The position numbers and the translations under genes were made by a program. Below, piece after piece: positions 1 to 64,000 of a stretch of 64,000 nt of DNA. Location of the stretch: assembly GCA_030527545.1 (NCBI GenBank), contig JAUNAP010000001.1:1-64000 (forward strand), in the 5' to 3' direction. Source of the DNA: Actinomycetaceae bacterium. Lineage in GTDB: Bacteria; Actinomycetota; Actinomycetes; Actinomycetales; Actinomycetaceae. Each line of letters starts with the position of its first letter. The first letter of the stretch is position 1. The notes beneath the pieces were generated by a model. It searched no databases. It was given only the letters and a program-made list of their open reading frames with translations, and was not told the DNA's origin.

Positions 1-53
1 GTGGAAACTACGCGCGGTCGGCACAAACCCTGGGGGGGACCCCGGGAGGCCCC

Positions 54-83
54 GGGGGGGGGGGGGCATAACCCCCCCCCCCC
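54..83. repeat. G13/C12 homopolymer inverted repeat
   Basis: A run of 13 G (54-66), five bases (CATAA), then 12 C (72-83) forms a perfect G:C hairpin. More short G and C runs occur just before it (32-53). Nothing else in the window looks like this. It could be a terminator of an upstream gene, a phase-variable tract, or an assembly artefact at a contig edge; the sequence alone cannot decide. No gene was found in 1-156 apart from the Shine-Dalgarno of the next gene. Confidence 0.6.
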
Positions 84-156
84 GCCTCGCTATCGCCAAG
101 ATGCTGCGCACCCGAGGCAGCCGTAGGGTGGGGAAAGAAGGAGGAGACCAGCGCCC

Positions 157-1626
157 ATGTCTAAGACGTTCCAGTCGCTCAGCTACCACAACTACCGCTT
201 GTGGTTTACCTCCAATCTCGTCTCCTCGACGGGACAGTGGATGCAACGGGTGGCCCAAGACTGGCTCGTCCTAGCGGTTCTCACCGACAATTCCGGCCTC
301 GCCGTCGGCATCACCACGGCACTACAGTTCCTTCCCCAACTCCTGTTTTCCATGCACTCGGGTCTCCTCGCCGATCGCTTCAACCGGCGGCGCATGCTCC
401 AGGTCACGCAGGTCTTTACCGCACTCAATTCCGTCGTCATGGGGATACTCGTGCTCAGCGGCACAGCCCAGCTGTGGCACGTCTACGTGATCGCATTCCT
501 CGCGGGCACGGCCAATACTCTTGGCACGCCCGTGCGGCAAACGTTCGTCTCCGAGCTTGTCCCCACAAAAGACCTACCCAACGCCGTCGGCCTCAACTCG
601 ACGGCCTTCAACGGGGCCCGCATGATCGGTCCCGCCATTGCCGGGGGCGCGATCGCGTGGGTCGGTACAGGGTGGGTGTTCATCCTCAACGCGCTGCTTT
701 TTGTTGTCCCCATCGTCACCCTCGCGATTATGCGCGTTGACGAGCTCCGCGAGGTTGCGACCGCTCCCCGCCACAAGGGCATGATCCGCGAGGGCCTCGC
801 CTACGTCACCCGTCGCACAGATATCGTTCTCATCACCGTCGTCGCCACCGTGCTATCCATGCTCGGCTTCAACCACCAGCTCACTCAAGGCGTCATGGCG
901 ACAACCGTTTTCGGCAAGGGCGCCGGCGAATACGGGCTCTTGGGGTCAGTCATGGCCATAGGTTCCCTCGGCGGAGCGCTGTTGGCGGCCCGCCGCTCCC
1001 GCCCACGTGTTGCCCTCGTCTTCGGTTCGGCATTGGCCTACGGAATTGCCCAGTGCGTCCTCGCTCTCGCACCGAGCTACACCTGGTATGCGATCCTCCT
1101 TGTGCCCACCGGATTCCTCATGCTCACATTCATCACCGCGGCCAACGCCTCCATCCAGGTCTCGACCCCGCCTGAGATGCGCGGACGCGTCATGTCCATC
1201 TACTTTCTCTTCTACCTCGGCGTGACCCCGCTCGGATCCCCCCTCATCGGGTGGGTCGCCGAGAACCTCGGGGCACGCTGGAGTGTGGGCGTGGGCGGAA
1301 TCGGGTCGGCACTCGTCGCTGTCGTTGCCATCGTCATCGCGTGGCGCCGCTGGGACATGCAGATCGTTGCTCGCCCCACCTTCCCCTATATTCACGTGTG
1401 GGGGCCGCGCGAACGCTCCTGGGACGATGCCGCCTCCCAGTTGAGTATCGGTGATGCCCTCGATCAGGCGTTCGGAGGAGGCGGGCAACCCGGCCCGGCC
1501 GGACGTCTCCTCTTCGGCGCCCAGGCGGCCAGATACGCCGCCCACGAAGTCGGGGAGCGCATGACCCACCCCTACTACTGGAAGCGGCGGATCCGCCACG
1601 AGATTAACCGGCGTCGCCGCAAATAG
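157..1626 (+). CDS. MFS transporter (MFS_3/DHA3, EntS-like)
   Basis: Major facilitator superfamily exporter of 489 residues, with about 12 hydrophobic segments between residues 10 and 400. The N-terminus (YRLWFTSNLVSSTGQWMQRV) and the LADRFNRRRML loop between helices 2 and 3 are typical of the MFS_3 branch that holds EntS-like siderophore or drug exporters. A hydrophilic, basic tail of about 90 residues (from roughly 400) is predicted to be cytoplasmic. The ATG start follows a strong GGAGGAG Shine-Dalgarno at 139-145. It stands alone upstream of the glyA promoter. The substrate cannot be told from sequence; a siderophore or drug is a family guess. Confidence 0.9.
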   Translation: MSKTFQSLSYHNYRLWFTSNLVSSTGQWMQRVAQDWLVLAVLTDNSGLAVGITTALQFLPQLLFSMHSGLLADRFNRRRMLQVTQVFTALNSVVMGILVLSGTAQLWHVYVIAFLAGTANTLGTPVRQTFVSELVPTKDLPNAVGLNSTAFNGARMIGPAIAGGAIAWVGTGWVFILNALLFVVPIVTLAIMRVDELREVATAPRHKGMIREGLAYVTRRTDIVLITVVATVLSMLGFNHQLTQGVMATTVFGKGAGEYGLLGSVMAIGSLGGALLAARRSRPRVALVFGSALAYGIAQCVLALAPSYTWYAILLVPTGFLMLTFITAANASIQVSTPPEMRGRVMSIYFLFYLGVTPLGSPLIGWVAENLGARWSVGVGGIGSALVAVVAIVIAWRRWDMQIVARPTFPYIHVWGPRERSWDDAASQLSIGDALDQAFGGGGQPGPAGRLLFGAQAARYAAHEVGERMTHPYYWKRRIRHEINRRRRK

Positions 1627-1673
1627 GTGCCCTCTGTCGCGAGACGCCCGCGCCCGCGAGGGTGCTTGTCGTC

Positions 1674-1679
1674 TAGGCT
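1674..1679 (+). promoter_or_regulatory. Putative -10 box of the glyA operon
   Basis: TAGGCT fits the actinobacterial TANNNT -10 pattern. It would place the transcription start near 1686, at the first bases of the predicted riboswitch P1 stem, so the aptamer would begin the mRNA. No clear -35 is visible. Confidence 0.4.
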
Positions 1680-1683
1680 GAAG

Positions 1684-1750
1684 GCGGCGCAACTGGCGAG
1701 GGCGAATGCCACCCGCAAGCGCGCACCGCAGTTCGCCCGCACGCCAGGGA
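1684..1750 (+). promoter_or_regulatory. Candidate ZTP (pfl) riboswitch upstream of glyA
   Basis: The leader holds AACTGGCGA (1691-1699), the hallmark of the ZTP/pfl motif, and CGCCAGGG (1742-1749). CTGGCG (1693-1698) pairs perfectly with CGCCAG (1742-1747), as the family pseudoknot requires. A P1 stem forms between GCGGCGC (1684-1690) and GCG-CA-CCGC (1721-1729), and a P2 hairpin from GGC-GAAT-GCC (1701-1710). ZTP riboswitches sense ZMP/ZTP, which accumulate when 10-formyl-THF is short, and are known upstream of glyA and folD genes. The GGGAGC core is only loosely matched (CGCAAGCG), so a covariance search is needed. Confidence 0.62.
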
Positions 1751-1784
1751 CGAACCGCTCGACGCCACAACCCCAGGAGACACA

Positions 1785-3083
1785 GTGACGACGATCCACA
1801 CAGCCCACAACCAGTCCCTTGACGTGTTCGATCCCGAGATCGCTGACGTGTGCCGGCTCGAGCTCGAACGCCAACGCTCGACCCTGGAAATGATCGCGTC
1901 GGAAAACTTCGTGCCACGAGCCGTCTTGCAGGCCCAGGGATCCGTCCTCACCAACAAGTACGCCGAGGGCTACCCCGGGCGGCGCTACTACGGAGGATGC
2001 GAGGCGGTCGATCGGGCCGAGAACCTGGCGATCGAACGCGCTAAAGCTGTCTTCGATGCCGCCTACGTCAACGCCCAACCGCATTCGGGAGCTCAAGCCA
2101 ATGCGGCGGTGCTCCAGGCGCTCGCCAAGCCGGGCGAGACGATCCTCGGTCTCGCGCTCGATCACGGCGGGCACCTGACCCACGGGATGCGGATCAACTT
2201 CTCGGGTCGCCTCTACAATGCGGTCACCTACGGCGTCGATGACGAGACGATGCGTATCGACATGGACGCTGTGCGCGATGCGGCCCTCGCCCACAAGCCC
2301 CGCGTCATCATCGCCGGCTGGTCCGCGTACACGCGTCACCTCGACTTCGAGGCGTTTCGTCAGATCGCCGACGAGGTCGGCGCCTACCTGTGGACCGACA
2401 TGGCTCACTTCGCGGGACTCGTCGCAGCGGGCCTGCACCCCTCTCCGGTGCCCTATTCCGATGTCGTGTCGACCACCGTGCACAAGACCCTCGGCGGCCC
2501 GCGTTCTGGCATGATTCTCTCGCGAGACACCGAGTTAGCGAAGAAACTGAACTCGGCGGTATTCCCCGGTCAACAGGGTGGCCCTCTCATGCACGTCATC
2601 GCAGCGAAGGCCGTTGCCATGAAATACGCTCAGAGCGAGGAGTTTACCGACAGGCAGCGACGCACCGTCGACGGGGCGCGCCTCATCGCCGAGCGTCTTA
2701 CCCAAGCGGACGTCGAACGCGAGGGGATTAGGCTGCTCACCGGCGGTACCGACGTTCACCTCGTCATGGTCGATCTTCGTCAATCCCCCCTCGATGGCCG
2801 TGCCGGTGAAGATCTCCTCCACGAGTGCGGCATCACTATTAATCGCAACACGGTGCCGTTCGACCCGCGCCCGCCGGCCGTCGGGTCGGGCCTGCGCATT
2901 GGCACGCCGGCGCTGGCAACCCGAGGGTTTGGTGAGGCTGAATTCGCCGAGGTCGGCGATATCATCGCGGCCGCGCTCATCGGGGCGTGTCGCGGTGAGG
3001 CCGATGCCCCCGCCTTGCGTGAGCGCGTCGCCGCACTGACCCAGGCGTTCCCGCTCTACCCCGATCTCGAGCAAACGAGGTAG
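1785..3083 (+). CDS. glyA: Serine hydroxymethyltransferase
   Basis: PLP enzyme (432 residues, normal family length) that converts serine and THF to glycine and 5,10-methylene-THF in the cytoplasm. Visible landmarks are the N-terminal [11 protein letters not shown], the [15 protein letters not shown] loop and the PLP lysine in [16 protein letters not shown]. The GTG start has an AGGAG Shine-Dalgarno (1775-1779). It is the first gene of a rightward operon, with folD 2 nt downstream, and lies behind the candidate ZTP riboswitch. The promoter and riboswitch imply control by folate one-carbon status. Confidence 0.97.
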
Positions 3084-3085
3084 CC

Positions 3086-3991
3086 ATGCGACGTGGATGG
3101 AAGGGGCCCGCGCGTGTCCTCGACGGGACTGCCTGCGCGGCCCAGATCAAGAGTGAGCTTGCCACTCGCGTGGCCGAGCTCGCCCGGCAGGGCAAACGAC
3201 CAGGACTCGGCACGATCCTCGTCGGCGACGACCCCGGCTCGCGCACTTACGTCGCCGGCAAGCACCGCGATTGTGAGGAAGTGGGGATCGATTCGATCCG
3301 CTGTGACCTTCCCGCTGACGCGAGCCCGAGCGACATTGAGCGCGCCATCGCGCAGCTCAACGACCATGACGCCTGCACGGGATACATCGTCCAGCTTCCC
3401 CTCCCCGAGGGCATCGACGAACTTGAGCTCCTCGAAGGCATCGACCCGGCCAAGGACGTTGACGGGCTTCACCCCGTCAACCTCGGACGGCTTGCCCTTA
3501 CCGTGTCGGGGCCCATCGACACGCCCCTGCCGTGCACACCGAGAGCCTGCATTGAGCTCATCGACCGCCACGGAATCGATCTCGCCGGCGCGCATGTCGT
3601 CGTCCTCGGTCGTGGCACCACCGTCGGCCGTTCCATCGGGCTGTTGCTTACGCGACGCGACGTCAATGCGACCGTGACACTGTGCCATACCGGGACGCGT
3701 GATCTTGCCTCCCACACGCGGCGCGCCGACGTCATCGTTGCCGCGACGGGACAGGCGGGCCTCGTCACGCCCGACATGGTGGCACCGGGGGCGGTCGTTC
3801 TCGACGTCGGTGTTAGCCGCATCGAGGACCCCGAGACCGGCAAGTCACGTCTCGCCGGCGATGTTGCGGACGGTGTCGATGAGGTAGCGGGCTGGCTGTC
3901 GCCCAACCCTGGGGGAGTGGGCCCCATGACGCGAGCTCTCCTCCTCGTCAACGTCGTCGAAGCGGCCGAACGGGCCGCGCGCCGAATCTGA
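3086..3991 (+). CDS. folD: Bifunctional methylene-THF dehydrogenase/cyclohydrolase
   Basis: FolD (301 residues) oxidises 5,10-methylene-THF to methenyl-THF and hydrolyses it to 10-formyl-THF, directly using the product of GlyA. The catalytic lysine lies in [17 protein letters not shown], the QLPLPEGID and KDVDGLHP substrate loops are present, the NAD(P)-binding turn is [17 protein letters not shown], and the C-terminal signature [12 protein letters not shown] is intact. The ATG is 2 nt after the glyA stop, so the two are cotranscribed. The pairing with glyA behind a ZTP aptamer is a coherent one-carbon unit. Confidence 0.97.
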
Positions 3992-4058
3992 GAGGCAACC
4001 CGCGTATCAGGTACCGTTGACCGTGACGACACGACTCAAGGAAGGGGCAGGTAGACAC

Positions 4059-5105
4059 ATGCGCCAACGACGAGGGGCCGCCGCGGTTGCCGCGGCAGCG
4101 TGCCTGACGGCAACGATCGCGGGGTGCTCAACATCCGCGAAGGAAACGGCCACGGCGGACCCCACCCCGCGTAACGCGACCGTGTGTGTAGCCGCGTCGG
4201 CTTCGGCGTCGCGTCCCCTCGCGGAGTCCTACCTCGAGGCGCTCAAGGAGCACGCGAAATCGGGCGCGACGGTCGAACAGCTCGTCACGGCCGAGACCCC
4301 CCAGGAGGCGGTGAAACACGCGGTTGCTAAAGGGTGTGGCGTCATCGCCACTCTGGCACCCTCGATGGCCGCGGCTGCACGCGAGGCCGCCGCCGCCAAC
4401 CCCGATATCGTCTTCGAGGTGGCAGGCTTCCAGCCCTCGAAACGACTACCGAAGAATCTTGTTCCTCTCAATCCCGGTTTCGACGAGGCAGCGTTCCTTG
4501 CCGGCTATGCGGCCGCGGCAACCACACGCTCGGGAATCCTCGGCGTCATGACGGCTTCGACGGGCGACTCGGCCGTGGCTCAAGGCTTCGCCCAAGGCGT
4601 CGACTTCTACAATCAGGCGAAAGGGACGGGGATCGTGGTCCAGGGATGGAACGCCGCTTCCCGCAAGGCGACAGCCGTCACCAGCGAGGCCGAGGTAACC
4701 TCCCACGTTGGCACCTATCTAGCCCAGGGGGCGGACATCGTCCTCGTCGCCGCTGAGGCCTACTCGCCCGCGGCTATTGCCGCTGTCAAAGAAGCCGAAT
4801 CCGATGCCTCCCTTATCTTTGTTGGCTCAGACGCGTGGGAGACGATCCCCGACTCTCACGAGGTCGTCATGACGTCTCTGCTCAGCGACCCGACACCCGT
4901 GGCCGCGACGATGTTGACGTACGCGACCGACAATGCCCTCCACGATCACGCCGACATCGGCTTCACCCAACGGATTGAGGGCGCGCATCTTGCTGATTTC
5001 CGGGACTACGGTGTGCGTTTGTCCGACGAAGTCAAGGAGGAACTCGAGCGGTTGCGCGACCAAATCGACAAGCGCGAGATCCCCATCGGGAAGGAACGCA
5101 AATGA
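4059..5105 (+). CDS. BMP/PnrA-family substrate-binding lipoprotein
   Basis: Exported lipoprotein of 348 residues. The N-terminus MRQRRGAAAVAAAACLTATI ends in a lipobox (TIAG then Cys), so the ATG at 4059 is preferred over an in-frame TTG at 4017. The body has the type I periplasmic-binding fold of basic membrane proteins: FEVAGF, an NPGFDEAAFLAGYAAA helix, a hinge near GILGVMTAS, and IFVGSDAW. Characterised members bind purine nucleosides. No ABC permease or ATPase is adjacent. The stop overlaps the start of the exonuclease III gene (ATGA). In this operon a role in purine salvage sensing or uptake is plausible but unproven. Confidence 0.85.
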   Translation: MRQRRGAAAVAAAACLTATIAGCSTSAKETATADPTPRNATVCVAASASASRPLAESYLEALKEHAKSGATVEQLVTAETPQEAVKHAVAKGCGVIATLAPSMAAAAREAAAANPDIVFEVAGFQPSKRLPKNLVPLNPGFDEAAFLAGYAAAATTRSGILGVMTASTGDSAVAQGFAQGVDFYNQAKGTGIVVQGWNAASRKATAVTSEAEVTSHVGTYLAQGADIVLVAAEAYSPAAIAAVKEAESDASLIFVGSDAWETIPDSHEVVMTSLLSDPTPVAATMLTYATDNALHDHADIGFTQRIEGAHLADFRDYGVRLSDEVKEELERLRDQIDKREIPIGKERK

Positions 5106-5914
5106 GCCTGCGTGTAGCCAGTGTCAACGTCAACGGAATCCGGGCGGCTTTCCGTAAAGGCATGGATCGTTGGGTCGCCGGTACGACCGCCGACGTCATC
5201 CTCGCCCAAGAGGTGCGCGCACCTGCCGACGTCGCAGCTGCCCTATTCGGTGAGGAATGGCAGGTCGAGGTGCTGCCCTCCCAGCTCAAAGGACGCGCCG
5301 GTGTCGCCGTAGCCTGGCGAAAGGACGTCCTCAGCGCCGGCGAGGTCAACGGCATGGCGGTCGCTGAGGTAGATCCCTCCGATTCGGGTCGATGGCTCGA
5401 GGTCGCCTTGACGACGGGAGGTGGCACCACGGTGAGAGCTATTTCCGCCTACTTGCACTCGGGGCAGGTCGACACGCCTAAGCTCGATGCCAAACTGTCC
5501 CATCTGCAGCGAGTAACCGAGAGGCTCGACCAGCTCGCGTCAGATCCCATCCCCACCCTCGTGTGCGGGGACTTCAACGTCGTGCGCACGCACAAAGACA
5601 TCAAGAACTGGAAGGGCAACCACAACAAGACCTCGGGTGTCCTCGACATCGAGATCGCCTATCTTGACCGGTGGATGAACGGGGAGTGGGTCGACGTATC
5701 GCGGCACCTCAACGGCGACGCCCAGGGCCCCTACACGTGGTGGTCGTGGCGCGGCAAGGCATTCGATAACGACGCCGGGTGGCGCATCGACTACCACATG
5801 GCCTCCCCTGTCCTCGCTGAACTCGCCCGCGACGTGACGGTGGACAGGGCCGCTTCCTACGACGAGCGCTTCTCCGATCACGCGCCACTCCTTGCCACCT
5901 ACGACATTGCCTAA
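5102..5914 (+). CDS. xthA: Exodeoxyribonuclease III (AP endonuclease family)
   Basis: Endonuclease/exonuclease/phosphatase-fold enzyme of 270 residues that cleaves DNA at abasic sites and trims 3' ends. Motifs in order: VNVNGIRAA at the N-terminus, the metal-binding glutamate in ILAQEVRAP, the catalytic GDFNVVRTHKDI, the DNA-binding WWSWRGKAFDNDAGWRIDYH and the C-terminal FSDHAPLLATY with the catalytic Asp-His pair. It overlaps the preceding lipoprotein gene by ATGA and is probably cotranscribed with it. The common bacterial motif QETK reads QEVR here, which keeps the essential glutamate. Confidence 0.95.
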   Translation: MSLRVASVNVNGIRAAFRKGMDRWVAGTTADVILAQEVRAPADVAAALFGEEWQVEVLPSQLKGRAGVAVAWRKDVLSAGEVNGMAVAEVDPSDSGRWLEVALTTGGGTTVRAISAYLHSGQVDTPKLDAKLSHLQRVTERLDQLASDPIPTLVCGDFNVVRTHKDIKNWKGNHNKTSGVLDIEIAYLDRWMNGEWVDVSRHLNGDAQGPYTWWSWRGKAFDNDAGWRIDYHMASPVLAELARDVTVDRAASYDERFSDHAPLLATYDIA

Positions 5915-5935
5915 AGACGTGGGCGAATCACAGCG

Positions 5936-6046
5936 ATGACGGGGCTCGGCTGGGCCGTCTTGAGACGGACCCGGTTGCTGCGCTACCTCGTGCTCGGTGT
6001 CGTCATGTCGATGTCCGCTCTCTTGGCCTATCAGCAGTGGGCCTGA
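5936..6046 (+). CDS. Possible 36-residue membrane peptide
   Basis: ATG at 5936 to TGA at 6044-6046 encodes 36 residues: a basic start (LRRTRLLRY) followed by one hydrophobic segment (LVLGVVMSMSALLAY). It lies 21 nt after the exonuclease III stop in the same direction and ends one base before the convergent BrkB gene. No good Shine-Dalgarno precedes it. A single-pass small membrane protein is possible; so is chance. No family was recognised. Confidence 0.3.
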   Translation: MTGLGWAVLRRTRLLRYLVLGVVMSMSALLAYQQWA

Positions 6047-7267
6047 TCAGCGCTTGTTGAGGACTTCACGCAAACGCGCGGCACGCTCCTCATGATGCTC
6101 AATGCGGCGGGCGATCCAGCGTTTGAAAGGCCCGTGGGCCTCGTAGCGTTCTTCGGTCTCGTCTTCGATACGGTTGGGGTCTTGCTCGGGATCGAGATCG
6201 ACAGAACCCGTGAGCGAGAGGTGAGGCCACGTGAGCGTCTCGGGGTCAGACTCGGTGATGTAGTTCGGTGTGTCGTTCGCGTGTAGATGATCGGCATCCA
6301 GGGGTTTCTCCGGCTGCGGCGGGTTGGCGATGAAGGCCGACGTCAACAAGACGACGCGGGCGAGCAGGTTAACCCACAGCATGATCGTGATGATCGCAGC
6401 GAAGGGCGCCAGGAGTGGGGAGTCCACAGCCTTGACTGCGGAGGTACCAAGGAGGCGCAGAACGCCCGAGCCCACGACGAACACTCCGGCGCCGGCCAGC
6501 ATGTCCCGCCTCGGCGGGCGGACCCTCGAGACCATGCGCACCATAAGGGTGAGAACAACGGCATCGACAAGGGCGGCCAGGGCAAGCGAGGTGAGGGCGA
6601 TGATGCGCGCGGCAAGCGGCCCCCCGATCCCGATCGTTTCTAGAAGCGTCGGCCCGATCGCCGAGTTCGCTGTCGACATGATCGCGGTGACGACGACGCC
6701 CAGCAGGAGCATGAGGAACCCGGCGAAGTCACGCAGCTTGTCAAGGACAGGATTATCCGGGACCGTGTGGATACCAAACATAAGGCGGATCGAGTTCTTG
6801 ATCGCCGTCATCACCGCGGCCGCCGAGAGCAGCAGCGTGACGATCGCGACGACACCTGCCACCGACAAGATATTCGTGTGCCGGACCATCGAGTGGGGGT
6901 CAACGAGACCCTCTTGACCGTTCCACGTCAGCAGCGAAGGAATCGCATCGTTGACGGCATTGAAGGTCGCGTCCATGAGCTGCGGATTCGATCCCAGCAC
7001 TGCGAATGCGATCGTAATTCCGATGGTCAACGCGGAGGCCAAGGAGAAGAGGGCCGTGTAGGAAATACCGCCAGCCAATAGATTGCCACGATTACCTGAA
7101 TATCGGGTGAACGCCCGCATGATTCGCAACGACTGCACCCAGGCAATCAGTGCGTTCATCTTGGCGGAAAAACCGTCAAATTCGCGGATGGACGACAGGG
7201 TCGGGGTCGCCTCGGGGTAGGTGGCTCCAACGGGATCGGGCACCTGCTTGGCAGATGAAGAACTCAT
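6047..7267 (-). CDS. YihY/BrkB-family inner membrane protein
   Basis: Membrane protein of 406 residues with six or more hydrophobic segments. Family landmarks are the RYSGNRGNLLAGGISYTALFSLASAL start of the domain (residues about 55-80), VRHTNILSVAGVVAIVTLL and IIMLWVNLLARVVLLTSAFI. The C-terminal 90 residues are hydrophilic and acidic, then basic (RIEHHEERAARLREVLNKR). Despite the old name (RNase BN/serum resistance) the molecular function is unknown. It is transcribed alone, convergent with the xthA operon. The ATG lies 6 nt behind TAGGTT, so the mRNA is probably leaderless. Confidence 0.9.
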   Translation of the reverse strand: MSSSSAKQVPDPVGATYPEATPTLSSIREFDGFSAKMNALIAWVQSLRIMRAFTRYSGNRGNLLAGGISYTALFSLASALTIGITIAFAVLGSNPQLMDATFNAVNDAIPSLLTWNGQEGLVDPHSMVRHTNILSVAGVVAIVTLLLSAAAVMTAIKNSIRLMFGIHTVPDNPVLDKLRDFAGFLMLLLGVVVTAIMSTANSAIGPTLLETIGIGGPLAARIIALTSLALAALVDAVVLTLMVRMVSRVRPPRRDMLAGAGVFVVGSGVLRLLGTSAVKAVDSPLLAPFAAIITIMLWVNLLARVVLLTSAFIANPPQPEKPLDADHLHANDTPNYITESDPETLTWPHLSLTGSVDLDPEQDPNRIEDETEERYEAHGPFKRWIARRIEHHEERAARLREVLNKR

Positions 7268-7279
7268 GGGAATAACCTA
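7268..7279 (-). promoter_or_regulatory. Putative leaderless -10 of the BrkB gene
   Basis: On the minus strand TAGGTT (7279-7274) is followed by 6 nt and then the ATG at 7267. That spacing puts the transcription start on the initiation codon. No Shine-Dalgarno is present, which agrees with a leaderless mRNA. Confidence 0.45.
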
Positions 7280-7306
7280 TCAGGCATCGATTCGGCGGCC
7301 TCGTCG

Positions 7307-7312
7307 TAGACT
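7307..7312 (+). promoter_or_regulatory. Putative -10 box of galK
   Basis: TAGACT, a TANNNT hexamer, sits in the gap between the divergent BrkB and galK genes. Transcription would begin near 7319, leaving a leader of about 30 nt that carries the AGGAGGG Shine-Dalgarno. Confidence 0.4.
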
Positions 7313-7350
7313 AGAAAGGACTAACCGACATGTTAGGAGGGCACACACCC

Positions 7351-8595
7351 ATGACCGCCGAAGTTCATTGGAATACCGCGTGGAGCATCGAGGAGGGTGT
7401 GACGCGGGTGACGAGGCTGTACGAGACGACGTTCGGCGAGGCACCCGCCGGGGTGTGGCAGGCCCCCGGACGTGTCAACCTCATCGGCGAGCACACGGAC
7501 TACAACGGCGGCGTCGCCATGCCCATTGCATTGCCGCACCGCACTTTTGCTGCGATGAGTCCGCGAGGGGACATGATCGTGCGGCTCGTGTCCGCCCAAG
7601 AACCCGGTGTCCGCGAGGTCGATCTCACCCAGGTCGGACCTCACGACAGTGACAAGGCCGTTGAAGGATGGCCGGCCTACGTCGTTGGCGTCGCCTGGGC
7701 GCTGCGTGAGGCAGGCTACGACGCGGTACGTGGCTTCGACGTCGCCATTGACTCGTGCGTGCCCTTCGGGGCGGGCCTGTCGTCGTCGGCCGCCCTCGAG
7801 TGCGCGGTTGCCGTCGGCATCAACGACCTGTTCAGACTCGACCTTGCTGGCAGCGCCGAAGAACCGAATGATACCGGCCGCAAGACCCTCGTCGAAGCAT
7901 GTATCCGAGCCGAAAACGATGTTGCCGGAGCCAATACAGGTGGGCTTGATCAGGCGGCGTCCCTGCGCTGCCTCGAGGGCCACGCCCTGTTCCTTAACTG
8001 CCGAAACGGCGAGGTCGAAAAGGTGCCCTTCGACCTGGCTTCGCAGGGCCTGGCGCTCCTCGTCACCGACACGCGCGCCCCCCACTCACTGTCTGACGGG
8101 CAATACAACGAGCGTCGCTCGTGTTGCGAGTCGGCGGCGCGCAACATCGGCGTCGAGTTCCTCGCCGACGTCGAGGACGGCGACGCGGCGCTCCGGGCAC
8201 TCTCCGACCCGACCGAGGTCAAGAGAGCCCGACACGTCATTGGCGAGATCGCGCGCACCTACGATGCGGTCCGTGCCATGCGTCGGGGCGCCCTTCGCGC
8301 AGACGTCCTCGACGAGATTGCGACGCTCTTCGATGCCTCCCACGATTCGCTACGCGACGACTATGAAGTGACGTGTCGCGAGCTCGATCTTGCTGTTGAT
8401 GTTGCTCGCTCCGAGGGTGCGCATGGCGCCCGCATGACGGGCGGGGGCTTTGGTGGATCCTGCATTGCGATCGTCGACGCCGACGCCGTCGACCGTGTCG
8501 CAGAGGCTATCGCCGACGCCTATGAGCGTGAGGGCCTCGCTCAACCGCACTTCCTCATGGCCGTGCCCGCGATGCCGGCGGGACGCGTCCAGTGA
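7351..8595 (+). CDS. galK: Galactokinase
   Basis: GHMP kinase of 414 residues that phosphorylates galactose to galactose-1-phosphate (Leloir pathway). Motifs: PGRVNLIGEHTDYNGG near residue 40, the ATP-binding GAGLSSSAALECAV, the catalytic aspartate in GGLDQAASL and the C-terminal MTGGGFGGSCIAIV. The ATG at 7351 is chosen over an upstream ATG at 7330 because AGGAGGG (7335-7341) lies 9 nt ahead of it. The stop overlaps the GTG of the next gene (GTGA), implying translational coupling. galE and glf elsewhere in the window use the same sugar pool. Confidence 0.96.
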   Translation: MTAEVHWNTAWSIEEGVTRVTRLYETTFGEAPAGVWQAPGRVNLIGEHTDYNGGVAMPIALPHRTFAAMSPRGDMIVRLVSAQEPGVREVDLTQVGPHDSDKAVEGWPAYVVGVAWALREAGYDAVRGFDVAIDSCVPFGAGLSSSAALECAVAVGINDLFRLDLAGSAEEPNDTGRKTLVEACIRAENDVAGANTGGLDQAASLRCLEGHALFLNCRNGEVEKVPFDLASQGLALLVTDTRAPHSLSDGQYNERRSCCESAARNIGVEFLADVEDGDAALRALSDPTEVKRARHVIGEIARTYDAVRAMRRGALRADVLDEIATLFDASHDSLRDDYEVTCRELDLAVDVARSEGAHGARMTGGGFGGSCIAIVDADAVDRVAEAIADAYEREGLAQPHFLMAVPAMPAGRVQ

Positions 8596-9668
8596 CGGAC
8601 CGCCTCCACGCCATCATCCCGGCCGGGGGAGCGGGCACACGCCTATGGCCGCTCTCGCGTCCGGAGTGTCCGAAATATCTTCTCCCGCTCGACGGGACGA
8701 CCCTGCTCGCGGACACGCTCGAGCGCCTCAACCCGTTGTCGTCCTCGCGTACCGTCGTTACCTCGGCGGTCATGGAAGCGAAGGTCGCCTCGAGTGTCCC
8801 CGAGGGCGTGCGCGTCCTCGGGGAGCCAACGGCACGCAACTCGATGCCCGCCATCGGCTTGGCCGCGGCCATAGTCGAGGTCAGGCATGGCAAGGACGCG
8901 ATCGTCGGATCGTTCGCCGCCGACCATGTTGTCACTAACCAGGCCGTTTTCGCTGACGTCGTGTCCCGGGCGATCGCGCAGGCGAGAGCCGGCGACATCG
9001 TGACCATCGGAATCACCCCCACCCATCCGGCCACAGGTTACGGCTACATCCGGGCAGGCAGGATCCTCGGGGAAGGTGAGACAAGAACCGGGGCGCGTCG
9101 CGTCGAAGAATTCGTTGAGAAACCCGACCGCGCCACCGCCGAGCGCTACCTCGCAGACGGCGGTTACCTGTGGAACGCCGGCATGTTCGTCGCCTCATGC
9201 TCCCGGCTCCTTGACGAGCTTGCCTGTGCTCACCCGCAGATGGCGCGAGACCTGCGCCATCTCGCGCACGTGTGGGGAACACCCCAGGCCGCCTCGGCCT
9301 GGTCGCTCTTGCCCTCCATCGCCATTGACCACGCGATTGCCGAGCCCGCAGCTGCGGCGGGGCGAGTTGCCGTCGTCGAAGCTCCCGACATGGGATGGTC
9401 CGATGTCGGCGATTTCGACTCGCTCGCGGAATTCTTGCCCGTCAAGGAAGGCGCCGCGATCACCGGTCCCGTCGAACCGGGAGTCATCGACTCTCCCGAC
9501 GCCGTATGTGTAACGACGGATGAGGACACCGAAGAAATCTACGTGCTCGGTATTCCCGGGGCGGTTGTCGTTCGCGACGGACGCCGCACGATTGTGACGA
9601 CGCGTCAACAGGCGCAGCGCGTCACCGAGCTGAGCGCCCTCGCCAACAAACAGGAAGGCCACCAGTGA
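8592..9668 (+). CDS. Mannose-1-phosphate guanylyltransferase
   Basis: Nucleotidyltransferase of 358 residues expected to make GDP-mannose from mannose-1-phosphate and GTP. The N-terminal signature PAGGAGTRLWPLSR is diagnostic of the type II GMP family, followed by GSFAADHVV, ATGYGYIRAG and VEEFVEKPD. It stops after the nucleotidyltransferase and its short beta-helix domain, so it lacks the fused phosphomannose isomerase domain of bifunctional forms. It overlaps galK and the next gene by GTGA at both ends. GDP-mannose would feed mannosylated envelope glycans or lipids. Confidence 0.93.
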   Translation: MTDRLHAIIPAGGAGTRLWPLSRPECPKYLLPLDGTTLLADTLERLNPLSSSRTVVTSAVMEAKVASSVPEGVRVLGEPTARNSMPAIGLAAAIVEVRHGKDAIVGSFAADHVVTNQAVFADVVSRAIAQARAGDIVTIGITPTHPATGYGYIRAGRILGEGETRTGARRVEEFVEKPDRATAERYLADGGYLWNAGMFVASCSRLLDELACAHPQMARDLRHLAHVWGTPQAASAWSLLPSIAIDHAIAEPAAAAGRVAVVEAPDMGWSDVGDFDSLAEFLPVKEGAAITGPVEPGVIDSPDAVCVTTDEDTEEIYVLGIPGAVVVRDGRRTIVTTRQQAQRVTELSALANKQEGHQ

Positions 9669-10426
9669 AGACACTCCCCACGCCCCAACCCGAGGCCTAC
9701 CGTCGTGGCCCCGTCGAGTTGCGGGGGCATCATCGGCCTTCCGAGACCGCGGACACGAGGCTGCTCGCCGAGCAGCCGGACACCTCCTGGCTGCACACGG
9801 ACACGTGGCGGGTGCTGCGCATCCAGTCTGAGTTCGTCGAGGGCTTCGGGGCGCTCGCCGAACTTGGGCCGGCGGTGTCGGTGTTCGGCTCGGCCCGCAC
9901 ACCAGCTGATTCTGCCGACTATGCGATCGGCGTTGAGGTCGGGCGGGGTCTGGCGAAGCGTGGACTCGCCGCTATCACCGGGGGAGGACCCGGGCAGATG
10001 GAAGCGGTGTGTCGCGGCGCCAACGAGGCCGGTGGGATCGCTTGCGGGCTGGGCATCGAGCTGCCCCACGAGCAGGCGATGAATCCCTGGGTCAACCTCG
10101 GGATTTACTTTCGCTACTTCTTCGTACGCAAGACGATGTTCATCAAGTATGCGCAGGCCTTCATCGTGCTGCCGGGCGGATTCGGCACGCTCGACGAACT
10201 TTTCGAGGCGGTTACTCTCGTCCAGACCCATAAGATCAGGTCCTTCCCGATCGTCCTTATCGGCCGCGACTACTGGGGCGGCCTCGTCGAGTGGATCCGT
10301 GGGCGTATGGTCGACGACGGGATGATCGCAGCAAATGACCCGGATCTTTTGTATCTCGTCGATAGCGCCGAGGAGGCGTTGACCTGGGTTGAGGAGCGGT
10401 GGGCAGCCTCGGTGACGACCCGTTAA
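9665..10426 (+). CDS. LOG-family nucleotide 5'-monophosphate phosphoribohydrolase
   Basis: Rossmann-fold protein of 253 residues (TIGR00730/LOG family). It carries both family motifs, GGGPGQMEAVCRGA and LPGGFGTLDELFEAVT, whose glutamate is catalytic. Plant homologues release cytokinin base from the riboside monophosphate; bacterial members hydrolyse AMP-like nucleotides, and the natural substrate here is unknown. The N-terminal 70 residues are an actinobacterial extension. It is the last gene of the galK - guanylyltransferase - LOG run, joined by a GTGA overlap. Confidence 0.92.
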   Translation: MKTLPTPQPEAYRRGPVELRGHHRPSETADTRLLAEQPDTSWLHTDTWRVLRIQSEFVEGFGALAELGPAVSVFGSARTPADSADYAIGVEVGRGLAKRGLAAITGGGPGQMEAVCRGANEAGGIACGLGIELPHEQAMNPWVNLGIYFRYFFVRKTMFIKYAQAFIVLPGGFGTLDELFEAVTLVQTHKIRSFPIVLIGRDYWGGLVEWIRGRMVDDGMIAANDPDLLYLVDSAEEALTWVEERWAASVTTR

Positions 10427-10495
10427 CGTCCACATAGTGGCGCAACTGTGGGCTTTTGCCCGCGAGAATGCCTGCGAGGGCGGGATGGTGCACGC

Positions 10496-10501
10496 TATCC
10501 T
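10496..10501 (+). promoter_or_regulatory. Putative -10 box of the DUF3117 gene
   Basis: TATCCT precedes the DUF3117 start by about 55 nt, predicting a leader of about 48 nt with an AGAAGGGG Shine-Dalgarno just before the ATG. It is the only good TANNNT match in the 129-nt gap. Confidence 0.35.
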
Positions 10502-10555
10502 AAGAGTGTTCGACGCGTGTGCCGTCACGCTTTGTCCCAACAGAAGGGGTCATAA

Positions 10556-10717
10556 ATGGCAGCCATGAAACCGCGTACTGGTGAAGGGCCTTTGGAGGCC
10601 GTGAAGGAGGGCCGCGGGATCATCGTGCGGGTTCCTCTCGAAGGCGGGGGTCGACTCGTCGTTGAGATGACGCCTGAGGAGGCTCAGGAACTCAAGGAGG
10701 CGCTCACGTCCCTATAG
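10556..10717 (+). CDS. DUF3117 domain protein
   Basis: Small conserved protein of 53 residues, too short for many gene finders. It begins MAAMKPRTGEGPLEAVKEGR and continues with a VRVPLEGGGRLVVEM beta segment and a TPEEAQELKEAL helix. This is the DUF3117 family, found almost only in Actinobacteria and of unknown function. A Shine-Dalgarno AGAAGGGG is 6-7 nt before the ATG, and a perfect intrinsic-type terminator follows within 25 nt, so it is monocistronic and probably well expressed. Confidence 0.9.
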   Translation: MAAMKPRTGEGPLEAVKEGRGIIVRVPLEGGGRLVVEMTPEEAQELKEALTSL

Positions 10718-10737
10718 GGCCTTCTGGAGCCAAAGTC

Positions 10738-10770
10738 GGGCGGGACACACTCACGTGTCCCGCCCTTTTT
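10738..10770 (+). terminator. Rho-independent terminator after DUF3117
   Basis: A perfect 11-bp stem, GGGCGGGACAC (10738-10748) with GTGTCCCGCCC (10755-10765), a 6-nt loop and T5 (10766-10770). It is the only hairpin in the window with a proper T tract. It also insulates the convergent methyltransferase gene. Confidence 0.92.
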
Positions 10771-10796
10771 GTGTCGGGCCGAAGGTTCGCTCTCGG

Positions 10797-11432
10797 TCAC
10801 GAGCACGTGATGGCCACGGTGATTCCGTCGCCGCAGGTGAGTGTCGCCGTGACGAGTTCGGGATCGTCACTCATCTCGGTGATGCAGTGTCGCATGGTGA
10901 CGGTTGCTTCCTCGCGTCGTGCCGGATCGGAGACGCGGTCGTCGAGCAGGGAGTGGCACACGGCAATGACCCCGCCGGGACGCACAACACGGCGCGCGTG
11001 CGAGAGGTAGGAAGGAAGCTGGCGAATATCCGCGTCGATGACGACCATGTCGTAGCCGGCGGCGCGCATCCTCGGCATGACGTCAAGCGCCCGACCGTTG
11101 ATGAGGCGTGCGCGTGAGGAGGGAATCCCCGCCTCACGGAGGGCATAGCGAGCCGCCTCAATGAATTCAGCCTCGATGTCGATCGAGGTGAGGACACCGT
11201 CGGCGGTCATGCCCTCCAGCAGCCACAGCCCCGAAACGCCCGCGCCCGTGCCGATTTCGATGACGGTCCTCGCGCCGCAGGCGGCCGCGAGCATCCGCAG
11301 GGTCGCCCCCATCGCGGGTGTGACAGGTGCGGCACCGAGCTCACGCGCGCGCATCCGGGCATCTTGGATGACGCTGTCCTCATGGGCCTGCTCCTCCGCC
11401 CACGCCCAGCTCAGACTCTTCGTGTCGTTAAT
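10797..11432 (-). CDS. Class I SAM-dependent O-methyltransferase
   Basis: Methyltransferase with the SAM-binding motif IEIGTGAGVSGLWLLEG and the acidic motif VVIDADI, of the actinobacterial O-methyltransferase (Rv1220c-like) type. The first ATG (11354) would truncate it to 185 residues. The frame upstream reads SLSWAWAEEQAHEDSVIQDA, matching the usual family N-terminus (SWAYAEE...), back to an in-frame stop at 11445-11447. The only initiator with an SD at the right distance is ATT at 11432 (AGAAAGG, 7 nt), giving 211 residues. No ATG, GTG or TTG exists in that stretch. It starts 12 nt after the mrp stop. Substrate unknown. Confidence 0.85.
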   Translation of the reverse strand: MNDTKSLSWAWAEEQAHEDSVIQDARMRARELGAAPVTPAMGATLRMLAAACGARTVIEIGTGAGVSGLWLLEGMTADGVLTSIDIEAEFIEAARYALREAGIPSSRARLINGRALDVMPRMRAAGYDMVVIDADIRQLPSYLSHARRVVRPGGVIAVCHSLLDDRVSDPARREEATVTMRHCITEMSDDPELVTATLTCGDGITVAITCS

Positions 11433-11444
11433 CGTCGTGCCTTT

Positions 11445-12563
11445 CTAGATCGGCTTGACTCCAAGGGAGCGCCCGGCGAGCGAGCGTTTCCTTTCAGCCA
11501 GCGATGCAGCCACTCGGTCGAGGGCCGAAGCAGCCTCGGATTCGCCTTCGAACGCGGCGATCGGATTACCGGAATCGGACCCTTCGCGCAAGGTAATGTC
11601 GAGAGGAATCTGGGCCAGCAGGGGCACACCGTAGCCGAGCTGATCCGTGAGACGGTCGGCGACCATGCTGCCACCACCGGATCCAAACAACTCGAGCCGC
11701 GAACCGTCGGGCTGGGGCAGGTAGGACATGTTCTCGATGACGCCAATGACCTTTTGATCGGTCTGAGAGGCGATCGAGCCGGCGCGCTCCGCCACCTCCG
11801 CTGCGGCGATTTGTGGGGTCGTCACGACGATGATTTCCGAATTCGGGAGGAGCTGCGCAATCGAGATAGCTACGTCACCCGTTCCCGGAGGCAGGTCGAG
11901 CAGAAGGGCATCCAGGTCCCCCCAATACACGTCGGCAAGGAACTGCTGCAGTGCCCGGTGCAGCATGGGACCCCGCCACACGACCGCCTGCCCGTCGGGC
12001 ACAAACATGCCGATCGAGATGACCTTGACCCCGTGTGCCTCCGGGGGAATGATCATGTGATCGATGACGGTCGCCTGCTCGCTCACCCCGAGCATACGCG
12101 GGATCGAGAAACCATAGATGTCGGCGTCGACGACCCCGACCTTGAGCCCCCGCCTGGCCAGGGCCACGGCAAGGTTCGCCGTCATCGATGACTTGCCGAC
12201 CCCACCTTTGCCCGAGGTGATCGCGTAGACCTTCGTCAGTGAATCAGGCTGAGCGAAGGGGACCTGGCGTTGCGCCCCCTGTAGCTTCTCGGTGAGCGCC
12301 TGACGCTGCTCGGCCGACATCACGCCGAGCTCGACGTCGACGGATTCCACGCCAGGCACCTGCGAAACCTTTGCGATGACGTCGGCCTTAATCGAGCCTT
12401 GAAGCGGACACCCGGCCACGGTCAGGTCGACGGCAACGGCCACGCGTCCGCCGTCGATGCGTATCTCACGCACCATGTCGAGGTCGGTGATCGCGCGGTT
12501 AAGTTCGGGATCGATGACGTGGGAGAGAGCCTCGCGCACGTCGGCTTCGGAAACACTCGTCAT
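11445..12563 (-). CDS. mrp: Mrp/ApbC-type iron-sulfur cluster carrier ATPase
   Basis: P-loop NTPase of 372 residues. An N-terminal MIP18/DUF59 domain (residues 1-90, VIDPELNRAITDLDMV, with the cysteine of VAGCPLQ) is followed by the Mrp ATPase with deviant Walker A SGKGGVGKSS, DADIYGFS, LLLDLPPGTGD and VIENMSY. Family members bind and transfer Fe-S clusters. The ATG at 12563 is preferred; a longer frame to 12701 lacks the conserved start. It is part of a leftward MgtE_N - DUF1003 - Mrp - methyltransferase cluster that is conserved across Actinobacteria. Confidence 0.94.
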   Translation of the reverse strand: MTSVSEADVREALSHVIDPELNRAITDLDMVREIRIDGGRVAVAVDLTVAGCPLQGSIKADVIAKVSQVPGVESVDVELGVMSAEQRQALTEKLQGAQRQVPFAQPDSLTKVYAITSGKGGVGKSSMTANLAVALARRGLKVGVVDADIYGFSIPRMLGVSEQATVIDHMIIPPEAHGVKVISIGMFVPDGQAVVWRGPMLHRALQQFLADVYWGDLDALLLDLPPGTGDVAISIAQLLPNSEIIVVTTPQIAAAEVAERAGSIASQTDQKVIGVIENMSYLPQPDGSRLELFGSGGGSMVADRLTDQLGYGVPLLAQIPLDITLREGSDSGNPIAAFEGESEAASALDRVAASLAERKRSLAGRSLGVKPI

Positions 12564-12576
12564 AGCGTCCAGTTTA
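12564..12576 (-). promoter_or_regulatory. Possible internal leaderless promoter of mrp
   Basis: On the minus strand TAAACT (12576-12571) precedes the mrp ATG by 7 nt and overlaps the DUF1003 stop codon. No Shine-Dalgarno is visible for mrp. An internal leaderless start is possible beside read-through from upstream. Confidence 0.35.
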
Positions 12577-13140
12577 GCGACGCGAGCCGCGATCGTCGTC
12601 TCCGCGCGACGCAGTGTCATTTTCGATGGCCTCTGCTGCCTCACGCACGGTGGCACGTCGCGTCGAGGAGTCCTGGTCGACAATCTCTTCGAGGAGGTCA
12701 CGAAGCTCCGAACGCACGAAGTCCCTCGTGGCTACGTCGGCCATCGCGGCCCGCAGCGACGCGATCTCACGCAAGAGATACTCGGTATCGGACAGGTTAC
12801 GTTCGGCGCGGCGGCGATCTTGTTCCGCCGTCACGCGGTCGCGGTCGTCTTGACGATTCTGGGCAAGAAGGATGAGAGGGGCCGCATAGGAGGCCTGCAG
12901 GGACAGCATGAGCGTAAGCGCCGTGAACCCCAATTCTGGCTTATCGAAGTGCGGAAGCCCCGGGAGGGAGTTCCATCCGATCCACACGACGATGAAGACC
13001 GTGAGGTAGACGAGAAACTTTGGTGTGCCGGAGAAACGCGCGATCGCTTCGGCGGCCTTGCCCACCCCTTCGCCCTCAAGGTTGATGTGGGGCATTCGCA
13101 GCCGACGCCGCTCCCGAGGAGTGTCGAGTGAATCAGCCAT
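12574..13140 (-). CDS. DUF1003 membrane protein
   Basis: Protein of 188 residues. The DUF1003 domain holds two hydrophobic helices (FLVYLTVFIVVWIGWN and ALTLMLSLQASYAAPLILLA) around the conserved FDKPELGFTAL loop and a QNRQDDRDRV motif. A C-terminal charged, coiled-coil-like region follows (residues 110-188, rich in Arg and Glu). Function unknown. It overlaps the upstream MgtE_N gene by 8 nt and has a good AGGAG Shine-Dalgarno inside it. The fixed neighbourhood with a magnesium-sensor-like protein suggests a shared role in ion or envelope homeostasis. Confidence 0.9.
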   Translation of the reverse strand: MADSLDTPRERRRLRMPHINLEGEGVGKAAEAIARFSGTPKFLVYLTVFIVVWIGWNSLPGLPHFDKPELGFTALTLMLSLQASYAAPLILLAQNRQDDRDRVTAEQDRRRAERNLSDTEYLLREIASLRAAMADVATRDFVRSELRDLLEEIVDQDSSTRRATVREAAEAIENDTASRGDDDRGSRR

Positions 13141-14434
13141 CGAAGCTCCTGTTCATAGTCTGGTCGGTGATGCCCTCATCGGCGTCGCGCCAATCGTCGG
13201 GCAAGAGGTGATCGAGAAGGTCGTCGACCGATACTGCGCCGAGGACGTGCCTGGATGAATCCACCACTGGGATCGCGGTGAGGTTGTAGGTTGCGAGCAA
13301 ACGGGTGACGGTCCCCAGCTGCGTGTGCGGGTCGATGCCTTCGACTGCGTCGTCAAGAATCGTGCCGAGTGCCGTTTGCGGGGGCTCCCGCAGCGCACGT
13401 TGGAGATGAACGACCCCCAGGTAGCGGCCTGTGGGAACCTCCAGCGGCGGGCGGACGATGAGAGCGAGAGCCGCGAGAGCAGGAGGGATGTCCTCGCGAC
13501 GCACGTGAGCGAGCATTGTTGCCACGTTCGCATCGGGGGGCAAGATCACCGGCGAGGACGTCATAAGGCCGCCCGCTGTGTGCTCGCCGTAGGCCATGAG
13601 GCGACGTACGTCTGCAGCCTCCTCGGGCTCCATCTCGGCCAAGAGAATCCGCGCTTGATCCGGGGGCATCTCGGCGACGAGGTCGGCGGCGTCGTCCGGC
13701 TGCATGGCGTCGAGCACGTCGCCCGCGCGGCGTACGTCAAGGGAGGACAAAATGTCGACCCGGTCATCCTCGCCCAGCTCCTCGAGGACATCCGCGAGAC
13801 GCTCGTCTGGGAGCTGATGCGCCACCTCGATGCGCCGATGGCGCGGTAGGTCGGCGAGTAGGTCGGCAAGGTCGGGGGCCTTGAGATCCTCGGTCATCGC
13901 GAGAAGCGTCGTCGCCTCCTGAGAGAGAGCTGACTGCTTGGCCAGCCCGGATACCTCGGTAGGGGCGACGAGGAACGTCTCGCCGCGACGCAGCGACAGA
14001 CCCTGGCCCTGGCGGCGCACGTAGAGCTTCGTGACCACCCAGTCGCGGTCGTCGTCTTGCTCCATCGCCATGTCGACGACCTTGACTGAGCCGCTTCCGT
14101 CATTGAGCGTCACCACCCGATCGAGTAGTTCGCCATAAACGGTGGCTTCGCCAGGCCGCTGCGAGAACTGACGAATGTTGATGACCCCCGTCGTGATAAC
14201 CGCACCCGGTTTGATCGCGGTGACCCGGGTGATCGGCAAGAATACGCGGCGGTGGGTCGCCACCTCGATGACGAACCCGATCACGCGGGGGCTGTCGGTA
14301 AAACGTACGAGAACGACGGCATCGCTCACCCGCCCGACCGCGTCACCGATCGGATCGAACACGGTTGTGCCCGCGAGCTTGCCGATAAAGACACGCTGGC
14401 GGATCGGTCGAATGGAATGGGTCCTGGCCTTCAC
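13133..14434 (-). CDS. Soluble MgtE_N/CBS domain protein with PRC-barrel-like N-terminus
   Basis: Protein of 433 residues. Residues 1-190 hold PRC-barrel-like beta segments (IGKLAGTTVFDPIGDAVGRV). Residues about 190-300 are the MgtE intracellular N domain (LPDERLADVLEELGEDDRVD, with AADLVAEMPPDQARILLAEM). Residues 310-430 are a CBS pair. These are the magnesium-sensing parts of MgtE, but the five-helix transport domain is absent, so this is not a transporter by itself. The GTG start is 6 nt behind TAGGCT, so it is probably leaderless and heads the leftward cluster. A regulatory or Mg2+-sensing role is inferred. Confidence 0.88.
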   Translation of the reverse strand: MKARTHSIRPIRQRVFIGKLAGTTVFDPIGDAVGRVSDAVVLVRFTDSPRVIGFVIEVATHRRVFLPITRVTAIKPGAVITTGVINIRQFSQRPGEATVYGELLDRVVTLNDGSGSVKVVDMAMEQDDDRDWVVTKLYVRRQGQGLSLRRGETFLVAPTEVSGLAKQSALSQEATTLLAMTEDLKAPDLADLLADLPRHRRIEVAHQLPDERLADVLEELGEDDRVDILSSLDVRRAGDVLDAMQPDDAADLVAEMPPDQARILLAEMEPEEAADVRRLMAYGEHTAGGLMTSSPVILPPDANVATMLAHVRREDIPPALAALALIVRPPLEVPTGRYLGVVHLQRALREPPQTALGTILDDAVEGIDPHTQLGTVTRLLATYNLTAIPVVDSSRHVLGAVSVDDLLDHLLPDDWRDADEGITDQTMNRSFDG

Positions 14435-14446
14435 GTCTTAAGCCTA
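14435..14446 (-). promoter_or_regulatory. Putative leaderless -10 of the MgtE_N operon
   Basis: Minus-strand TAGGCT (14446-14441), 6 nt, then the GTG start at 14434. This geometry puts the transcription start on the first base of the codon. No Shine-Dalgarno is present. Confidence 0.45.
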
Positions 14447-14506
14447 GCCGTCTCGCCTACGATCGCGCCGGTGGAGAAGGCCACTGAATAATGGCACCCT
14501 GTTGGT

Positions 14507-15103
14507 ATGCCGATGCCACTACCCGCCGAAGGTATCCCGAGGGGGATCGAAGTTGGTCGCTATGCCAGCGAGCGTGCGGCCCTCGATGCTGTCGCCTATC
14601 TGGCCGAGCACGACTATCCGACCGAGAACCTTTCCATCGTTGGCGAGGGCGTCCTCGTCGTCCACGATTCCCAGGGGCGACCCGGCCTGGGGCGCGCCTT
14701 CATTTCTGGTGCCTCCTCGGGAGTGTGGCTGGGTCTGCTCACCGGCCTCATTTTGGGCATGATCAACCCGAACCTGCCGCTGTCGACGATCCTCACGCTG
14801 TCGATCATTGTCCTTGCCCTCATGGTGGGGATCGTGCGCACGGCCACCTATGCGCTGGGTAAGTCACGTTCGGGTGGTGTCGTTTATGCACGAAGGATCG
14901 TCGCCCAAACCTACGTCCTCGTCGCAAAGTCACATTCGCAGCAGGCAATCGCCCTATTGGCTCGGCGTGCAGGACGCGCCCCCGAACCAGCCGCTCCTAC
15001 TCGGCCTGTCAGAGCGCTCGAGGATGCGAACGGCCAGCCGAAGTACGGGCGTCGTTCGGGCGATAGTCGGCCCGGCACGACTGAGGAGCGGGTCTCGGAG
15101 TAG
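14507..15103 (+). CDS. General stress protein 17M-like membrane protein
   Basis: Protein of 198 residues. The N-terminal 60 residues (VGRYASERAALDAVAYLAEH, NLSIVGEGV) match the general-stress-protein 17M-like fold. Two hydrophobic helices follow (about 65-110: GVWLGLLTGLILGMI and ILTLSIIVLALMVGIV), then a hydrophilic proline- and arginine-rich tail. It is divergent from the MgtE_N cluster, an arrangement shared with other Actinobacteria. There is no clear Shine-Dalgarno before the ATG. Function unknown; a membrane stress role is only a family label. Confidence 0.8.
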   Translation: MPMPLPAEGIPRGIEVGRYASERAALDAVAYLAEHDYPTENLSIVGEGVLVVHDSQGRPGLGRAFISGASSGVWLGLLTGLILGMINPNLPLSTILTLSIIVLALMVGIVRTATYALGKSRSGGVVYARRIVAQTYVLVAKSHSQQAIALLARRAGRAPEPAAPTRPVRALEDANGQPKYGRRSGDSRPGTTEERVSE

Positions 15104-15111
15104 GCTTAGCG

Positions 15112-15145
15112 CTTGCGTCCACGCACGCCACCGGCGTGCCGCAAG
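15112..15145 (+). promoter_or_regulatory. Two-tier hairpin in the typA leader
   Basis: CTTGC (15112-15116) pairs with GCAAG (15141-15145), enclosing a perfect 7-bp stem GCACGCC / GGCGTGC (15123-15129 and 15133-15139) with a 3-nt loop. It ends at the GGGGAGG Shine-Dalgarno of typA. It has no T tract. It may act on typA translation or end the upstream transcript; function unknown. Confidence 0.4.
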
Positions 15146-15162
15146 GGGAGGATCACCGCCTC

Positions 15163-17100
15163 ATGGCCATCCGCGACAGCCTTCGTAACATCGCCATCAT
15201 CGCGCACGTCGATCACGGCAAGACGACGCTCGTCGACCAGATGCTCTGGGCGGCCGGGGCGTTTGGCGATCACCCGACGAAGGACGAGCAGGCCGAACGC
15301 GTGATGGATTCGGGCGACCTCGAACGCGAAAAGGGCATTACGATCCTGGCGAAGAACACCGCCATCACCTACCGCGGAGAACTCACCCAGGCGCGAGGCC
15401 TCGATGACGGCGTCACTATCAATGTCATCGACACCCCCGGCCACGCCGATTTTGGCGGCGAGGTTGAGCGCGGCCTGTCGATGGTTGACGGCGTCGTCCT
15501 CCTCGTCGACGCCGCCGAAGGACCGCTTCCGCAAACGCGTTTCGTGTTGCGTAAGGCGCTTGCCGCGCGCTTGCCGGTCATCATCGTCATCAACAAGGTC
15601 GACCGCGCAGACGCCCGAATCAAGGAGGTTGAGGCAGAAACCATTGATCTGCTCTTGGCGCTCGCCGACGACCTGACGGGGGAGGGCGCAGACATTGATG
15701 TCGATGCCCTCTTGGAGGTGCCCGTGCTCTACTGTTCGGCCAAGGCCGGGCGCTGCTCGCTCACCGCGCCGGCCGACGGTGAGCTGCCTGCCGGGGACCT
15801 CACGGACCTGTTTGCAACGATCCTCGAGTCGATCCCAGGGCCCGCCGGCGATCCCGAGGCGCCCCTGCAGGCCCACGTCACCAACCTTGATGCCTCGCCG
15901 TTCCTCGGACGCCTGGCTCTGCTGCGGATCCACAACGGGACGATCCGCAAGGGCCAGACCGTCGCCTGGGCGCGTCACGACGGCACGCTGAGCAGCGTGA
16001 AGATCACGGAACTGCTCATGACCGAGGCGCTCGATCGCCTACCGGCCTCCAGTGCTCAGGCGGGTGACATCGTCGCGGTCGCCGGGATTCCCGATATCAC
16101 GATCGGGGAGTCACTGGTCGACCTCGATGATCCCAAGCCGCTGCCGCTCATCACCGTCGACGAACCGGCTATTTCGATGACGATCGGCATCAACACCTCC
16201 CCACTGGCGGGGCGTGTCAAGGGGGCGAAGGTGACGGCCCGACAGGTCAAAGATCGTCTTGACCGCGAACTCGTCGGCAACGTGTCTCTGCGTGTCCTGC
16301 CCACGGCGAGGCCCGACGCCTGGGAAGTTCAGGGGCGAGGCGAGCTCGCCCTCGCGATCCTTATCGAGCAGATGCGCCGAGAGGGGTTCGAACTGACCGC
16401 GGGCAAACCGCAGGTCGTTACGAAAACAATCGATGGTCGGCTGCACGAGCCAATGGAGCGTTTGACGGTCGATGTGCCAGAGGATTACCTCGGCACGGTC
16501 ACCCAGCTGCTCGCCGATCGCAAGGGCCGCATGGAGACGATGGCCAATCACGGTACGGGGTGGGTGCGCCTGGAATTCCTTGTCCCGGCCCGGGGGCTCA
16601 TCGGCTTCCGCACGCAGTTCCTCACGGAAACGAGGGGTACCGGCATCGCGACCTCGATTGCGGCGGGCTACGAGCCGTGGGCTGGCGACATCGTTCGGCG
16701 TAAGACGGGCTCGCTCGTTGCCGATCGCGCCGGCAAGGCGACGCCCTACGCGATGATTCAGCTCCAAGAGCGTGGATCCTTCATCATCCAACCCGCCTCG
16801 GAGGTCTACGAGGGCCAGGTTGTTGGGGAGAACCCCCGCGGGGAGGACATGGACGTCAACATCACGCGTGAAAAGAAACAGACGAACATGCGCTCCTCTA
16901 CGGCGGAAACTTGGGAGGGACTCATCCCGCCTCGCCGGCTCACACTCGAGGAGTCCCTCGAGTTCGCTGCTGAGGACGAGTGCGTAGAGGTCACACCCGA
17001 AGACATCCGGATCCGGAAGGTGTTGCTGGGCCAGCAGGAGCGTTTCAAGGAGGCCGCGCGGGTGCGCCGCGAGAACAAAGCCCGCGCCCAGCAGTCTTAG
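15163..17100 (+). CDS. typA: Translational GTPase TypA/BipA
   Basis: Ribosome-associated GTPase of 645 residues related to EF-G and LepA, involved in ribosome assembly and stress adaptation. GTPase motifs are AHVDHGKTT (G1), DTPGHADF (G3) and NKVDR (G4). The domain II beta-barrel, the domain III/V alpha-beta folds ([11 protein letters not shown]) and the TypA-specific C-terminal domain with [16 protein letters not shown] are all present. The ATG at 15163 is chosen for its GGGGAGG Shine-Dalgarno; the frame opens earlier at a GTG (15136). It converges on the Nramp gene with a 4-nt overlap. Confidence 0.97.
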
Positions 17101-18317
17101 GCGATTCCCGCTAGCGTCAACCAGATGAGCGCGCCGTTGAGGGCGACGATGAGTGCCGCAATTGCGCCCATCGTCACCTTCATCGCGACGGAGTCGACCC
17201 ATTGCCCCATGATGTCGCGTCGTGACGTGTAACGGGCGAGAGGGATGAGCGCGAAGGGAATGCCGAACGATAACGCCACCTGACTGAGCACGAGTGCCCA
17301 GGTGGGGTTCGGGTAGAGGGCGATGACGATGAGGGCCGGGATGAGGGTGATGGCGCGGCGGGCGAGGAGGGGCACCCGCACGTGCAGGAGGCCCTGCATG
17401 ATCTCCGAACCTGCGTAGGCGCCCACGGAAGTTGAGGCCAGGCCCGAAGCGAGCAGGCCGACGGCGAAGATCGCGCCGATAATCGGCCCGAGCGCGTGGG
17501 TGATGGCGGCGTGGGCGCCCTCGATCGTATCGGTGCCCTCGACGCCGCCGAGAGTGGAGGCCGCTAGGAGGAGCAGGCCGATGTTGACGGCACCGGCAAC
17601 GATGAGCGCGGCGACGACGTCGCGTCGAGTGACATGCAAAAGAAAGGCGACGTCGCGGCCGTGGTGGGCGAAACGATCGTTGACGAGGGAGGAGTGTAGG
17701 TAGATCGCGTGCGGCATGACCGTCGCGCCGAGCATCGAGGCGGCGAGGAGCACGGAGTGCGTGTCGCTTAAGCGGGGGATCAGCCCTGAGGCGATGCCGC
17801 TGGCCGAGGGTGGGGCGAGGACGAGGCCGGAGAGGAAGCCGAGCGTGATGATCGCCAGCAGGCCGCAGATGACGTATTCGAATCGGCGTTGCTGGCGCTT
17901 GTTTTGCACGGCGAGCAAGAGCATCGACGTGGCGCCTACGATGATCCCCCCTAAGAGAAGGGGCGTGTCGAAAAGGAGTTGGAGGGCGATGGCGCCCCCT
18001 ACGACTTCGGCGAGGTCGGTCGCAGCAGCAACGAGTTCGGCCTGGGCCCAAAATGCGAGTCGGGCAGACCTCGAAAGCCGAGTCCCAAGGAGTTGGGGGA
18101 GTGAGGAACCGGTAACGATGCCGAGCTTGGCGCTTTCGTATTGGATGAGCACAGCCATTGCGTTGGCGAGGACGAGCACCCACACAAGGAGATAGCCGTA
18201 GGTGGCACCGGCAGAGATGTTGGCGGCCACGTTGCCAGGGTCGACGTAGGCTACCGCCGCGACGAAGGCGGGGCCGAGTGCGGCGAAGACGCGTCGACGT
18301 GAATGGAGTGCGGACAT
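17097..18317 (-). CDS. mntH: Nramp-family divalent metal (Mn2+) transporter
   Basis: Proton-coupled Mn2+/Fe2+ importer of 406 residues with about 11 helices. Helix 1 carries the metal-binding motif DPGNVAAN and helix 6 carries MPHAIYLHS, both intact, so it should be functional. The ATG at 18317 fits the family start; an in-frame TTG at 18353 would add 12 non-conserved residues. TACTCT lies 6 nt ahead of the ATG, so the mRNA may be leaderless. A palindrome 44-57 nt upstream could be a metalloregulator site. Confidence 0.94.
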   Translation of the reverse strand: MSALHSRRRVFAALGPAFVAAVAYVDPGNVAANISAGATYGYLLVWVLVLANAMAVLIQYESAKLGIVTGSSLPQLLGTRLSRSARLAFWAQAELVAAATDLAEVVGGAIALQLLFDTPLLLGGIIVGATSMLLLAVQNKRQQRRFEYVICGLLAIITLGFLSGLVLAPPSASGIASGLIPRLSDTHSVLLAASMLGATVMPHAIYLHSSLVNDRFAHHGRDVAFLLHVTRRDVVAALIVAGAVNIGLLLLAASTLGGVEGTDTIEGAHAAITHALGPIIGAIFAVGLLASGLASTSVGAYAGSEIMQGLLHVRVPLLARRAITLIPALIVIALYPNPTWALVLSQVALSFGIPFALIPLARYTSRRDIMGQWVDSVAMKVTMGAIAALIVALNGALIWLTLAGIA

Positions 18318-18329
18318 GCCCCCAGAGTA
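18318..18329 (-). promoter_or_regulatory. Putative leaderless -10 of mntH
   Basis: Minus-strand TACTCT (18329-18324) then 6 nt (GGGGGC) and the ATG at 18317. The spacing matches the other leaderless candidates in the window. Confidence 0.4.
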
Positions 18330-18360
18330 GCCCGAGTTTGTGGGTGCCCCCAAATCAAAG

Positions 18361-18374
18361 TTCGCCTATGCGAA
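18361..18374. promoter_or_regulatory. Palindrome upstream of mntH (candidate metalloregulator operator)
   Basis: TTCGC-CTAT-GCGAA is a perfect 5-bp inverted repeat around a 4-nt centre, within an AT-rich context. It lies between mntH and the NlpC/P60 gene, 44 nt from the mntH start. Size and symmetry suit a DtxR/MntR-type dimer, but the link to Mn control is inferred only from position. Confidence 0.4.
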
Positions 18375-18409
18375 ATTACCCGCTCTCTTCTCAGAGGTTT
18401 CGAGGTGAC

Positions 18410-18415
18410 TAGAAT
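18410..18415 (+). promoter_or_regulatory. Putative -10 box of the NlpC/P60 gene
   Basis: TAGAAT predicts a start near 18422 and a leader of about 40 nt containing the GAGGAG Shine-Dalgarno (18451-18456). It supports the ATG at 18463 rather than the earlier in-frame ATG at 18418, which would lie upstream of the transcription start. Confidence 0.45.
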
Positions 18416-18462
18416 GGATGAAGCGGGTTTTTGCCGCGCGTTCTCTGTCCGAGGAGTCGATC

Positions 18463-20244
18463 ATGCTCTCACCAGCCACACGCCGTTTGACGACGCTCGC
18501 CGCGTCGTCGCTTGCCCTCCTCGCTTGTGCGTGCCCGCCGGCGCTCGCTGAGCCCGCAGACCCGGAAGCAGGAACGTCGACCGCCCCGGTGATGACGCAG
18601 TCATCCCCGTCAAGCCGGCCCTTAGCATCTGCAACCCCGCTCGAGGTGGCGACGCCGCAGGCAAAGCGAACGGTGAAGCCCTCATCTGCTGTTCTTCCCT
18701 ACACGGGGGCGACGGCGCTGCCCTCCGATCCCCGTCCGGGCAAGCTCACGGTCGGATGGAACGAGCGCTTGAGTTTCGGAGCGCGCGTGAAGGTCGGCTG
18801 GAGTTGGCCCGCCGAAGGTGTTCTCATGATGAACGACTTCACGGGCAACCGGCGCGCCGACCTGCTCACCTTCTTCATTGAGGATGACAACGTTAAGATC
18901 CGTCTCTACGAGGGCGCTTCTGGTGGGAGCGTGCGTACCGTGGGGGTCATCGGCCACGGCTGGAACGAATTTGATTACGTGACCGCCGGCGATGTTAACG
19001 CCGACGGTTATTCAGACCTCATCGGGCGCAAGGCCAATGGTGAACTGTGGCTCTACACGGCCCGGGGTAACTCGTGGTTCAACCCCGGTTACAAGATCGG
19101 CCACGGTTGGCAGGGAATGCGCACCTTGACATTCTCGCCGGCGCCTCCGGGCGGGCAGGCCTCCGTCTTGGCGACGAGCGAAGAGGGGCGACTCTACCGC
19201 TACCCGTTCGTCGATCGAAACGGCACCTTCGGCCGTTCCGTCGTCTACGGCAAGGGCTGGCGTAGTGTTTCGCGTATCCTTCCTGCGGGCGACTTGGATG
19301 GGAATGGGCAGTCCGACTTTTACGCGACCGATGTCGAGGGCAGGCTCTTGTCGTATGAGGCCAGCGCCAAAGGAGACAGCTACCGGGTCAAGCAAATCGG
19401 CAATGGCTGGAACTCGATGACGCAGATGCTCGCCGTTCCTGCGGGCTTGGGTGCCGGGATCTACGGCATCGATGCTCGTGGAGACCTCTACTTCTATCCA
19501 GTCCGTTACGTGCGTCCCGAACCGCCGAAGCCGCCATCGCCGTGGCTGCAGCCGGTGACTTCCATCACTCCGCCGGGGTGGACAGTGACTCCGCAGATGG
19601 GGTGGAACGGCACGAAGGTTCGCCAGGTGCGGCTTTCCCTCGGACAAGGTGCGCCTCTTAACGCCTCAATGACTTTTGATCGCGGTACCTATGCGGCGGT
19701 CCAACGCTTTCAGCGTCGCGCGGGCCTACGGGCGACGGGAGTTGTCGATCAAGGCACGTGGTCGCGGATGACGTCGCGTCCGTGGACCATGGACAACTGG
19801 CGGATGCCCCCGCGGGTCGGTCTCGATGCGACTCGCAGTCAACGTGTGGAGGCCATGATTTCTTTTGCTCGCCTCGCACTCGGTTCGCCCTACACGTGGG
19901 GCGGTGCGGGACCGTGGGAGGACGGCTTCGACTGCTCCGGTATGGCGTTGCAGGCGATCTACGCAGCCGGTTACGATCCGCAGCCCATCAACGTGGTTGC
20001 TCACGCTGGTCCGACCTATCGCACGTCGAAGGAGCTTTACTCGCACGCGAAGCTCGAATCGGTTCCCTTCGGCCAGCGTCAGCGCGGCGACCTTGTTTTC
20101 TGGCAGGGGCGCTACGGGATCTACCACGTCGCCGTCTATCTTGGCGATAACCAGATCATCGAGTCCTACTACGGCCACACTCGACAGAGGGCGCTCTACG
20201 ATTGGGGTCGGATCGCGCCCTACGTCAAGCGCGTCGCCCACTGA
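18463..20244 (+). CDS. Secreted NlpC/P60 hydrolase with FG-GAP-like repeats and peptidoglycan-binding domain
   Basis: Exported 593-residue cell-wall hydrolase. Residues 1-29 form a signal peptide (TTLAASSLALLACACPPALA). Residues about 80-350 hold repeated blades such as GDVNADGYSDLIG and GDLDGNGQSDFYA joined by GHGWN/GNGWN, as in VCBS/FG-GAP beta-propellers. Residues about 390-440 are a peptidoglycan-binding type 1 domain (AVQRFQRRAGLRATGVVDQG). The C-terminal NlpC/P60 domain has the catalytic cysteine in DGFDCSGM and histidine in YHVAVYLG, so it should cleave stem peptides. The next gene starts within its stop codon. Confidence 0.92.
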   Translation: MLSPATRRLTTLAASSLALLACACPPALAEPADPEAGTSTAPVMTQSSPSSRPLASATPLEVATPQAKRTVKPSSAVLPYTGATALPSDPRPGKLTVGWNERLSFGARVKVGWSWPAEGVLMMNDFTGNRRADLLTFFIEDDNVKIRLYEGASGGSVRTVGVIGHGWNEFDYVTAGDVNADGYSDLIGRKANGELWLYTARGNSWFNPGYKIGHGWQGMRTLTFSPAPPGGQASVLATSEEGRLYRYPFVDRNGTFGRSVVYGKGWRSVSRILPAGDLDGNGQSDFYATDVEGRLLSYEASAKGDSYRVKQIGNGWNSMTQMLAVPAGLGAGIYGIDARGDLYFYPVRYVRPEPPKPPSPWLQPVTSITPPGWTVTPQMGWNGTKVRQVRLSLGQGAPLNASMTFDRGTYAAVQRFQRRAGLRATGVVDQGTWSRMTSRPWTMDNWRMPPRVGLDATRSQRVEAMISFARLALGSPYTWGGAGPWEDGFDCSGMALQAIYAAGYDPQPINVVAHAGPTYRTSKELYSHAKLESVPFGQRQRGDLVFWQGRYGIYHVAVYLGDNQIIESYYGHTRQRALYDWGRIAPYVKRVAH

Positions 20245-20864
20245 TGATGCGTTCGTCTCGCGCAAAGACTCTCGCGTTTGTCGGTGCGGCGCTCGCCTGC
20301 GTTGCTGCCCTAGCGGTTGGGGTGTGGTGGGCGCTGGGCACTCCTGGTCGCGTTGATTCCGCGCCCTCGCCGCTACCGTCAGCGAGCGGACCGACCGTCG
20401 AGGCAACGGTGGGTCCGAACGCCTCCTTGCCGCCGGTTGCGGCGGGAAGTTCGGGGTGCGCACGCATGGATGAGGTCCTTAGCTCTCTCATGGGCAATCT
20501 CCCGCAGGCGCGTGCGCTCTTTGGCGCGGATGGGCGTTCGGCTTCCCGCGAGGAGCCCGATCTCTCTGCGTGGGCAGATTTTCTGGGCGCGCTCAGGGAG
20601 CACCGAGCCGAGTTCGAACAGGCGGCCGAAGGGGATCGCGAGGCCGAGCGGAGTCTCGAGGCTCTCGATACGGTGACGCGTCTACAACCCCAGCTCATTG
20701 ACGGCACGATCCCCATGTACGACGACCCCCAAGATGCTCGCGAACAGCTTGCGGCCGGGCGAACGCCTTCTCAGAGTGAGGCCTACACGCGTGCCACGCA
20801 GGATGTGAGTGTGGCTTTGGACCGGCTCGTGTGGTGCCTGCCGACGTGGCCCGTAAGCATGTAG
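20244..20864 (+). CDS. Membrane-anchored protein of unknown function
   Basis: Protein of 206 residues, family not recognised. After a short basic start it has one hydrophobic segment (TLAFVGAALACVAALAVGVWWAL), so it is a signal anchor or signal peptide. A Pro/Ser-rich linker follows, then an alpha-helical, acidic domain (about 85-206) with two cysteines (SGCARMDE and VWCLPTWP) that may form a disulfide. The ATG overlaps the stop of the NlpC/P60 gene, so the two are translationally coupled. A partner or modulator role toward the hydrolase is a context-based guess. Confidence 0.75.
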   Translation: MMRSSRAKTLAFVGAALACVAALAVGVWWALGTPGRVDSAPSPLPSASGPTVEATVGPNASLPPVAAGSSGCARMDEVLSSLMGNLPQARALFGADGRSASREEPDLSAWADFLGALREHRAEFEQAAEGDREAERSLEALDTVTRLQPQLIDGTIPMYDDPQDAREQLAAGRTPSQSEAYTRATQDVSVALDRLVWCLPTWPVSM

Positions 20865-20890
20865 CCAGCGGCAGCGTGGGTGGCGTGTGG

Positions 20891-20896
20891 CATACT
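20891..20896 (+). promoter_or_regulatory. Putative -10 box of the glycan cassette
   Basis: CATACT resembles the -10 boxes seen elsewhere in the window. It predicts a start near 20903 and a leader of about 28 nt with an AAGGAG Shine-Dalgarno before the GTG at 20931. Confidence 0.35.
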
Positions 20897-20930
20897 GGAG
20901 TGACATCTGCGTGTCGAAGGAGTTGAGACG

Positions 20931-22031
20931 GTGAGTGAACCATTGATCCCTGCGGCTCATCCGCTTGTTGGCGAGGACGAGGTCGAAGCCGTTTCTAGAG
21001 TGATTCGCTCCGGGATGCTCGCTCAGGGGCCCGAAGTGGCAGCTTTTGAGTCCGAGTTCGGTGAACAGATGGTGGACGGATGCTGTTGTGTGGCCGTCAA
21101 TTCCGGCACCGCGGCGTTGCATGTGGGTCTTCTCGCTGCTGGAATCGGACCCGGCGATGAGGTTATCGTCCCATCGTTTACGTTTGCGGCGACAGGCAAT
21201 TCCGTCGCTCTGACCGGTGCGACACCGGTCTTCGCCGATATCGAGGGAGAGTATTTCTCGCTTGACCCCGATGCGGTTGAGGCGGCGATCACGCCTAGGA
21301 CAAAGGCCATCATGCCGGTACACCTCTATGGACACCCGGCCAATATGACGAGGCTGGTCGAGATTGCCAGCCGCCACAATCTCCTACTCGCCGAGGATGC
21401 GGCGCAGGCACACGGCGCAACCTGGCAGTCCCGCCCCGTCGGCACCTTTGGATGTTTCGGCGCATTTTCGTTTTACCCGACCAAAAACATGACGTCGGGC
21501 GAGGGCGGAATGATTACGACGGCAGACGAGGATCTCGCCCAGGCGGCTGCGATGCTGCGTAATCAAGGGATGGCGAAGCGCTACGCCAATGAGGTCGTCG
21601 GCCTCAACAATCGTATGACGGACATTCACGCCGCCATCGGCCGTGTCCAGCTGAAAAAGGTTGCCCACTGGACCGCCAAGCGTCAGGAAAATGCCGCGTT
21701 TCTCACGGCGAATCTTGAAGGCGTGACGGTGCCTCAGGTCGCGCCGGAGGCCACGCACGTCTACCACCAGTACACGATTCGCGTCGAGGACGACCGCGAC
21801 GGTTTCGTCTCGGCCCTCAGGGATGAACATGGGATTGGTTCTGGCGTGTACTACCCGATCCCGAACCACCGGCTCCCCTCGCTCTCGCCCTACGCCCCAG
21901 GTCTGGATCTGCCTGAAACGGAGGCGGCGGCGCGCACCGTTGTGTCCCTGCCGGTCTACCCCTCTCTCACCGCGGGTGAGTTGGAACGCATCGCCGACGC
22001 CGTCAACGCAGTCGCCAGGGCGGGTGCCTGA
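20931..22031 (+). CDS. DegT/DnrJ/EryC1 sugar 3-aminotransferase (WbpE/WlbC-like)
   Basis: PLP aminotransferase of 366 residues of the nucleotide-sugar type. It shows NSGTAALHVGLLAAGIGPGDEV, the PSFTFAATGN loop, EDAAQAHGATWQ with the PLP aspartate, and the catalytic lysine in SFYPTKNMTSGEGG. Closest in character to enzymes that aminate C3 of UDP-3-keto-GlcNAc or its uronic acid. Its stop overlaps the oxidoreductase start (TGATG). With that gene, the acetyltransferase at 24145 and the dehydrogenase at 29412 it should complete UDP-GlcNAc(3NAc)A synthesis. The exact keto-sugar is inferred from the gene set. Confidence 0.88.
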   Translation: MSEPLIPAAHPLVGEDEVEAVSRVIRSGMLAQGPEVAAFESEFGEQMVDGCCCVAVNSGTAALHVGLLAAGIGPGDEVIVPSFTFAATGNSVALTGATPVFADIEGEYFSLDPDAVEAAITPRTKAIMPVHLYGHPANMTRLVEIASRHNLLLAEDAAQAHGATWQSRPVGTFGCFGAFSFYPTKNMTSGEGGMITTADEDLAQAAAMLRNQGMAKRYANEVVGLNNRMTDIHAAIGRVQLKKVAHWTAKRQENAAFLTANLEGVTVPQVAPEATHVYHQYTIRVEDDRDGFVSALRDEHGIGSGVYYPIPNHRLPSLSPYAPGLDLPETEAAARTVVSLPVYPSLTAGELERIADAVNAVARAGA

Positions 22032-23032
22032 TGGCTGCGCTGCGTTATGGCGTTATCGGGATCGGCTCGATGGGGCGTCACCACGTGCGTAACGTGAGGG
22101 AAACACCGGGCATTGAGCTCGTTGCGCTCGCCGATCCCAGCGGGGATCGTTTCGATGTCGCCGGTGGCCTCTCGGTTGGCGAAGGGGTAGATGACCTTAT
22201 CCGAGCCGGCATCGATGCGGCAGTCGTTGCTGTGCCGACGGTGTATCACGAGGAGACGGCGTGCGCTCTGGCCGAGGCCGGGGTTCACTGCCTCATCGAG
22301 AAGCCCCTGGCGGGCGACGTCGCCTCCGGAATGAGGATTCGCGATACGTTCGAGCATGCGGGTCTAGTCGGAGCTGTCGGCTACGTCGAGCGTTGTAACC
22401 CCGCCCTGCGAGAAATGCGCCGGCGCATCGCCGAGGGCCAGCTCGGCGAGGTGTATCAAATCGTTACGCGCCGCCAATCGCCTTTTCCCGCACGCATTTC
22501 AGACGTAGGGGTCGTCAAGGATCTCGCGACGCACGATGTTGATCTCACCGCGTGGGTTGCCGGTTCCCCCTATGAGAGGCTATCGGCGGAGGTCACACAT
22601 AGGTCGGGACGTGCCAACGAGGACATGGTCTCGGTGACGGGGCGTCTCGCCAACGGAGTTCTTGTGTCGAATCTCGTCAATTGGCTCACCCCCTTTAAAG
22701 AGCGTACGACGATCGTCACGGGTGAGAAGGGCGCCCTCGTTGCCGACACCCTCATGGGGGATCTCACCTACTACCGCAACGGCTCGATCCCAGTGGAATG
22801 GACGACGATCGCGAACTTCCGTGGCGTGTCCGAGGGTGAGGTGACGCGTTACGAAATCGATAAACGTGAGCCTCTACGCGTGGAGCACGAGAACTTCCGT
22901 GACGCGGTGCTCGGCGTGGGCGCTGAGCACGTGTCCATGGAGGAGGGGCTTCAGGCATTGAAGGTTGTCGAAGCCATTTTGGAATCCGCTGGGACGGGAC
23001 GCACGGTCACGCTTGAGGCTCCTTGCTCGTAA
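22031..23032 (+). CDS. Gfo/Idh/MocA oxidoreductase (UDP-GlcNAc 3-dehydrogenase or WbpB-like)
   Basis: NAD-dependent sugar oxidoreductase of 333 residues. The Rossmann motif is YGVIGIGSMGRHHVRN; EKPLAGDV carries the family catalytic lysine, followed by GYVERCNPA and a KDLATHDVDL active-site segment. It is expected to oxidise C3 of UDP-GlcNAc (as in methanogens) or of UDP-GlcNAc uronic acid (as in Pseudomonas), supplying the 3-keto substrate for the aminotransferase it overlaps. Its 3' end overlaps the convergent DUF2304 gene by 26 nt, marking the edge of an inverted two-gene module. Confidence 0.87.
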   Translation: MAALRYGVIGIGSMGRHHVRNVRETPGIELVALADPSGDRFDVAGGLSVGEGVDDLIRAGIDAAVVAVPTVYHEETACALAEAGVHCLIEKPLAGDVASGMRIRDTFEHAGLVGAVGYVERCNPALREMRRRIAEGQLGEVYQIVTRRQSPFPARISDVGVVKDLATHDVDLTAWVAGSPYERLSAEVTHRSGRANEDMVSVTGRLANGVLVSNLVNWLTPFKERTTIVTGEKGALVADTLMGDLTYYRNGSIPVEWTTIANFRGVSEGEVTRYEIDKREPLRVEHENFRDAVLGVGAEHVSMEEGLQALKVVEAILESAGTGRTVTLEAPCS

Positions 23033-23372
23033 CATCCGGCTCGTCGGGACGCGTGGCCTGCATGAGGGCTAGTTCGCGCGCGAGCATGGTGATCTTTCGA
23101 TCGAGGATCGCTCGGCGCTTCGCGGCGGTGACGAGGGACGCAAGGAAGCCGACGGTGACGAGATAAAACAGCAGGTCGGTGCCGCGTCCCACACCCACAA
23201 GGTGGGCGATCTGCGAGGCCAGTTCGGGCCAGAGGATGAAGAAGACCGCGATGATGGACAGAAGGGCAATCGCTACTCGTCGCAAGGCGATGTTTCGGTC
23301 GGAGACCCGCGATTTCATGAGCCCGGCGGCGACGAGACAGACGGCCAGAAGAAGAAAAATCTTGATGAGCAC
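23007..23372 (-). CDS. DUF2304 small membrane protein (GacJ-like)
   Basis: Protein of 121 residues with three hydrophobic helices (KIFLLLAVCLVAAGLM, ALLSIIAVFFILWPELAS, DLLFYLVTVGFLASLV) and a charged C-terminal tail starting KRRAILDRKITMLARE, which is typical of DUF2304. GacJ of Streptococcus pyogenes belongs to this group; it binds GacI, an undecaprenyl-phosphate GlcNAc synthase, and raises its activity. The GTG at 23372 has an AGGTGG Shine-Dalgarno and lies 8 nt after the GT2 stop, so the two form an operon. A second pair occurs at 43837-44967. Confidence 0.88.
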   Translation of the reverse strand: MLIKIFLLLAVCLVAAGLMKSRVSDRNIALRRVAIALLSIIAVFFILWPELASQIAHLVGVGRGTDLLFYLVTVGFLASLVTAAKRRAILDRKITMLARELALMQATRPDEPDVTSKEPQA

Positions 23373-23380
23373 GATGCCAC

Positions 23381-24061
23381 CTAATCGAGAATGAGGTCGG
23401 TGAGGATGTTCACTGAGTTGAGGAGACTCTGACCCTTTTGCCGAGAATAGTCCGTGTAACGAATGTGGACGGGATGCTCTGCCCACGTGAGGTTCGCTCG
23501 GGCGAGCTGGACAACGATTTCACTAGCGTGGGCCATGCCGTTGTGTTTGAGCTGGATGCTGCGAAGCGCACGGCGGGACAGAACCCGCAGTCCGTTGTGG
23601 GCGTCGGTGAGCTTGAGGCCGGTTCGCCACGTCGTCACGTGCGCGGCCGTTTTGAGCACGACGCGTTTGGCGAGGCCGGTTTCTGCTTTGCCCTGCAAGA
23701 ATCGCGAACCGAAGACGATGTCGAGTTCTTCACTGCGGGCACGCTCGACCATTGCGGCGGCGTCTTCGACGCGATGCTGACCGTCGGCATCGAAGGTGAC
23801 GACCCAGCGACAGGCGGTTTCTCGTAGCACGTAGGTGAAGCCGGTCTGCAGTGCGGCGCCCTGGCCGAGATTGATGGGGTGGGGTACGAGCGTGGCTCCC
23901 GCGCGGCGTGCAATGGCAGCGGAGTTGTCCGCCGATCCGTCGTCGACGCACACGATGTGAGGGAACGTAGGTAGTGCAGCGCGAATGACGTCGCCGATGA
24001 CCGCCGATTCGTTGTACAGGGGGATGACGAGGCAGGCGTCGGAGACGGTGGGCACAATCAT
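23381..24061 (-). CDS. GT2 polyprenyl-phosphate glycosyltransferase (DPM1/GacI-like)
   Basis: Family 2 glycosyltransferase of 226 residues with no membrane helices of its own. Motifs are VIPLYNESAVIGDVI, VDDGSADNS, the metal-binding DADGQH and FGSRFLQG, as in dolichol- and undecaprenyl-phosphate sugar synthases. The missing membrane part is probably supplied by the DUF2304 protein encoded directly downstream. It would load a sugar onto undecaprenyl phosphate at the inner face of the membrane. It runs opposite to the flanking cassette genes and has its own leaderless-type promoter. The sugar is unknown. Confidence 0.88.
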   Translation of the reverse strand: MIVPTVSDACLVIPLYNESAVIGDVIRAALPTFPHIVCVDDGSADNSAAIARRAGATLVPHPINLGQGAALQTGFTYVLRETACRWVVTFDADGQHRVEDAAAMVERARSEELDIVFGSRFLQGKAETGLAKRVVLKTAAHVTTWRTGLKLTDAHNGLRVLSRRALRSIQLKHNGMAHASEIVVQLARANLTWAEHPVHIRYTDYSRQKGQSLLNSVNILTDLILD

Positions 24062-24073
24062 GCTCCCATTATG
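24062..24073 (-). promoter_or_regulatory. Putative leaderless -10 of the inverted GT2-DUF2304 module
   Basis: Minus-strand CATAAT (24073-24068), then GGGAGC and the ATG at 24061, a 6-nt spacing. It indicates that the inverted module is transcribed independently of the surrounding cassette. Confidence 0.45.
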
Positions 24074-24108
24074 ACAGGCTGGCTAAGCGGGGAGATGGTG
24101 GAAGGCAA

Positions 24109-24114
24109 TAGACT
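24109..24114 (+). promoter_or_regulatory. Putative -10 box of the acetyltransferase gene
   Basis: TAGACT predicts a start near 24121 and a short leader with a GGAGGG Shine-Dalgarno before the ATG at 24145. It faces away from the GT2-DUF2304 promoter, so the 83-nt gap is a divergent promoter region. Confidence 0.4.
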
Positions 24115-24144
24115 AGCGCGGAGACAGCGATGGTGGAGGGACCC

Positions 24145-24747
24145 ATGGATACGATCATTGCAGATTCGGCGGACGTGTCGGACGAGGCCGAGATTGGCTC
24201 GGGGACGCGTGTATGGCATCTGGCTCAGGTGCGAGAAAACGCACGCGTTGGGCGCTCCTGCATTGTCGGGCGCGGAGCCTACATCGGGGAGGGAGTGGTC
24301 GTTGGTGACCGCTGCAAGATCCAAAATTACGCACTGGTCTACGAGCCAGCTGTCCTCGAAGACGGTGTGTTCATTGGCCCCGCGGTCACGCTGACGAACG
24401 ATCATTTTCCGCGCGCGATCAACGCCGATGGGTCGCTCAAGGACGCCAGCGACTGGGAGCCGGTGGGGGTCCGGGTGTGCACGGGTGCCTCTGTGGGAGC
24501 CCGCAGCGTATGTGTCGCTCCGGTGACGATCGGGCGGTGGGCGACGGTGGCGGCAGGTGCCGTTGTCACGAAGGATGTTCCGGATTACGCACTCGTTGCC
24601 GGTGTACCTGCCCGCCGCATCGGCTGGGTGGGACCTGCGGGTGTGCCCCTCGTGAAAGATGACGTCGACGAGTCGACCTTCGTGTGTCCGCTCACCGGTG
24701 AGCGATTCGTTGAGGAATCTGGACAGACGCTGAGGCCCGTCCGATGA
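24145..24747 (+). CDS. Left-handed beta-helix sugar N-acetyltransferase (WbpD/WlbB-like)
   Basis: Acyltransferase of 200 residues built of hexapeptide repeats (IGSGTRVWHLAQVRENARVG, IGEGVVVGDRCKIQN). The N-terminal WHLAQVRENA and central LTNDHFPRA are typical of enzymes that acetylate the 3-amino group of UDP-2-acetamido-3-amino-sugars. The ATG at 24145 follows GGAGGG; an earlier GTG/ATG extension is not conserved. The stop overlaps the next glycosyltransferase start (ATGA). It should act after the aminotransferase in UDP-GlcNAc(3NAc)A synthesis. Confidence 0.88.
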   Translation: MDTIIADSADVSDEAEIGSGTRVWHLAQVRENARVGRSCIVGRGAYIGEGVVVGDRCKIQNYALVYEPAVLEDGVFIGPAVTLTNDHFPRAINADGSLKDASDWEPVGVRVCTGASVGARSVCVAPVTIGRWATVAAGAVVTKDVPDYALVAGVPARRIGWVGPAGVPLVKDDVDESTFVCPLTGERFVEESGQTLRPVR

Positions 24748-25928
24748 GGCGACCGTTTGTGCGCGTGGTCTCGCGGATTTTTCCGCCGGAGGCCGGTGCG
24801 GCATCGTTGCGTTTGGGAGCGGTTGTCGACGAACTCGCCCGCCAGCGGGTTGCAACGGAGGTCGTAACGACGACGGTTCCGCTAAGTGACGGCGATTCGG
24901 TGACAGGGAGGGCCACGATCAGACGGCTGCCCGTGCTGCGAGATGCAAAAGGGTACGTGCGGGGGTATGCGGCCTACGTGAGCTTCGATGTGCAAGCTCT
25001 TTTTGCACAGATCTTTTCCTCGTCTCGCCCTGCTGTCTCCCTCATTGAACCGCCACCGACGACACTTGTCGCCGCGAGGCTGGCCTCGTGGGTCAATGGA
25101 GTTCCCTACGTCGTCTATCTGCCCGATGTGTGGTCTCGTGCCGCGCGAGCGTGTTCACCCAGGTGGGTCGCGACAGCGCTCGAACTCATGGAGACCTGGG
25201 CTCTCAAGGGCGCGGAGGCGACGATCGCAATCAATGAGGAGGTCGCGCTCTTCGCCAAGAAACACGGGGCGCGCCGGGTCCACGTCGTTCCCAACGGTAT
25301 CGATACTGATCTCTTCACCCGCTGCGGGCCGCGACTCACGTCATCGCAGCGCCACCGTGTCGGCCTCTCGGAGGCGCCCTACGTCCTCTATATGGGGACG
25401 GCCAATTCGTGGCACGGCGCCGACGTTTTTATTCGCGCCCTCGCCAGGGTACGTGACCATATTGCCGATCATCTCGTTTACCTGGGGCGAGGCGACCAGT
25501 GGGCACAGCTGAGGGGGCTTGCGCGAGAGTACGGTCTGAGCGATCGAGTTCATTTCATCGACGCGGTGCCCGCTGAGGAGGCTGCTTGCTACATGCGCGG
25601 GGCCAGCGCGGCGGCGGTGTCTCTCAAACCGGGAAGCGGCTACGAGTTCGCCTACCCTACGAAGTTGTTCGCGGCGACTTCAGCGGGTGTGCCCGTCCTG
25701 TACGCAGGCGTGGGCGAGGCGTACACGGATGTTCGGGACGAACGCCTAGGCGTCGCCGCCGCTCACGATCCGCGAGCTGTTGCCGAGGCGTGGTGCCGTC
25801 TTGGGGACGGAGTATGGGAGGGGGAACGGCTGCGTGCGTGGACTCAACGCCACCGATCTGCCTCGGCGTGCGCGGCGTCCGTGTGTGAGATTTTGCGTGA
25901 GGTCGCCGCCGAGGCGAGGACCCACTAG
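24744..25928 (+). CDS. GT4 glycosyltransferase (WbuB-like)
   Basis: GT-B fold enzyme of 394 residues. The N-terminus (VSRIFPPEAGAASLRLG) and the internal YLPDVWSRAAR segment are typical of WbuB-like GT4 enzymes, and NGIDTDLF begins the C-terminal nucleotide-binding domain. The E-x7-E-type region reads SGYEFAYPTKLFAATSAG. It should add a sugar from a UDP or TDP donor during cytoplasmic assembly of the repeat unit. It is coupled to the acetyltransferase by ATGA. Donor and acceptor are unknown. Confidence 0.87.
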   Translation: MRRPFVRVVSRIFPPEAGAASLRLGAVVDELARQRVATEVVTTTVPLSDGDSVTGRATIRRLPVLRDAKGYVRGYAAYVSFDVQALFAQIFSSSRPAVSLIEPPPTTLVAARLASWVNGVPYVVYLPDVWSRAARACSPRWVATALELMETWALKGAEATIAINEEVALFAKKHGARRVHVVPNGIDTDLFTRCGPRLTSSQRHRVGLSEAPYVLYMGTANSWHGADVFIRALARVRDHIADHLVYLGRGDQWAQLRGLAREYGLSDRVHFIDAVPAEEAACYMRGASAAAVSLKPGSGYEFAYPTKLFAATSAGVPVLYAGVGEAYTDVRDERLGVAAAHDPRAVAEAWCRLGDGVWEGERLRAWTQRHRSASACAASVCEILREVAAEARTH

Positions 25929-25940
25929 GAGGTCAATCCC

Positions 25941-27089
25941 GTGAAACCCCGAATTCTCGTTGTGTCCTATTCGGATATCGCCTCCGATGCTCGTGTGCTC
26001 AGGCAGGTCAACAAGTTGGCAGCTCGAGCCGAGGTTACAACGTTGAGCTACGGCAGCCGCGTCGAGGCGGCTGCCGACCACATTGCCATCCCTCGAGGCG
26101 CAGCCTCGCTTCCGCAGAGCCTGCGCGGGGTCTGTCTTCTTGCGCTTCACGCGCACCGAGCCGCCGAGCGTCGGGTTCCCGGGTTCGCGGCGGTTGCCGA
26201 TTCTCTTGCCGGCCGACGCTGGGACATGGTGGTCGCAAACGATGCGCGCGCGCTTCCGCTCGCGTTCGCGGCAGCGGCGGGGGCACCCGTGTGGGTCGAC
26301 CTGCACGAGTGGGCTCCCGAGGAACGTTCGCACGTGTTCGTGTGGCGGCTTCTCGTCCGCCCCTACATCGTGAGCCTGTGCCGGCGGTATCTCCCGCAAG
26401 TCTCTGCCGCGACGACCGTCGGCCCGCGTATCGCCGCACTCTACGACAAGACCTTCGGGATCCGTCCGCAGGTGCTTCGTAACATGCCTGCGTATGCGGA
26501 TCTGCGTCCGGGCGACGTGGATGCTCAACGGATTCGCTGGGTACATTCGGGCGGGGCAATTCCGGGTCGCAACCTGGAGGCCATGATCGAGGCGGCCCGG
26601 CGGCTCGAGGAGGATGTCGAGCTGCATCTCTACCTTGTCCCCGCCCAGGATGGCGGCGAGTACATGAGGACGCTGCGGAAGGCCGCGGGTGAGGCGACGA
26701 ACGTGTTCTTCCACCGTCCGGTTGCCCCTCGCGATTTGCCGGCGACCCTCAATCGCTACGATGTTGGCACGTTTTGGATTCCCCCTTTCAACACGAATGC
26801 AGAGCTGACGTTGCCCAACAAGATCTTCGATTTCATTCAGGCGCGGCTGGCCCTCGCGATTGGTCCCTCTGTTGAAATGGTCGATCTCGTTCACGAGTGG
26901 GCAAACGGCGTGGTCGCTCCCTCGTGCGAGGTTGATGCCATCGTCGAGAAGATGCGGACGGTGACTCGCGAAGACGTTGCGGCGATGAAAGCGGCGTCGC
27001 ACGAGGCGGCGCGCGTACTCAACTTCGATCGTGAATCGAAGGTCATCGACGACATCGTCGACCGTTTGACGGGGGGCGCCGATGCCTAG
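25941..27089 (+). CDS. GT-B (GT4-like) glycosyltransferase
   Basis: Glycosyltransferase of 382 residues with an N-terminal Rossmann-like domain (ILVVSYSDIASDARVLRQV, a common GT4 opening), a central VDLHEWAPEE acceptor-side motif and a C-terminal domain ending with LPNKIFDFIQARLALAIGPS, the family donor-binding region. The GTG start has a strong AGGAGGT Shine-Dalgarno (25927-25933). It overlaps the next gene by 8 nt. It probably extends the same repeat unit as its neighbours; linkage and sugar are not predictable. Confidence 0.85.
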   Translation: MKPRILVVSYSDIASDARVLRQVNKLAARAEVTTLSYGSRVEAAADHIAIPRGAASLPQSLRGVCLLALHAHRAAERRVPGFAAVADSLAGRRWDMVVANDARALPLAFAAAAGAPVWVDLHEWAPEERSHVFVWRLLVRPYIVSLCRRYLPQVSAATTVGPRIAALYDKTFGIRPQVLRNMPAYADLRPGDVDAQRIRWVHSGGAIPGRNLEAMIEAARRLEEDVELHLYLVPAQDGGEYMRTLRKAAGEATNVFFHRPVAPRDLPATLNRYDVGTFWIPPFNTNAELTLPNKIFDFIQARLALAIGPSVEMVDLVHEWANGVVAPSCEVDAIVEKMRTVTREDVAAMKAASHEAARVLNFDRESKVIDDIVDRLTGGADA

Positions 27090-28098
27090 AGTGGCGAGCG
27101 ACCCCTCGGTCCTTCACATCAACGACGTCGCCCGCATCGGCACGCACCTGTGCGCGCAGGCGCGACGCGAGGGGCTCGACTGGTCGCTTGTCCGACTTGC
27201 CCGCACGGATCCACGCTGGCGCGGCTGGAAGAAGACGCTGGGCCGGGCGTGGCGGGGCGCGGCGTGGGAAGCGCGTCTGGGGCGGGCCGCCTGGGGTGTC
27301 GATCTCATTAATCTGCACGGAGGTAATATCAGGCGCCATACCGGATGGCTGCCTCACCCCTACGTTCTCCACCTGCACGGCTCGGACGTGAGGACGGTGC
27401 GCGTGGAGTCTGAGGCGCAGCGGCGGGTTATTGACGGCGCAATCGAGCGGGCACGCGAGGTCTACTACACGACTCCCGACCTGCGTGAGCCCACGTGCCG
27501 GCTGCGGCCCGATGCCTTGTTGCAACCGGTCGTCGTTGACGTGAACGAGCTGCCCACGTGCAGCAGTGGCGGTGTACCGACCGTCGTTTTTCCTTCGCGA
27601 TGGGACCGGGCCAAGGGCGGGGATCTTCAGCTGGAGGTCGCCCGGCAGCTACGTAGAGCGTTGGGGCAACACGTGCGCTTTGAGGGCCTCGATTGGGGGG
27701 AAGGCGCCGCGCTGGCGGCCAGACAGGCCGGCGTCACGCTGGTCCCGCGGATGAGCCATGCCCGCTATATCGAGTGGCTTTCTCGCGGCACGGTTGCGGT
27801 GGGGCAGGTCGCCGGTATCCTCAGCGTGTCCGAGCTCGAGGTGATGGGCATGGATATCCCCTTGGTCGCGCCCTTGAATCCGCGTTGGTACGACGGATCG
27901 CACGAGAGTCTCACGGACGTGCCTGTCGGCTGTGGTCCTGTCGAGGCGCGTCACGCCGTCGATGCCGTGGTTGCCGCGACGCGCGAGCTGTTGGAGAATC
28001 CGATCCTCCCCGCACGCGGGTGGGTCGAGAAGATCCATGGGCCACGCGCTGCGGTGTCGCGGCTGCGCGGGCGCTACCGTGCGGTTATGGGCGGGTGA
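27082..28098 (+). CDS. GT-B-type glycosyltransferase
   Basis: Protein of 338 residues, shorter than typical GT4. It has LINLHGGNIRRHTGWLPHPY and VLHLHGSDVRTVR in the N-terminal domain and FPSRWDRAKGGDL at the domain junction. The C-terminal ILSVSELEVMGMDIPLVAP with its ExxxxG pattern resembles a donor site. The start overlaps the upstream glycosyltransferase by 8 nt and the flippase follows 2 nt downstream. Assigned as the third cytoplasmic transferase of the cassette; assignment to a CAZy family is uncertain. Confidence 0.75.
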   Translation: MPRVASDPSVLHINDVARIGTHLCAQARREGLDWSLVRLARTDPRWRGWKKTLGRAWRGAAWEARLGRAAWGVDLINLHGGNIRRHTGWLPHPYVLHLHGSDVRTVRVESEAQRRVIDGAIERAREVYYTTPDLREPTCRLRPDALLQPVVVDVNELPTCSSGGVPTVVFPSRWDRAKGGDLQLEVARQLRRALGQHVRFEGLDWGEGAALAARQAGVTLVPRMSHARYIEWLSRGTVAVGQVAGILSVSELEVMGMDIPLVAPLNPRWYDGSHESLTDVPVGCGPVEARHAVDAVVAATRELLENPILPARGWVEKIHGPRAAVSRLRGRYRAVMGG

Positions 28099-28100
28099 GC

Positions 28101-29378
28101 ATGTCGCGTCTCAGGCTGCTGCTCAAGCGCTTTCCGACTCTCGCCGATATCGGTGTTCTCGTCAGTGGGACCGTGGGTGCTCAGATGCTCGTTCTCGTGC
28201 TCACCCCCGTGTCAGCACGTCTCTACACGCCGGAGGAAAACGGCGCGTTTGCGCTTCTTCTGGCCGCGGCCACGATGATCGCGACCATCGCGGGCTTGCG
28301 GTACGAGCTTGCTCTCGTCGTCGAGAAGAATGCGGCCGCCGCGCGTACCCTGCTTCGCTTTGTGCTCACGTTCATTGGTGGAGTGGGGGTGTGCCTGACG
28401 CTGGGCGCCTACTTCGCGAGAGAATGGCTTGCACGGGTTTTCGATCATCCGGAGCTGGCCCCCTGGTGCCTGGCGATCGGTCCGATCATGGTCGGGTTGG
28501 CGTGTGTCAACGTGTTCAACCAGTGGTTCACTCGTGAGAGGCATTTTCGTGCGCTGGCTTGGAATCGCCTCCAGTTGCGCGGGGGTATTGAGGGAGCGCA
28601 GATCCTTAGCGCCCTCGCTTCCTTTGGCGGTGTCGGGGGTCTCATCGTCGGTCAGCTCATCGGTGTCGGTTTATCGGCGTCGACTCTTGCATGGCGGGCA
28701 CGCGAGGCGCTTCGGCCTGGGCGGGGGAAGCCTCTGCACCCGATTCTTCGCGAGCACAAGAACATGCCGCTGCTCAACGGGCCTAACGCGCTCATCGATC
28801 AGGTGAGAATGCAGGGCATCCTGTTTCTCATCGGCTATTTCTTCTCCGTCGCCTCGGTGGGGCAGTTCTCGAAAGCCTGGCTCCTCATGCAAGCCCCCGT
28901 CGCGCTCGTGACTGGCGCGATTTCTCAGGTGCTTTTTCAGCGTTTTTCTACGATTGAGCGCGGCGGGATGTATGCGGCGGTGCGCCGCTGCGTGCTCGGC
29001 TCAGCGGCCGCTGCCGCGCTGCCGTTCCTCGTTCTCCTCGTCGTCGCACCGGCGCTGTTTCCGTGGTATCTCGGCGCTCGATGGGAAGTTGCGGGCTACA
29101 TGGCACAGGCGCTGGTGCCGTGGCTGTTCATGAACGTCTTGAGCTCGCCGATATCGACGGTCTACGTCGTCGTGAGACGTCAGGGGCTCATGCTCGCCTT
29201 CGCCAGCGCCTATCTCGCGGTCGGGTGTGCCTGCCTGGTGGTGGGCGCCCAGCTGGGGCTCTCCCTTTTGGCGACCGTGTGGGTGCTGTCGCTGGCGATG
29301 GCCGCGTGCCTGGGTGGCCTCATCGCAGTCACGTTCCGCGTGGCGCGTAGTTACGATGCCGCCGCATGGGTGGCATAA
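28101..29378 (+). CDS. Wzx-type oligosaccharide flippase
   Basis: Polytopic protein of 425 residues with about 12 hydrophobic helices, of the polysaccharide-synthesis (MOP) superfamily: GTVGAQMLVLVLTPVSARLY in helix 1, YTPEENGAFALLLAAATMI after it, and EHKNMPLLNGPNALIDQVR in the central loop. It should flip a lipid-linked oligosaccharide. The reading frame is open upstream to 27693, but the ATG at 28101, 2 nt past the previous stop, fits the family. No polymerase (Wzy) or initiating phosphosugar transferase is visible beside it. Confidence 0.87.
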   Translation: MSRLRLLLKRFPTLADIGVLVSGTVGAQMLVLVLTPVSARLYTPEENGAFALLLAAATMIATIAGLRYELALVVEKNAAAARTLLRFVLTFIGGVGVCLTLGAYFAREWLARVFDHPELAPWCLAIGPIMVGLACVNVFNQWFTRERHFRALAWNRLQLRGGIEGAQILSALASFGGVGGLIVGQLIGVGLSASTLAWRAREALRPGRGKPLHPILREHKNMPLLNGPNALIDQVRMQGILFLIGYFFSVASVGQFSKAWLLMQAPVALVTGAISQVLFQRFSTIERGGMYAAVRRCVLGSAAAAALPFLVLLVVAPALFPWYLGARWEVAGYMAQALVPWLFMNVLSSPISTVYVVVRRQGLMLAFASAYLAVGCACLVVGAQLGLSLLATVWVLSLAMAACLGGLIAVTFRVARSYDAAAWVA

Positions 29379-29379
29379 T
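29374..29379 (+). promoter_or_regulatory. Putative -10 box of the UDP-sugar dehydrogenase gene
   Basis: CATAAT at the very end of the flippase gene predicts a start near 29386 and a leader of about 26 nt with a GAGGGAG Shine-Dalgarno. The dehydrogenase may therefore also be transcribed on its own. Confidence 0.4.
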
Positions 29380-29411
29380 TTTCCTCGTATGTGACTAGCT
29401 GAGGGAGAATC

Positions 29412-30719
29412 ATGCGGATCGCTGTAGTCGCCATGGGAAAGATCGGCCTGCCTTTGGCCGTGCAGTTCGCCGATGCCGGGCACGAGGTGACCGGTGTGGA
29501 CATCAACGAGTCGACAGTCGCCGCGATCAACGAGGCACGCGAGCCTTTCCCGGGTGAGGCTCACCTGGCTGAAAAGCTGGCGGAACTTGTTCCGGCGGGC
29601 CGGCTGCATGCGACGACCTCCTACGCCGAGGCGATTCCGCGAGCCGACGCGGTCGTCGTCGTCGTTCCACTTTTCGTTAACGACGAGACGTGGGAACCGG
29701 ATTTTGCCTGGATGGACGAGGCGACTCGCAGTCTGGCGACTCATCTGAGTGCCGGTACGCTCGTTTCCTACGAGACAACACTGCCGGTCGGGACGACGCG
29801 AGGCCGTTGGAAGCCTCTTATCGAGGAAATCTCGGGACTGCGCGAGGGCACCGACTTTCATCTCGTCTTTAGCCCGGAGCGCGTTCTCACCGGGAGGGTG
29901 TTCGCCGATTTGCGGCGCTACCCGAAGCTGGTTGGGGGACTGAGCCCAGAGGGTACCGCGCGGGCCGTGGAGTTCTACAACAGCGTGCTCACCTTTGACG
30001 AACGTTCCGATCTGGCGCGCCCCAACGGGGTGTGGGACATGGGTTCTGCGGAAGCGGCCGAGTTGGCGAAGCTTGCCGAGACGACCTATCGCGACGTCAA
30101 CATTGGTTTGGCGAATCAGTTTGCGATCTTTGCGGACAAGGCGGGGATCGATGTTGAGCGCGTCATCGATGCGTGTAACTCCCAACCGTATTCGCATATT
30201 CACCGGCCGGGGATTGCGGTTGGTGGACATTGCATCCCCGTGTATCCGCGGCTGTACCTATCCACCGATCCCGACGCGACGGTCGTGCGTACGGCGCGCC
30301 AGGCCAATATGAAAATGCCAGCCTATGCGGTTGAGCGTGCCGAAGAGATCATGGGCGAGCTGCGCGGTCGGCGCGTAGTTGTGTTGGGGGCGTCATATCG
30401 CGGCGGCGTCAAGGAGACGGCTTTCTCGGGGGTGTTCGCCACCGTCGAGGAGCTTCGCTCGCGCGGCGCGGAGGTCCTCGTGCACGATCCCATGTTTAGC
30501 GACGAGGAGCTGCGTGCCTTTGGGTGGGAGCCCTTTGCGATGGGCGATCCGGCCGAGGTGGGGATCATCCAGGCCGACCATCCGGAGTACCGGTCACTGT
30601 CGCCTCGCGATGTGGCAGGCATTGCACTGCTGGTCGACGGCCGGCGAGTGAGCGACGCGGACACCTGGGCGGGGACGCCGCGTATCGTCATCGGTGGTGG
30701 GCACGCCGACAATACGTAA
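29412..30719 (+). CDS. Nucleotide-sugar 6-dehydrogenase (WbpA/WecC-like)
   Basis: NAD-dependent UDP-sugar dehydrogenase of 435 residues that oxidises C6-OH to a uronic acid in two steps. The N-terminal dinucleotide fold reads AVVAMGKIGLPLAVQFADAG, the central domain has YRDVNIGLANQFA, the catalytic cysteine is in VGGHCIPVYP and the C-terminal UDP-binding domain has GASYRGGVKETAFSG. In this cassette it should act on UDP-GlcNAc or UDP-GlcNAc3NAc to give the uronic acid form. UDP-ManNAc dehydrogenase is an alternative, but no 2-epimerase gene is visible here. Confidence 0.9.
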   Translation: MRIAVVAMGKIGLPLAVQFADAGHEVTGVDINESTVAAINEAREPFPGEAHLAEKLAELVPAGRLHATTSYAEAIPRADAVVVVVPLFVNDETWEPDFAWMDEATRSLATHLSAGTLVSYETTLPVGTTRGRWKPLIEEISGLREGTDFHLVFSPERVLTGRVFADLRRYPKLVGGLSPEGTARAVEFYNSVLTFDERSDLARPNGVWDMGSAEAAELAKLAETTYRDVNIGLANQFAIFADKAGIDVERVIDACNSQPYSHIHRPGIAVGGHCIPVYPRLYLSTDPDATVVRTARQANMKMPAYAVERAEEIMGELRGRRVVVLGASYRGGVKETAFSGVFATVEELRSRGAEVLVHDPMFSDEELRAFGWEPFAMGDPAEVGIIQADHPEYRSLSPRDVAGIALLVDGRRVSDADTWAGTPRIVIGGGHADNT

Positions 30720-30730
30720 ACGCGGCGTCG

Positions 30731-30967
30731 TCAAACTGCGGGGTGCGGCGGGGGAGGGACCCGCTTGCCCGTCACCATTTTGTGGGCGGGCACGGTGACG
30801 ATCCCACGTCGGGTTTCCAGCGTGACGGAATCAACCGAAACGTCTGTGAGTACGCCGACGGCGTCGTAGAGGCCGTCGGCTTCTCGGCGCCGGACGACGA
30901 CCCGCTCGCCGACCTTCCATGCGAGCCAAGGCAGGGGGAGGGGGGTCGCGTCGTGCATTGTCGTCAT
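30731..30967 (-). CDS. Orphan SH3-like domain related to Rv0428c-type acetyltransferases
   Basis: Protein of 78 residues that reads [26 protein letters not shown], then [27 protein letters not shown]. This is the SH3-like module that normally forms the N-terminus of actinobacterial GNAT acetyltransferases of about 300 residues. The catalytic GNAT part is absent and the frame ends cleanly. It is either a stand-alone small protein or the remnant of a deleted acetyltransferase. It is divergent from the ferredoxin gene, a position where the full-length acetyltransferase gene occurs in some relatives. Confidence 0.65.
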
Positions 30968-30974
30968 GGTGCGT

Positions 30975-30980
30975 CATACT
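30975..30980 (+). promoter_or_regulatory. Putative -10 box of the ferredoxin operon
   Basis: CATACT predicts a start near 30987 and a leader of about 33 nt with a GGGAGG Shine-Dalgarno before the ATG at 31020. It lies in the divergent gap with the SH3-like gene. Confidence 0.35.
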
Positions 30981-31019
30981 AATAGCAACGACCAATCGAG
31001 AGAACCGGTGGGAGGCATC

Positions 31020-31343
31020 ATGACGTACGTCATCGCGCAACCCTGTGTCGATGTCAAGGATCGAGCATGCGTTGACGAGTGTCCCGTTGACTGCATCTAC
31101 GAGGGCAAACGCACGCTATATATTCACCCCGAAGAGTGCGTTGACTGCGGGGCGTGTGAGCCCGTGTGCCCGACTGAAGCGATCTTTTACGAGGACGACC
31201 TGCCGCCGGAGTGGTCGGACTACCTGCGGGCAAACGAGGACTTCTTTGCCAAGCTCGGTTCGCCCGGTGGAGCCTCGCAGGTGGGACCGCAGGACTACGA
31301 CGATGCGATGATCGCGGGGCTTCCTCCGCAAAATGAGGACTGA
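31020..31343 (+). CDS. fdxA: 7Fe ferredoxin
   Basis: Soluble electron carrier of 107 residues. The first cluster ligands are in [20 protein letters not shown] (3Fe-4S type, with spacing as in actinobacterial FdxA/FdxC) and the second [4Fe-4S] set is [12 protein letters not shown]. The C-terminal extension ([21 protein letters not shown]) is typical of this group. The ATG at 31020 has GGGAGG 5 nt upstream. It is 9 nt from the aminotransferase gene, an arrangement common in Actinobacteria (M. tuberculosis fdxC - Rv1178), though the partner that uses it is unknown. Confidence 0.94.
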
Positions 31344-31352
31344 GGCCGACCC

Positions 31353-32531
31353 ATGACTCTTTCTCCCACCCCCCTGCCGACGTTCCCGTGGGACACGCTC
31401 GCCCGCGCGCACGAGACCGCCGCCGCCCATCCGGGCGGGATTATCGACTTGTCGATCGGTACGCCGGTCGACTCGGTGCCGATGATTGCTCGCAAGGCGC
31501 TCGAGGCCGCTTCCGATGCTCCGGGATACCCTCCCGTGGTGGGCAGCGCCGATTTGCGCGAGGCGATCGCCGGGTGGGTGCGCAGGCGCAGGGGAGCGGG
31601 AGAGCTCACCCCGGCCGGGGTGCTTCCGACCGTAGGATCGAAGGAGGCCGTCGCCTCGCTCCCCGCTCAGCTGGGGGTGCCCGCGGGTGGTCGGGTCCTT
31701 TTCCCAGACGTTGCCTACCCGACCTACGACGTGGGTGCCCGCCTTGCCGGAGCGGAGCCGGTGGCCGTGGGATCGGATCCGCGCGAGTGGCCGGCGGCGG
31801 ATCTCGTGTGGCTTAACTCGCCGGGCAACCCCGACGGGCACGTCCTTAGCATCGAGGAGCTGCGCCGTATACGCGAGTGGGCTCGCCGCGCGGGTGCCGT
31901 GGTGGTTTCGGACGAGTGCTATGCGGAACTGTCGTGGGAAGGGCGCTACGCGATCGACGAAGAGGGGCGCTGCCCTAACACGGATGCGCGGAGCCTGGGG
32001 GCTCCCTCGCTGCTCGACGACGCTGTGACCGATGGCGATCACGAGGGGCTCCTTGTCGTGTATTCGGCGTCGAAGCAATCGAATCTTGCCGGATATCGGG
32101 CGTCCTTTGTCTACGGTGATAGCGGGCTTATTGCCCGGCTGACTCTCGTTCGCAAGCATGCCGGTCTTATGATGCCTGCCCCTACGCAGGCCGCGCTCAC
32201 GCAGGTGCTCAACGATGACGCCCATGTGGCTCAGCAGCGCGAGCGTTATCGAGCTCGCCGAAACAACCTGCTTGCCGGGGCCAGTGTCGGCGGTCTGGCG
32301 AACGACCCGGACTCAGTTGCGGGACTGTATTTGTGGCTGGGGCACGAAGACGCTGACAACGATTGGGAACTCGTCGACGCCCTCGCGCGCCTCGGTATCC
32401 TCGTGGCCCCCGCGTCGTTCTACGGCGAGAGGGTGCGCGACAGGGTGCGGATGTCACTGACGGCTTCGGACGAGCAGATTGCCGAGGCGGCGCAGCGGCT
32501 CGCGCATTTTTCGCTAACCCGCGCGCGGTAG
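31353..32531 (+). CDS. dapC: Succinyldiaminopimelate aminotransferase (DapC-type)
   Basis: Fold-type I PLP aminotransferase of 392 residues. Key parts: PTVGSKEAVASLPAQLG (cofactor-binding helix), NSPGNPDGHVLS with the conserved NPxG-like turn, SDECYAELSW with the PLP tyrosine and aspartate, and SASKQSNLAGYRASF holding the Schiff-base lysine. It belongs to the actinobacterial DapC branch, which aminates N-succinyl-2-amino-6-oxopimelate in lysine and peptidoglycan precursor synthesis. dapD, the preceding pathway step, is 3 kb away. Cotranscribed with fdxA. Substrate assignment rests on family and context. Confidence 0.87.
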   Translation: MTLSPTPLPTFPWDTLARAHETAAAHPGGIIDLSIGTPVDSVPMIARKALEAASDAPGYPPVVGSADLREAIAGWVRRRRGAGELTPAGVLPTVGSKEAVASLPAQLGVPAGGRVLFPDVAYPTYDVGARLAGAEPVAVGSDPREWPAADLVWLNSPGNPDGHVLSIEELRRIREWARRAGAVVVSDECYAELSWEGRYAIDEEGRCPNTDARSLGAPSLLDDAVTDGDHEGLLVVYSASKQSNLAGYRASFVYGDSGLIARLTLVRKHAGLMMPAPTQAALTQVLNDDAHVAQQRERYRARRNNLLAGASVGGLANDPDSVAGLYLWLGHEDADNDWELVDALARLGILVAPASFYGERVRDRVRMSLTASDEQIAEAAQRLAHFSLTRAR

Positions 32532-32619
32532 CTCGACATCGAGTAAACTTTTCCTATATCCGCCCTTCGGGGTTGCTAGAGCCAATGACGGCCAGACAGC
32601 AGGAAGGAAAGGTGCGCTC

Positions 32620-33972
32620 ATGAGCGAGAAGGAAGCGACGACGTGGCCGAGGGATGATGAGGGGAACGATCTTCCTGGAGTCCTTGAGGTCAACGGACAC
32701 ACGATTGAGTTCCCGCACGTGCCGGCCACGGACGGCGACCAGGGTATCGACGTGTCGAAGTTGCGGGCGAAGACGGGGCTCGTGGCGCTGGACCCGGGCT
32801 TCACAACGACGGCTTCGTGTACGTCCCAGGTGACGTTCATCGACGGCGGGGCGGGTATTTTGCGCTATCGGGGCTACCCGATCGAGCAGTTGGCGAAACA
32901 TTCGTCGTTCCTCGAGGTCGCTTACCTGCTCATCAAGGGTGAGCTTCCGGATCCGCATCAGTTGGAACGATGGGTGGCCCGAATCAAGCGGCACCGGCTT
33001 TTGCACGAGAACTTCAAAGCGTTTTTCACGGCCTTCCCGCATCGCGGTCACCCGATGGCGATCCTCCAGGGCGGGGTGGCGGGCATGGCTACCTACTATG
33101 AGGAGACGACTCAGCGAGTGCGAGACCCGGAGCAGCAGGAGCTGCAGGCCGTGCACTTGTTGGGGAAGATCCCGACGATGATCAGTTATATCGCCAAGCG
33201 TTCGGCCGGTCTGCCCCTGCTGTATCCGGATTCTGATCAGGGCTATGTCGAGGATTTCATCCGGATGACCTTCGGTCTGCCCTATCAGCATTACGACATT
33301 GACCCGGTGATTGTGCGGGCCCTGGAGACGCTTTTGATTCTGCATGCGGATCACGAGCAGAACTGTTCGACATCGACGGTTCGCCTGGTGGGCTCAGCGG
33401 AGGCGAACATGTATGCCTCGGTGGCCTCGGGGATCGGCGCATTGTCGGGGCCGCTGCACGGGGGTGCGAATGAGGCCGTGCTGCGTATGCTTACTCAGAT
33501 TCGCGACTCGGATCTCACGATTTCTGATTTCGTCGAGAAGGTGAAGAACAAAGAGGACGGGGTCAGGCTCATGGGGTTTGGCCACCGGGTGTACAAGAAT
33601 TACGACCCGCGTGCTGCCATTGTCCGCGAGACCGCCCACGACGTCCTCGACCGGTTGGGAACAAATTCGGATCTGTTGGGTTTGGCGATGGAGTTGGAGG
33701 AGATCGCGCTGAGCGACGATTACTTCATCGAACGCAAGTTGTATCCGAATGTCGACTTCTATACGGGCCTCATCTATTCGGCGATGGGCTTTACGACGAA
33801 GATGTTCACCCCGCTGTTTGCGCTCGGGCGCCTGCCGGGCTGGATTGCTCAGTACGTCGAGATGATCAACGACCCGGTCAACAAGATCGGTCGGCCGCGT
33901 CAGGTCTATCAGGGGCACACGATGCGCGACTACGTGTCGCTGAGGGCACGCAAGGCCACGGCGGAGAACTAG
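32620..33972 (+). CDS. gltA: Citrate synthase
   Basis: Type II citrate synthase of 450 residues that condenses acetyl-CoA and oxaloacetate. The catalytic regions are intact: HADHEQNCSTSTVRLVGS, SGPLHGGANEAVLRML with the first active-site histidine, GFGHRVYKNYDPRA with the second, and the aspartate in YPNVDFYTGLI. The N-terminal beta domain (IDGGAGILRYRGYPIEQL) is present. The ATG has an AGGAAGGAAAGG Shine-Dalgarno, and a TAAACT -10-like box lies near 32543. A long hairpin follows the stop. Confidence 0.97.
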   Translation: MSEKEATTWPRDDEGNDLPGVLEVNGHTIEFPHVPATDGDQGIDVSKLRAKTGLVALDPGFTTTASCTSQVTFIDGGAGILRYRGYPIEQLAKHSSFLEVAYLLIKGELPDPHQLERWVARIKRHRLLHENFKAFFTAFPHRGHPMAILQGGVAGMATYYEETTQRVRDPEQQELQAVHLLGKIPTMISYIAKRSAGLPLLYPDSDQGYVEDFIRMTFGLPYQHYDIDPVIVRALETLLILHADHEQNCSTSTVRLVGSAEANMYASVASGIGALSGPLHGGANEAVLRMLTQIRDSDLTISDFVEKVKNKEDGVRLMGFGHRVYKNYDPRAAIVRETAHDVLDRLGTNSDLLGLAMELEEIALSDDYFIERKLYPNVDFYTGLIYSAMGFTTKMFTPLFALGRLPGWIAQYVEMINDPVNKIGRPRQVYQGHTMRDYVSLRARKATAEN

Positions 33973-33985
33973 TCGCAAAAGCGCA

Positions 33986-34018
33986 CGAAGGGGGCCTCCG
34001 GTGTGGAGGCCCCCTTCG
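33986..34018. terminator. Bidirectional-type hairpin between gltA and the TM2 gene
   Basis: A perfect 14-bp stem, CGAAGGGGGCCTCC (33986-33999) with GGAGGCCCCCTTCG (34005-34018) and a 5-nt loop. It lies 13 nt after the gltA stop and 32 nt after the end of the convergent TM2 gene. No T tract follows, but position and stability fit a shared terminator in a high-GC genome. Confidence 0.75.
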
Positions 34019-34050
34019 AGGCTGGAGAGGCTAAGGAGCCTGCTGCGGGG

Positions 34051-34422
34051 TTAGGCGCGCAGGGGACGTCCGTTGGCGTCGTAGGCCCACTTCGTCCCGG
34101 GGGCTGCCGTGAGGATGAGGACGGCCTCAACGAGCGCCCAGATCGACGAGATCCAAAACAGCGTCCCAAACGACAGGAGCGTGATGAGGAGCTGGGCGAC
34201 GGCTTTCCCCATGTGCCCGAGGTAGAAGTTGTGCACGCCGAAGGTGCCTAGGAAGATGCCGAACAGTCCTGCGGCGAGCTTCGACTTCGCGTACGGATCG
34301 ACCTCGGGCAAGGGCTGCTGGTAACCCGGCTGCCCGTGATACTGCGGGGCGGGGCCTGCGGTCATTCCCGGCCGGTCGTCGTAGCGTTCCTGCCCGCTCG
34401 GTGGGGGAAACTCCGTTGACAT
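34051..34422 (-). CDS. TM2 domain-containing protein
   Basis: Membrane protein of 123 residues. A Pro/Gln-rich hydrophilic N-terminus (PPPSGQERYDDR, YHGQPGYQQPLPEVDPYA) precedes the TM2 domain: KSKLAAGLFGIFLGTFGVHNFYLGH then a second helix with LLITLLSFGTLFWISSIWALVEAV. The FGVHNFYLG and WALVEA motifs define the family. Function unknown. The ATG has an AAAGGAG Shine-Dalgarno. It is convergent with citrate synthase. Confidence 0.92.
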   Translation of the reverse strand: MSTEFPPPSGQERYDDRPGMTAGPAPQYHGQPGYQQPLPEVDPYAKSKLAAGLFGIFLGTFGVHNFYLGHMGKAVAQLLITLLSFGTLFWISSIWALVEAVLILTAAPGTKWAYDANGRPLRA

Positions 34423-34470
34423 CGTGGCTCCTTTCGTAGACGCGTGATCCCTCCCAGTCTACGGGGAGTC

Positions 34471-34504
34471 GCCGGGCGCGTCGATGCGCCGTGACGCGCC
34501 CGGC
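34471..34504. repeat. GC-rich inverted repeat upstream of the TM2 gene
   Basis: GCCGGGCGCGTC (34471-34482) and GACGCGCCCGGC (34493-34504) form a perfect 12-bp stem with a 10-nt loop. It sits 48 nt upstream of the TM2 start, at the end of a 434-nt gap with no confident gene. It may terminate leftward transcription from the dapD operon or the doubtful ORF at 34539; there is no T tract. Confidence 0.5.
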
Positions 34505-34538
34505 GGCAGCTAGCTATGCCCACCGGCCCTTAACGTCC

Positions 34539-34772
34539 TCATCGGGGCCAGTAGCGGACGGCCCAGCTGGCACAACCGGTCTTGAGATCCTTGGCGTCCA
34601 GCTCGGCGTCACGTGTCTCGAATAGGTCGGAGGGAAGTGAATTGTGCTCGTCTTTCGAGTTACCGTTGCTCAGCACATCGGCTGGGAAACCGTGTTCCTC
34701 TAGGGAACGGATGCAGTCCGCGCAGGTGGAGTCATAGCCTCTATCCTTCCTGGGTCGTCGCAGGCGCTTCAC
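34539..34772 (-). pseudogene. Doubtful 77-residue ORF or gene remnant
   Basis: GTG at 34772 to TGA at 34539 in the 434-nt gap between the TM2 gene and the unknown protein at 34857. It encodes a basic start, a CxxC-like STCADCIRSLEEHGFP segment and a C-terminal TGCASWAVRYWPR. There is no Shine-Dalgarno. Base composition is less GC-rich than the neighbours. The cysteines suggest a decayed or shortened small redox or metal-binding protein, but no family was recognised and it may be chance. Confidence 0.25.
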
Positions 34773-34856
34773 TGCGACCGCGTCCGTGCGGCGGCGCCTG
34801 ACGGGTCGATCCTACCAGACAAGCGGTCTATCGGGTCGGTGGGACTAGACAGCGCA

Positions 34857-35585
34857 CTAGATGAAGGACCACCACAGCAGGGGTCTGCCGGGCCCCGAAC
34901 GCAGCCAGCGGCCCGCGAGGCGAGACGGCCATTCGCCCTCGGGGCGGCGAAGCGTGAAGGCGTAGACGTGATTGCCGTCTGGGTCGGCCTCAATCTCTTG
35001 AGCCTCCTCGAACCCGCTCACCTCGCTGCAGCCGACGATGAGACCGCCCACCGATATGATCGTCGCAATGCCCTCGCCGCGTAGGCGTGCCCGCTCGACG
35101 ACGCGGCGCCACGACGGCGAAACCGCCCACCACATGCGCGTCGCGTCGGCTTGCAAGAGGCGGTCCACAGCGTCGGGGCTCGCCGCGCGTGCCAGATCGA
35201 AGCCGTGATAGGTGCGAGTGGGAAACTGCCGCTCCCAAAACTCCCGATCGGGGTGATCCTCCACCATGTGTGGATTCACCTGCCGGATAACGAGAACCTC
35301 ATCGCCCGCGATGAGGCCGCTGCGTCCCATGCCGATGACATCGCGCTTCGTCAGCACGGGTCTGCCCGCCAAATCTTCGATGATGCTGCGGCTATGAAAA
35401 ACTGCGGAATCCGTGCGGAAAGCCGGCCCCAACAGGTTCGCCGCACTCAACAGCTGCACCTGCGCGAGAGGCCGATCGAGCAACGAAGCAGCCACCCGCA
35501 GCGACACGAGGTCGACGGGTGGCTGTGGCGCCGGCAAACCCAGGCCAGAAGACACGTCGATAGGGGTCGCGAACAGATCACTCAC
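34857..35585 (-). CDS. Conserved-looking protein of unknown function
   Basis: Soluble protein of 242 residues; no family recognised. It shows mixed alpha/beta character with FRTDSAVFHSRSIIEDLAG, DEVLVIRQVNPHMVEDHPD and a C-terminal Trp/Arg-rich end (LAGRWLRSGPGRPLLWWSF). No membrane helix or signal peptide. Codon use matches the neighbours. It is the last gene of a leftward run Maf - dapD - this gene, 33 nt after the dapD stop, so expression with lysine/DAP synthesis is likely. The GTG start is the first in frame. Confidence 0.75.
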   Translation of the reverse strand: MSDLFATPIDVSSGLGLPAPQPPVDLVSLRVAASLLDRPLAQVQLLSAANLLGPAFRTDSAVFHSRSIIEDLAGRPVLTKRDVIGMGRSGLIAGDEVLVIRQVNPHMVEDHPDREFWERQFPTRTYHGFDLARAASPDAVDRLLQADATRMWWAVSPSWRRVVERARLRGEGIATIISVGGLIVGCSEVSGFEEAQEIEADPDGNHVYAFTLRRPEGEWPSRLAGRWLRSGPGRPLLWWSFI

Positions 35586-35618
35586 CCCGCCAGTGTCCCA
35601 CGCGTGCCAACCGACACG

Positions 35619-36602
35619 CTACGACAGAGCAACCGTCGCCGGATCCAACTCGATCTGCTCGTTCGAACGCGGCAACACCTCGACACGTCCCGTTTGAGAG
35701 TTACGCCGGAACAAGACATTTGAGATCCCCGCCAGGTCCTTGGCGGAGACCACCCGCGGATCTGCGAAATGCCCATCCGCCCCCGGGGCCACGCCCGCGT
35801 TGGGCAGCACCGTCACCTTCGTGCCCGGCGTGATGTAGAGACCCGCTTCGACGATGCAGTCGTCGCCCAGCGGAATGCCCAGACCCGAGTTTGCTCCCAT
35901 GAGGCACCGCTGCCCCAGTGTGACCGGAACCTGTCCCGACGTGGCGAGCGCTCCTAGCGTCGACGCGCCACCGCCAATGTCGGAGCCTTCGCCGACCGTC
36001 ACTCCGCGTGAGATGCGGCCCTCGATCATTGCCGGGCCCAACGATCCGGCGTTGTAGTCGACGAACGCCGAAGGAGCCACCGTCGTCCCTTCCGCAAGAT
36101 ACGCGCCCAAACGCACCTTTGTTGCCTCGGCGATGCGAACTCCCGAGGGCGCGACGTAGTTGACCATCGGCGGGAAACGGTCGACTGCGAGCACATGGAT
36201 CGGGTAGCCGCGGTCAATCCTCAAGCGTCGGCGCGTCAGCTCGAAATCGTCGGGGGATGCCGGCCCCTCCGTCGTCCACACGACGTTAGGCATGCGCGAG
36301 TGGAGCGAATCAAGATTGATCGTGTTGGGCTTGACGAGGCGGTGCGAGAGCAGATGCAAGCGCAGGTAGGCATCTGCCGTCGACTGTGGCGCCGTATCGA
36401 GATCGATGCTCACCTGGACGACGCTGCGGCGCACGCCGCGCATGGGATCGGGCCCTTCCACCCGCGACAATTCCTCAAGAATATCTTGCTGGCCGTCCTC
36501 GGGGCGTTCGCCCAGCACGGGCTCGGGATACCACACGTCGAGTGTCTGGCCGTCCTCGGTGATAGTCGCGAGGCCGAGGCCCCAAGCGGTACGTGTCGTC
36601 AT
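35619..36602 (-). CDS. dapD: 2,3,4,5-tetrahydropyridine-2,6-dicarboxylate N-succinyltransferase
   Basis: DapD of the actinobacterial type (327 residues) transfers succinyl from succinyl-CoA to tetrahydrodipicolinate in lysine and meso-DAP synthesis. The N-terminal domain is followed by a left-handed beta-helix (VRLGAYLAEGTTVAPSAFV, GRISRGVTVGEGSDIGGGAS, LGQRCLMGANSGLGIPLGDD). The ATG at 36602 is fixed by an AGGAGGAA Shine-Dalgarno; the longer frame to 36641 is not needed. It lies just downstream of the Maf gene. Confidence 0.95.
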   Translation of the reverse strand: MTTRTAWGLGLATITEDGQTLDVWYPEPVLGERPEDGQQDILEELSRVEGPDPMRGVRRSVVQVSIDLDTAPQSTADAYLRLHLLSHRLVKPNTINLDSLHSRMPNVVWTTEGPASPDDFELTRRRLRIDRGYPIHVLAVDRFPPMVNYVAPSGVRIAEATKVRLGAYLAEGTTVAPSAFVDYNAGSLGPAMIEGRISRGVTVGEGSDIGGGASTLGALATSGQVPVTLGQRCLMGANSGLGIPLGDDCIVEAGLYITPGTKVTVLPNAGVAPGADGHFADPRVVSAKDLAGISNVLFRRNSQTGRVEVLPRSNEQIELDPATVALS

Positions 36603-36637
36603 GGCTAGTTCCTCCTCGAAGTAGCGGCGGGTCCGTA

Positions 36638-37336
36638 TCACCCCAGATTAGTCGATGTCGAGCAATCTTGCCTGGCGTCCCACAAGTCAGGCCAAAAGAT
36701 GCCCAACTCGGCAGCAAGGGAACGGACGAGGGGCAAAGATAAGCCGATGACGTTGTGGTAGTCGCCCTCGATACCACTAACGAAGGGACCGCCGTAGCCG
36801 TCGAGCGTACACGCGCCCGCAACCTCCAGAGGTTCCCCGGTCGCGATGTAGGCGTCGATCTCGGCTTCGCTCGGCGATGCGAAATGAATGAGCGTCGAGG
36901 CGCACGCGCACGTCTCGCGAACGACCGGATCGGCCGACGCGTCATAGAAAATGAGCGCGTGACCGGTCACGAGGCGCGCAGTCGTTCCACGCATGTCCAG
37001 CCACCGCCGCCTAGCGACCTCGGGAGAGTGAGGCTTGCCTTCGAGTGATCCGTCGCGCAGCAGCATCGAGTCGCACCCGATGATGAGTGCCCGTCCTCGC
37101 GTTTCCTCGAGCTCGCCACGTGCCTTGGCGAGGCTGGCGCGGGCCTTCTCCGTCGCCAACAGGCACACCGTCGCCTCCGCGGCATCGTCCGGGTCGAGCG
37201 CGTTCACATGCTCGGCGTTACGGACGATCGCGTCTTCGTCAACGCCGGAGACGACGATGCGCGGAGTGATCCCAGCTCCCCTGAGGACGGCAAGGCGCGC
37301 TGGCGAATGTGAGGCAAGAATGCACGTGAGACTCAT
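36638..37336 (-). CDS. Maf-family nucleotide pyrophosphatase
   Basis: House-cleaning nucleoside triphosphate pyrophosphatase of 232 residues (Maf/YceF/YhdE group), which hydrolyses dTTP/UTP or modified nucleotides. The N-terminal LASHSPARLAVLRGAGI, the central ALIIGCDSMLL, TGHALIFYDA and the C-terminal DGYGGPFVSGIEGDYHNVIG motifs are complete. The ATG is preceded by TAGGAT with 6 nt between, so it is probably leaderless. It is divergent from the nucleotide cyclase gene and followed by dapD 35 nt downstream. Confidence 0.93.
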   Translation of the reverse strand: MSLTCILASHSPARLAVLRGAGITPRIVVSGVDEDAIVRNAEHVNALDPDDAAEATVCLLATEKARASLAKARGELEETRGRALIIGCDSMLLRDGSLEGKPHSPEVARRRWLDMRGTTARLVTGHALIFYDASADPVVRETCACASTLIHFASPSEAEIDAYIATGEPLEVAGACTLDGYGGPFVSGIEGDYHNVIGLSLPLVRSLAAELGIFWPDLWDARQDCSTSTNLG

Positions 37337-37348
37337 AGCGTCATCCTA
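37337..37348 (-). promoter_or_regulatory. Putative leaderless -10 of the Maf gene
   Basis: Minus-strand TAGGAT (37348-37343), 6 nt, then the ATG at 37336. The same hexamer with the same spacing serves the divergent cyclase gene on the other strand. Confidence 0.5.
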
Positions 37349-37375
37349 GGGTGTTCGCCCCGTGCGCTTGTTGAC

Positions 37376-37410
37376 GTGACCGTCGCCACAAACGAGGTTA
37401 GGATAGTGGC
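37376..37410 (+). promoter_or_regulatory. Putative leaderless promoter of the cyclase gene
   Basis: GTGACC (37376-37381, four of six matches to TTGACA), a 17-nt spacer, TAGGAT (37399-37404), 6 nt, then the GTG start at 37411. It is the best -35/-10 pair seen in the window. Confidence 0.55.
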
Positions 37411-38451
37411 GTGTCACACGCTCGCCAGTCCGCACGCCTGCCAGAAAACGCGACGATCCGCCGCCCCCTCACCCATCTCCTCGGAGGTGCCGGCCACCTC
37501 ACCCTTACCGACATGGCCACACGCGTGGGTTGTAGCGAGGAATTCGCCGCCTCCTTCTGGCTCGCCATGGGCTTCCCCCACCCTGCGCCCGACGCCACCT
37601 GCTTCACTGACGCAGACGTAGACGCACTCAAAGTGTGGTGGGGGCTTGCCCAAAGCGAACAGATCAGCCCACTCACGCTGGCATCCCTCCTGCGGGCTCA
37701 GTCGCATACGACCGATCGCCTCGTGCTGTGGCAGGTCGAAGCCCTCGTCGATGAGAACGCCCGCCGCTTCGACCTCGACGACACGTCAGCCCGCCTGCTC
37801 ACCTTGGCGAAGATCGACGATCTTCTTGACACGCTGCAGGGTCAGGTTCTCTACGCGTGGCGTCGCCAGATGGCCAACCTTCTCGTCAACACGAACGCCG
37901 AGGTCGCCTGGCGAGGCAGGGACGGCGATGCGGGCGATGCCTATCCGCTCACGCGCACGATGGGTTTCGTCGACATGGTTGCCTACACGAGGCGCGCGGC
38001 CGTGCTGTCCTCGCGCCAGCTCGCCGACCTCGTTCAGCGTTTCGAGCTCACGGCGCGCGACGTCATTTCAGCCAGGGGCGGACGGGTCGTCAAAACGATC
38101 GGCGACGCGATTTTGTGGATCGTCCATGACCTCGACACGGGCGCCGACATCGTGTGCGACCTCATCGAGGCCCTCGAGGCGGAACCGGACATGTTGGCGG
38201 TGCGTGCCTCGCTTGTGTGCGGGCGGGTCGTCTCTCGTTCGGGCGACATCTTCGGTCCCTCCGTCAATCTCGCCTCTAGGCTTGTCGACATAGTTCCGGG
38301 CGGGCAGATCTTTATGGATGCCGCGACCGCGCGAGCGATCGCGGCAATGGAAGACGCCCACAGGTTTACCTGCACCCAGGCTAGACTTGCCGATCTTAAA
38401 GGAATGGGAGAGGTTGAGGCCTGGAGACTCGAGCGCACCTCGCGAAGGTGA
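37411..38451 (+). CDS. Class III adenylate/guanylate cyclase with N-terminal regulatory domain
   Basis: Soluble 346-residue cyclase. Residues 1-155 are helical and resemble the adenylate cyclase regulatory domain of M. tuberculosis Rv1264 (autoinhibitory, pH-responsive there). The catalytic domain has the metal aspartates in GFVDMVAYT and IGDAILW, the substrate-specifying lysine in RVVKTIGDA, and GDIFGPSVNLASRLVD with the transition-state asparagine and arginine. All core residues are present, so it should make cAMP as an active homodimer. GTG start, apparently leaderless. The downstream two-component genes have their own promoter. Confidence 0.9.
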   Translation: MSHARQSARLPENATIRRPLTHLLGGAGHLTLTDMATRVGCSEEFAASFWLAMGFPHPAPDATCFTDADVDALKVWWGLAQSEQISPLTLASLLRAQSHTTDRLVLWQVEALVDENARRFDLDDTSARLLTLAKIDDLLDTLQGQVLYAWRRQMANLLVNTNAEVAWRGRDGDAGDAYPLTRTMGFVDMVAYTRRAAVLSSRQLADLVQRFELTARDVISARGGRVVKTIGDAILWIVHDLDTGADIVCDLIEALEAEPDMLAVRASLVCGRVVSRSGDIFGPSVNLASRLVDIVPGGQIFMDAATARAIAAMEDAHRFTCTQARLADLKGMGEVEAWRLERTSRR

Positions 38452-38508
38452 GCCGAAAACGGGCGATCCCGATATCCGGGCTCGACTGTCTCTTCACCGA
38501 TCTTTTGC

Positions 38509-38520
38509 CATAATGAGGCT
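38509..38520 (+). promoter_or_regulatory. Putative leaderless -10 of the response regulator
   Basis: CATAAT (38509-38514), 6 nt, then the ATG at 38521. The short gap has no Shine-Dalgarno at the usual distance apart from a weak GAGG. Confidence 0.5.
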
Positions 38521-39204
38521 ATGACGACTGTTTTACTTGTTGAAGACGACCCGGCGATCTCCGAACCGCTGTCTCGCGCATTGGGGCGCGAAGGCTACGA
38601 GGTGCACGCGCACGGCACCGGCAAGGGTGCGCTCGCCGACTATGCGGACGCCAGCATCATCATCTTGGACCTGGGGCTGCCCGACATGGATGGGCTCGAT
38701 GTCGCCCGCGACATTCGCAAGAGCGGCTCGACGGTCCCCATTCTCATCCTCACCGCTCGCACCGACGAGGTCGACATGGTCGTCGGGCTCGATGCTGGAG
38801 CAGACGACTACGTTACCAAGCCCTTCCGTCTGGCCGAGCTGCTCGCGAGGGTCAGGGCCCTCCTGCGTCGGGCGGGTAGTGAAGACGAGGCCAACGAGGT
38901 TAGCGCCAAGGACGTGCGTGTTGACGTCGAGGCGCATCGCGCCTTCCACGGTTCTACCGAGCTGCAGCTCACTGCGAAGGAATTCGACCTCCTTCGCCTC
39001 CTCGTCTCCCAAGCCGGTAGCGTCGTCCCCCGAGACGTCATCATGCGCGAGGTATGGGGGTCGGATCCGACTAGCTCAACCAAGACGCTCGACATGCATG
39101 TTTCCTGGCTGCGCCGCAAGCTCGGTGACGACGCGCAACAGCCGACATACATTACGACCGTGCGGGGGATGGGCTTCCGGTTCGAGGCGGGCGAAGGACG
39201 CTAG
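38521..39204 (+). CDS. OmpR-family response regulator
   Basis: Two-domain regulator of 227 residues. The receiver has the acidic pocket (LLVEDDPAI), the phosphoacceptor aspartate in IILDLGLPDMDGLD and the lysine in DYVTKPFRLAEL. The C-terminal winged helix reads LQLTAKEFDLLRLLVSQAG, then TLDMHVSWLRRKLGDD and TVRGMGFRFE. It is 3 nt from the kinase gene and forms a two-component system with it. The signal and target genes are unknown. Confidence 0.95.
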   Translation: MTTVLLVEDDPAISEPLSRALGREGYEVHAHGTGKGALADYADASIIILDLGLPDMDGLDVARDIRKSGSTVPILILTARTDEVDMVVGLDAGADDYVTKPFRLAELLARVRALLRRAGSEDEANEVSAKDVRVDVEAHRAFHGSTELQLTAKEFDLLRLLVSQAGSVVPRDVIMREVWGSDPTSSTKTLDMHVSWLRRKLGDDAQQPTYITTVRGMGFRFEAGEGR

Positions 39205-39207
39205 CGG

Positions 39208-40527
39208 ATGCGCCGCCGTGCGCTCGACATGGTCATCACCGCCCTCGTGGCGGCCGTCGCCCTGCTCGGGCTCCCGCTTGCCATTTTGTGGCCGTCCTAC
39301 ATCTGGAAATCGCAGCAGTCGATGCTCGACGAGCAGGCGGAATCTCTCACGAGAATCATCGCGAGTGCAGACCGCATCGATGGCCTCGACTACTCTGCCC
39401 TGGGCACGTGGACGGGACGCAGCGGCAATGAGGGCACGATGGTCGAGGCCCGGCGAGGCGACGAGGTCCTCTACCGCTCCGGTCCCCTCCAGGGTGAGTG
39501 GGTGCACGTGGCGACAGCCGAGACACCCAATGGCGTCGTCGTCACGCTCACCCGTTCGGCCACACCCACGATCGGCAATATGGCGGCCGCCCTGGGGGTC
39601 GTCGCCCTGTGCTGCACGGTTGCCTTCGGCGTCGGCGTTCTCATCGCCATGCGGGGGTCACGTAAGATCGCGGCTCCCCTCATCTACCTGGCGGCCCAGG
39701 CCGAGCAGGTCGGGGCGGGACAGGTCCAGGTGCGCACGAGCCCGTCAGGCATCGAGGAGATCGACCTCGTCCAAGAAGAGCTCGCCCGCTCATCCGAACG
39801 CATGGCAGGACGCATCGCCGCCGAACGGCAATTGGCATCCGACATCGCCCACCAGCTGCGCACGCCCCTAACGGCACTGTCGATGCGCCTGGAAGAAATC
39901 GGGTTCCTCAGCGACGACGAACAGGTGCGCACCGAAGCGGAAGCCTGCCTCGACCAGGTCGAACGCATGACCCGCGTCATGGAGGATCTGCGTCGCAACG
40001 CCTCGCGCAAGAAGGCCGGCACGCGCGCCCTGCACACCGACGAGATTCTCGCGCAGCAAGAAGAAGAGTGGGGAGCGGACTTTCGGGAAGCGAACCGCCA
40101 GCTGTGCTTGCTCAACGACGCGGGCGACCGTCTTCCCGTGGCCACCCCCGGGTCGCTGTCACAGGCCTTGGCGACACTCATCGAGAACTCTTTGCGCTAC
40201 GGGGCCGGCACGGTCACCGTCCGGGCTCGCAAGGCAGCTTCCTCACGCTCCATCGTCTTCGAAGTCAGCGACGAGGGCGCCGGTGTCGACGACGAGATCG
40301 CGCCCGACATCTTCACGAGGGGAGTCTCCGGGCACGGGTCGACGGGCATCGGGCTTGCCCTGGCGAAGGACCTCGTCGAGGCCGACGGAGGCAGGATCGA
40401 ACTCACTCAGCGTCGTCCACCCGTCTTCACGATTTCGCTGCCCGCTCTGCCCGACGCTCTCGACCCCGACAGGGTCATGCCGAAGGGAGCGGTCGTCGCG
40501 CTGGGTAGGCGAGGACGCAGGATCTAG
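39208..40527 (+). CDS. Sensor histidine kinase
   Basis: Membrane kinase of 439 residues. Helix 1 (VITALVAAVALLGLPLAILW) and helix 2 (LGVVALCCTVAFGVGVLIAM) flank an extracytoplasmic sensor loop of about 100 residues; a HAMP-like linker follows. The phosphoacceptor histidine is in SDIAHQLRTPLTALSM. The ATP-binding boxes are ENSLRYG (N), DEGAGVDDE (G1) and GSTGIGLALAKDLVE (G2). Cognate to the adjacent regulator. Its stop overlaps the end of the convergent GtrA gene by 4 nt. Confidence 0.94.
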   Translation: MRRRALDMVITALVAAVALLGLPLAILWPSYIWKSQQSMLDEQAESLTRIIASADRIDGLDYSALGTWTGRSGNEGTMVEARRGDEVLYRSGPLQGEWVHVATAETPNGVVVTLTRSATPTIGNMAAALGVVALCCTVAFGVGVLIAMRGSRKIAAPLIYLAAQAEQVGAGQVQVRTSPSGIEEIDLVQEELARSSERMAGRIAAERQLASDIAHQLRTPLTALSMRLEEIGFLSDDEQVRTEAEACLDQVERMTRVMEDLRRNASRKKAGTRALHTDEILAQQEEEWGADFREANRQLCLLNDAGDRLPVATPGSLSQALATLIENSLRYGAGTVTVRARKAASSRSIVFEVSDEGAGVDDEIAPDIFTRGVSGHGSTGIGLALAKDLVEADGGRIELTQRRPPVFTISLPALPDALDPDRVMPKGAVVALGRRGRRI

Positions 40528-40982
40528 CTGCCGTCCTTGCCTCCGGTGAAGACGAAGTAGCGGTAGCACAGGTAGCGCACAATAGTGCCGATGATGAGGC
40601 CGATGACGTTGCCCGAGATATTGTCGGCCAGCAGCGAATCGAACCCGAGGATGTGGTGAGAAATCCACAGGCACACGAAGGCCGGCAGAGCACCCAGACC
40701 GTTGACGACGACGAAACCGAAGATCTCGCGTACGGGAGTGTCGGTCGCGCGGCCCTTGAACGTCCAATTGCGATTGATGACCCACGAGAACAACGTCGCT
40801 ATCCCCACCGAGATGATCTTCGCGGTGACCGGACGAGTGGCGAGGACCGTGGAGCGCAGTGCATTGAAGATACCGACGTCGACGACGTAGTTCATGCCGC
40901 CGACGATGCAGAATTTCGCCACCTCTTCGAGCCAGGCGGCGAGACCGGGCCGCGAGGACAGGTAGGGAAGTTTCTCAAGCAT
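40524..40982 (-). CDS. GtrA-family membrane protein (putative lipid-linked sugar flippase)
   Basis: Protein of 152 residues with four hydrophobic helices: EVAKFCIVGGMNYVVDVGIF, an IISVGIATLFSWVINRNWTF segment that carries the GtrA signature, IFGFVVVNGLGALPAFVCLW and VIGLIIGTIVRYLCYRYFVF. GtrA proteins of serotype-converting phages are thought to flip undecaprenyl-phosphate glucose. The ATG at 40982 is chosen; a GTG at 40994 is possible. It is isolated between the two-component system and purK, away from the polysaccharide genes. A second GtrA is at 48898. Confidence 0.9.
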   Translation of the reverse strand: MLEKLPYLSSRPGLAAWLEEVAKFCIVGGMNYVVDVGIFNALRSTVLATRPVTAKIISVGIATLFSWVINRNWTFKGRATDTPVREIFGFVVVNGLGALPAFVCLWISHHILGFDSLLADNISGNVIGLIIGTIVRYLCYRYFVFTGGKDGS

Positions 40983-41044
40983 AGATTGACGCACCTGATC
41001 GACAATGAGGACTGCCTCATACTAGCCGACACGGGGGGCCGCGC

Positions 41045-41056
41045 TAGACTTGAGGC
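41045..41056 (+). promoter_or_regulatory. Putative leaderless -10 of purK
   Basis: TAGACT (41045-41050), 6 nt, then the GTG at 41057. The only GAGG upstream is too close to the start codon to act as a Shine-Dalgarno, which favours a leaderless mRNA. Confidence 0.45.
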
Positions 41057-42199
41057 GTGAGTGCACCTGTTGTAGCGGTAATTGGCGGCGGCCAGCTCGC
41101 ACGCATGATGGCCGAGCCCGCCGGGGCCCTTGGTATCCATCTGAGGGCCCTCATCGAAGACGACGACGGAGCCACCGGGCAGGTCGTGCCCGACGTGCGG
41201 GTCGGTGACCCGGCCGATCGCGACGCCGTGTCCTGGCTTGTCGATGGCGCCGACGTCGTTACCTTCGAACACGAACACATCCCGGCTGCCACCCTCGAAT
41301 TCCTGTCCTCGCGCCTCCCGGTTGAACCCTCCGGTGAGGCGCTTCTTTTTGCCCAAGACAAGATCGAGATGCGCAAGCGACTGACCAGTGAGGCGATCGC
41401 TTGTCCCAGGTGGATGACCGTCGCAGATGAGGCATCGGCGCGCCAGGCGTTCGAGCAACTGGGAACCCCGATGATCCTCAAGGTTGCGCGCGGGGGCTAC
41501 GACGGCCGCGGAGTCGGCCTCGTCGACAGCCTCGAGGAGGTTCTCGAGTGGCTCGAACGCGTCGATGGTGCTCCCGTGTTGGCGGAGGAAGCGATCAACT
41601 TCGACCGCGAGATCTCGGTCCTGCAGGCGCGCTCGCGCGATGGCGAGATCGTCCAGTGGGAGGTCACGGAGACGATCCAGGCCCACGGCATGTGCGACAC
41701 GTGCCTTGTTCCCGCGCGCGAACTCAGCGAGACACTGAGAGCGAAAGCGCTCGCGGTGGGGCGTGAGATCGCTACCCGCCTTGATGTGACGGGGGTGCTT
41801 GCGGTGGAGATGTTCGTCGTTGGCGATCGGGTGCTCGTCAACGAGCTCGCGATGCGTCCCCACAATTCCGGGCATTGGACCATCGAAGGAGCCGTGACGA
41901 GCCAGTTTGAAAACCACTTGCGTGCGGTGCTCAACCTGCCCCTCGGAGAGACGACCCTCCGCCAGCCGGCGGTCGTCATGGCCAATGTCGTCGGGGCAGA
42001 CGCACCCGAGCCGCGCGAGGCCTACGCGCACGTCATGCGGGCCGACCCGGGGGCGAAAATCCACTACTACGGGAAGGGCTTTCGGCCGGGACGCAAACTG
42101 GGGCACGTCACCGTGTGTTCCCATGACGTCGAAAATGCCCTGGAGCGAGCCAGGGCCGCCAGAGACAAGCTTGTCGCCGACGAAAGGACGAAGCAATGA
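41057..42199 (+). CDS. purK: N5-carboxyaminoimidazole ribonucleotide synthase
   Basis: ATP-grasp ligase of 380 residues that converts AIR, bicarbonate and ATP to N5-CAIR in purine synthesis. The N-terminal preATP-grasp fold shows [35 protein letters not shown] is the family ATP-grasp loop, followed by [15 protein letters not shown] and [18 protein letters not shown] with the Mg-binding and substrate residues. The stop overlaps purE by ATGA. The product is used directly by PurE. Confidence 0.96.
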
Positions 42200-42702
42200 C
42201 GGCGCGTGTAGCAATCGTGATGGGATCGGACTCGGATTGGCCGACGATGTCGGCGGCGGCCGAGGCGCTCGACGAGATGGGAATCGACTACGACGCGCGT
42301 GTCGTCAGCGCCCACAGGATGCCCGACGACATGATCGCCTTCGGGCGCTCGGCTGCACAGGAGGGCTACAGCGTCATCATCGCCGGTGCCGGGGGAGCGG
42401 CCCACCTGCCCGGCATGCTGGCGTCGGTCACGCCCCTGCCCGTCATCGGGGTACCCGTGCCCCTAGCCCACCTCGACGGCATGGATTCGCTGCTCTCCAT
42501 CGTCCAGATGCCCAAGGGCGTCCCGGTTGCGACGGTGAGCATCGGCGGTGCAGCCAACGCGGGTCTGCTTGCTGCGCGTATCCTCGCCGTCAGCGATGAG
42601 CAGATCTTCGAACGAATGAGGGCCTATCAAGACGAACTGCGCGAGGTTGCCTACGCGAAGGGGCGTGCCCTTAGCGAACGGTGCCGTCAGGGCGCGAAGT
42701 GA
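42196..42702 (+). CDS. purE: N5-carboxyaminoimidazole ribonucleotide mutase
   Basis: Class I PurE of 168 residues that converts N5-CAIR to CAIR. The phosphate-binding [20 protein letters not shown] with the active-site histidine, and the [15 protein letters not shown] loop are intact. It is coupled to purK by a 4-nt overlap. The pair is a standard two-step unit; no other pur genes are in the window. The candidate ZTP riboswitch 40 kb away responds to an intermediate of this same pathway. Confidence 0.96.
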
Positions 42703-42738
42703 CTCGGCCTCGCCTGAGAACTGAAAGAATAGGAGAGC

Positions 42739-42755
42739 GCACCCACGGTGGGTGC
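42739..42755. promoter_or_regulatory. Inverted repeat in the galE leader
   Basis: GCACCCAC (42739-42746) and GTGGGTGC (42748-42755) are exact reverse complements around one base. The repeat ends where the galE Shine-Dalgarno (GAGGAAGG, 42756-42763) begins. It could be an operator or an mRNA hairpin that gates ribosome access. No regulator is known. Confidence 0.4.
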
Positions 42756-42769
42756 GAGGAAGGCGGATC

Positions 42770-43756
42770 ATGAGCATTCTCGTTGCAGGCGGCGCCGGCT
42801 ATATTGGCGCCCACGTTGTTCGACTCCTGGAAGAACGCGGGGAGCGTGTGGTTGTCGTCGACGACCTGTCCTACGGCAGCGCCGATCGGATCGGCAACGC
42901 CACGCTCGTCGAGCTCGACATCGCCTCAGCGAACGCGCGTCGGCGCCTCGTCAACACGATGATCGACGAGGACGTCACAGCGGTCATCCACTTTGCCGCC
43001 CGCAAGCAAGTGGGCGAATCTGTGGATAAGCCGATGTGGTATTACCAGCAAAACATCGGCGGCCTGGCCAACATGCTCGAGGCCATGCGTGACGCAGGTG
43101 TGAGGCGGATGATCTTCTCCTCCTCGGCTGCCGTCTACGGGATGCCGCCGGTTGAGGTCGTCCCCGAGGACTGCGTGAAGAGCCCGATCAACCCTTATGG
43201 AGAGACCAAGCTCATCGGCGAGTGGATGATGGCGGATTGTGAACGCGCCTGGGGACTGAGGTGGATCGGTCTGCGCTACTTCAATGTTGCGGGCGCAGGC
43301 TGGGACGACCTCGGCGATCCGGCGTGCCTCAACCTCATCCCCATGGTGTTGGAGAAGCTGGCCGCGGGGCAGTCACCCAAGATTTTTGGCACGGACTACG
43401 AGACCCCGGATGGCACGTGCATCCGCGACTATATCCACGTCGGTGATCTCGCCGAGGCTCATCTTGCCGCCCTCGATTACATCGACGGCGAGAACGAGGT
43501 TGACGAGCACGTATTCAACGTGGGAACGGGCACAGGCACCTCGGTACGCGAGATCGTCGATGGCCTCGCCGAGGTGACCGGAATCGATTTTGAGGCCGAG
43601 GAGGAGGACCGCCGCGCCGGGGATCCGCCAAAGCTCATCGGCGACGCCACGAAAATCACATCGGTGCTCGGCTGGCATGCGCGCTACGGAGTCAAGGAGA
43701 TCCTCGAATCTGCCTGGTCCGGCTGGCAGGCGGGTCCACGCAGGATTGACCTGTAA
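42770..43756 (+). CDS. galE: UDP-glucose 4-epimerase
   Basis: Short-chain dehydrogenase-type epimerase of 328 residues that interconverts UDP-glucose and UDP-galactose with bound NAD. The Rossmann turn is VAGGAGYIGAHVVRLLEERG, the catalytic serine is in IFSSSAAVYG and the Tyr-Lys pair in INPYGETKLIGE. The ATG at 42770 follows GAGGAAGG; the earlier in-frame start at 42752 adds six non-family residues. Its product is the precursor for the UDP-galactofuranose made by Glf at 53.9 kb, so it likely serves envelope polysaccharide as well as galactose use. Confidence 0.95.
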   Translation: MSILVAGGAGYIGAHVVRLLEERGERVVVVDDLSYGSADRIGNATLVELDIASANARRRLVNTMIDEDVTAVIHFAARKQVGESVDKPMWYYQQNIGGLANMLEAMRDAGVRRMIFSSSAAVYGMPPVEVVPEDCVKSPINPYGETKLIGEWMMADCERAWGLRWIGLRYFNVAGAGWDDLGDPACLNLIPMVLEKLAAGQSPKIFGTDYETPDGTCIRDYIHVGDLAEAHLAALDYIDGENEVDEHVFNVGTGTGTSVREIVDGLAEVTGIDFEAEEEDRRAGDPPKLIGDATKITSVLGWHARYGVKEILESAWSGWQAGPRRIDL

Positions 43757-43762
43757 CGCTTC

Positions 43763-43793
43763 GGGGTGCGCATGACGTCGGCGTGCGCACCCC
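43763..43793 (+). terminator. Hairpin after galE
   Basis: GGGGTGCGCA (43763-43772) and TGCGCACCCC (43784-43793) form a perfect 10-bp stem with an 11-nt loop, 7 nt past the galE stop. No T tract follows. It probably separates galE from the glycosyltransferase operon at 43837. Confidence 0.6.
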
Positions 43794-43836
43794 GGTGACG
43801 GTACTGCTCTTGACGTGAACCGAAGGTAGGGCGGCG

Positions 43837-44586
43837 ATGAGACGAGGAAAACCCGAGACGGCGGCGGTCATCATTCCGGCGTGGAACGAGGAAGAAACGA
43901 TTGGCGCCGTCATCGGCGAGGTCTATGCGCAGCCCTATCCCGTGGACGTTCTCGTCGTATCCGATGGGTCGCGCGACCGCACCGCCCGCCTGGCCCGGGA
44001 GGCGGGCGCCCACGTCGTCGAGCTGCCTCTTAATCTTGGGGTGGGCGGGGCGATGCGCGCTGGATACCGCTGGGCCGTCTCGCACGGATACCGTTTGACG
44101 GTCCAGGTCGACGCGGACGGGCAGCACAACCCGGCAGACATCGACAAGCTTGTGCGTGCCCTCGACGGCGCCGATATCGTCATCGGCGCGCGTTTTTCTG
44201 GCGCGGGTGACTATCGGGTGAAGGGGCCGCGGGCCTGGGCAATGAAGCTCTTGTCGTGGACGCTCAAGGTGATCTCGAAGAAGGAGCTGCGGGATACGAC
44301 CTCGGGGTTTCGCGCGGCGGGCCCGCGAGGCACCGCGTTCATGGCCGCGAACTATCCGGCCGAGTACCTCGGCGACACCGTCGAGACCCTCGTCATGGCG
44401 GCTCGCGCTGGGCTCGTCATTGATCAGGTTCCCGTCGCCATGCGTTCGCGCCAGGCCGGGGTCGCCTCGCAGTCGCCCCTCAAGCTCGTCACCTCCATGC
44501 TTCGGCTCATGGTTGCCGTGGGGCTGTCTCTCATCCGCAAGCCCTACCCGCTGAGCGAGGCGCGGTGGGACCCGATGAACAGGTAA
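43837..44586 (+). CDS. GT2 polyprenyl-phosphate glycosyltransferase (DPM1/GacI-like)
   Basis: Family 2 glycosyltransferase of 249 residues without convincing membrane helices. Motifs: VIIPAWNEEETIGAVIGE, VVSDGSRDRT, QVDADGQHNPADI and VIGARFSGAGDY. It is a paralogue in type of the enzyme at 23381, with the same gene order: a DUF2304 gene follows 9 nt downstream. It should charge undecaprenyl phosphate with a sugar that is used outside the membrane. The long tail after residue 190 (SLIRKPYPLSEARWDPMN) differs from the first copy, suggesting a different sugar or acceptor partner. Confidence 0.9.
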   Translation: MRRGKPETAAVIIPAWNEEETIGAVIGEVYAQPYPVDVLVVSDGSRDRTARLAREAGAHVVELPLNLGVGGAMRAGYRWAVSHGYRLTVQVDADGQHNPADIDKLVRALDGADIVIGARFSGAGDYRVKGPRAWAMKLLSWTLKVISKKELRDTTSGFRAAGPRGTAFMAANYPAEYLGDTVETLVMAARAGLVIDQVPVAMRSRQAGVASQSPLKLVTSMLRLMVAVGLSLIRKPYPLSEARWDPMNR

Positions 44587-44595
44587 AGGAAAACC

Positions 44596-44967
44596 ATGCC
44601 CGTAAACCTCTTGGCCGTCGGCTGCGTCCTCCTGTGTTGCGCCTTCATCGTGGGGCTCATGCGGGCTCGTAAACTTCGTGAGCGCTACGCGATCATGTGG
44701 TTCGTGCTCGGCCTCGTCCTCTTCTTCCTGGCTCTCTTTCCTCGTGTTCTTGTCTATCTCGCAGAGGCGACGGGCTTCGAGCTGCCCTCCAATTTCGTTT
44801 TCTTTTGCGCGATCGTCGTCCTTATCGGGGTGAGTTTGCAGCTGAGCAGCGCTCTCGGACACGCTGAGGAGCGGATGCGCACACTCGCTGAGGCGACCGC
44901 CCTCGTCGAAGAACGCGTTCGCGAGCTAGAGACGATGCTTCGCCAGAAGGAGTCTGACGATGCCTAA
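44596..44967 (+). CDS. DUF2304 small membrane protein (GacJ-like)
   Basis: Protein of 123 residues with three helices (NLLAVGCVLLCCAFIVGLM, IMWFVLGLVLFFLALFPRVL, FVFFCAIVVLIGVSLQLSSA) and a helical, probably coiled-coil C-terminus (ATALVEERVRELETMLRQKE). The central RYAIMWFVLGL matches DUF2304. Expected to form a complex with the GT2 enzyme encoded directly upstream, as GacJ does with GacI. It overlaps the next acyltransferase gene by 8 nt, so the three genes form one operon. Confidence 0.9.
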   Translation: MPVNLLAVGCVLLCCAFIVGLMRARKLRERYAIMWFVLGLVLFFLALFPRVLVYLAEATGFELPSNFVFFCAIVVLIGVSLQLSSALGHAEERMRTLAEATALVEERVRELETMLRQKESDDA

Positions 44968-46972
44968 ACGCCGCAACGACCTTCAGGGCCTGAGGGCACT
45001 GTGCATCATCGAGATTCTCATTTTCCACGCGTGGGGTCTGGGAACCCCGGTCGGGGTTGACGTTTTCGTCATGCTCTCGGCCTACCTGCTTGCGGCCAGT
45101 TATCGCCGCGGCGTCGACCGTGGAACGCCCCAACGACTCCTCGATCGGTGGTTGCACAGCTTCAAGCGGCTCCTCCCACCACTCGTGATCACCGTCGTCG
45201 TCACGCTCGGCCTGTGCGCCCTCTACCTGCCGCCGACGCGGTGGCGCGAATCGGTCAATCAGGCGCTCGCCTCGGTCGGTTTTGTCCAAAACATCTATCT
45301 GGGGCGGGCGGCGGTCGACTACTACGCCGACGCGGGGGCCACGACGTCGCCCTTCATGCACCTGTGGTACATCGCCATGCAGGGGCAGGTCCTTCTACTT
45401 CTGCCCCTGGCGCTCGCCGTGGCGGCGTGGCTGACGCGCACTAGGCGAGCGGCCTTCCCCTACGTCGCCGCGGCTATTCTGGGCGTCGTCGCGATTGCTT
45501 CGTTCGCGTGGACGCTCACAAAGGTCAGTGAGGTCGGCGCCTCAGGGATCTACTTCGACCCGCGAGCCCGGGCCTGGGAGTTCGCCATCGGAGCGATGGT
45601 CGGGCTCGTCGGGCACCGGTTGCGCATGCCAGCGCCGCTAGAGGCTGTCGCCGGCTGGGTGGCCCTCCTTACCCTCACCGTCTTTGCCGCCGTGACCGTG
45701 CGCGACTATCCGGGACCGCTGGCCCTCATCACCGTCGCTGCATCGCTGGGGGTCCTCGTGTGGTCTCCCACGCTCGCCTGGGCACCGACACGAGTGCTGT
45801 CGTTAAGGCCGCTCGTGTGGATCGGCGATATCTCCTACTGTCTCTACCTCGTTCACTGGCCGGTGCTTGCCATCTACCAGTCAGCCCGCGGAATCGAACA
45901 CCCGGGTTGGGTGGAGGGCCTCCTCCTCCTTGGAGTTTCGGTGGCTCTCGCTCACACGCTCACGGATCTCGTCGACACCCCACTCAGAGCGTGGCCCTGG
46001 ACGAACCGCTCCCTGGCGACGAAGGCCGTCGTCGTAGCCGCCTGCTTTGCCCTCGGCTTCGGGGTGTGCGGGTCTGGGCTCTATCTGCTCGATCGTCGGC
46101 AGGCCGCGCAGGCCGCCAACGAGCGGAATCTGGACGAGCACCCCGGCGCGCTCGCAGCGCAGGCGACCTGGCAGACCCGCTCCTACACGACGCCGGCCAT
46201 ACCCCAGCCGGAACGCCTCGACGGCGAGTGGGGAACGCTCCCGCACACGTGCTCAGGGAGATTCGCCACGCACCACGACACGTCGAAGGCGACCGCTGCA
46301 CAGTGCGTCCAGCTGCCGTGGCGCGACGACGCGACCCGCACCGTCGTCGCGCTTGGCGATTCCCACATGGAGCAATACATCGAGACCATCGAACCCCTCG
46401 CGCGTTCGAAACGGTGGAACCTCGCTTTACAGATGTATGGCGCCTGCCAATACAACCTTCCCGAGCATTCGCCGCAAACACCCGGGTGCGCCGAACACAA
46501 CGCCTACCTAGAATCGTGGGTGCTCAACGACGTCAAGCCGGACGTCGTCATCCTCGTGTCCACGCGTGCGCGGGTCGGCGGGGTAGACGAGGAGTTCACC
46601 GGACTCGACGAGGCCGTCGCGCGCTTTACCGACGCGGGGATCCGGGTCGTCGGTTTGCGCGACAATCCCCAATACGAGGACTCCATGTACGACTGCGCGC
46701 TGGCGCAGGGTGTCTCATCAGGGGATCGTGCGGGCTGCGAACGGCCCGCCGCTGACGTCTTGAGTCCGCACATGCCCGACGATTCGCTTCGGACAAACTC
46801 CCTCTACCGCGGTATCGACACGGGAGCGGTCATCTGCCCAGATGGCACGTGCTGGTCGATCGTGGGCAATGTTTTCGTTTGGCGCGATCACGATCATCTC
46901 ACGACGAGCTACGCCACCTCGCTCGCGAAGGTCCTCGGCGGCGAGATCGTCGCGGCCGTGGAGGGACACTGA
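44960..46972 (+). CDS. OatA-like acyltransferase (acyltransferase 3 plus SGNH domain)
   Basis: Integral membrane O-acetyltransferase of 670 residues. The N-terminal 380 residues form the ten-helix acyltransferase 3 domain; LQGLRALCIIEILIFHAWG holds the conserved R and H and GVDVFVMLSAYLL the family motif (usually FFVLSGY). After a linker, the extracytoplasmic SGNH domain (about 440-670) has the catalytic serine in VVALGDSHMEQ and the Asp-His pair in WRDHDHLTTSY. It probably acetylates a surface glycan or peptidoglycan using acetyl groups carried across the membrane. It belongs to the GT2 - DUF2304 operon, so the decorated glycan is the likely target. Confidence 0.9.
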   Translation: MPKRRNDLQGLRALCIIEILIFHAWGLGTPVGVDVFVMLSAYLLAASYRRGVDRGTPQRLLDRWLHSFKRLLPPLVITVVVTLGLCALYLPPTRWRESVNQALASVGFVQNIYLGRAAVDYYADAGATTSPFMHLWYIAMQGQVLLLLPLALAVAAWLTRTRRAAFPYVAAAILGVVAIASFAWTLTKVSEVGASGIYFDPRARAWEFAIGAMVGLVGHRLRMPAPLEAVAGWVALLTLTVFAAVTVRDYPGPLALITVAASLGVLVWSPTLAWAPTRVLSLRPLVWIGDISYCLYLVHWPVLAIYQSARGIEHPGWVEGLLLLGVSVALAHTLTDLVDTPLRAWPWTNRSLATKAVVVAACFALGFGVCGSGLYLLDRRQAAQAANERNLDEHPGALAAQATWQTRSYTTPAIPQPERLDGEWGTLPHTCSGRFATHHDTSKATAAQCVQLPWRDDATRTVVALGDSHMEQYIETIEPLARSKRWNLALQMYGACQYNLPEHSPQTPGCAEHNAYLESWVLNDVKPDVVILVSTRARVGGVDEEFTGLDEAVARFTDAGIRVVGLRDNPQYEDSMYDCALAQGVSSGDRAGCERPAADVLSPHMPDDSLRTNSLYRGIDTGAVICPDGTCWSIVGNVFVWRDHDHLTTSYATSLAKVLGGEIVAAVEGH

Positions 46973-46990
46973 GACCTCGATGGGTTCGGC

Positions 46991-48895
46991 CTAACGCTGA
47001 TCGCACAGGGTGAGTTTGACGAGTCTGGCCTCGCCGACCCTGTCGACGACTCTCGCCTGACCTGACTCGACGAGACGATGCAGGGACGGGACCGTATCGG
47101 GGTGATTCCACACGTTTGTCTTGTTGTCGAAGACGAGGGCCCACCGCGTGCGCGTGCGCGCGAGGAAGGGGCATAGGTCGCGTCCCTTGGGGGTGCCCAG
47201 GTCTGTCGCGATAGCCGGGGCCTCGGCGAAGTCGTAGCGTTCGAAATGCGGGAAAAGCGTCTCGCGGCCGCTGACGGACCATACGAAGGAGCTGCCGGTA
47301 TAGGGCGAGGTGATGATCCTGTCTCCTGCAGGGACGTGACGGGCGACGCGATGGAGGAGGCCGCGTTCGGAGGCAGACAGCACGTCGTCGCCGACCATGT
47401 TGGCCTCAAACTCGGCATATTGGGCGCCGAAGGCGGGATTGAGCTGGGCCAGCAGGGCAAGGCCCGCGCAGGTCGCGATAATGGCGGATCCGTGTTGGCG
47501 GGCCCTGGGAAGTCGCTCGAGTAGCGCCGCGATCCCAGACGCGAGCGCGAGGAGGCCGCACAGTCCGAGCCCGGCGAGGAGGCGTTGCCCGTCGCAATAG
47601 AAATAACCGACGATATAGCCGCGCAAGGGATGGCCCACTCCGACGTACAAAACGTAGCCGAACACGAGGAAGAGGTGTGCCGCAACGAGCCACCTGAGAT
47701 CGCGGTGGACGAGGGCTGCCAGGAGACCGACGCCGATGACGAGGCCGACCGCGGCGAGGGCTACCGGCGTCGTCTGGTGCGCCAGTTGAGAGAAAGTGAA
47801 GGCGGAAACAAAGCCCTCCACTGGCGACATCGTCGGAGGCCAAATCGCGGTGAAAAAACGCATGGAGGAGATGGAATGCGCTCGGTTGATGAGCCAGTAG
47901 GCGGCTACGAGGCCAAGCGTCGTCCCCGCTACCCCTGCGATCAGTCCGAACCAGCGGCGGCGCTTCCAACACGCTCGGGCGACGACATCGTAGATGAGGG
48001 GCACGGCGAAGAAACCGAGCAGAAAAATGGCGTTGGGATGGGCCAAAGCGACGCCGACGACAGCGACGACACCGAGGGCTGCGAGACCGGGCGTGAGCGG
48101 CAGTCGTCCCCGCAACCAGGCATAGGCAACGCCGAGTACCCCGGTCGCGGCGGCGTAGCCGAGCAGGTTGGGGTAGAGGATCCCCCAGATAAGAAAGAAA
48201 TGGTAGGGAAAGAGGGGACACGCGAGGGCGAGGGCTGCGGCAAGAGGCATGGCGTAGCGGGCGCGCGGGGCGAAGAGGCGACAGCAAGCGACGAACGTGA
48301 CGGGCCACGCGAGAAGTACGAGGCCCAAACAAAGCGCCGACGTGGCTCCGCCGATCGACCAGCCTCCGGCTATAGCGACGAGGTCATGCCATGCGAGAGG
48401 GTAAAACTCCCAGGCGTGCGGGTCGATGATACTGCCGTGGAGCGAGGAGGCCTCACCGTAGGTGAGGATCCTGGCAACCATGTTTTGGTGGAAGAGATTG
48501 TCGTAGAGCGTGAGATAGTTCCCGGGTTTGCCCGTCGCCGCCAGGATACGCGCGGCGACGACGAGGCCAACGAGGGCTGCGATGACCACCGATGCGCGGC
48601 GCACCCGCTTGTCCACCGAGACTGCGTGGGCGTCGGTGAGCGGGCGGCGCGACACGAGGCGCAGGCCCGCGCTAAAGGCGAGTGCGAGCGCGACGCAGGC
48701 CGCCACGGTCACCGGAGAGTAGCGCACCCCGACCACGCTCGTAACGATTGCTCCACCGGCGATAATCCCGATGCTTACGGGCAGAGCGAGAGCCCAGGCG
48801 ATGAGGCGATCGCAGCGCAGAATTCTCGCGCACGCGTAGCCTGGACCAAGAAGGAGCACCCCAAAGAGAAAAGCACAAGCGACGAGAAGACCCAT
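46991..48895 (-). CDS. DUF6541 multi-membrane protein (candidate GT-C glycosyltransferase)
   Basis: Membrane protein of 634 residues with about 12-14 helices and a soluble C-terminal domain of about 150 residues. DUF6541-type motifs are YDNLFHQNMVARI in the first large loop and EFYPLAWHDLVAI, with LIWGILYPNLLGYAAATGVL later and a C-terminal SPYTGSSFV...LFPHF. The early acidic loop plus many helices resembles GT-C enzymes that use polyprenyl-phosphate sugars outside the membrane. The ATG has an AGGAG Shine-Dalgarno. It is last in the LCP - LCP - GtrA - DUF6541 operon. A paralogue is at 56668. Function not established. Confidence 0.82.
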   Translation of the reverse strand: MGLLVACAFLFGVLLLGPGYACARILRCDRLIAWALALPVSIGIIAGGAIVTSVVGVRYSPVTVAACVALALAFSAGLRLVSRRPLTDAHAVSVDKRVRRASVVIAALVGLVVAARILAATGKPGNYLTLYDNLFHQNMVARILTYGEASSLHGSIIDPHAWEFYPLAWHDLVAIAGGWSIGGATSALCLGLVLLAWPVTFVACCRLFAPRARYAMPLAAALALACPLFPYHFFLIWGILYPNLLGYAAATGVLGVAYAWLRGRLPLTPGLAALGVVAVVGVALAHPNAIFLLGFFAVPLIYDVVARACWKRRRWFGLIAGVAGTTLGLVAAYWLINRAHSISSMRFFTAIWPPTMSPVEGFVSAFTFSQLAHQTTPVALAAVGLVIGVGLLAALVHRDLRWLVAAHLFLVFGYVLYVGVGHPLRGYIVGYFYCDGQRLLAGLGLCGLLALASGIAALLERLPRARQHGSAIIATCAGLALLAQLNPAFGAQYAEFEANMVGDDVLSASERGLLHRVARHVPAGDRIITSPYTGSSFVWSVSGRETLFPHFERYDFAEAPAIATDLGTPKGRDLCPFLARTRTRWALVFDNKTNVWNHPDTVPSLHRLVESGQARVVDRVGEARLVKLTLCDQR

Positions 48896-48897
48896 GT

Positions 48898-49305
48898 TTA
48901 CTCCTGTCGTCCCGACGCGTAGACCCACCGCTGCATGAGAGGAAAGTTCCACGCGGTTGTCATCACAGTCGCGACGACCTTACCGAGAAGATAAAGCCCC
49001 CACACGTCGTCGAAAATCTGAACAATGAACGCCGTGACGCAGGTGTTGGCAGCGAGGAGGACGAGGTAGCGCACGATCGAGCTGGCGAATCTGCCGGAGT
49101 GGGAGAACGTCACGTACTTTTGCCCGAGGTAGGACAGCGCCGTCGAGACGATGAAGGCGACGGCCGCCGCCAGCCACGCGGGCGCCCCCACGAGGGTTTT
49201 CAACGCGGCGAGGAGACCGAAGTCGACCGCGAAGGCGGCGATCCCGCATGCCAGGTAGCGCGCGATGCGGCTGAGCGGCAGTCTGGAGAGCCTGGACGTC
49301 GACAC
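48898..49305 (-). CDS. GtrA-family membrane protein (putative lipid-linked sugar flippase)
   Basis: Protein of 135 residues with four helices: RYLACGIAAFAVDFGLLAAL, AVAFIVSTALSYLGQKYVTF (GtrA signature), RYLVLLAANTCVTAFIVQIF and YLLGKVVATVMTTAWNFPLM. It is thought to move undecaprenyl-phosphate sugars to the outer face. It sits 2 nt upstream of the DUF6541 gene and 3 nt downstream of the second LCP gene, so it is cotranscribed with a likely user and with cell-wall ligases. The GTG start is the first in frame. Confidence 0.9.
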   Translation of the reverse strand: MSTSRLSRLPLSRIARYLACGIAAFAVDFGLLAALKTLVGAPAWLAAAVAFIVSTALSYLGQKYVTFSHSGRFASSIVRYLVLLAANTCVTAFIVQIFDDVWGLYLLGKVVATVMTTAWNFPLMQRWVYASGRQE

Positions 49306-49308
49306 GAC

Positions 49309-50622
49309 CTAGCCCGCTGGGTGGTAGTAGAGCGAGGGATCGAGGGTTCCGTCGCGGAAGGCCTGCCAAAAGCCGGGTGCCTTGGCAGGGTCGATCTGCA
49401 CCATGGAACCGTGGACTCCGTCGCGATAGTTGAGTGACGACAGCGGGGGCGCGCCCGTGAGACCCGCAGACTGTGCCTTGCGATAATTCCAGGCGAGGAG
49501 TCCCAAAGACGTCACCCCGGTGTCGGGGTCGGTGAGCAGCGATGTGGCCACCGCTTTGCCGAGGGAGCGCTGAGTCACCGGATTGAGCGCCGAGGAGGGG
49601 CTCAGTGCCGTATTGACGACCTTGTCGATGACCTGACGCTGTCGCTCGGCTCGCCCGATGTCGCCTTTGGGATCCTGGTAGCGCATGCGCGAGAAGGCGA
49701 GTGCCGTCTGCCCGTCGACCGTGTGACACCCGGGGGACCACGTGAGGCCCGACTTGGGGTCGTCGACGGTGAGATCTGAGCACAGTTCGACTCCGCCGAC
49801 GGCGTCGACGATTTTCGTGACCGCACCCATGGACACCTCGACGTAGTGGTCGACCTTCGTGCCGGTCAACTGCTCGACTGTCGCCACGAGCAGTTGGGGT
49901 CCGCCTAGGGAATAGGCGGCATTGAGTTTGTTGAGTCCCTTACCTGGGATCGTGACGGCGGAGTCACGCGGCAAAGACACGATTGAGGCTTGACCGTTGA
50001 CCCGGCGTACGAGCAGGAGCGAGTCGGTCCTCGCGCCCTCGGTGGTCGGGTCGACGATACCGCCGTCCGAGCCGTCTGAACGCCGGTCTGAGCCCGCGAT
50101 CAGCCACGTGGTTCCGCTTGTGGAGGGAGCACCGGAGAGGGCATCGACGTGGCTGATCTGGCCGTTTGCCCACGACAGCAGGTAGGCCGGCCAGGCGAGG
50201 AGGACGAGCAGGAGCACGACGGGAAGGATAAGGGGCCAGCGTCTTCCACGTCGCTTATTCCGTGTCGGAGGGGTCCGTGGCGCCACGGGCGGACGCGACG
50301 TGCGATGCTCGGGCGGTACAGGCGTGGGGCGGGGTGAGCGCGGAGCGAAGGCCGGCGGTGCGGAACGTGGCGCACTCGAGTGGGAAGCGGCACCCTGGCT
50401 CGCCGAAGGTGATCGCGCGGGCCGCGGCGAGGGAGGAAAAGATGGCGGCATTGCCGCCGCGGCGGAGTCGTCGTGGCGCTCTCGCTTGCGCCGAGGGGGG
50501 ATGGAAGGGGGAGCCTCGTCTCGATTGTGCGCCGGGGTGGGACGAAGATTGTCCGACTCGCGGCGGGATGGGCGTTGGCGTGGAGTCGACGGTGGGATCG
50601 ACGGCGGCAATTGTTGAGGCAT
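49309..50622 (-). CDS. LytR-CpsA-Psr (LCP) ligase with long proline-rich N-terminal tail
   Basis: Membrane-anchored LCP phosphotransferase of 437 residues. Residues 1-125 are cytoplasmic, Pro/Arg/Ser-rich, with repeated PPSIPP-type units (PPSIPPS, PPSIPPRRKR, PPSFPPSPR). A single helix follows (PLILPVVLLLVLLAWPAYLL). The LCP domain has LPRDSAVTIPGKG, LVATVEQLTGTKVDHYVEV and the arginine-containing FSRMRYQDPKGDIGRAERQR. LCP enzymes transfer glycans from undecaprenyl pyrophosphate to peptidoglycan. The ATG at 50622 has an AGGAGGG Shine-Dalgarno. It follows another LCP gene by 8 nt. Confidence 0.92.
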   Translation of the reverse strand: MPQQLPPSIPPSTPRQRPSRRESDNLRPTPAHNRDEAPPSIPPRRKRERHDDSAAAAMPPSFPPSPRPARSPSASQGAASHSSAPRSAPPAFAPRSPRPTPVPPEHRTSRPPVAPRTPPTRNKRRGRRWPLILPVVLLLVLLAWPAYLLSWANGQISHVDALSGAPSTSGTTWLIAGSDRRSDGSDGGIVDPTTEGARTDSLLLVRRVNGQASIVSLPRDSAVTIPGKGLNKLNAAYSLGGPQLLVATVEQLTGTKVDHYVEVSMGAVTKIVDAVGGVELCSDLTVDDPKSGLTWSPGCHTVDGQTALAFSRMRYQDPKGDIGRAERQRQVIDKVVNTALSPSSALNPVTQRSLGKAVATSLLTDPDTGVTSLGLLAWNYRKAQSAGLTGAPPLSSLNYRDGVHGSMVQIDPAKAPGFWQAFRDGTLDPSLYYHPAG

Positions 50623-50630
50623 GGACCCTC

Positions 50631-51905
50631 CTAGCCCTTCGGCTCGCACTCGAGGCGGGCTTTTTCAACCGGGTCGACGCTGGGCGCGGTAGCGGACGGC
50701 GTGGGCGTCGAGTGCGAGGGTGCCTGGGAATCGTGCGAGGCGGACTCGGGAGCTCGGGTGGTCTCCTTCGCTTCGGCAGTGGAATCCGGGCCGCTGGTCG
50801 TGAACTCATTCCCCGCAAGGTCCTTCACATCGAGGCCCGCGGGAAGGTCTCGATCATTCTTGAGCGCCTGCCAAAGAGCGGGAGCACGTTCATCGAGGAC
50901 GACCCGATTGAGGTCGGCCGGATCCTGCCCGATCGGGGCGGATAGGAAAAGCATCTTGTGCGGATCGATCCCCTGAAGGGAATACGCCAGTCCCGTCAGC
51001 GTCGAGAGGTTCGACAGCGACGACGAGGTTGTCAGGGACGACAGGCCCGCGCGGGCGAACTTATAGAGCTCGGGTACAGACGTGAGAAGGTTCTTGGACA
51101 GGGCCTCGCGCACCATGACAGAAACGACGTGCTGCTGACGCTTCATGCGCTGGGTGTCGGAGCCGTCTCCGCCCTTCACGCCGTGGCGAACGCGCGCGTA
51201 TTTCAGCGCCATCTGCCCGTCCATCGTGTAGCAGCCCGCGTCGATGTCGAGGTCGACGTGCCAGTCGTTGATGGGGCTGTCGACGTAGACGCGGATCCCG
51301 CCGAGGGCGTCAACCATGGAACGGAAACCGTTGAAGTCGACGAGAACGTAGTCGTCGATGTGCAGGCCCGTCATCTTCTCGACGGTCATGATCGTGCACG
51401 CGATCGCGGCGTCGCGGTTGCCAGCGGATCCGCCATAGGCAAAGGCCCAGTTGAATTGGCCCCGCTGGGCCTGGGTGTGTTTGCCGTTGCCGAGCGGACA
51501 CGAGGGAATGTTGACCATGGTGTCGCGTGCGAGCGAGACGACATTGACGTGTTTTCGATCGCGCGAGATGTGGGCGATCATCGTCGTGTCCGAGCGATCC
51601 GTCTCATCGTCGGTCTGGTCGATGGCGTTACCTTCGCCTTTACGAGTGTCGGTACCCAAAACGAGGATGTTGAGGGCGCGTCCTTCGTAGGAGTCCACCG
51701 GCTTGCGTTCGAGGAGGGCATCGGCGTTCGAGATGTTGACCGATCCTTGCAGGTCGTGAAACGCCAGACCCGCACCCGTGCCGAGGAAGAGGACGACACC
51801 GACGATCGCCGCGCCGAGGCGCCAGGGCCACATCTTGCGCGGAGGGGCGGAGAGGTAGTGCTGTGGCGCCATGCGCGGCCGTTTCGATGAGTGCGCTCGT
51901 GCCAT
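50631..51905 (-). CDS. LytR-CpsA-Psr (LCP) ligase
   Basis: LCP-family enzyme of 424 residues. A short cytoplasmic basic start precedes one helix (WRLGAAIVGVVLFLGTGAGL). The LCP core shows ILVLGTDTRKGEG, SLARDTMVNIPSC, MTVEKMTGLHIDDYVLVDFN and ALKYARVRHGVKGGDGSDTQR with the pyrophosphate-binding arginines. The C-terminal 75 residues are a low-complexity Ser/Thr/Pro linker. It is expected to attach polysaccharide to peptidoglycan on the outside. First gene of the leftward LCP - LCP - GtrA - DUF6541 operon, divergent from a GT2 gene. Confidence 0.94.
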   Translation of the reverse strand: MARAHSSKRPRMAPQHYLSAPPRKMWPWRLGAAIVGVVLFLGTGAGLAFHDLQGSVNISNADALLERKPVDSYEGRALNILVLGTDTRKGEGNAIDQTDDETDRSDTTMIAHISRDRKHVNVVSLARDTMVNIPSCPLGNGKHTQAQRGQFNWAFAYGGSAGNRDAAIACTIMTVEKMTGLHIDDYVLVDFNGFRSMVDALGGIRVYVDSPINDWHVDLDIDAGCYTMDGQMALKYARVRHGVKGGDGSDTQRMKRQQHVVSVMVREALSKNLLTSVPELYKFARAGLSSLTTSSSLSNLSTLTGLAYSLQGIDPHKMLFLSAPIGQDPADLNRVVLDERAPALWQALKNDRDLPAGLDVKDLAGNEFTTSGPDSTAEAKETTRAPESASHDSQAPSHSTPTPSATAPSVDPVEKARLECEPKG

Positions 51906-52018
51906 CGATCCTCTTTCCTAACGACAATGCTTCCCCTAGCCTACGCTGTGGGCCGGCCCCACGCCCCGGACTAACGGCAGTGTTGGCGTGGACGCGACCG
52001 CCGATCCCTGGAGGACCT

Positions 52019-52990
52019 ATGCTTGAGGGCGTGAGTGTGACATCCGCCCGCCCGCGTATCGCCGCCGTCGTCGTGTGCTGGAACCGCTGCGATCTGCTGC
52101 CCGACGTCCTTGACGCGCTGGCGTGCCAGACCCGCCCGCTCGATGCCATCGTCGCCGTCGACAATGCTTCGAGCGACGACACGCCTCGGGTCCTCGCGCA
52201 GCATCCGGCTCCTACGTGCATCGTGACGACACCGCGCAACCTGGGTGGCGCCGGAGGCTTCGCTGCGGGCATCGCCGCGGCGCTCGAAGACGGCGCCGAT
52301 CTGGTGTGGATCATGGACGACGATACGGTTCCAGCCCCGGATGCTCTCGCCGCTTTGGAGGCGGCGCGGGAGAGCTACCGCGGGCAACCGGCGCTCCTTG
52401 CCGCGCGGGCTGACTGGATCGATGGCCGCGAGCACCCCATGAACCGGCCGCGCTATCGGCCCTGGCTCAATCGCGGATCGCGGATCGCGGCGGCGAGAAT
52501 CGGGGCGAGACCCGTTCGCACGGCCTCCTTCGTGGCCGTCCTTATCGATGCCCGTGCCATTCGCGAAGAAGGCCTGCCCGAGGCCGCCTATTTCTTGTGG
52601 AACGACGATTTCGAATACACGGGCCGCTTGCTGCGTCGCCGCGTTGGGCTCTACGTTCCCCGCGCCCGCGTTGAGCATCGGACGCGCACTTTCGGTAATT
52701 CGACGGCAGATCCGGGGCCGCGCTTCGTCAACGAGGTGCGAAACAAGATGTGGACGTTCACCCGCTCGCCGGCTTTCGGTCCGCTCGATCGCGTCGCCTT
52801 CGCGGGAGCGACCGCGCTGAGGTGGATGCGTCTCCTCGCGCGTTCGCCTCAGCGTCGCCAGCACCTGTCTCGCCTGTACGAGGGCGTGTGCGAGGGGATG
52901 AGGGCCCCAGCCCCCACGGTGGACGTGCTTGCCGAAACCCCCGTAGCCGAAGCAGTGCGGAGCATCGAAGAAGGAGCGGGACGTGTGTGA
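52019..52990 (+). CDS. GT2 glycosyltransferase, GlfT1-like
   Basis: Family 2 transferase of 323 residues. Motifs: AAVVVCWNRCDLLPDVLDAL, VDNASSDDTPRVL, RNLGGAGGFAAGIAAALEDG and the metal site WIMDDDTVP. The NLGGAGGF plus DDD combination is typical of the rhamnosyl/galactofuranosyl transferase group that includes mycobacterial GlfT1. Nearby glf and Wzm/Wzt genes support a Galf role. The ATG at 52019 has GGAGG 4 nt upstream; a GTG a few codons later is possible. It overlaps the next gene by 8 nt. The actual sugar is inferred. Confidence 0.87.
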   Translation: MLEGVSVTSARPRIAAVVVCWNRCDLLPDVLDALACQTRPLDAIVAVDNASSDDTPRVLAQHPAPTCIVTTPRNLGGAGGFAAGIAAALEDGADLVWIMDDDTVPAPDALAALEAARESYRGQPALLAARADWIDGREHPMNRPRYRPWLNRGSRIAAARIGARPVRTASFVAVLIDARAIREEGLPEAAYFLWNDDFEYTGRLLRRRVGLYVPRARVEHRTRTFGNSTADPGPRFVNEVRNKMWTFTRSPAFGPLDRVAFAGATALRWMRLLARSPQRRQHLSRLYEGVCEGMRAPAPTVDVLAETPVAEAVRSIEEGAGRV

Positions 52991-53795
52991 GTTCAGCGTT
53001 GTCATGCCTGTCTACGCTCGCGACCGCGCCGACCACGTCCGTCGCGCGCTCGCATCGGTGACCACCGAACAGACCCTCAAGCCTGCGGAGGTGGTCGTAG
53101 TCAGCGACGGCCCAATCGGGGCGGACGTCGAGGCCGTCATCACTGGCCACGAGCTAGTGCGCCTCGTGCGTTTGGAAACAAACCAGGGACTCACCGCCGC
53201 CCTCAACGCCGGGCTGAGGGCATGTCGTCACGATATCGTGGCCCGCCAAGACGCCGATGACATTTCTTTGCCCGAACGCTTTGAGCGGCAGGTCCCTCTT
53301 GTCGCCGCCGGATACGACCTCGTGGGCAGCGACATCACCGAATTCACTTCGACACCCGATGAGCCGGGCGAACGCCGGTATATGCCACGAACAGCGAGCG
53401 AGATTCGGGCCGCCCTTCCCCTACGGGACCCGTTTAACCACCCTAGCGTCGTCTACAGGGCTGGCGCGGTTCGCGCGGTCGGCGGCTACGATGGCCCGGC
53501 ACGCATGGAGGACTATTGGCTCTTTGCCCGGATGGTCGCTGCTGGATGCGCCTGCGTCAACGTGGCCGATTCGCTCGTGGCCTACCGCGTAGGCGACGGC
53601 GCGTATGCGCGGCGTGGGGGTCTCGACCTGTTACGCACGGAACTGGCCATGCAGGCGCGGCTGCGTCACCTCGGGGTGACGTCGTGGTCGCAGTGGCTAC
53701 GCAACTGCTTGGTTCGCGGCGGCTACCGCCTCGTCCCCGCGCAACTTCGACGCGTCATTTATCGAACGATCGGGCTTCGACGGATCTTCCGTTAA
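52983..53795 (+). CDS. GT2 glycosyltransferase
   Basis: Family 2 enzyme of 270 residues. The opening FSVVMPVYARDRADHVRRAL, VVVSDGPIGADVEAVI and the DxD-type ARQDADDISLPERF followed by DPFNHPSVVYR and YWLFARMVAAG are typical of polysaccharide-chain transferases (WcaA-like). No membrane helix. The GTG start overlaps the GlfT1-like gene by 8 nt. Probably adds one residue of the envelope glycan in the cytoplasm. Donor unknown. Confidence 0.87.
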   Translation: MCEFSVVMPVYARDRADHVRRALASVTTEQTLKPAEVVVVSDGPIGADVEAVITGHELVRLVRLETNQGLTAALNAGLRACRHDIVARQDADDISLPERFERQVPLVAAGYDLVGSDITEFTSTPDEPGERRYMPRTASEIRAALPLRDPFNHPSVVYRAGAVRAVGGYDGPARMEDYWLFARMVAAGCACVNVADSLVAYRVGDGAYARRGGLDLLRTELAMQARLRHLGVTSWSQWLRNCLVRGGYRLVPAQLRRVIYRTIGLRRIFR

Positions 53796-53825
53796 CGCTC
53801 GAACGGCGCGTGGGTGCTCGTCCGT

Positions 53826-55921
<2,096 letters not shown>

Positions 55922-55923
55922 CT

Positions 55924-56664
55924 ATGGCTGAGAAAGCGAGTGACGTCGTCATCCGCGCCGACGACATCGTCAAGGACTTCACGCTGCGCAATACTCACAC
56001 GCTCAAGGAGATGCTCGTGTGGCGGTTGAGCGGGCGTAGCGCGGACATGCACAACCGATTCCGTGCGATCGATCACGTGTCTTTCGATTTGTGTAAGGGC
56101 GAAACCGTGGGGCTCATCGGCTTCAACGGGTCGGGCAAGTCGACGATGCTCAAGATGCTCTCGGGAGTCATGCGACCGAGTTCGGGCAGCGTGTCGGTGC
56201 GAGGACGAGTAGCCGGCCTCATCGAGGTTGGCGCCGGTTTTCACCCCGACTTGACCGGCCGGGAGAACGTCTTCCTCAACGGCGCGATTCTGGGCATGAG
56301 TGAACGTCAGATCGAGGATGCCTTTGACTCGATTGTCGCATTTTCGGAGATTGAGAATTTCATCGACACCGAGGTCAAGTTTTACTCCTCGGGCATGTTC
56401 TTGCGGTTGGCTTTTTCCGTGGCCGTCCACACGGATCCAGATATCTTCCTCATCGACGAGATCCTCGCGGTCGGCGACGAGCCGTTCCAAAAGAAATGTC
56501 TCGCCAAGATCGACGAGCTGCGAGGCCAAGGCAAGTCGCTCGTCATCGTCAGCCACGACCTCGACATGATGGAACGCTTCTGCGACCGCGGGATTCTGCT
56601 CGAGAAGGGCAAGAAGATCGTCGACGGTGACATTGCGGACGCGATTGCTCGCCTGCGAGGCTGA
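55924..56664 (+). CDS. ABC polysaccharide export ATPase (Wzt-like)
   Basis: ATPase of 246 residues. Walker A is IGFNGSGKSTMLKML, the Q-loop side reads GLIEVGAGFHPDLTGREN (a hallmark of Wzt/TagH), the signature is FYSSGMFLRLAFS and Walker B is IFLIDEILAVGD. The C-terminus ends soon after the nucleotide-binding domain, so it lacks the carbohydrate-binding domain that in some Wzt proteins selects capped O-antigen. Export should therefore not depend on a terminal cap. It pairs with the permease encoded 2 nt upstream. Confidence 0.94.
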   Translation: MAEKASDVVIRADDIVKDFTLRNTHTLKEMLVWRLSGRSADMHNRFRAIDHVSFDLCKGETVGLIGFNGSGKSTMLKMLSGVMRPSSGSVSVRGRVAGLIEVGAGFHPDLTGRENVFLNGAILGMSERQIEDAFDSIVAFSEIENFIDTEVKFYSSGMFLRLAFSVAVHTDPDIFLIDEILAVGDEPFQKKCLAKIDELRGQGKSLVIVSHDLDMMERFCDRGILLEKGKKIVDGDIADAIARLRG

Positions 56665-56667
56665 ATC

Positions 56668-58620
56668 GTGCAGATCCTCCAGTGGCTCCTCGCCGCATGT
56701 GCCCTAGCAATCATTCTCGTGGCACCCGGTTACGCCCTCGCCCGGTGGATGCGTGAGGGCCGAGACGTCGCGCTCGCTCTCGCCCCGGCCATCTCGGTTG
56801 CTCTCATCACCGGCGCGGGGATCGTCTTTTCTTTGGCCGGTATCTCGTGGTGGCCGCCGACGGTCGTTGGCGGCCTCGCGGCGGTGACTTGCTTCGCCGG
56901 ATGGCGGGCGCGCCGGCGGGCGCGGGCCCGGGCGCGCTTGACGTGCCCGGCGTGGGCTGTTGGCGCCTGGGGAGGAGGCGCGCTCGCTAGCATCGTCATG
57001 CTCGCTGTCTATTGGCGCGGAACGGGAGGGTTCTCGCGTTTTCCGCAGACATACGATGCGCCTTTCCATTTCAACTCGATCGTGAGGATCGTGGAGACCG
57101 GGGACGCGTCGATTCTCCATATGGGACGCCTTGTTGGCGGTGGCTACTATCCCGGTGGGTGGCACGACGTCGTCAGCCTCGTCGCCTACTACCTTCCCGC
57201 TATGGAGGCAACCCACGTCGCCGTCGTCGTTGTTTTCGCTCTCACTGCCTGCGCGAGTGCGATTACGGCGCACAGGCTTGTTCCAGGCTCGATCGCCGCG
57301 CCTGCGTGTGCCGCGATCGCGTCGGCCTGCTTCGCTGCCTTTCCCTACCGCTTGGCCGCCTATGGGACGCTCTATCCGAATCTCTTCGCCTACGTCCTCA
57401 TGGCTGGTGTCGTCGCCCATCTTGTGTCGCTGCCGCCGCGCGTACGCGCCGGAGACGCGGGGCTGCGAGCCTGGATCATGCTCGGCATGGGAGTGTGCGG
57501 AATCGCATGTGCCCATCCCAACGGTGTCTTCGGTTTTCTCTTCTTCCTCGTTCCGGCGCTGGTGGCTATCAGCTTGTCCTGGCTGGGAGCGCAGCGACCG
57601 CGCGGGTGGGACGCCGTTGTCTCGCTCGTGTGGCCCCTCGGCATGCTTGCGGCAGGATACCTCGTCAGCCAGTCGGTGATCGTGCGTTCGGTTGCGACGT
57701 GGGAGCCACGGTTCACGCTCAATGAGTTCTCGTGGGGAAAACTGCTGCTGTCGGTTCTCACCGATACTCAGTTCGCGTGGGAGAGGGGTTACGTTGACAC
57801 AGGATGGTGGCTCGCCGGAGGTGCTGCCATTGGCCTGATTGTCCTCGCTGGGCGCTCGCGCCAGCGCTGGTTCCTTGCCTGTGCAGTCTGCGTTGTCGCT
57901 TTCTTTGCAGTGTCCATGCGCGACGTGCCGGTGCTTCATGCTTTCGCCAAATTGTGGTACTTCGATCAGATACGCATCGGTTCGCTCTCGCCCGTCGCCC
58001 TCGCCCCGCTCGTCGGGATCGGCGTGGGAGCCGTCGCCGACTGGGGGGCGACGCTGGCGGCGCGCCGGTGGACGAGGACGAAACCGATCCTCGCCGTCGC
58101 CCTTGCTGGCGTTATCTTTGCTCTCTTGATTCCGGTGACTGACAAACTACACGTGGGAACCGCCCGCCAAGACATCTTCTATTCCTACTGGATCAGCGAT
58201 CGCATCGGCGAGAACGACAACAGCCTCTACGACACCCATGAGATCGACTTCCAGCGGCGACTCGACGACGTCCTCCCCGACGAATCGCTCGTCCTCGCCA
58301 ACCCCTATACAGGGGCCGTGTCGCTTCCTGCCCTCAGCGACAACAAGGTCGTCTTCCCGCATTTCAACGGCAAGTGGTCCGCCGATGAGCAAACGCTTGG
58401 CGAAAGCTTCAACCGCATCGGCGAGGACCCGCAGGTATGTCAAGCACTCGAGCGTCTCGGTGTCGACTATTTCTACTGGGACCCCCAAATCTTCTGGGTC
58501 GAAAACGGGCTGTACCTGTCCTATCCGGGGCTCGTATACACTCGCGAACTCGAGCCCTATCTGACCCCCGTCGCATCATCGGGAAAGGTTAAAGTGTGGA
58601 GGATCACAGGGTGTCGGTAA
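56668..58620 (+). CDS. DUF6541 multi-membrane protein (candidate GT-C glycosyltransferase)
   Basis: Membrane protein of 650 residues and paralogue of the protein at 46991. It shares QTYDAPFHFNSIVRI, GGYYPGGWHDVVSLV, AAYGTLYPNLFAYVLMAG and the C-terminal ANPYTGAVS...VVFPHFNG. About 12-14 helices precede an extracytoplasmic C-terminal domain of about 150 residues. The GTG start is 3 nt after wzt. The shared acidic loop motif and topology suggest a GT-C enzyme using a polyprenyl-phosphate sugar. Sequence differences from the first copy are large enough to suggest a different donor or acceptor. Confidence 0.82.
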   Translation: MQILQWLLAACALAIILVAPGYALARWMREGRDVALALAPAISVALITGAGIVFSLAGISWWPPTVVGGLAAVTCFAGWRARRRARARARLTCPAWAVGAWGGGALASIVMLAVYWRGTGGFSRFPQTYDAPFHFNSIVRIVETGDASILHMGRLVGGGYYPGGWHDVVSLVAYYLPAMEATHVAVVVVFALTACASAITAHRLVPGSIAAPACAAIASACFAAFPYRLAAYGTLYPNLFAYVLMAGVVAHLVSLPPRVRAGDAGLRAWIMLGMGVCGIACAHPNGVFGFLFFLVPALVAISLSWLGAQRPRGWDAVVSLVWPLGMLAAGYLVSQSVIVRSVATWEPRFTLNEFSWGKLLLSVLTDTQFAWERGYVDTGWWLAGGAAIGLIVLAGRSRQRWFLACAVCVVAFFAVSMRDVPVLHAFAKLWYFDQIRIGSLSPVALAPLVGIGVGAVADWGATLAARRWTRTKPILAVALAGVIFALLIPVTDKLHVGTARQDIFYSYWISDRIGENDNSLYDTHEIDFQRRLDDVLPDESLVLANPYTGAVSLPALSDNKVVFPHFNGKWSADEQTLGESFNRIGEDPQVCQALERLGVDYFYWDPQIFWVENGLYLSYPGLVYTRELEPYLTPVASSGKVKVWRITGCR

Positions 58621-59627
58621 GGCGCGTTTACATCGACTACATCAACGTCTTAGCGATGGTGTTCGTCATCTACCAACACACGAGAATCGCGTTTTACGAT
58701 CCCGTTGCCACACAGACGTATTGGGCCGAAATCGTCGTGTCGTCCGTCGCGGTGTGCGCCGTCCCACTTTTCCTCATGAATTCGGGGGCCAACCTCTTCG
58801 ACTACCTCGACCGCTACGATACGTGGACGTTCTTGCGCAAGCGCGCGCTCAAGATCGTCATTCCTTACCTCGTGTGGACGCAGGTGTATATCGCCGCCGA
58901 ATCGTTGCGGGGCAACATCGACGGCCTCGGCGGATGGTTCGAGGCGACCATCAACCCGGCACGGGTGTGCCCGCCCCTGTGGTACCTCGAAGTGCTCGTA
59001 GGGCTCTACCTGTTCGTGCCTGTGCTCGCCTACGCGCTCCAGGCCCTCGGGGAGGCACGGCGCACCGGTGCGACCTACCTGCTCGTTATCCTCGTCGTCG
59101 GGACGATGCTCCTGCCGCTCGTGAGGGTCCACGACGGAGCGATCCTGGGGCAGCTCAACGTGCCCGCCAGCGGCTACCTCGTGTTCATGGTCGCGGGATA
59201 CCTCCTATCGCGAAGTGAACCGAGCCTTGGCGTGCGCATTGGATCCTACGCGGCGGGCCTGGGCGGGATTGCCGCCTTCATCGTCCTCGGCAGCAAGTAT
59301 TCGCTCGCACATTCACCACTCGGCCCCTTTTTCGTCGGATACCTCACGTTCGGCACGCTCGCTACGTCGGCCGCGATCTTCATCGCCGCACAGCGCGTTC
59401 CCGTCGAGAGGTGGACGCGCGCATCGCGGGTCATTCGTTACCTATCTGGACTTACCTTTGGGATCTATCTCGTCCACTACGGAATCCTCGCGATCTTCCA
59501 GGCGCTACGTCCCATCGGTGGCGCCCTTGACGAGGCCGCCTACACGGCGGCCTGCTGGTGCCTCTCGGCGCTGCTCGTCGCAGGGGCACGCACAATCGGG
59601 CCGGTGCGGCGTTGGATCCTGCCGTAG
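58611..59627 (+). CDS. Acyltransferase 3 family membrane protein
   Basis: Integral membrane acyltransferase of 338 residues with about ten helices, without an SGNH domain. The start VYIDYINVLAMVFVIYQHTR holds the catalytic-type histidine, CAVPLFLMNSGANLF corresponds to the family FF-SG region and VIRYLSGLTFGIYLVHYGIL closes the domain. It resembles WecH-type O-acetyltransferases. The GTG at 58611 is placed by GGAGG (58598-58602) and overlaps the DUF6541 gene by 10 nt. Probably O-acetylates the exported glycan or its lipid-linked precursor. Confidence 0.87.
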   Translation: MSVRRVYIDYINVLAMVFVIYQHTRIAFYDPVATQTYWAEIVVSSVAVCAVPLFLMNSGANLFDYLDRYDTWTFLRKRALKIVIPYLVWTQVYIAAESLRGNIDGLGGWFEATINPARVCPPLWYLEVLVGLYLFVPVLAYALQALGEARRTGATYLLVILVVGTMLLPLVRVHDGAILGQLNVPASGYLVFMVAGYLLSRSEPSLGVRIGSYAAGLGGIAAFIVLGSKYSLAHSPLGPFFVGYLTFGTLATSAAIFIAAQRVPVERWTRASRVIRYLSGLTFGIYLVHYGILAIFQALRPIGGALDEAAYTAACWCLSALLVAGARTIGPVRRWILP

Positions 59628-59654
59628 GTGAAACCGCCTGGGAACCGACGGCAC

Positions 59655-59660
59655 TATGCT
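59655..59660 (+). promoter_or_regulatory. Putative -10 box of the distal GT2 - DUF6020 run
   Basis: TATGCT predicts a start near 59667, a 21-nt leader and an AAGGGGAG Shine-Dalgarno before the ATG at 59688. It may allow separate expression of the last three genes. Confidence 0.4.
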
Positions 59661-59687
59661 GGAGATACGACTACTGAAGGGGAGAAG

Positions 59688-60587
59688 ATGAAGATCGCGG
59701 CAATCGTCGTCACCTACAACAGGCTCGAGCTGCTCAAAAAGGCGCTCGCGGCCGTCGAGGCGCAAGAGCGCACGCTCGATCTTCTCGTGATTGTCGACAA
59801 CGCCTCCACCGACGGAACCGCGGACTACCTGGCGTCGCGGCCATACCGGCAGGCAACAAAAGTCCGCACGATGAAGGAGAACACTGGCGGCGCTGGCGGT
59901 TTCTTCGCCGGGATGAGCGCGGCCTACGAGGCGGGGGCCGACGCCATGTGGATCATGGACGATGACACTGCGCCGCGCCCCGATGCGCTGGGCGAGCTTG
60001 AAAACGCCCTTGTCGACGCGACCGACTTCTACGGCGCGATGCCGGCCTACGCGTCCTCGCTCGTCGTATGGGCTGGCGACGGCGAGGCCTGTCAGATGAA
60101 CTTCCCGACCGCCAAGTGGGGGTGGGTCGCGCCCCTGGCTCGCGGTAAGTCCTACACGACCCTCGACTGCACGTCGTTTGTTTCCTGCCTCGTCACCCGT
60201 GAGGCCATCGAGGCTTGCGGTTTCCCCTACCCCGAGTACTTCATTTGGTTCGATGACGCCGAATACACCTATCGTTTGTCGAAGTGGAGGGCCGGTATCT
60301 TCGTGCCTAGTTCGGTCGCCGACCACATGATGCCGGCGAATTCCGCGGCCTTTTGGGGGGAGGTCAACGACTCATCGCTGTGGAAGTACGCCCACGGTGC
60401 CCGTAACCAGGTCTCGGCGGGGCTGTCGCTGCGACGCCTCGACATTCTCGCCTCCCTGGCGCAAAACCTCATCGCCCAGGTCGGGCTCAATCGCGACATG
60501 CCGCTCCACCTGAAGTTCGCGCTGCTCAAGGCCGCGTGTTCGGGACTGGTGTTCCAGCCGAAGCGTCGCTTCCCGGTGGAGGACTAG
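59688..60587 (+). CDS. GT2 glycosyltransferase, GlfT1-like
   Basis: Family 2 enzyme of 299 residues. It shows AAIVVTYNRLELLKKALAAV, IVDNASTDGTADYLA, NTGGAGGFFAGMSAAYEAG and the metal site WIMDDDTAPRPDAL, the same TGGAGGF plus DDD pattern as the gene at 52019. The C-terminal YFIWFDDAEYTYRL is the predicted catalytic acid region. The ATG at 59688 is fixed by its Shine-Dalgarno; the frame is open to 59628. Two such enzymes in one locus would suit a galactofuran initiator and elongator or two alternating linkages. Sugar specificity is inferred. Confidence 0.87.
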   Translation: MKIAAIVVTYNRLELLKKALAAVEAQERTLDLLVIVDNASTDGTADYLASRPYRQATKVRTMKENTGGAGGFFAGMSAAYEAGADAMWIMDDDTAPRPDALGELENALVDATDFYGAMPAYASSLVVWAGDGEACQMNFPTAKWGWVAPLARGKSYTTLDCTSFVSCLVTREAIEACGFPYPEYFIWFDDAEYTYRLSKWRAGIFVPSSVADHMMPANSAAFWGEVNDSSLWKYAHGARNQVSAGLSLRRLDILASLAQNLIAQVGLNRDMPLHLKFALLKAACSGLVFQPKRRFPVED

Positions 60588-60588
60588 C

Positions 60589-61551
60589 GTGACAGCTGAG
60601 AAGGCTGCCTTCCCCGGCTACACTATTGCCGCCATCGTCCCCGCCTACAACGAAGAGGTCACGATCGCTCAGGTCGTGACCGACCTGCGCGAGGCAGTTC
60701 CGGGAATGCGTGTCTACGTGTTCGACAACGCCTCTAGTGACGAGACATCGGCGAGGGCATTACAGGCCGGGGCGATCGTTCGTCACGTCAAGCGTCCCGG
60801 CAAAGGCAACGTCGTGCGCGAGGCGTTCGCCGACATCGACGCCGACATTTACCTCATGATCGACGGTGACGACACGTACGACGCCTCGTGTGCCCGCGGC
60901 ATGATCGCGCGCCTCATCGACCATAGGCTCGATCACGTGCTTGGTTGCCGCGTCGACAACCCCAACGCCTCCGCCTACCGTCCCGGTCACGCCCAGGGCA
61001 ACCGCGCATTCAATGCGCTCGTTTCCCGGCTCTTCGGCGACTCCGTCACCGACATGCTCTCGGGGTACAGGGTTTTCTCTCGACGTTTCGTCAAGTCCTT
61101 TCCTGCGCTATCACGCGCATTCGAGATCGAAACGGAGCTCACGGTTCACTCGATGGGGCTGCGCGTGAGGCAGGAGGAGTATCCCGTCGGCTTCAAGGAC
61201 CGCCCAGCGGGATCGGAGTCGAAGCTCAACACCTACAGGGACGGAATCGCCATACTTTCCCTCATCAGCAGACTGTTCATCCTCGAACGTCCCGCACTCT
61301 TCTACGGTGTCATCGGCGGCTTCTTGGGTGTCCTCGGCCTCCTCTTGGGGATTCCCGTCGTCGTAGAGTACGCGTATACGGGACTGGTGCCGCGGTTCCC
61401 AACAGCGATCCTCGCGGCCTCACTCGTCACGCTCGCCGTGATCGTGGGCACCTTGGGTACGATCATGGCCGGGCAGCTGCGAGCGCGGCGCGAAGCGACC
61501 CGGATTGCCTATCTTGCCCAACCGTCGCTGCCCGAGATGCTTGGGGTGTAA
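60589..61551 (+). CDS. GT2 polyprenyl-phosphate glycosyltransferase with C-terminal membrane helices (GtrB-like)
   Basis: Transferase of 320 residues. Residues 1-215 are a DPM1-type GT2 domain: AIVPAYNEEVTIAQVVTDL, VFDNASSDETS, MIDGDDTYDA and DMLSGYRVFSRRFVKSFP. Two helices follow (YGVIGGFLGVLGLLLGIPVV and AILAASLVTLAVIVGTLGTI) and a basic tail. This is the GtrB/ArnC-like layout in which the membrane part is fused, unlike the two GT2 - DUF2304 pairs. It should make an undecaprenyl-phosphate sugar and lies 6 nt before the DUF6020 gene, its likely user. Confidence 0.9.
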   Translation: MTAEKAAFPGYTIAAIVPAYNEEVTIAQVVTDLREAVPGMRVYVFDNASSDETSARALQAGAIVRHVKRPGKGNVVREAFADIDADIYLMIDGDDTYDASCARGMIARLIDHRLDHVLGCRVDNPNASAYRPGHAQGNRAFNALVSRLFGDSVTDMLSGYRVFSRRFVKSFPALSRAFEIETELTVHSMGLRVRQEEYPVGFKDRPAGSESKLNTYRDGIAILSLISRLFILERPALFYGVIGGFLGVLGLLLGIPVVVEYAYTGLVPRFPTAILAASLVTLAVIVGTLGTIMAGQLRARREATRIAYLAQPSLPEMLGV

Positions 61552-61557
61552 GTAACT

Positions 61558-63159
61558 GTGCGTCGGTGGATCTCCTGTGCGGTTTTCGCGTGCGTATTCG
61601 TCGTGGTCGACGTGCTCGCCCAAACGATTGGCGGGGGCGTATCGGGAGCACGGGTTGCTTTTGTCTCCGTCGGCGCTCTGCTCGCCGCCGTGATCGTGAC
61701 GGCGAGTAAATCGGGCGACGCTCCTGTGCACTGGCCGGGCGGATCGCCTGTTCGTGAATTGGCGAAGGGGGGCGCGTCCGCTCTTGTTGCTCTTGGCGCA
61801 TGGGTGATCTTTTGGGGCGCCCTCTTTCCTTACGTGTCGATGAACGACACCGTCTCGATCATGCATTCTCCGCTTCGGGTCTCCAATCAGCATCCGCTGG
61901 TCTACGGCGTCTTCTTGCGTGCGCTCGGCATCGGCGGAGACGAGGCATCCTACCTGCCCGGTGTCATTGCCTACGTTGGCGTGCAGATGCTCCTGTGGTT
62001 CGCCACGCTCGCATGCGCCCTCGCTTACGCGCGCTGGTGGGGGAGTCCGCGATGGGTTCGCCTCGTTGTCGTGGCCTGGTGGGCTCTCAATCCCATCGTC
62101 GCCAACTACACGTTCGCGGTCGTCAAGGACGCCCTGTGGGGACCGTTCGCCGTGCTCCTATCGCTCGCGTGCCACTACGTCTACGTTTGTTCGCGCGCGG
62201 GGGAGGCCCATCGGCTGCGGTTTGCCTTCTGGCTGCCTACGGGAGCGATCCTCATCGGATTCATGGTTTTGCGAAATAACGCGCTGGCGGTGGCGCTCGT
62301 GGCCGCGCTCATGCTCGCGTGGTGGGGGCGGCGCAGCTGGAAGATTGCCTGCCCGGTGCTCGCTGTGGCCCTCGCCATCGGTTTTGTCCCGGGCAAGATT
62401 TCTGAACACTATCTGGGCCCACACAAGAGCGTGGAGGCGATGGCGGTCCCCCTCCAGACGACGGCCTATGCTCTCAAGGTGGAACCGAGCTGCATCGGGC
62501 CTAAGTATCGGTCGGTGTTGAATCGTATCCTGCCGATCGAGCAGTGGGCGTCACTGTATTACCCGACCAACGTCGACGCGATCAAATACAATGCTCAGTT
62601 CCGCAGCGAACTTGCCGATCAGCATGCAGGCGAACTCATGGCCGGCTGGAGGATTGCGGCTGAAAAATGCCCCACCGTCATCGCCGAGGGCTTCGGACGT
62701 CACACGCAAGACGGATGGCGGATCGACTCGACGTTGCTGGGAAACGACGATCAATCCTTCTTTACGGCGCCGGTGTCTAACGCCTGCGGCTCACAGACAT
62801 GCCAACGCGACCTGGCTGCCCCACTGATAGATCGAGGTCTCAGCCCACAGCCGTGGTGGCCTACGGGCTTTTCCAGCGAGCTCACGTCGGCGGGACGCGC
62901 GGTAGCATCTTCTCCGCTCGGAAAAATAGGCCCCTGGATGTGGGCCCTCGTCCTCCTCGGCGTCGGTTTTGCCGCGCGACGACGGACGGGGGAGGCCCTC
63001 GCACTGTTTGGGGTCGCCGCGTTGATCTGGGGGAGCCTGCTCGTCGCCGCCCCGACCTTCCATCCCTTGAGGTACTTCCAGTTCGTTGTCCCGCTGTCCG
63101 CCGTCGGGCTGGCGATCCTCACTGGCGGACGGGCGGGAAAGGCGCGAGAAGACGCTTAG
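61558..63159 (+). CDS. DUF6020 multi-membrane protein (candidate GT-C glycosyltransferase)
   Basis: Membrane protein of 533 residues with about ten helices. DUF6020 features are YVSMNDTVSIMH in the first large loop and SNQHPLVYGVFLRAL, then WALNPIVANYTFAVVKDALW and a C-terminal HPLRYFQFVVPLS. An extracytoplasmic segment between about 300 and 430 contains four cysteines (PSCIG, EKCPT, SNACGSQTCQ). The loop acid and topology again fit a GT-C enzyme. GTG start, directly after a GtrB-like gene, suggesting a donor synthase and transferase pair. Function not established. Confidence 0.8.
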   Translation: MRRWISCAVFACVFVVVDVLAQTIGGGVSGARVAFVSVGALLAAVIVTASKSGDAPVHWPGGSPVRELAKGGASALVALGAWVIFWGALFPYVSMNDTVSIMHSPLRVSNQHPLVYGVFLRALGIGGDEASYLPGVIAYVGVQMLLWFATLACALAYARWWGSPRWVRLVVVAWWALNPIVANYTFAVVKDALWGPFAVLLSLACHYVYVCSRAGEAHRLRFAFWLPTGAILIGFMVLRNNALAVALVAALMLAWWGRRSWKIACPVLAVALAIGFVPGKISEHYLGPHKSVEAMAVPLQTTAYALKVEPSCIGPKYRSVLNRILPIEQWASLYYPTNVDAIKYNAQFRSELADQHAGELMAGWRIAAEKCPTVIAEGFGRHTQDGWRIDSTLLGNDDQSFFTAPVSNACGSQTCQRDLAAPLIDRGLSPQPWWPTGFSSELTSAGRAVASSPLGKIGPWMWALVLLGVGFAARRRTGEALALFGVAALIWGSLLVAAPTFHPLRYFQFVVPLSAVGLAILTGGRAGKAREDA

Positions 63160-64000
63160 CCGCGCCGCGTGAGCACGGCTTTGGCTCGGCGTAGAGTGCG
63201 CACGAGAGGCCGGGCGGGATCGAGAACCCGATTGGCTAGGGCGGCCAGCTGCGAGATGGACTCGCGGATCTGTTCAAGCTGCTCGCTCAATGCGTTTTCG
63301 GCATCATGGCGGCTGACTCGGCTCGCCTGCTCGTTCGCATCGATACGTGCTTCGAGCCGGTCGAGGCGTCGGACGAGATCCTCGTAGCGGCGGCGTTCGT
63401 CCCCGAAGCGGGCGCCGAGATAAAGCAGCAGCCCGAGGTTCGTCGCCTCGGCGTTCACCCACTCACGCAGGAGGCGGTCTCGATGGGCCGCATCAGTAGC
63501 GGCATGCATGCCGGCGAGGTCGAGGGTCGAATTGCCTTCATTCCCGGTGAGACCTGGGCGCTGATGCCAGTGGGCGAGGGCGTGGTCGGAATCGATGAAC
63601 CCGATCTCGCCGGCCAGTGCGAGTCGAACGTGGAGATCCCAGTCCTCTACGACCGGCAGAGTCGGATCGATGCCACCGCACGTGGCAAGGGCCTCGCGGC
63701 GGTAGAGCACCGAGATGGGCACCCCCTGGTTCTCCTCGGCGAGCCTGGCGAGGGAAATACGGGTGATCTCCGGCCACGCGGGCACACGCGACGTCTCGAC
63801 GATGCCCTCCCCGCGCAACTCCTCGTAGACGATGTCGGTTCTGACAAAGACCGCAGTGCACGTGGGATGGGCATCCGCGTAGGCGAGGGTGCGTTCGAGA
63901 AAGGTTGGATCCCACGTGTCGTCGTCATCGTGGACCGCAATGAACGGGGCTTCGCCCGCGTCGATACCGCAGGCGAGCGAGCCTGAGCGCTCGAGCGGGC
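63156..64000 (-). CDS. GT2 glycosyltransferase with C-terminal coiled coil (partial, runs off the window)
   Basis: Only the C-terminal 281 residues are in the window; the N-terminus lies beyond 64000. The visible part starts inside the GT2 domain: PFIAVHDDDDTWDPTFLERT is the metal-binding region, followed by ISVLYRREALATCGGIDPTL and VEDWDLHVRLALAG. After about residue 200 a helical, heptad-like region follows (YEDLVRRLDRLEARIDANEQ and ALSEQLEQIRESISQLAAL), a likely coiled coil for oligomerisation or length control. It is convergent with the DUF6020 gene, with a 4-nt overlap. The internal TTG at 63818 is not the real start. Confidence 0.87.
   Translation of the reverse strand, partial: PLERSGSLACGIDAGEAPFIAVHDDDDTWDPTFLERTLAYADAHPTCTAVFVRTDIVYEELRGEGIVETSRVPAWPEITRISLARLAEENQGVPISVLYRREALATCGGIDPTLPVVEDWDLHVRLALAGEIGFIDSDHALAHWHQRPGLTGNEGNSTLDLAGMHAATDAAHRDRLLREWVNAEATNLGLLLYLGARFGDERRRYEDLVRRLDRLEARIDANEQASRVSRHDAENALSEQLEQIRESISQLAALANRVLDPARPLVRTLRRAKAVLTRRG

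Follow-up and report, generated by a model that had tools for sequence, protein, structure and literature searches.

In the window analysed here, the whole 64,000-nucleotide stretch of the Actinomycetaceae bacterium contig, five genes lie between galE and an LCP ligase gene: GT2b, DUF2304b and an AT3-SGNH acyltransferase gene on the plus strand converge on a GtrA-DUF6541 pair on the minus strand (Table 1). The ORFs and their Pfam domains bear out the GT2, the DUF2304 and the acyltransferase described in the sequence-only reading, together with the 8-nt overlap of the latter two genes, which is exact (44960-44967, from the ORF calls and the sequence read there). The convergent DUF6541 and GtrA genes were overlooked in that reading, as was the joint absence of all five genes from the same site within the genus. 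Co-transcription of galE and GT2b is doubtful, since a strong hairpin separates the two genes (-30 kcal/mol for region 43752-43800, z -3.7 relative to shuffled sequences); a promoter scan found no promoter, and gave 7 terminator-like sites where 4.1 are expected by chance. The nearby genes encode GlfT1-like GT2s, GLF, an ABC transporter and LCPs; genes for a Galf-containing polymer lie at 52-62 kb, several GT2 genes at 52-61.5 kb, and LCP ligases neighbour the block.

Table 1. Features of the five-gene block and its flanks (positions in the window)
Feature	Positions	Strand	Length	Family match and assignment
galE	42770-43756	+		TIGR01179 above cut-off; left flank of block
Hairpin between galE and GT2b	43765-43795 (approximate limits)	+		Strong; no T run
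GT2b	43837-44586	+	249 aa	PF00535 1.1e-21; putative GT-A (GT2) polyprenyl-phosphate-sugar synthase, GacI/GtrB/DPMS-like; no own membrane domain assigned
DUF2304b	44596-44967	+	123 aa	PF10066 1.3e-23; GacJ/WpsB-like small membrane partner; 3 hydrophobic segments and a 57-residue C-terminal helix
AT3-SGNH acyltransferase	44960-46972	+	670 aa	PF01757 3.5e-29 and PF19040 1.8e-19
DUF6541	46991-48895	-		PF20176 8.9e-107; predicted GT-C-fold membrane glycosyltransferase; proposed acceptor transferase
GtrA-family small membrane protein	48898-49305	-		PF04138 1.2e-17; proposed lipid-linked-sugar flippase
LCP ligase gene	49309-50649	-		PF03816; right flank of block; same strand as GtrA-DUF6541, directly before them

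The GT2-DUF2304 unit is of a known kind, in which a small membrane protein accompanies an undecaprenyl-phosphate-sugar synthase, as in GacI/GacJ. Judged by its PF00535 and PF10066 domains and by the PDB relatives of the GT2b sequence profile (sll0501, DPMS and ArnC), GT2b-DUF2304b would be the synthase component of a multi-component transmembrane glycosylation system; the D92-A-D94-G-Q-H stretch of GT2b is invariant in 14 orthologues, save for A93, which is nearly so. The same gene order recurs at 23007-24061 on the minus strand (pair 1), as had been pointed out earlier and as ORFs and Pfam agree. The GT2s of the two pairs are only ~32% identical, and the PpgS profile NF058614 gives 271 bits with pair 1 at 23 kb and only 93 with pair 2, both below the 370-bit equivalog cut-off. 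The pair-1 DUF2304 (23007-23372; 121 aa by the gene caller, against a longest ORF of 159 aa) ends in a Pro/Asp-rich tail, and the predicted structure of the pair-2 protein (mean pLDDT 82) continues beyond the third hydrophobic segment as a single long helix (residues 66-122). The longer coiled-coil end once ascribed to the latter is thus real as a longer helical end, but the overall lengths are about equal (123 and 121 aa); DUF2304b is on the short side of its family (116-180 aa in 75 orthologues).

This arrangement resembles GacI/GacJ(/GacK/GacL) of Streptococcus pyogenes (PMC8327497) and WpsA/WpsB of lactococci (PMC10821137), where, in the excerpts of these papers used here, a soluble-type GT2 is immediately followed by a DUF2304 membrane protein and the wider system includes a GT-C enzyme and a flippase. 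It differs in that the putative flippase belongs to the GtrA type, not to the Wzx type of GacK, the predicted GT-C protein is DUF6541, the acyltransferase gene overlaps the DUF2304 gene, and RmlC is absent from this genome, which is 81% complete. Also similar is PpgS (Rv3631)/Rv3632 of Mycobacterium tuberculosis, a GT2 and a small membrane protein that, according to an excerpt of PMC3485146, synthesise a polyprenyl-phosphate-linked amino sugar used for the arabinogalactan of the wall.

A DUF2304 gene adjoins the GT2 gene in 93/93 fetched orthologous loci (91 distinct records), far beyond chance. L125 and L139, presumed duplicates of L038 and L041, were left out of the locus clustering, the AT3-position count and the GT2b tree, and both members were counted of L107/L111 (one genome) and of the near-identical L040/L140; genes at these loci were called with our own codon model, by which 18 of the 93 anchors were initially missed, and 4 were forced. 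Trees were built from 19 type-a and 14 type-b pairs, 33 in all; in them every DUF2304 groups according to the type of its GT2, and the b clade has a support of 1.000. Identity between the a and b DUF2304s of one genome is ~17%, compared with 38.6% among type-a and 34.4% among type-b proteins. The trees thus agree with the earlier claim of partner-specific pairs as far as two separate, internally consistent pairs are concerned, but what they reveal is co-inheritance rather than functional specificity, since linkage alone would give the same pattern. The related lactococcal WpsA alone produces GlcNAc-P-C55, in a smaller amount (excerpt of PMC10821137); activity of a GT2 in the absence of its DUF2304 is what the sequence-only reading had named as refuting its own claim, which is weakened by this.

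Elsewhere, many GT2b loci sit among Rml genes and GT2s; the rhamnose pathway was considered as a necessary companion of GT2b and rejected, RmlC occurring in 12/14 GT2b genomes versus 26/45 others (p = 0.11, not significant). At most loci outside the window GT2b has no GtrA or AT3 neighbour, DUF6541-family genes are near it at only 33 of the 91 others, and, among the loci compared, all five genes are together in this window only. One genome (G030) has GT2b, DUF2304 and GtrA in tandem, its GtrA homologue (39% identical) standing directly behind GT2b-DUF2304, and this group also adjoins LCP genes.

The acyltransferase exceeds the gathering score of both its domains (PF01757, 102.3 bits against 31; PF19040, 70.8 bits against 27) and retains the SGNH residues G466/S468/H469 and D643/H646, eight cysteines and the AT3 residues H23 and R70; with both domains present and the catalytic residues kept, its sequence places it among the AT3-SGNH acyltransferases. 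No solved structure similar in sequence was found. OatA has only the domain order in common with it, and the surrounding genes suggest a wall polysaccharide as target. The nearest named family is SucT, the succinyltransferase of mycobacterial arabinogalactan/LAM, with which it shares AT3 and SGNH domains over the full length (profile NF058601, 247 bits; other AT3-SGNHs score similarly, 224 and 286), although this is far under the curated equivalog cut-off of 1275 bits. This weakens the suggestion that the transferred residue is O-acetylated.

The tight overlap of the DUF2304 and acyltransferase genes could mean that GT2b, DUF2304b and AT3-SGNH are a functional unit in which the lipid-linked sugar from GT2b is O-acetylated, DUF6541 and GtrA belonging elsewhere. 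An AT3-SGNH gene lies within 10 kb of 6/47 DUF2304 loci, with 0.23 expected, and Streptococcus mutans offers an earlier example of a side-chain sugar decorated in a pair-specific way, since glycerol phosphate is placed there only on the Glc side chains provided by SccN/SccM (excerpt of PMC11754754). We nonetheless consider this improbable. None of the 91 other GT2b loci has an AT3 gene directly behind DUF2304; the closest relatives of the window AT3-SGNH are elsewhere in their genomes, away from any GT2b orthologue, and close relatives sit alone, one of them in a genome of the same genus (G001) that has no GT2b orthologue and from which the five genes are jointly missing; finally, DUF2304 is more strongly linked to DUF6541 than to AT3-SGNH. 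The trio was thus rejected as a conserved unit, and its link to the acyltransferase is not a conserved trait of the pair. We instead favor, as the best explanation of the whole and a likely one, that the three genes form the plus-strand side of a larger five-gene cassette, which DUF6541 and GtrA complete.

DUF6541 scores 358 bits against PF20176 (Pfam gathering 29), and a literature search on this family found no paper. Its AlphaFold2 model (pLDDT 84.5, pTM 0.90) has OST, AftA and DPY19 as top Foldseek matches; with VIA-align, ranks 1-40 among the matches listed are all GT-C proteins or domains (OST/ArnT/AftA; best Z 20.5, rmsd 5.0, 446 aligned), followed by a drop to Z 4.9 and unrelated folds. 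D132 and H136 are invariant in 31/31 sequences. DUF6541 is thus predicted to fold as a GT-C glycosyltransferase and would be the acceptor-transferase component of the glycosylation system, as GtrA, from its PF04138 match, would be the flippase component. Across 59 genomes, DUF6541 and DUF2304 occur together (both in 32, DUF2304 only in 5, DUF6541 only in 1, neither in 21; Fisher 2.4e-10), in a count that omits matches below the curated cut-off (3/50 DUF2304 and 3 DUF6541) and merges split DUF6541 matches in G008, G021, G030 and G048. The two genes are less than 500 nt apart in 6/47 DUF2304 loci (0.10 expected) and less than 5 kb apart in 12/47 (0.39 expected), figures uncorrected for the clustering of polysaccharide genes and for shared ancestry.

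Such a DUF6541 enzyme might also transfer or polymerise a longer product, if the lipid-linked sugar of GT2b started an oligosaccharide which the GT2s encoded nearby extend, much as the GlcNAc-P-C55 from WpsA/WpsB is extended by other enzymes (excerpt of PMC10821137). This seems unlikely to us: the block contains no Wzx-type gene or extending glycosyltransferase, and its GtrA-type protein belongs to a kind associated, in the part of PMC8035078 concerned with these flippases, with single lipid-linked sugars.

This lineage probably acquired the five-gene cassette, at a site between galE and the LCP gene. In G001 the entire stretch is absent and both flanks align, galE and the LCP gene being ~0.1 kb apart; the junction is closed (37-225 nt) in 7/10 loci that have both genes. 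The three open gaps (G003, G009, G033) contain nothing resembling the block but a BCCT transporter, a P-type ATPase, a CoA-binding protein and a disulphide oxidoreductase, then a lactate/malate dehydrogenase, a GDPD and a phosphoesterase, with one of nine proteins having no family; with such unrelated contents, the gap was rejected as a dedicated decoration site. The block might instead be ancestral, and have disappeared from G001 and the other genomes with a closed junction, as the wide distribution of the GT2b and DUF6541 families in actinobacteria and the LCP-adjoining group of G030 would allow. The closed junctions, one of them in the same genus, and the other genes in the open ones make this a doubtful reading, as does the GT2b tree, in which the window sequence falls outside a 22-row clade that holds 9/10 other fetched same-family GT2b rows. 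The same tree leaves the window GT2b on a long branch whose position has no support, which, like the absence of the full five-gene set from the other loci compared, counts against the cassette reading. Recent transfer is not independently marked in the block, because its base composition resembles the surroundings and its ends carry no direct repeats (the sole inverted match is 8 nt).

An inserted unit made of a flippase, a lipid-linked-sugar synthase and a specific membrane transferase is reminiscent of the phage gtrA-gtrB-gtr(type) cassettes of Shigella and Salmonella, which change the surface polysaccharide and so convert the serotype (excerpts of PMC3688519 and PMC3259042). Unlike these, no phage genes were noticed at the block, a DUF2304 and an acyltransferase are added, and the target would be a Gram-positive wall polymer.

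This analysis establishes which genes the block contains, that GT2-DUF2304 pairing is conserved, that DUF6541 has a predicted GT-C fold and is associated with DUF2304, and that relatives have a closed junction; we think it likely that the block is a multi-component transmembrane glycosylation cassette which decorates a wall polysaccharide with a probably acylated sugar. By analogy with their families, DUF2304b would keep GT2b at the membrane and stimulate it, and GT2b would move a sugar from its nucleotide form onto undecaprenyl phosphate inside the cell, perhaps a HexNAc or hexose as with GacI and PpgS. GtrA would flip the lipid-linked sugar and DUF6541 would transfer it, outside the cell, onto the wall polysaccharide. 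The most probable acceptor is the polymer that contains Galf, which the neighbouring LCP ligases would join to peptidoglycan. AT3-SGNH may then add an acetyl or succinyl group to the added sugar or to the backbone.

In other Gram-positives, wall polysaccharides serve as antigens and as receptors for phages. Kits for decorating wall sugars are already known; what appears to distinguish this one is a little-studied transferase and its insertion into the genome as a single block. More tentatively, we suggest that DUF6541 could be the dedicated GT-C acceptor transferase of DUF2304-type synthases across actinobacteria and that a complete synthase-flippase-transferase-acyltransferase set was inserted here as one portable unit beside a galactofuranose-type wall polymer. 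If so, a module that mostly accompanies rhamnose polymers elsewhere would have been transferred to another backbone, and the event would parallel phage serotype conversion, with a wall polymer as its target. The cassette reading, if right, would give DUF6541, an unnamed family, a likely job and, with the same-genus genome that does not have the block as a natural comparison, would offer a simple model, open to testing, for the exchange of side chains and perhaps acyl groups on the wall polysaccharides of actinobacteria.

The GT2 gene of the second GT2-DUF2304 pair (GT2b), its DUF2304 neighbour (DUF2304b) and the acyltransferase gene AT3-SGNH lie where the sequence-only reading placed them; open reading frames and the sequence itself also confirm the 8-nt overlap of the latter two and the GT2-then-DUF2304 order shared with a first pair. 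Directly behind the acyltransferase, convergent with it across an 18-nt gap, stand a DUF6541 gene and a GtrA-family gene, and the unit is larger than the three genes reported. In the same-genus genome G001, both flanks of this block align, window 43738-49399 does not, and protein matches place the left-flanking galE 81 nt from the right-flanking LCP ligase gene. These flanking genes are both visible in 10 of the 20 fetched loci: their junction is closed in seven (37-225 nt; G001, G004, G010, G012, G016, G020, G024) and filled with unrelated genes in three (G003, G009, G033). The block may have been lost elsewhere rather than gained here; the simplest reading is a five-gene gain in the window lineage. 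galE and GT2b are separated by a strong GC hairpin that lacks a T run.

Features of the window
Feature	Position	Strand	Domain evidence
GT2b	43837-44586	+	PF00535 above cut-off
DUF2304b	44596-44967	+	PF10066 above cut-off
AT3-SGNH	44960-46972	+	PF01757 and PF19040 above cut-offs
DUF6541	46991-48895	-	
GtrA family	48898-49305	-	
GC hairpin	43765-43795		
Pair-1 GT2 (GT2a)	23381-24061	-	
Pair-1 DUF2304 (DUF2304a)	23007-23372	-	
Pair 1 and sugar genes	21015-24747, 29412-30719		
Cyclase-domain gene	37411-38451		
Second DUF6541	56668-58620		
Second AT3	58611-59627		
Third possible lipid-linked-sugar synthase	60589-61551		

GT2b and DUF2304 form a conserved pair. Of 58 other genomes, 13 have a GT2b orthologue (scores from 199 bits upwards, the next best match reaching 105), a profile search yielded at least 80 named loci, nearly all actinobacterial, and DUF2304 adjoins GT2b in all 93 fetched loci, by gene calls in 87 (84 downstream, 3 upstream) and by six-frame profile search in six. 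One GT2b locus (L129), from a record named Sporosarcina (Bacillota), is nearly identical to an Arthrobacter one, by contamination, misnaming or transfer. The pairing matches GacI/GacJ and WpsA/WpsB, where a small DUF2304 protein raises GT2 activity (PMC8327497, PMC10821137). Since WpsA by itself still shows activity, though less of it (PMC10821137), the absolute dependence of GT2 on DUF2304 that the earlier reading's refuting condition implies is by analogy unlikely.

The two GT2 proteins are of different types and share about 32% identity; the genome has exactly two DUF2304 matches, and in a set of 33 pairs covering both types each DUF2304 groups, without exception, with those whose GT2 is of the same type. 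Pair 1 and its neighbours are kept in G001 (74% and 59% identity), from which the second pair is missing. Pair 1 adjoins UDP-GlcNAc 3-dehydrogenase-like, DegT aminotransferase, sugar acetyltransferase and nucleotide-sugar dehydrogenase genes, of which the nucleotide-sugar dehydrogenase alone reaches its named-family cut-off. Many relatives keep this group together with pair 1, which suggests that the pair-1 sugar is a 2,3-diacetamido uronic acid and not GalNAc. In much of the family (L156-L170), GT2a-DUF2304a directly precedes two LCP ligase genes, which ties such synthases to wall-linked polymers.

The proposed coupling to an acyltransferase is not conserved, an AT3 gene lying directly behind DUF2304 in none of 91 other loci. 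In 28 of these loci an AT3-domain gene lies no more than 10.5 kb from GT2b, at nearest two genes upstream (L138) or three downstream (L044). AT3-SGNH has its nearest relatives (42% identity in G001; 35-39% in G003, G040, G058 and G046) in loci with almost nothing else in common with the window, and in G058 GT2b and AT3 are on separate contigs. Because AT3-SGNH genes fall within 10 kb of DUF2304 at 6 of 47 loci (0.23 expected), acylation is a loose companion of DUF2304 clusters. The protein retains its likely catalytic residues; its best named relative is SucT, at 247 against 1275 bits, and the acyl group may be acetyl or succinyl.

DUF6541 is predicted by its fold to be a GT-C enzyme. Its model (mean pLDDT 84.5, pTM 0.90; 31 sequences) best matches oligosaccharyltransferases and AftA in Foldseek, and VIA-align ranks 1-40 are all taken by GT-C glycosyltransferases or domains of them (Z 20.5 to 5.3), the first unrelated folds appearing at Z 4.9. 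Two residues just behind the first core helix, D132 and H136, do not vary across the 31 sequences; D132 is the putative position of the GT-C catalytic acid. Across 59 genomes, the co-occurrence of DUF6541 with DUF2304 greatly exceeds chance (32 with both, 5 with DUF2304 only, 1 with DUF6541 only, 21 with neither; p = 2.4e-10), and at 6 of 47 DUF2304 loci a DUF6541 gene stands within 500 nt (0.10 expected); both figures are uncorrected for relatedness and for the general tendency of polysaccharide genes to cluster.

Window 52-62 kb carries GlfT1-like GT2s, UDP-galactopyranose mutase and an ABC-2 transporter pair, adjoined by LCP ligases. Many other GT2b loci are placed among rhamnose genes; RmlC was found neither in the window genome (81% complete) nor in G001 (94% complete). 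Given this setting and the absence of RmlC, the polymer served by the GT2b module here appears to be of the galactofuranose type. The galactofuranose cluster also contains another gene each for DUF6541 and AT3, as well as an AglJ-like gene (201 against 325 bits) that may encode a third lipid-linked-sugar synthase. Upstream of the two-component system near the block is a gene with an adenylate/guanylate cyclase domain.

On the basis of its protein families, predicted fold and gene neighbourhood, the five-gene block would form a complete system for transmembrane glycosylation, to which an acyltransferase has been added. Such systems are a known class (PMC8035078); what sets this block apart is that DUF6541, an acyltransferase and a clean insertion come together in it.
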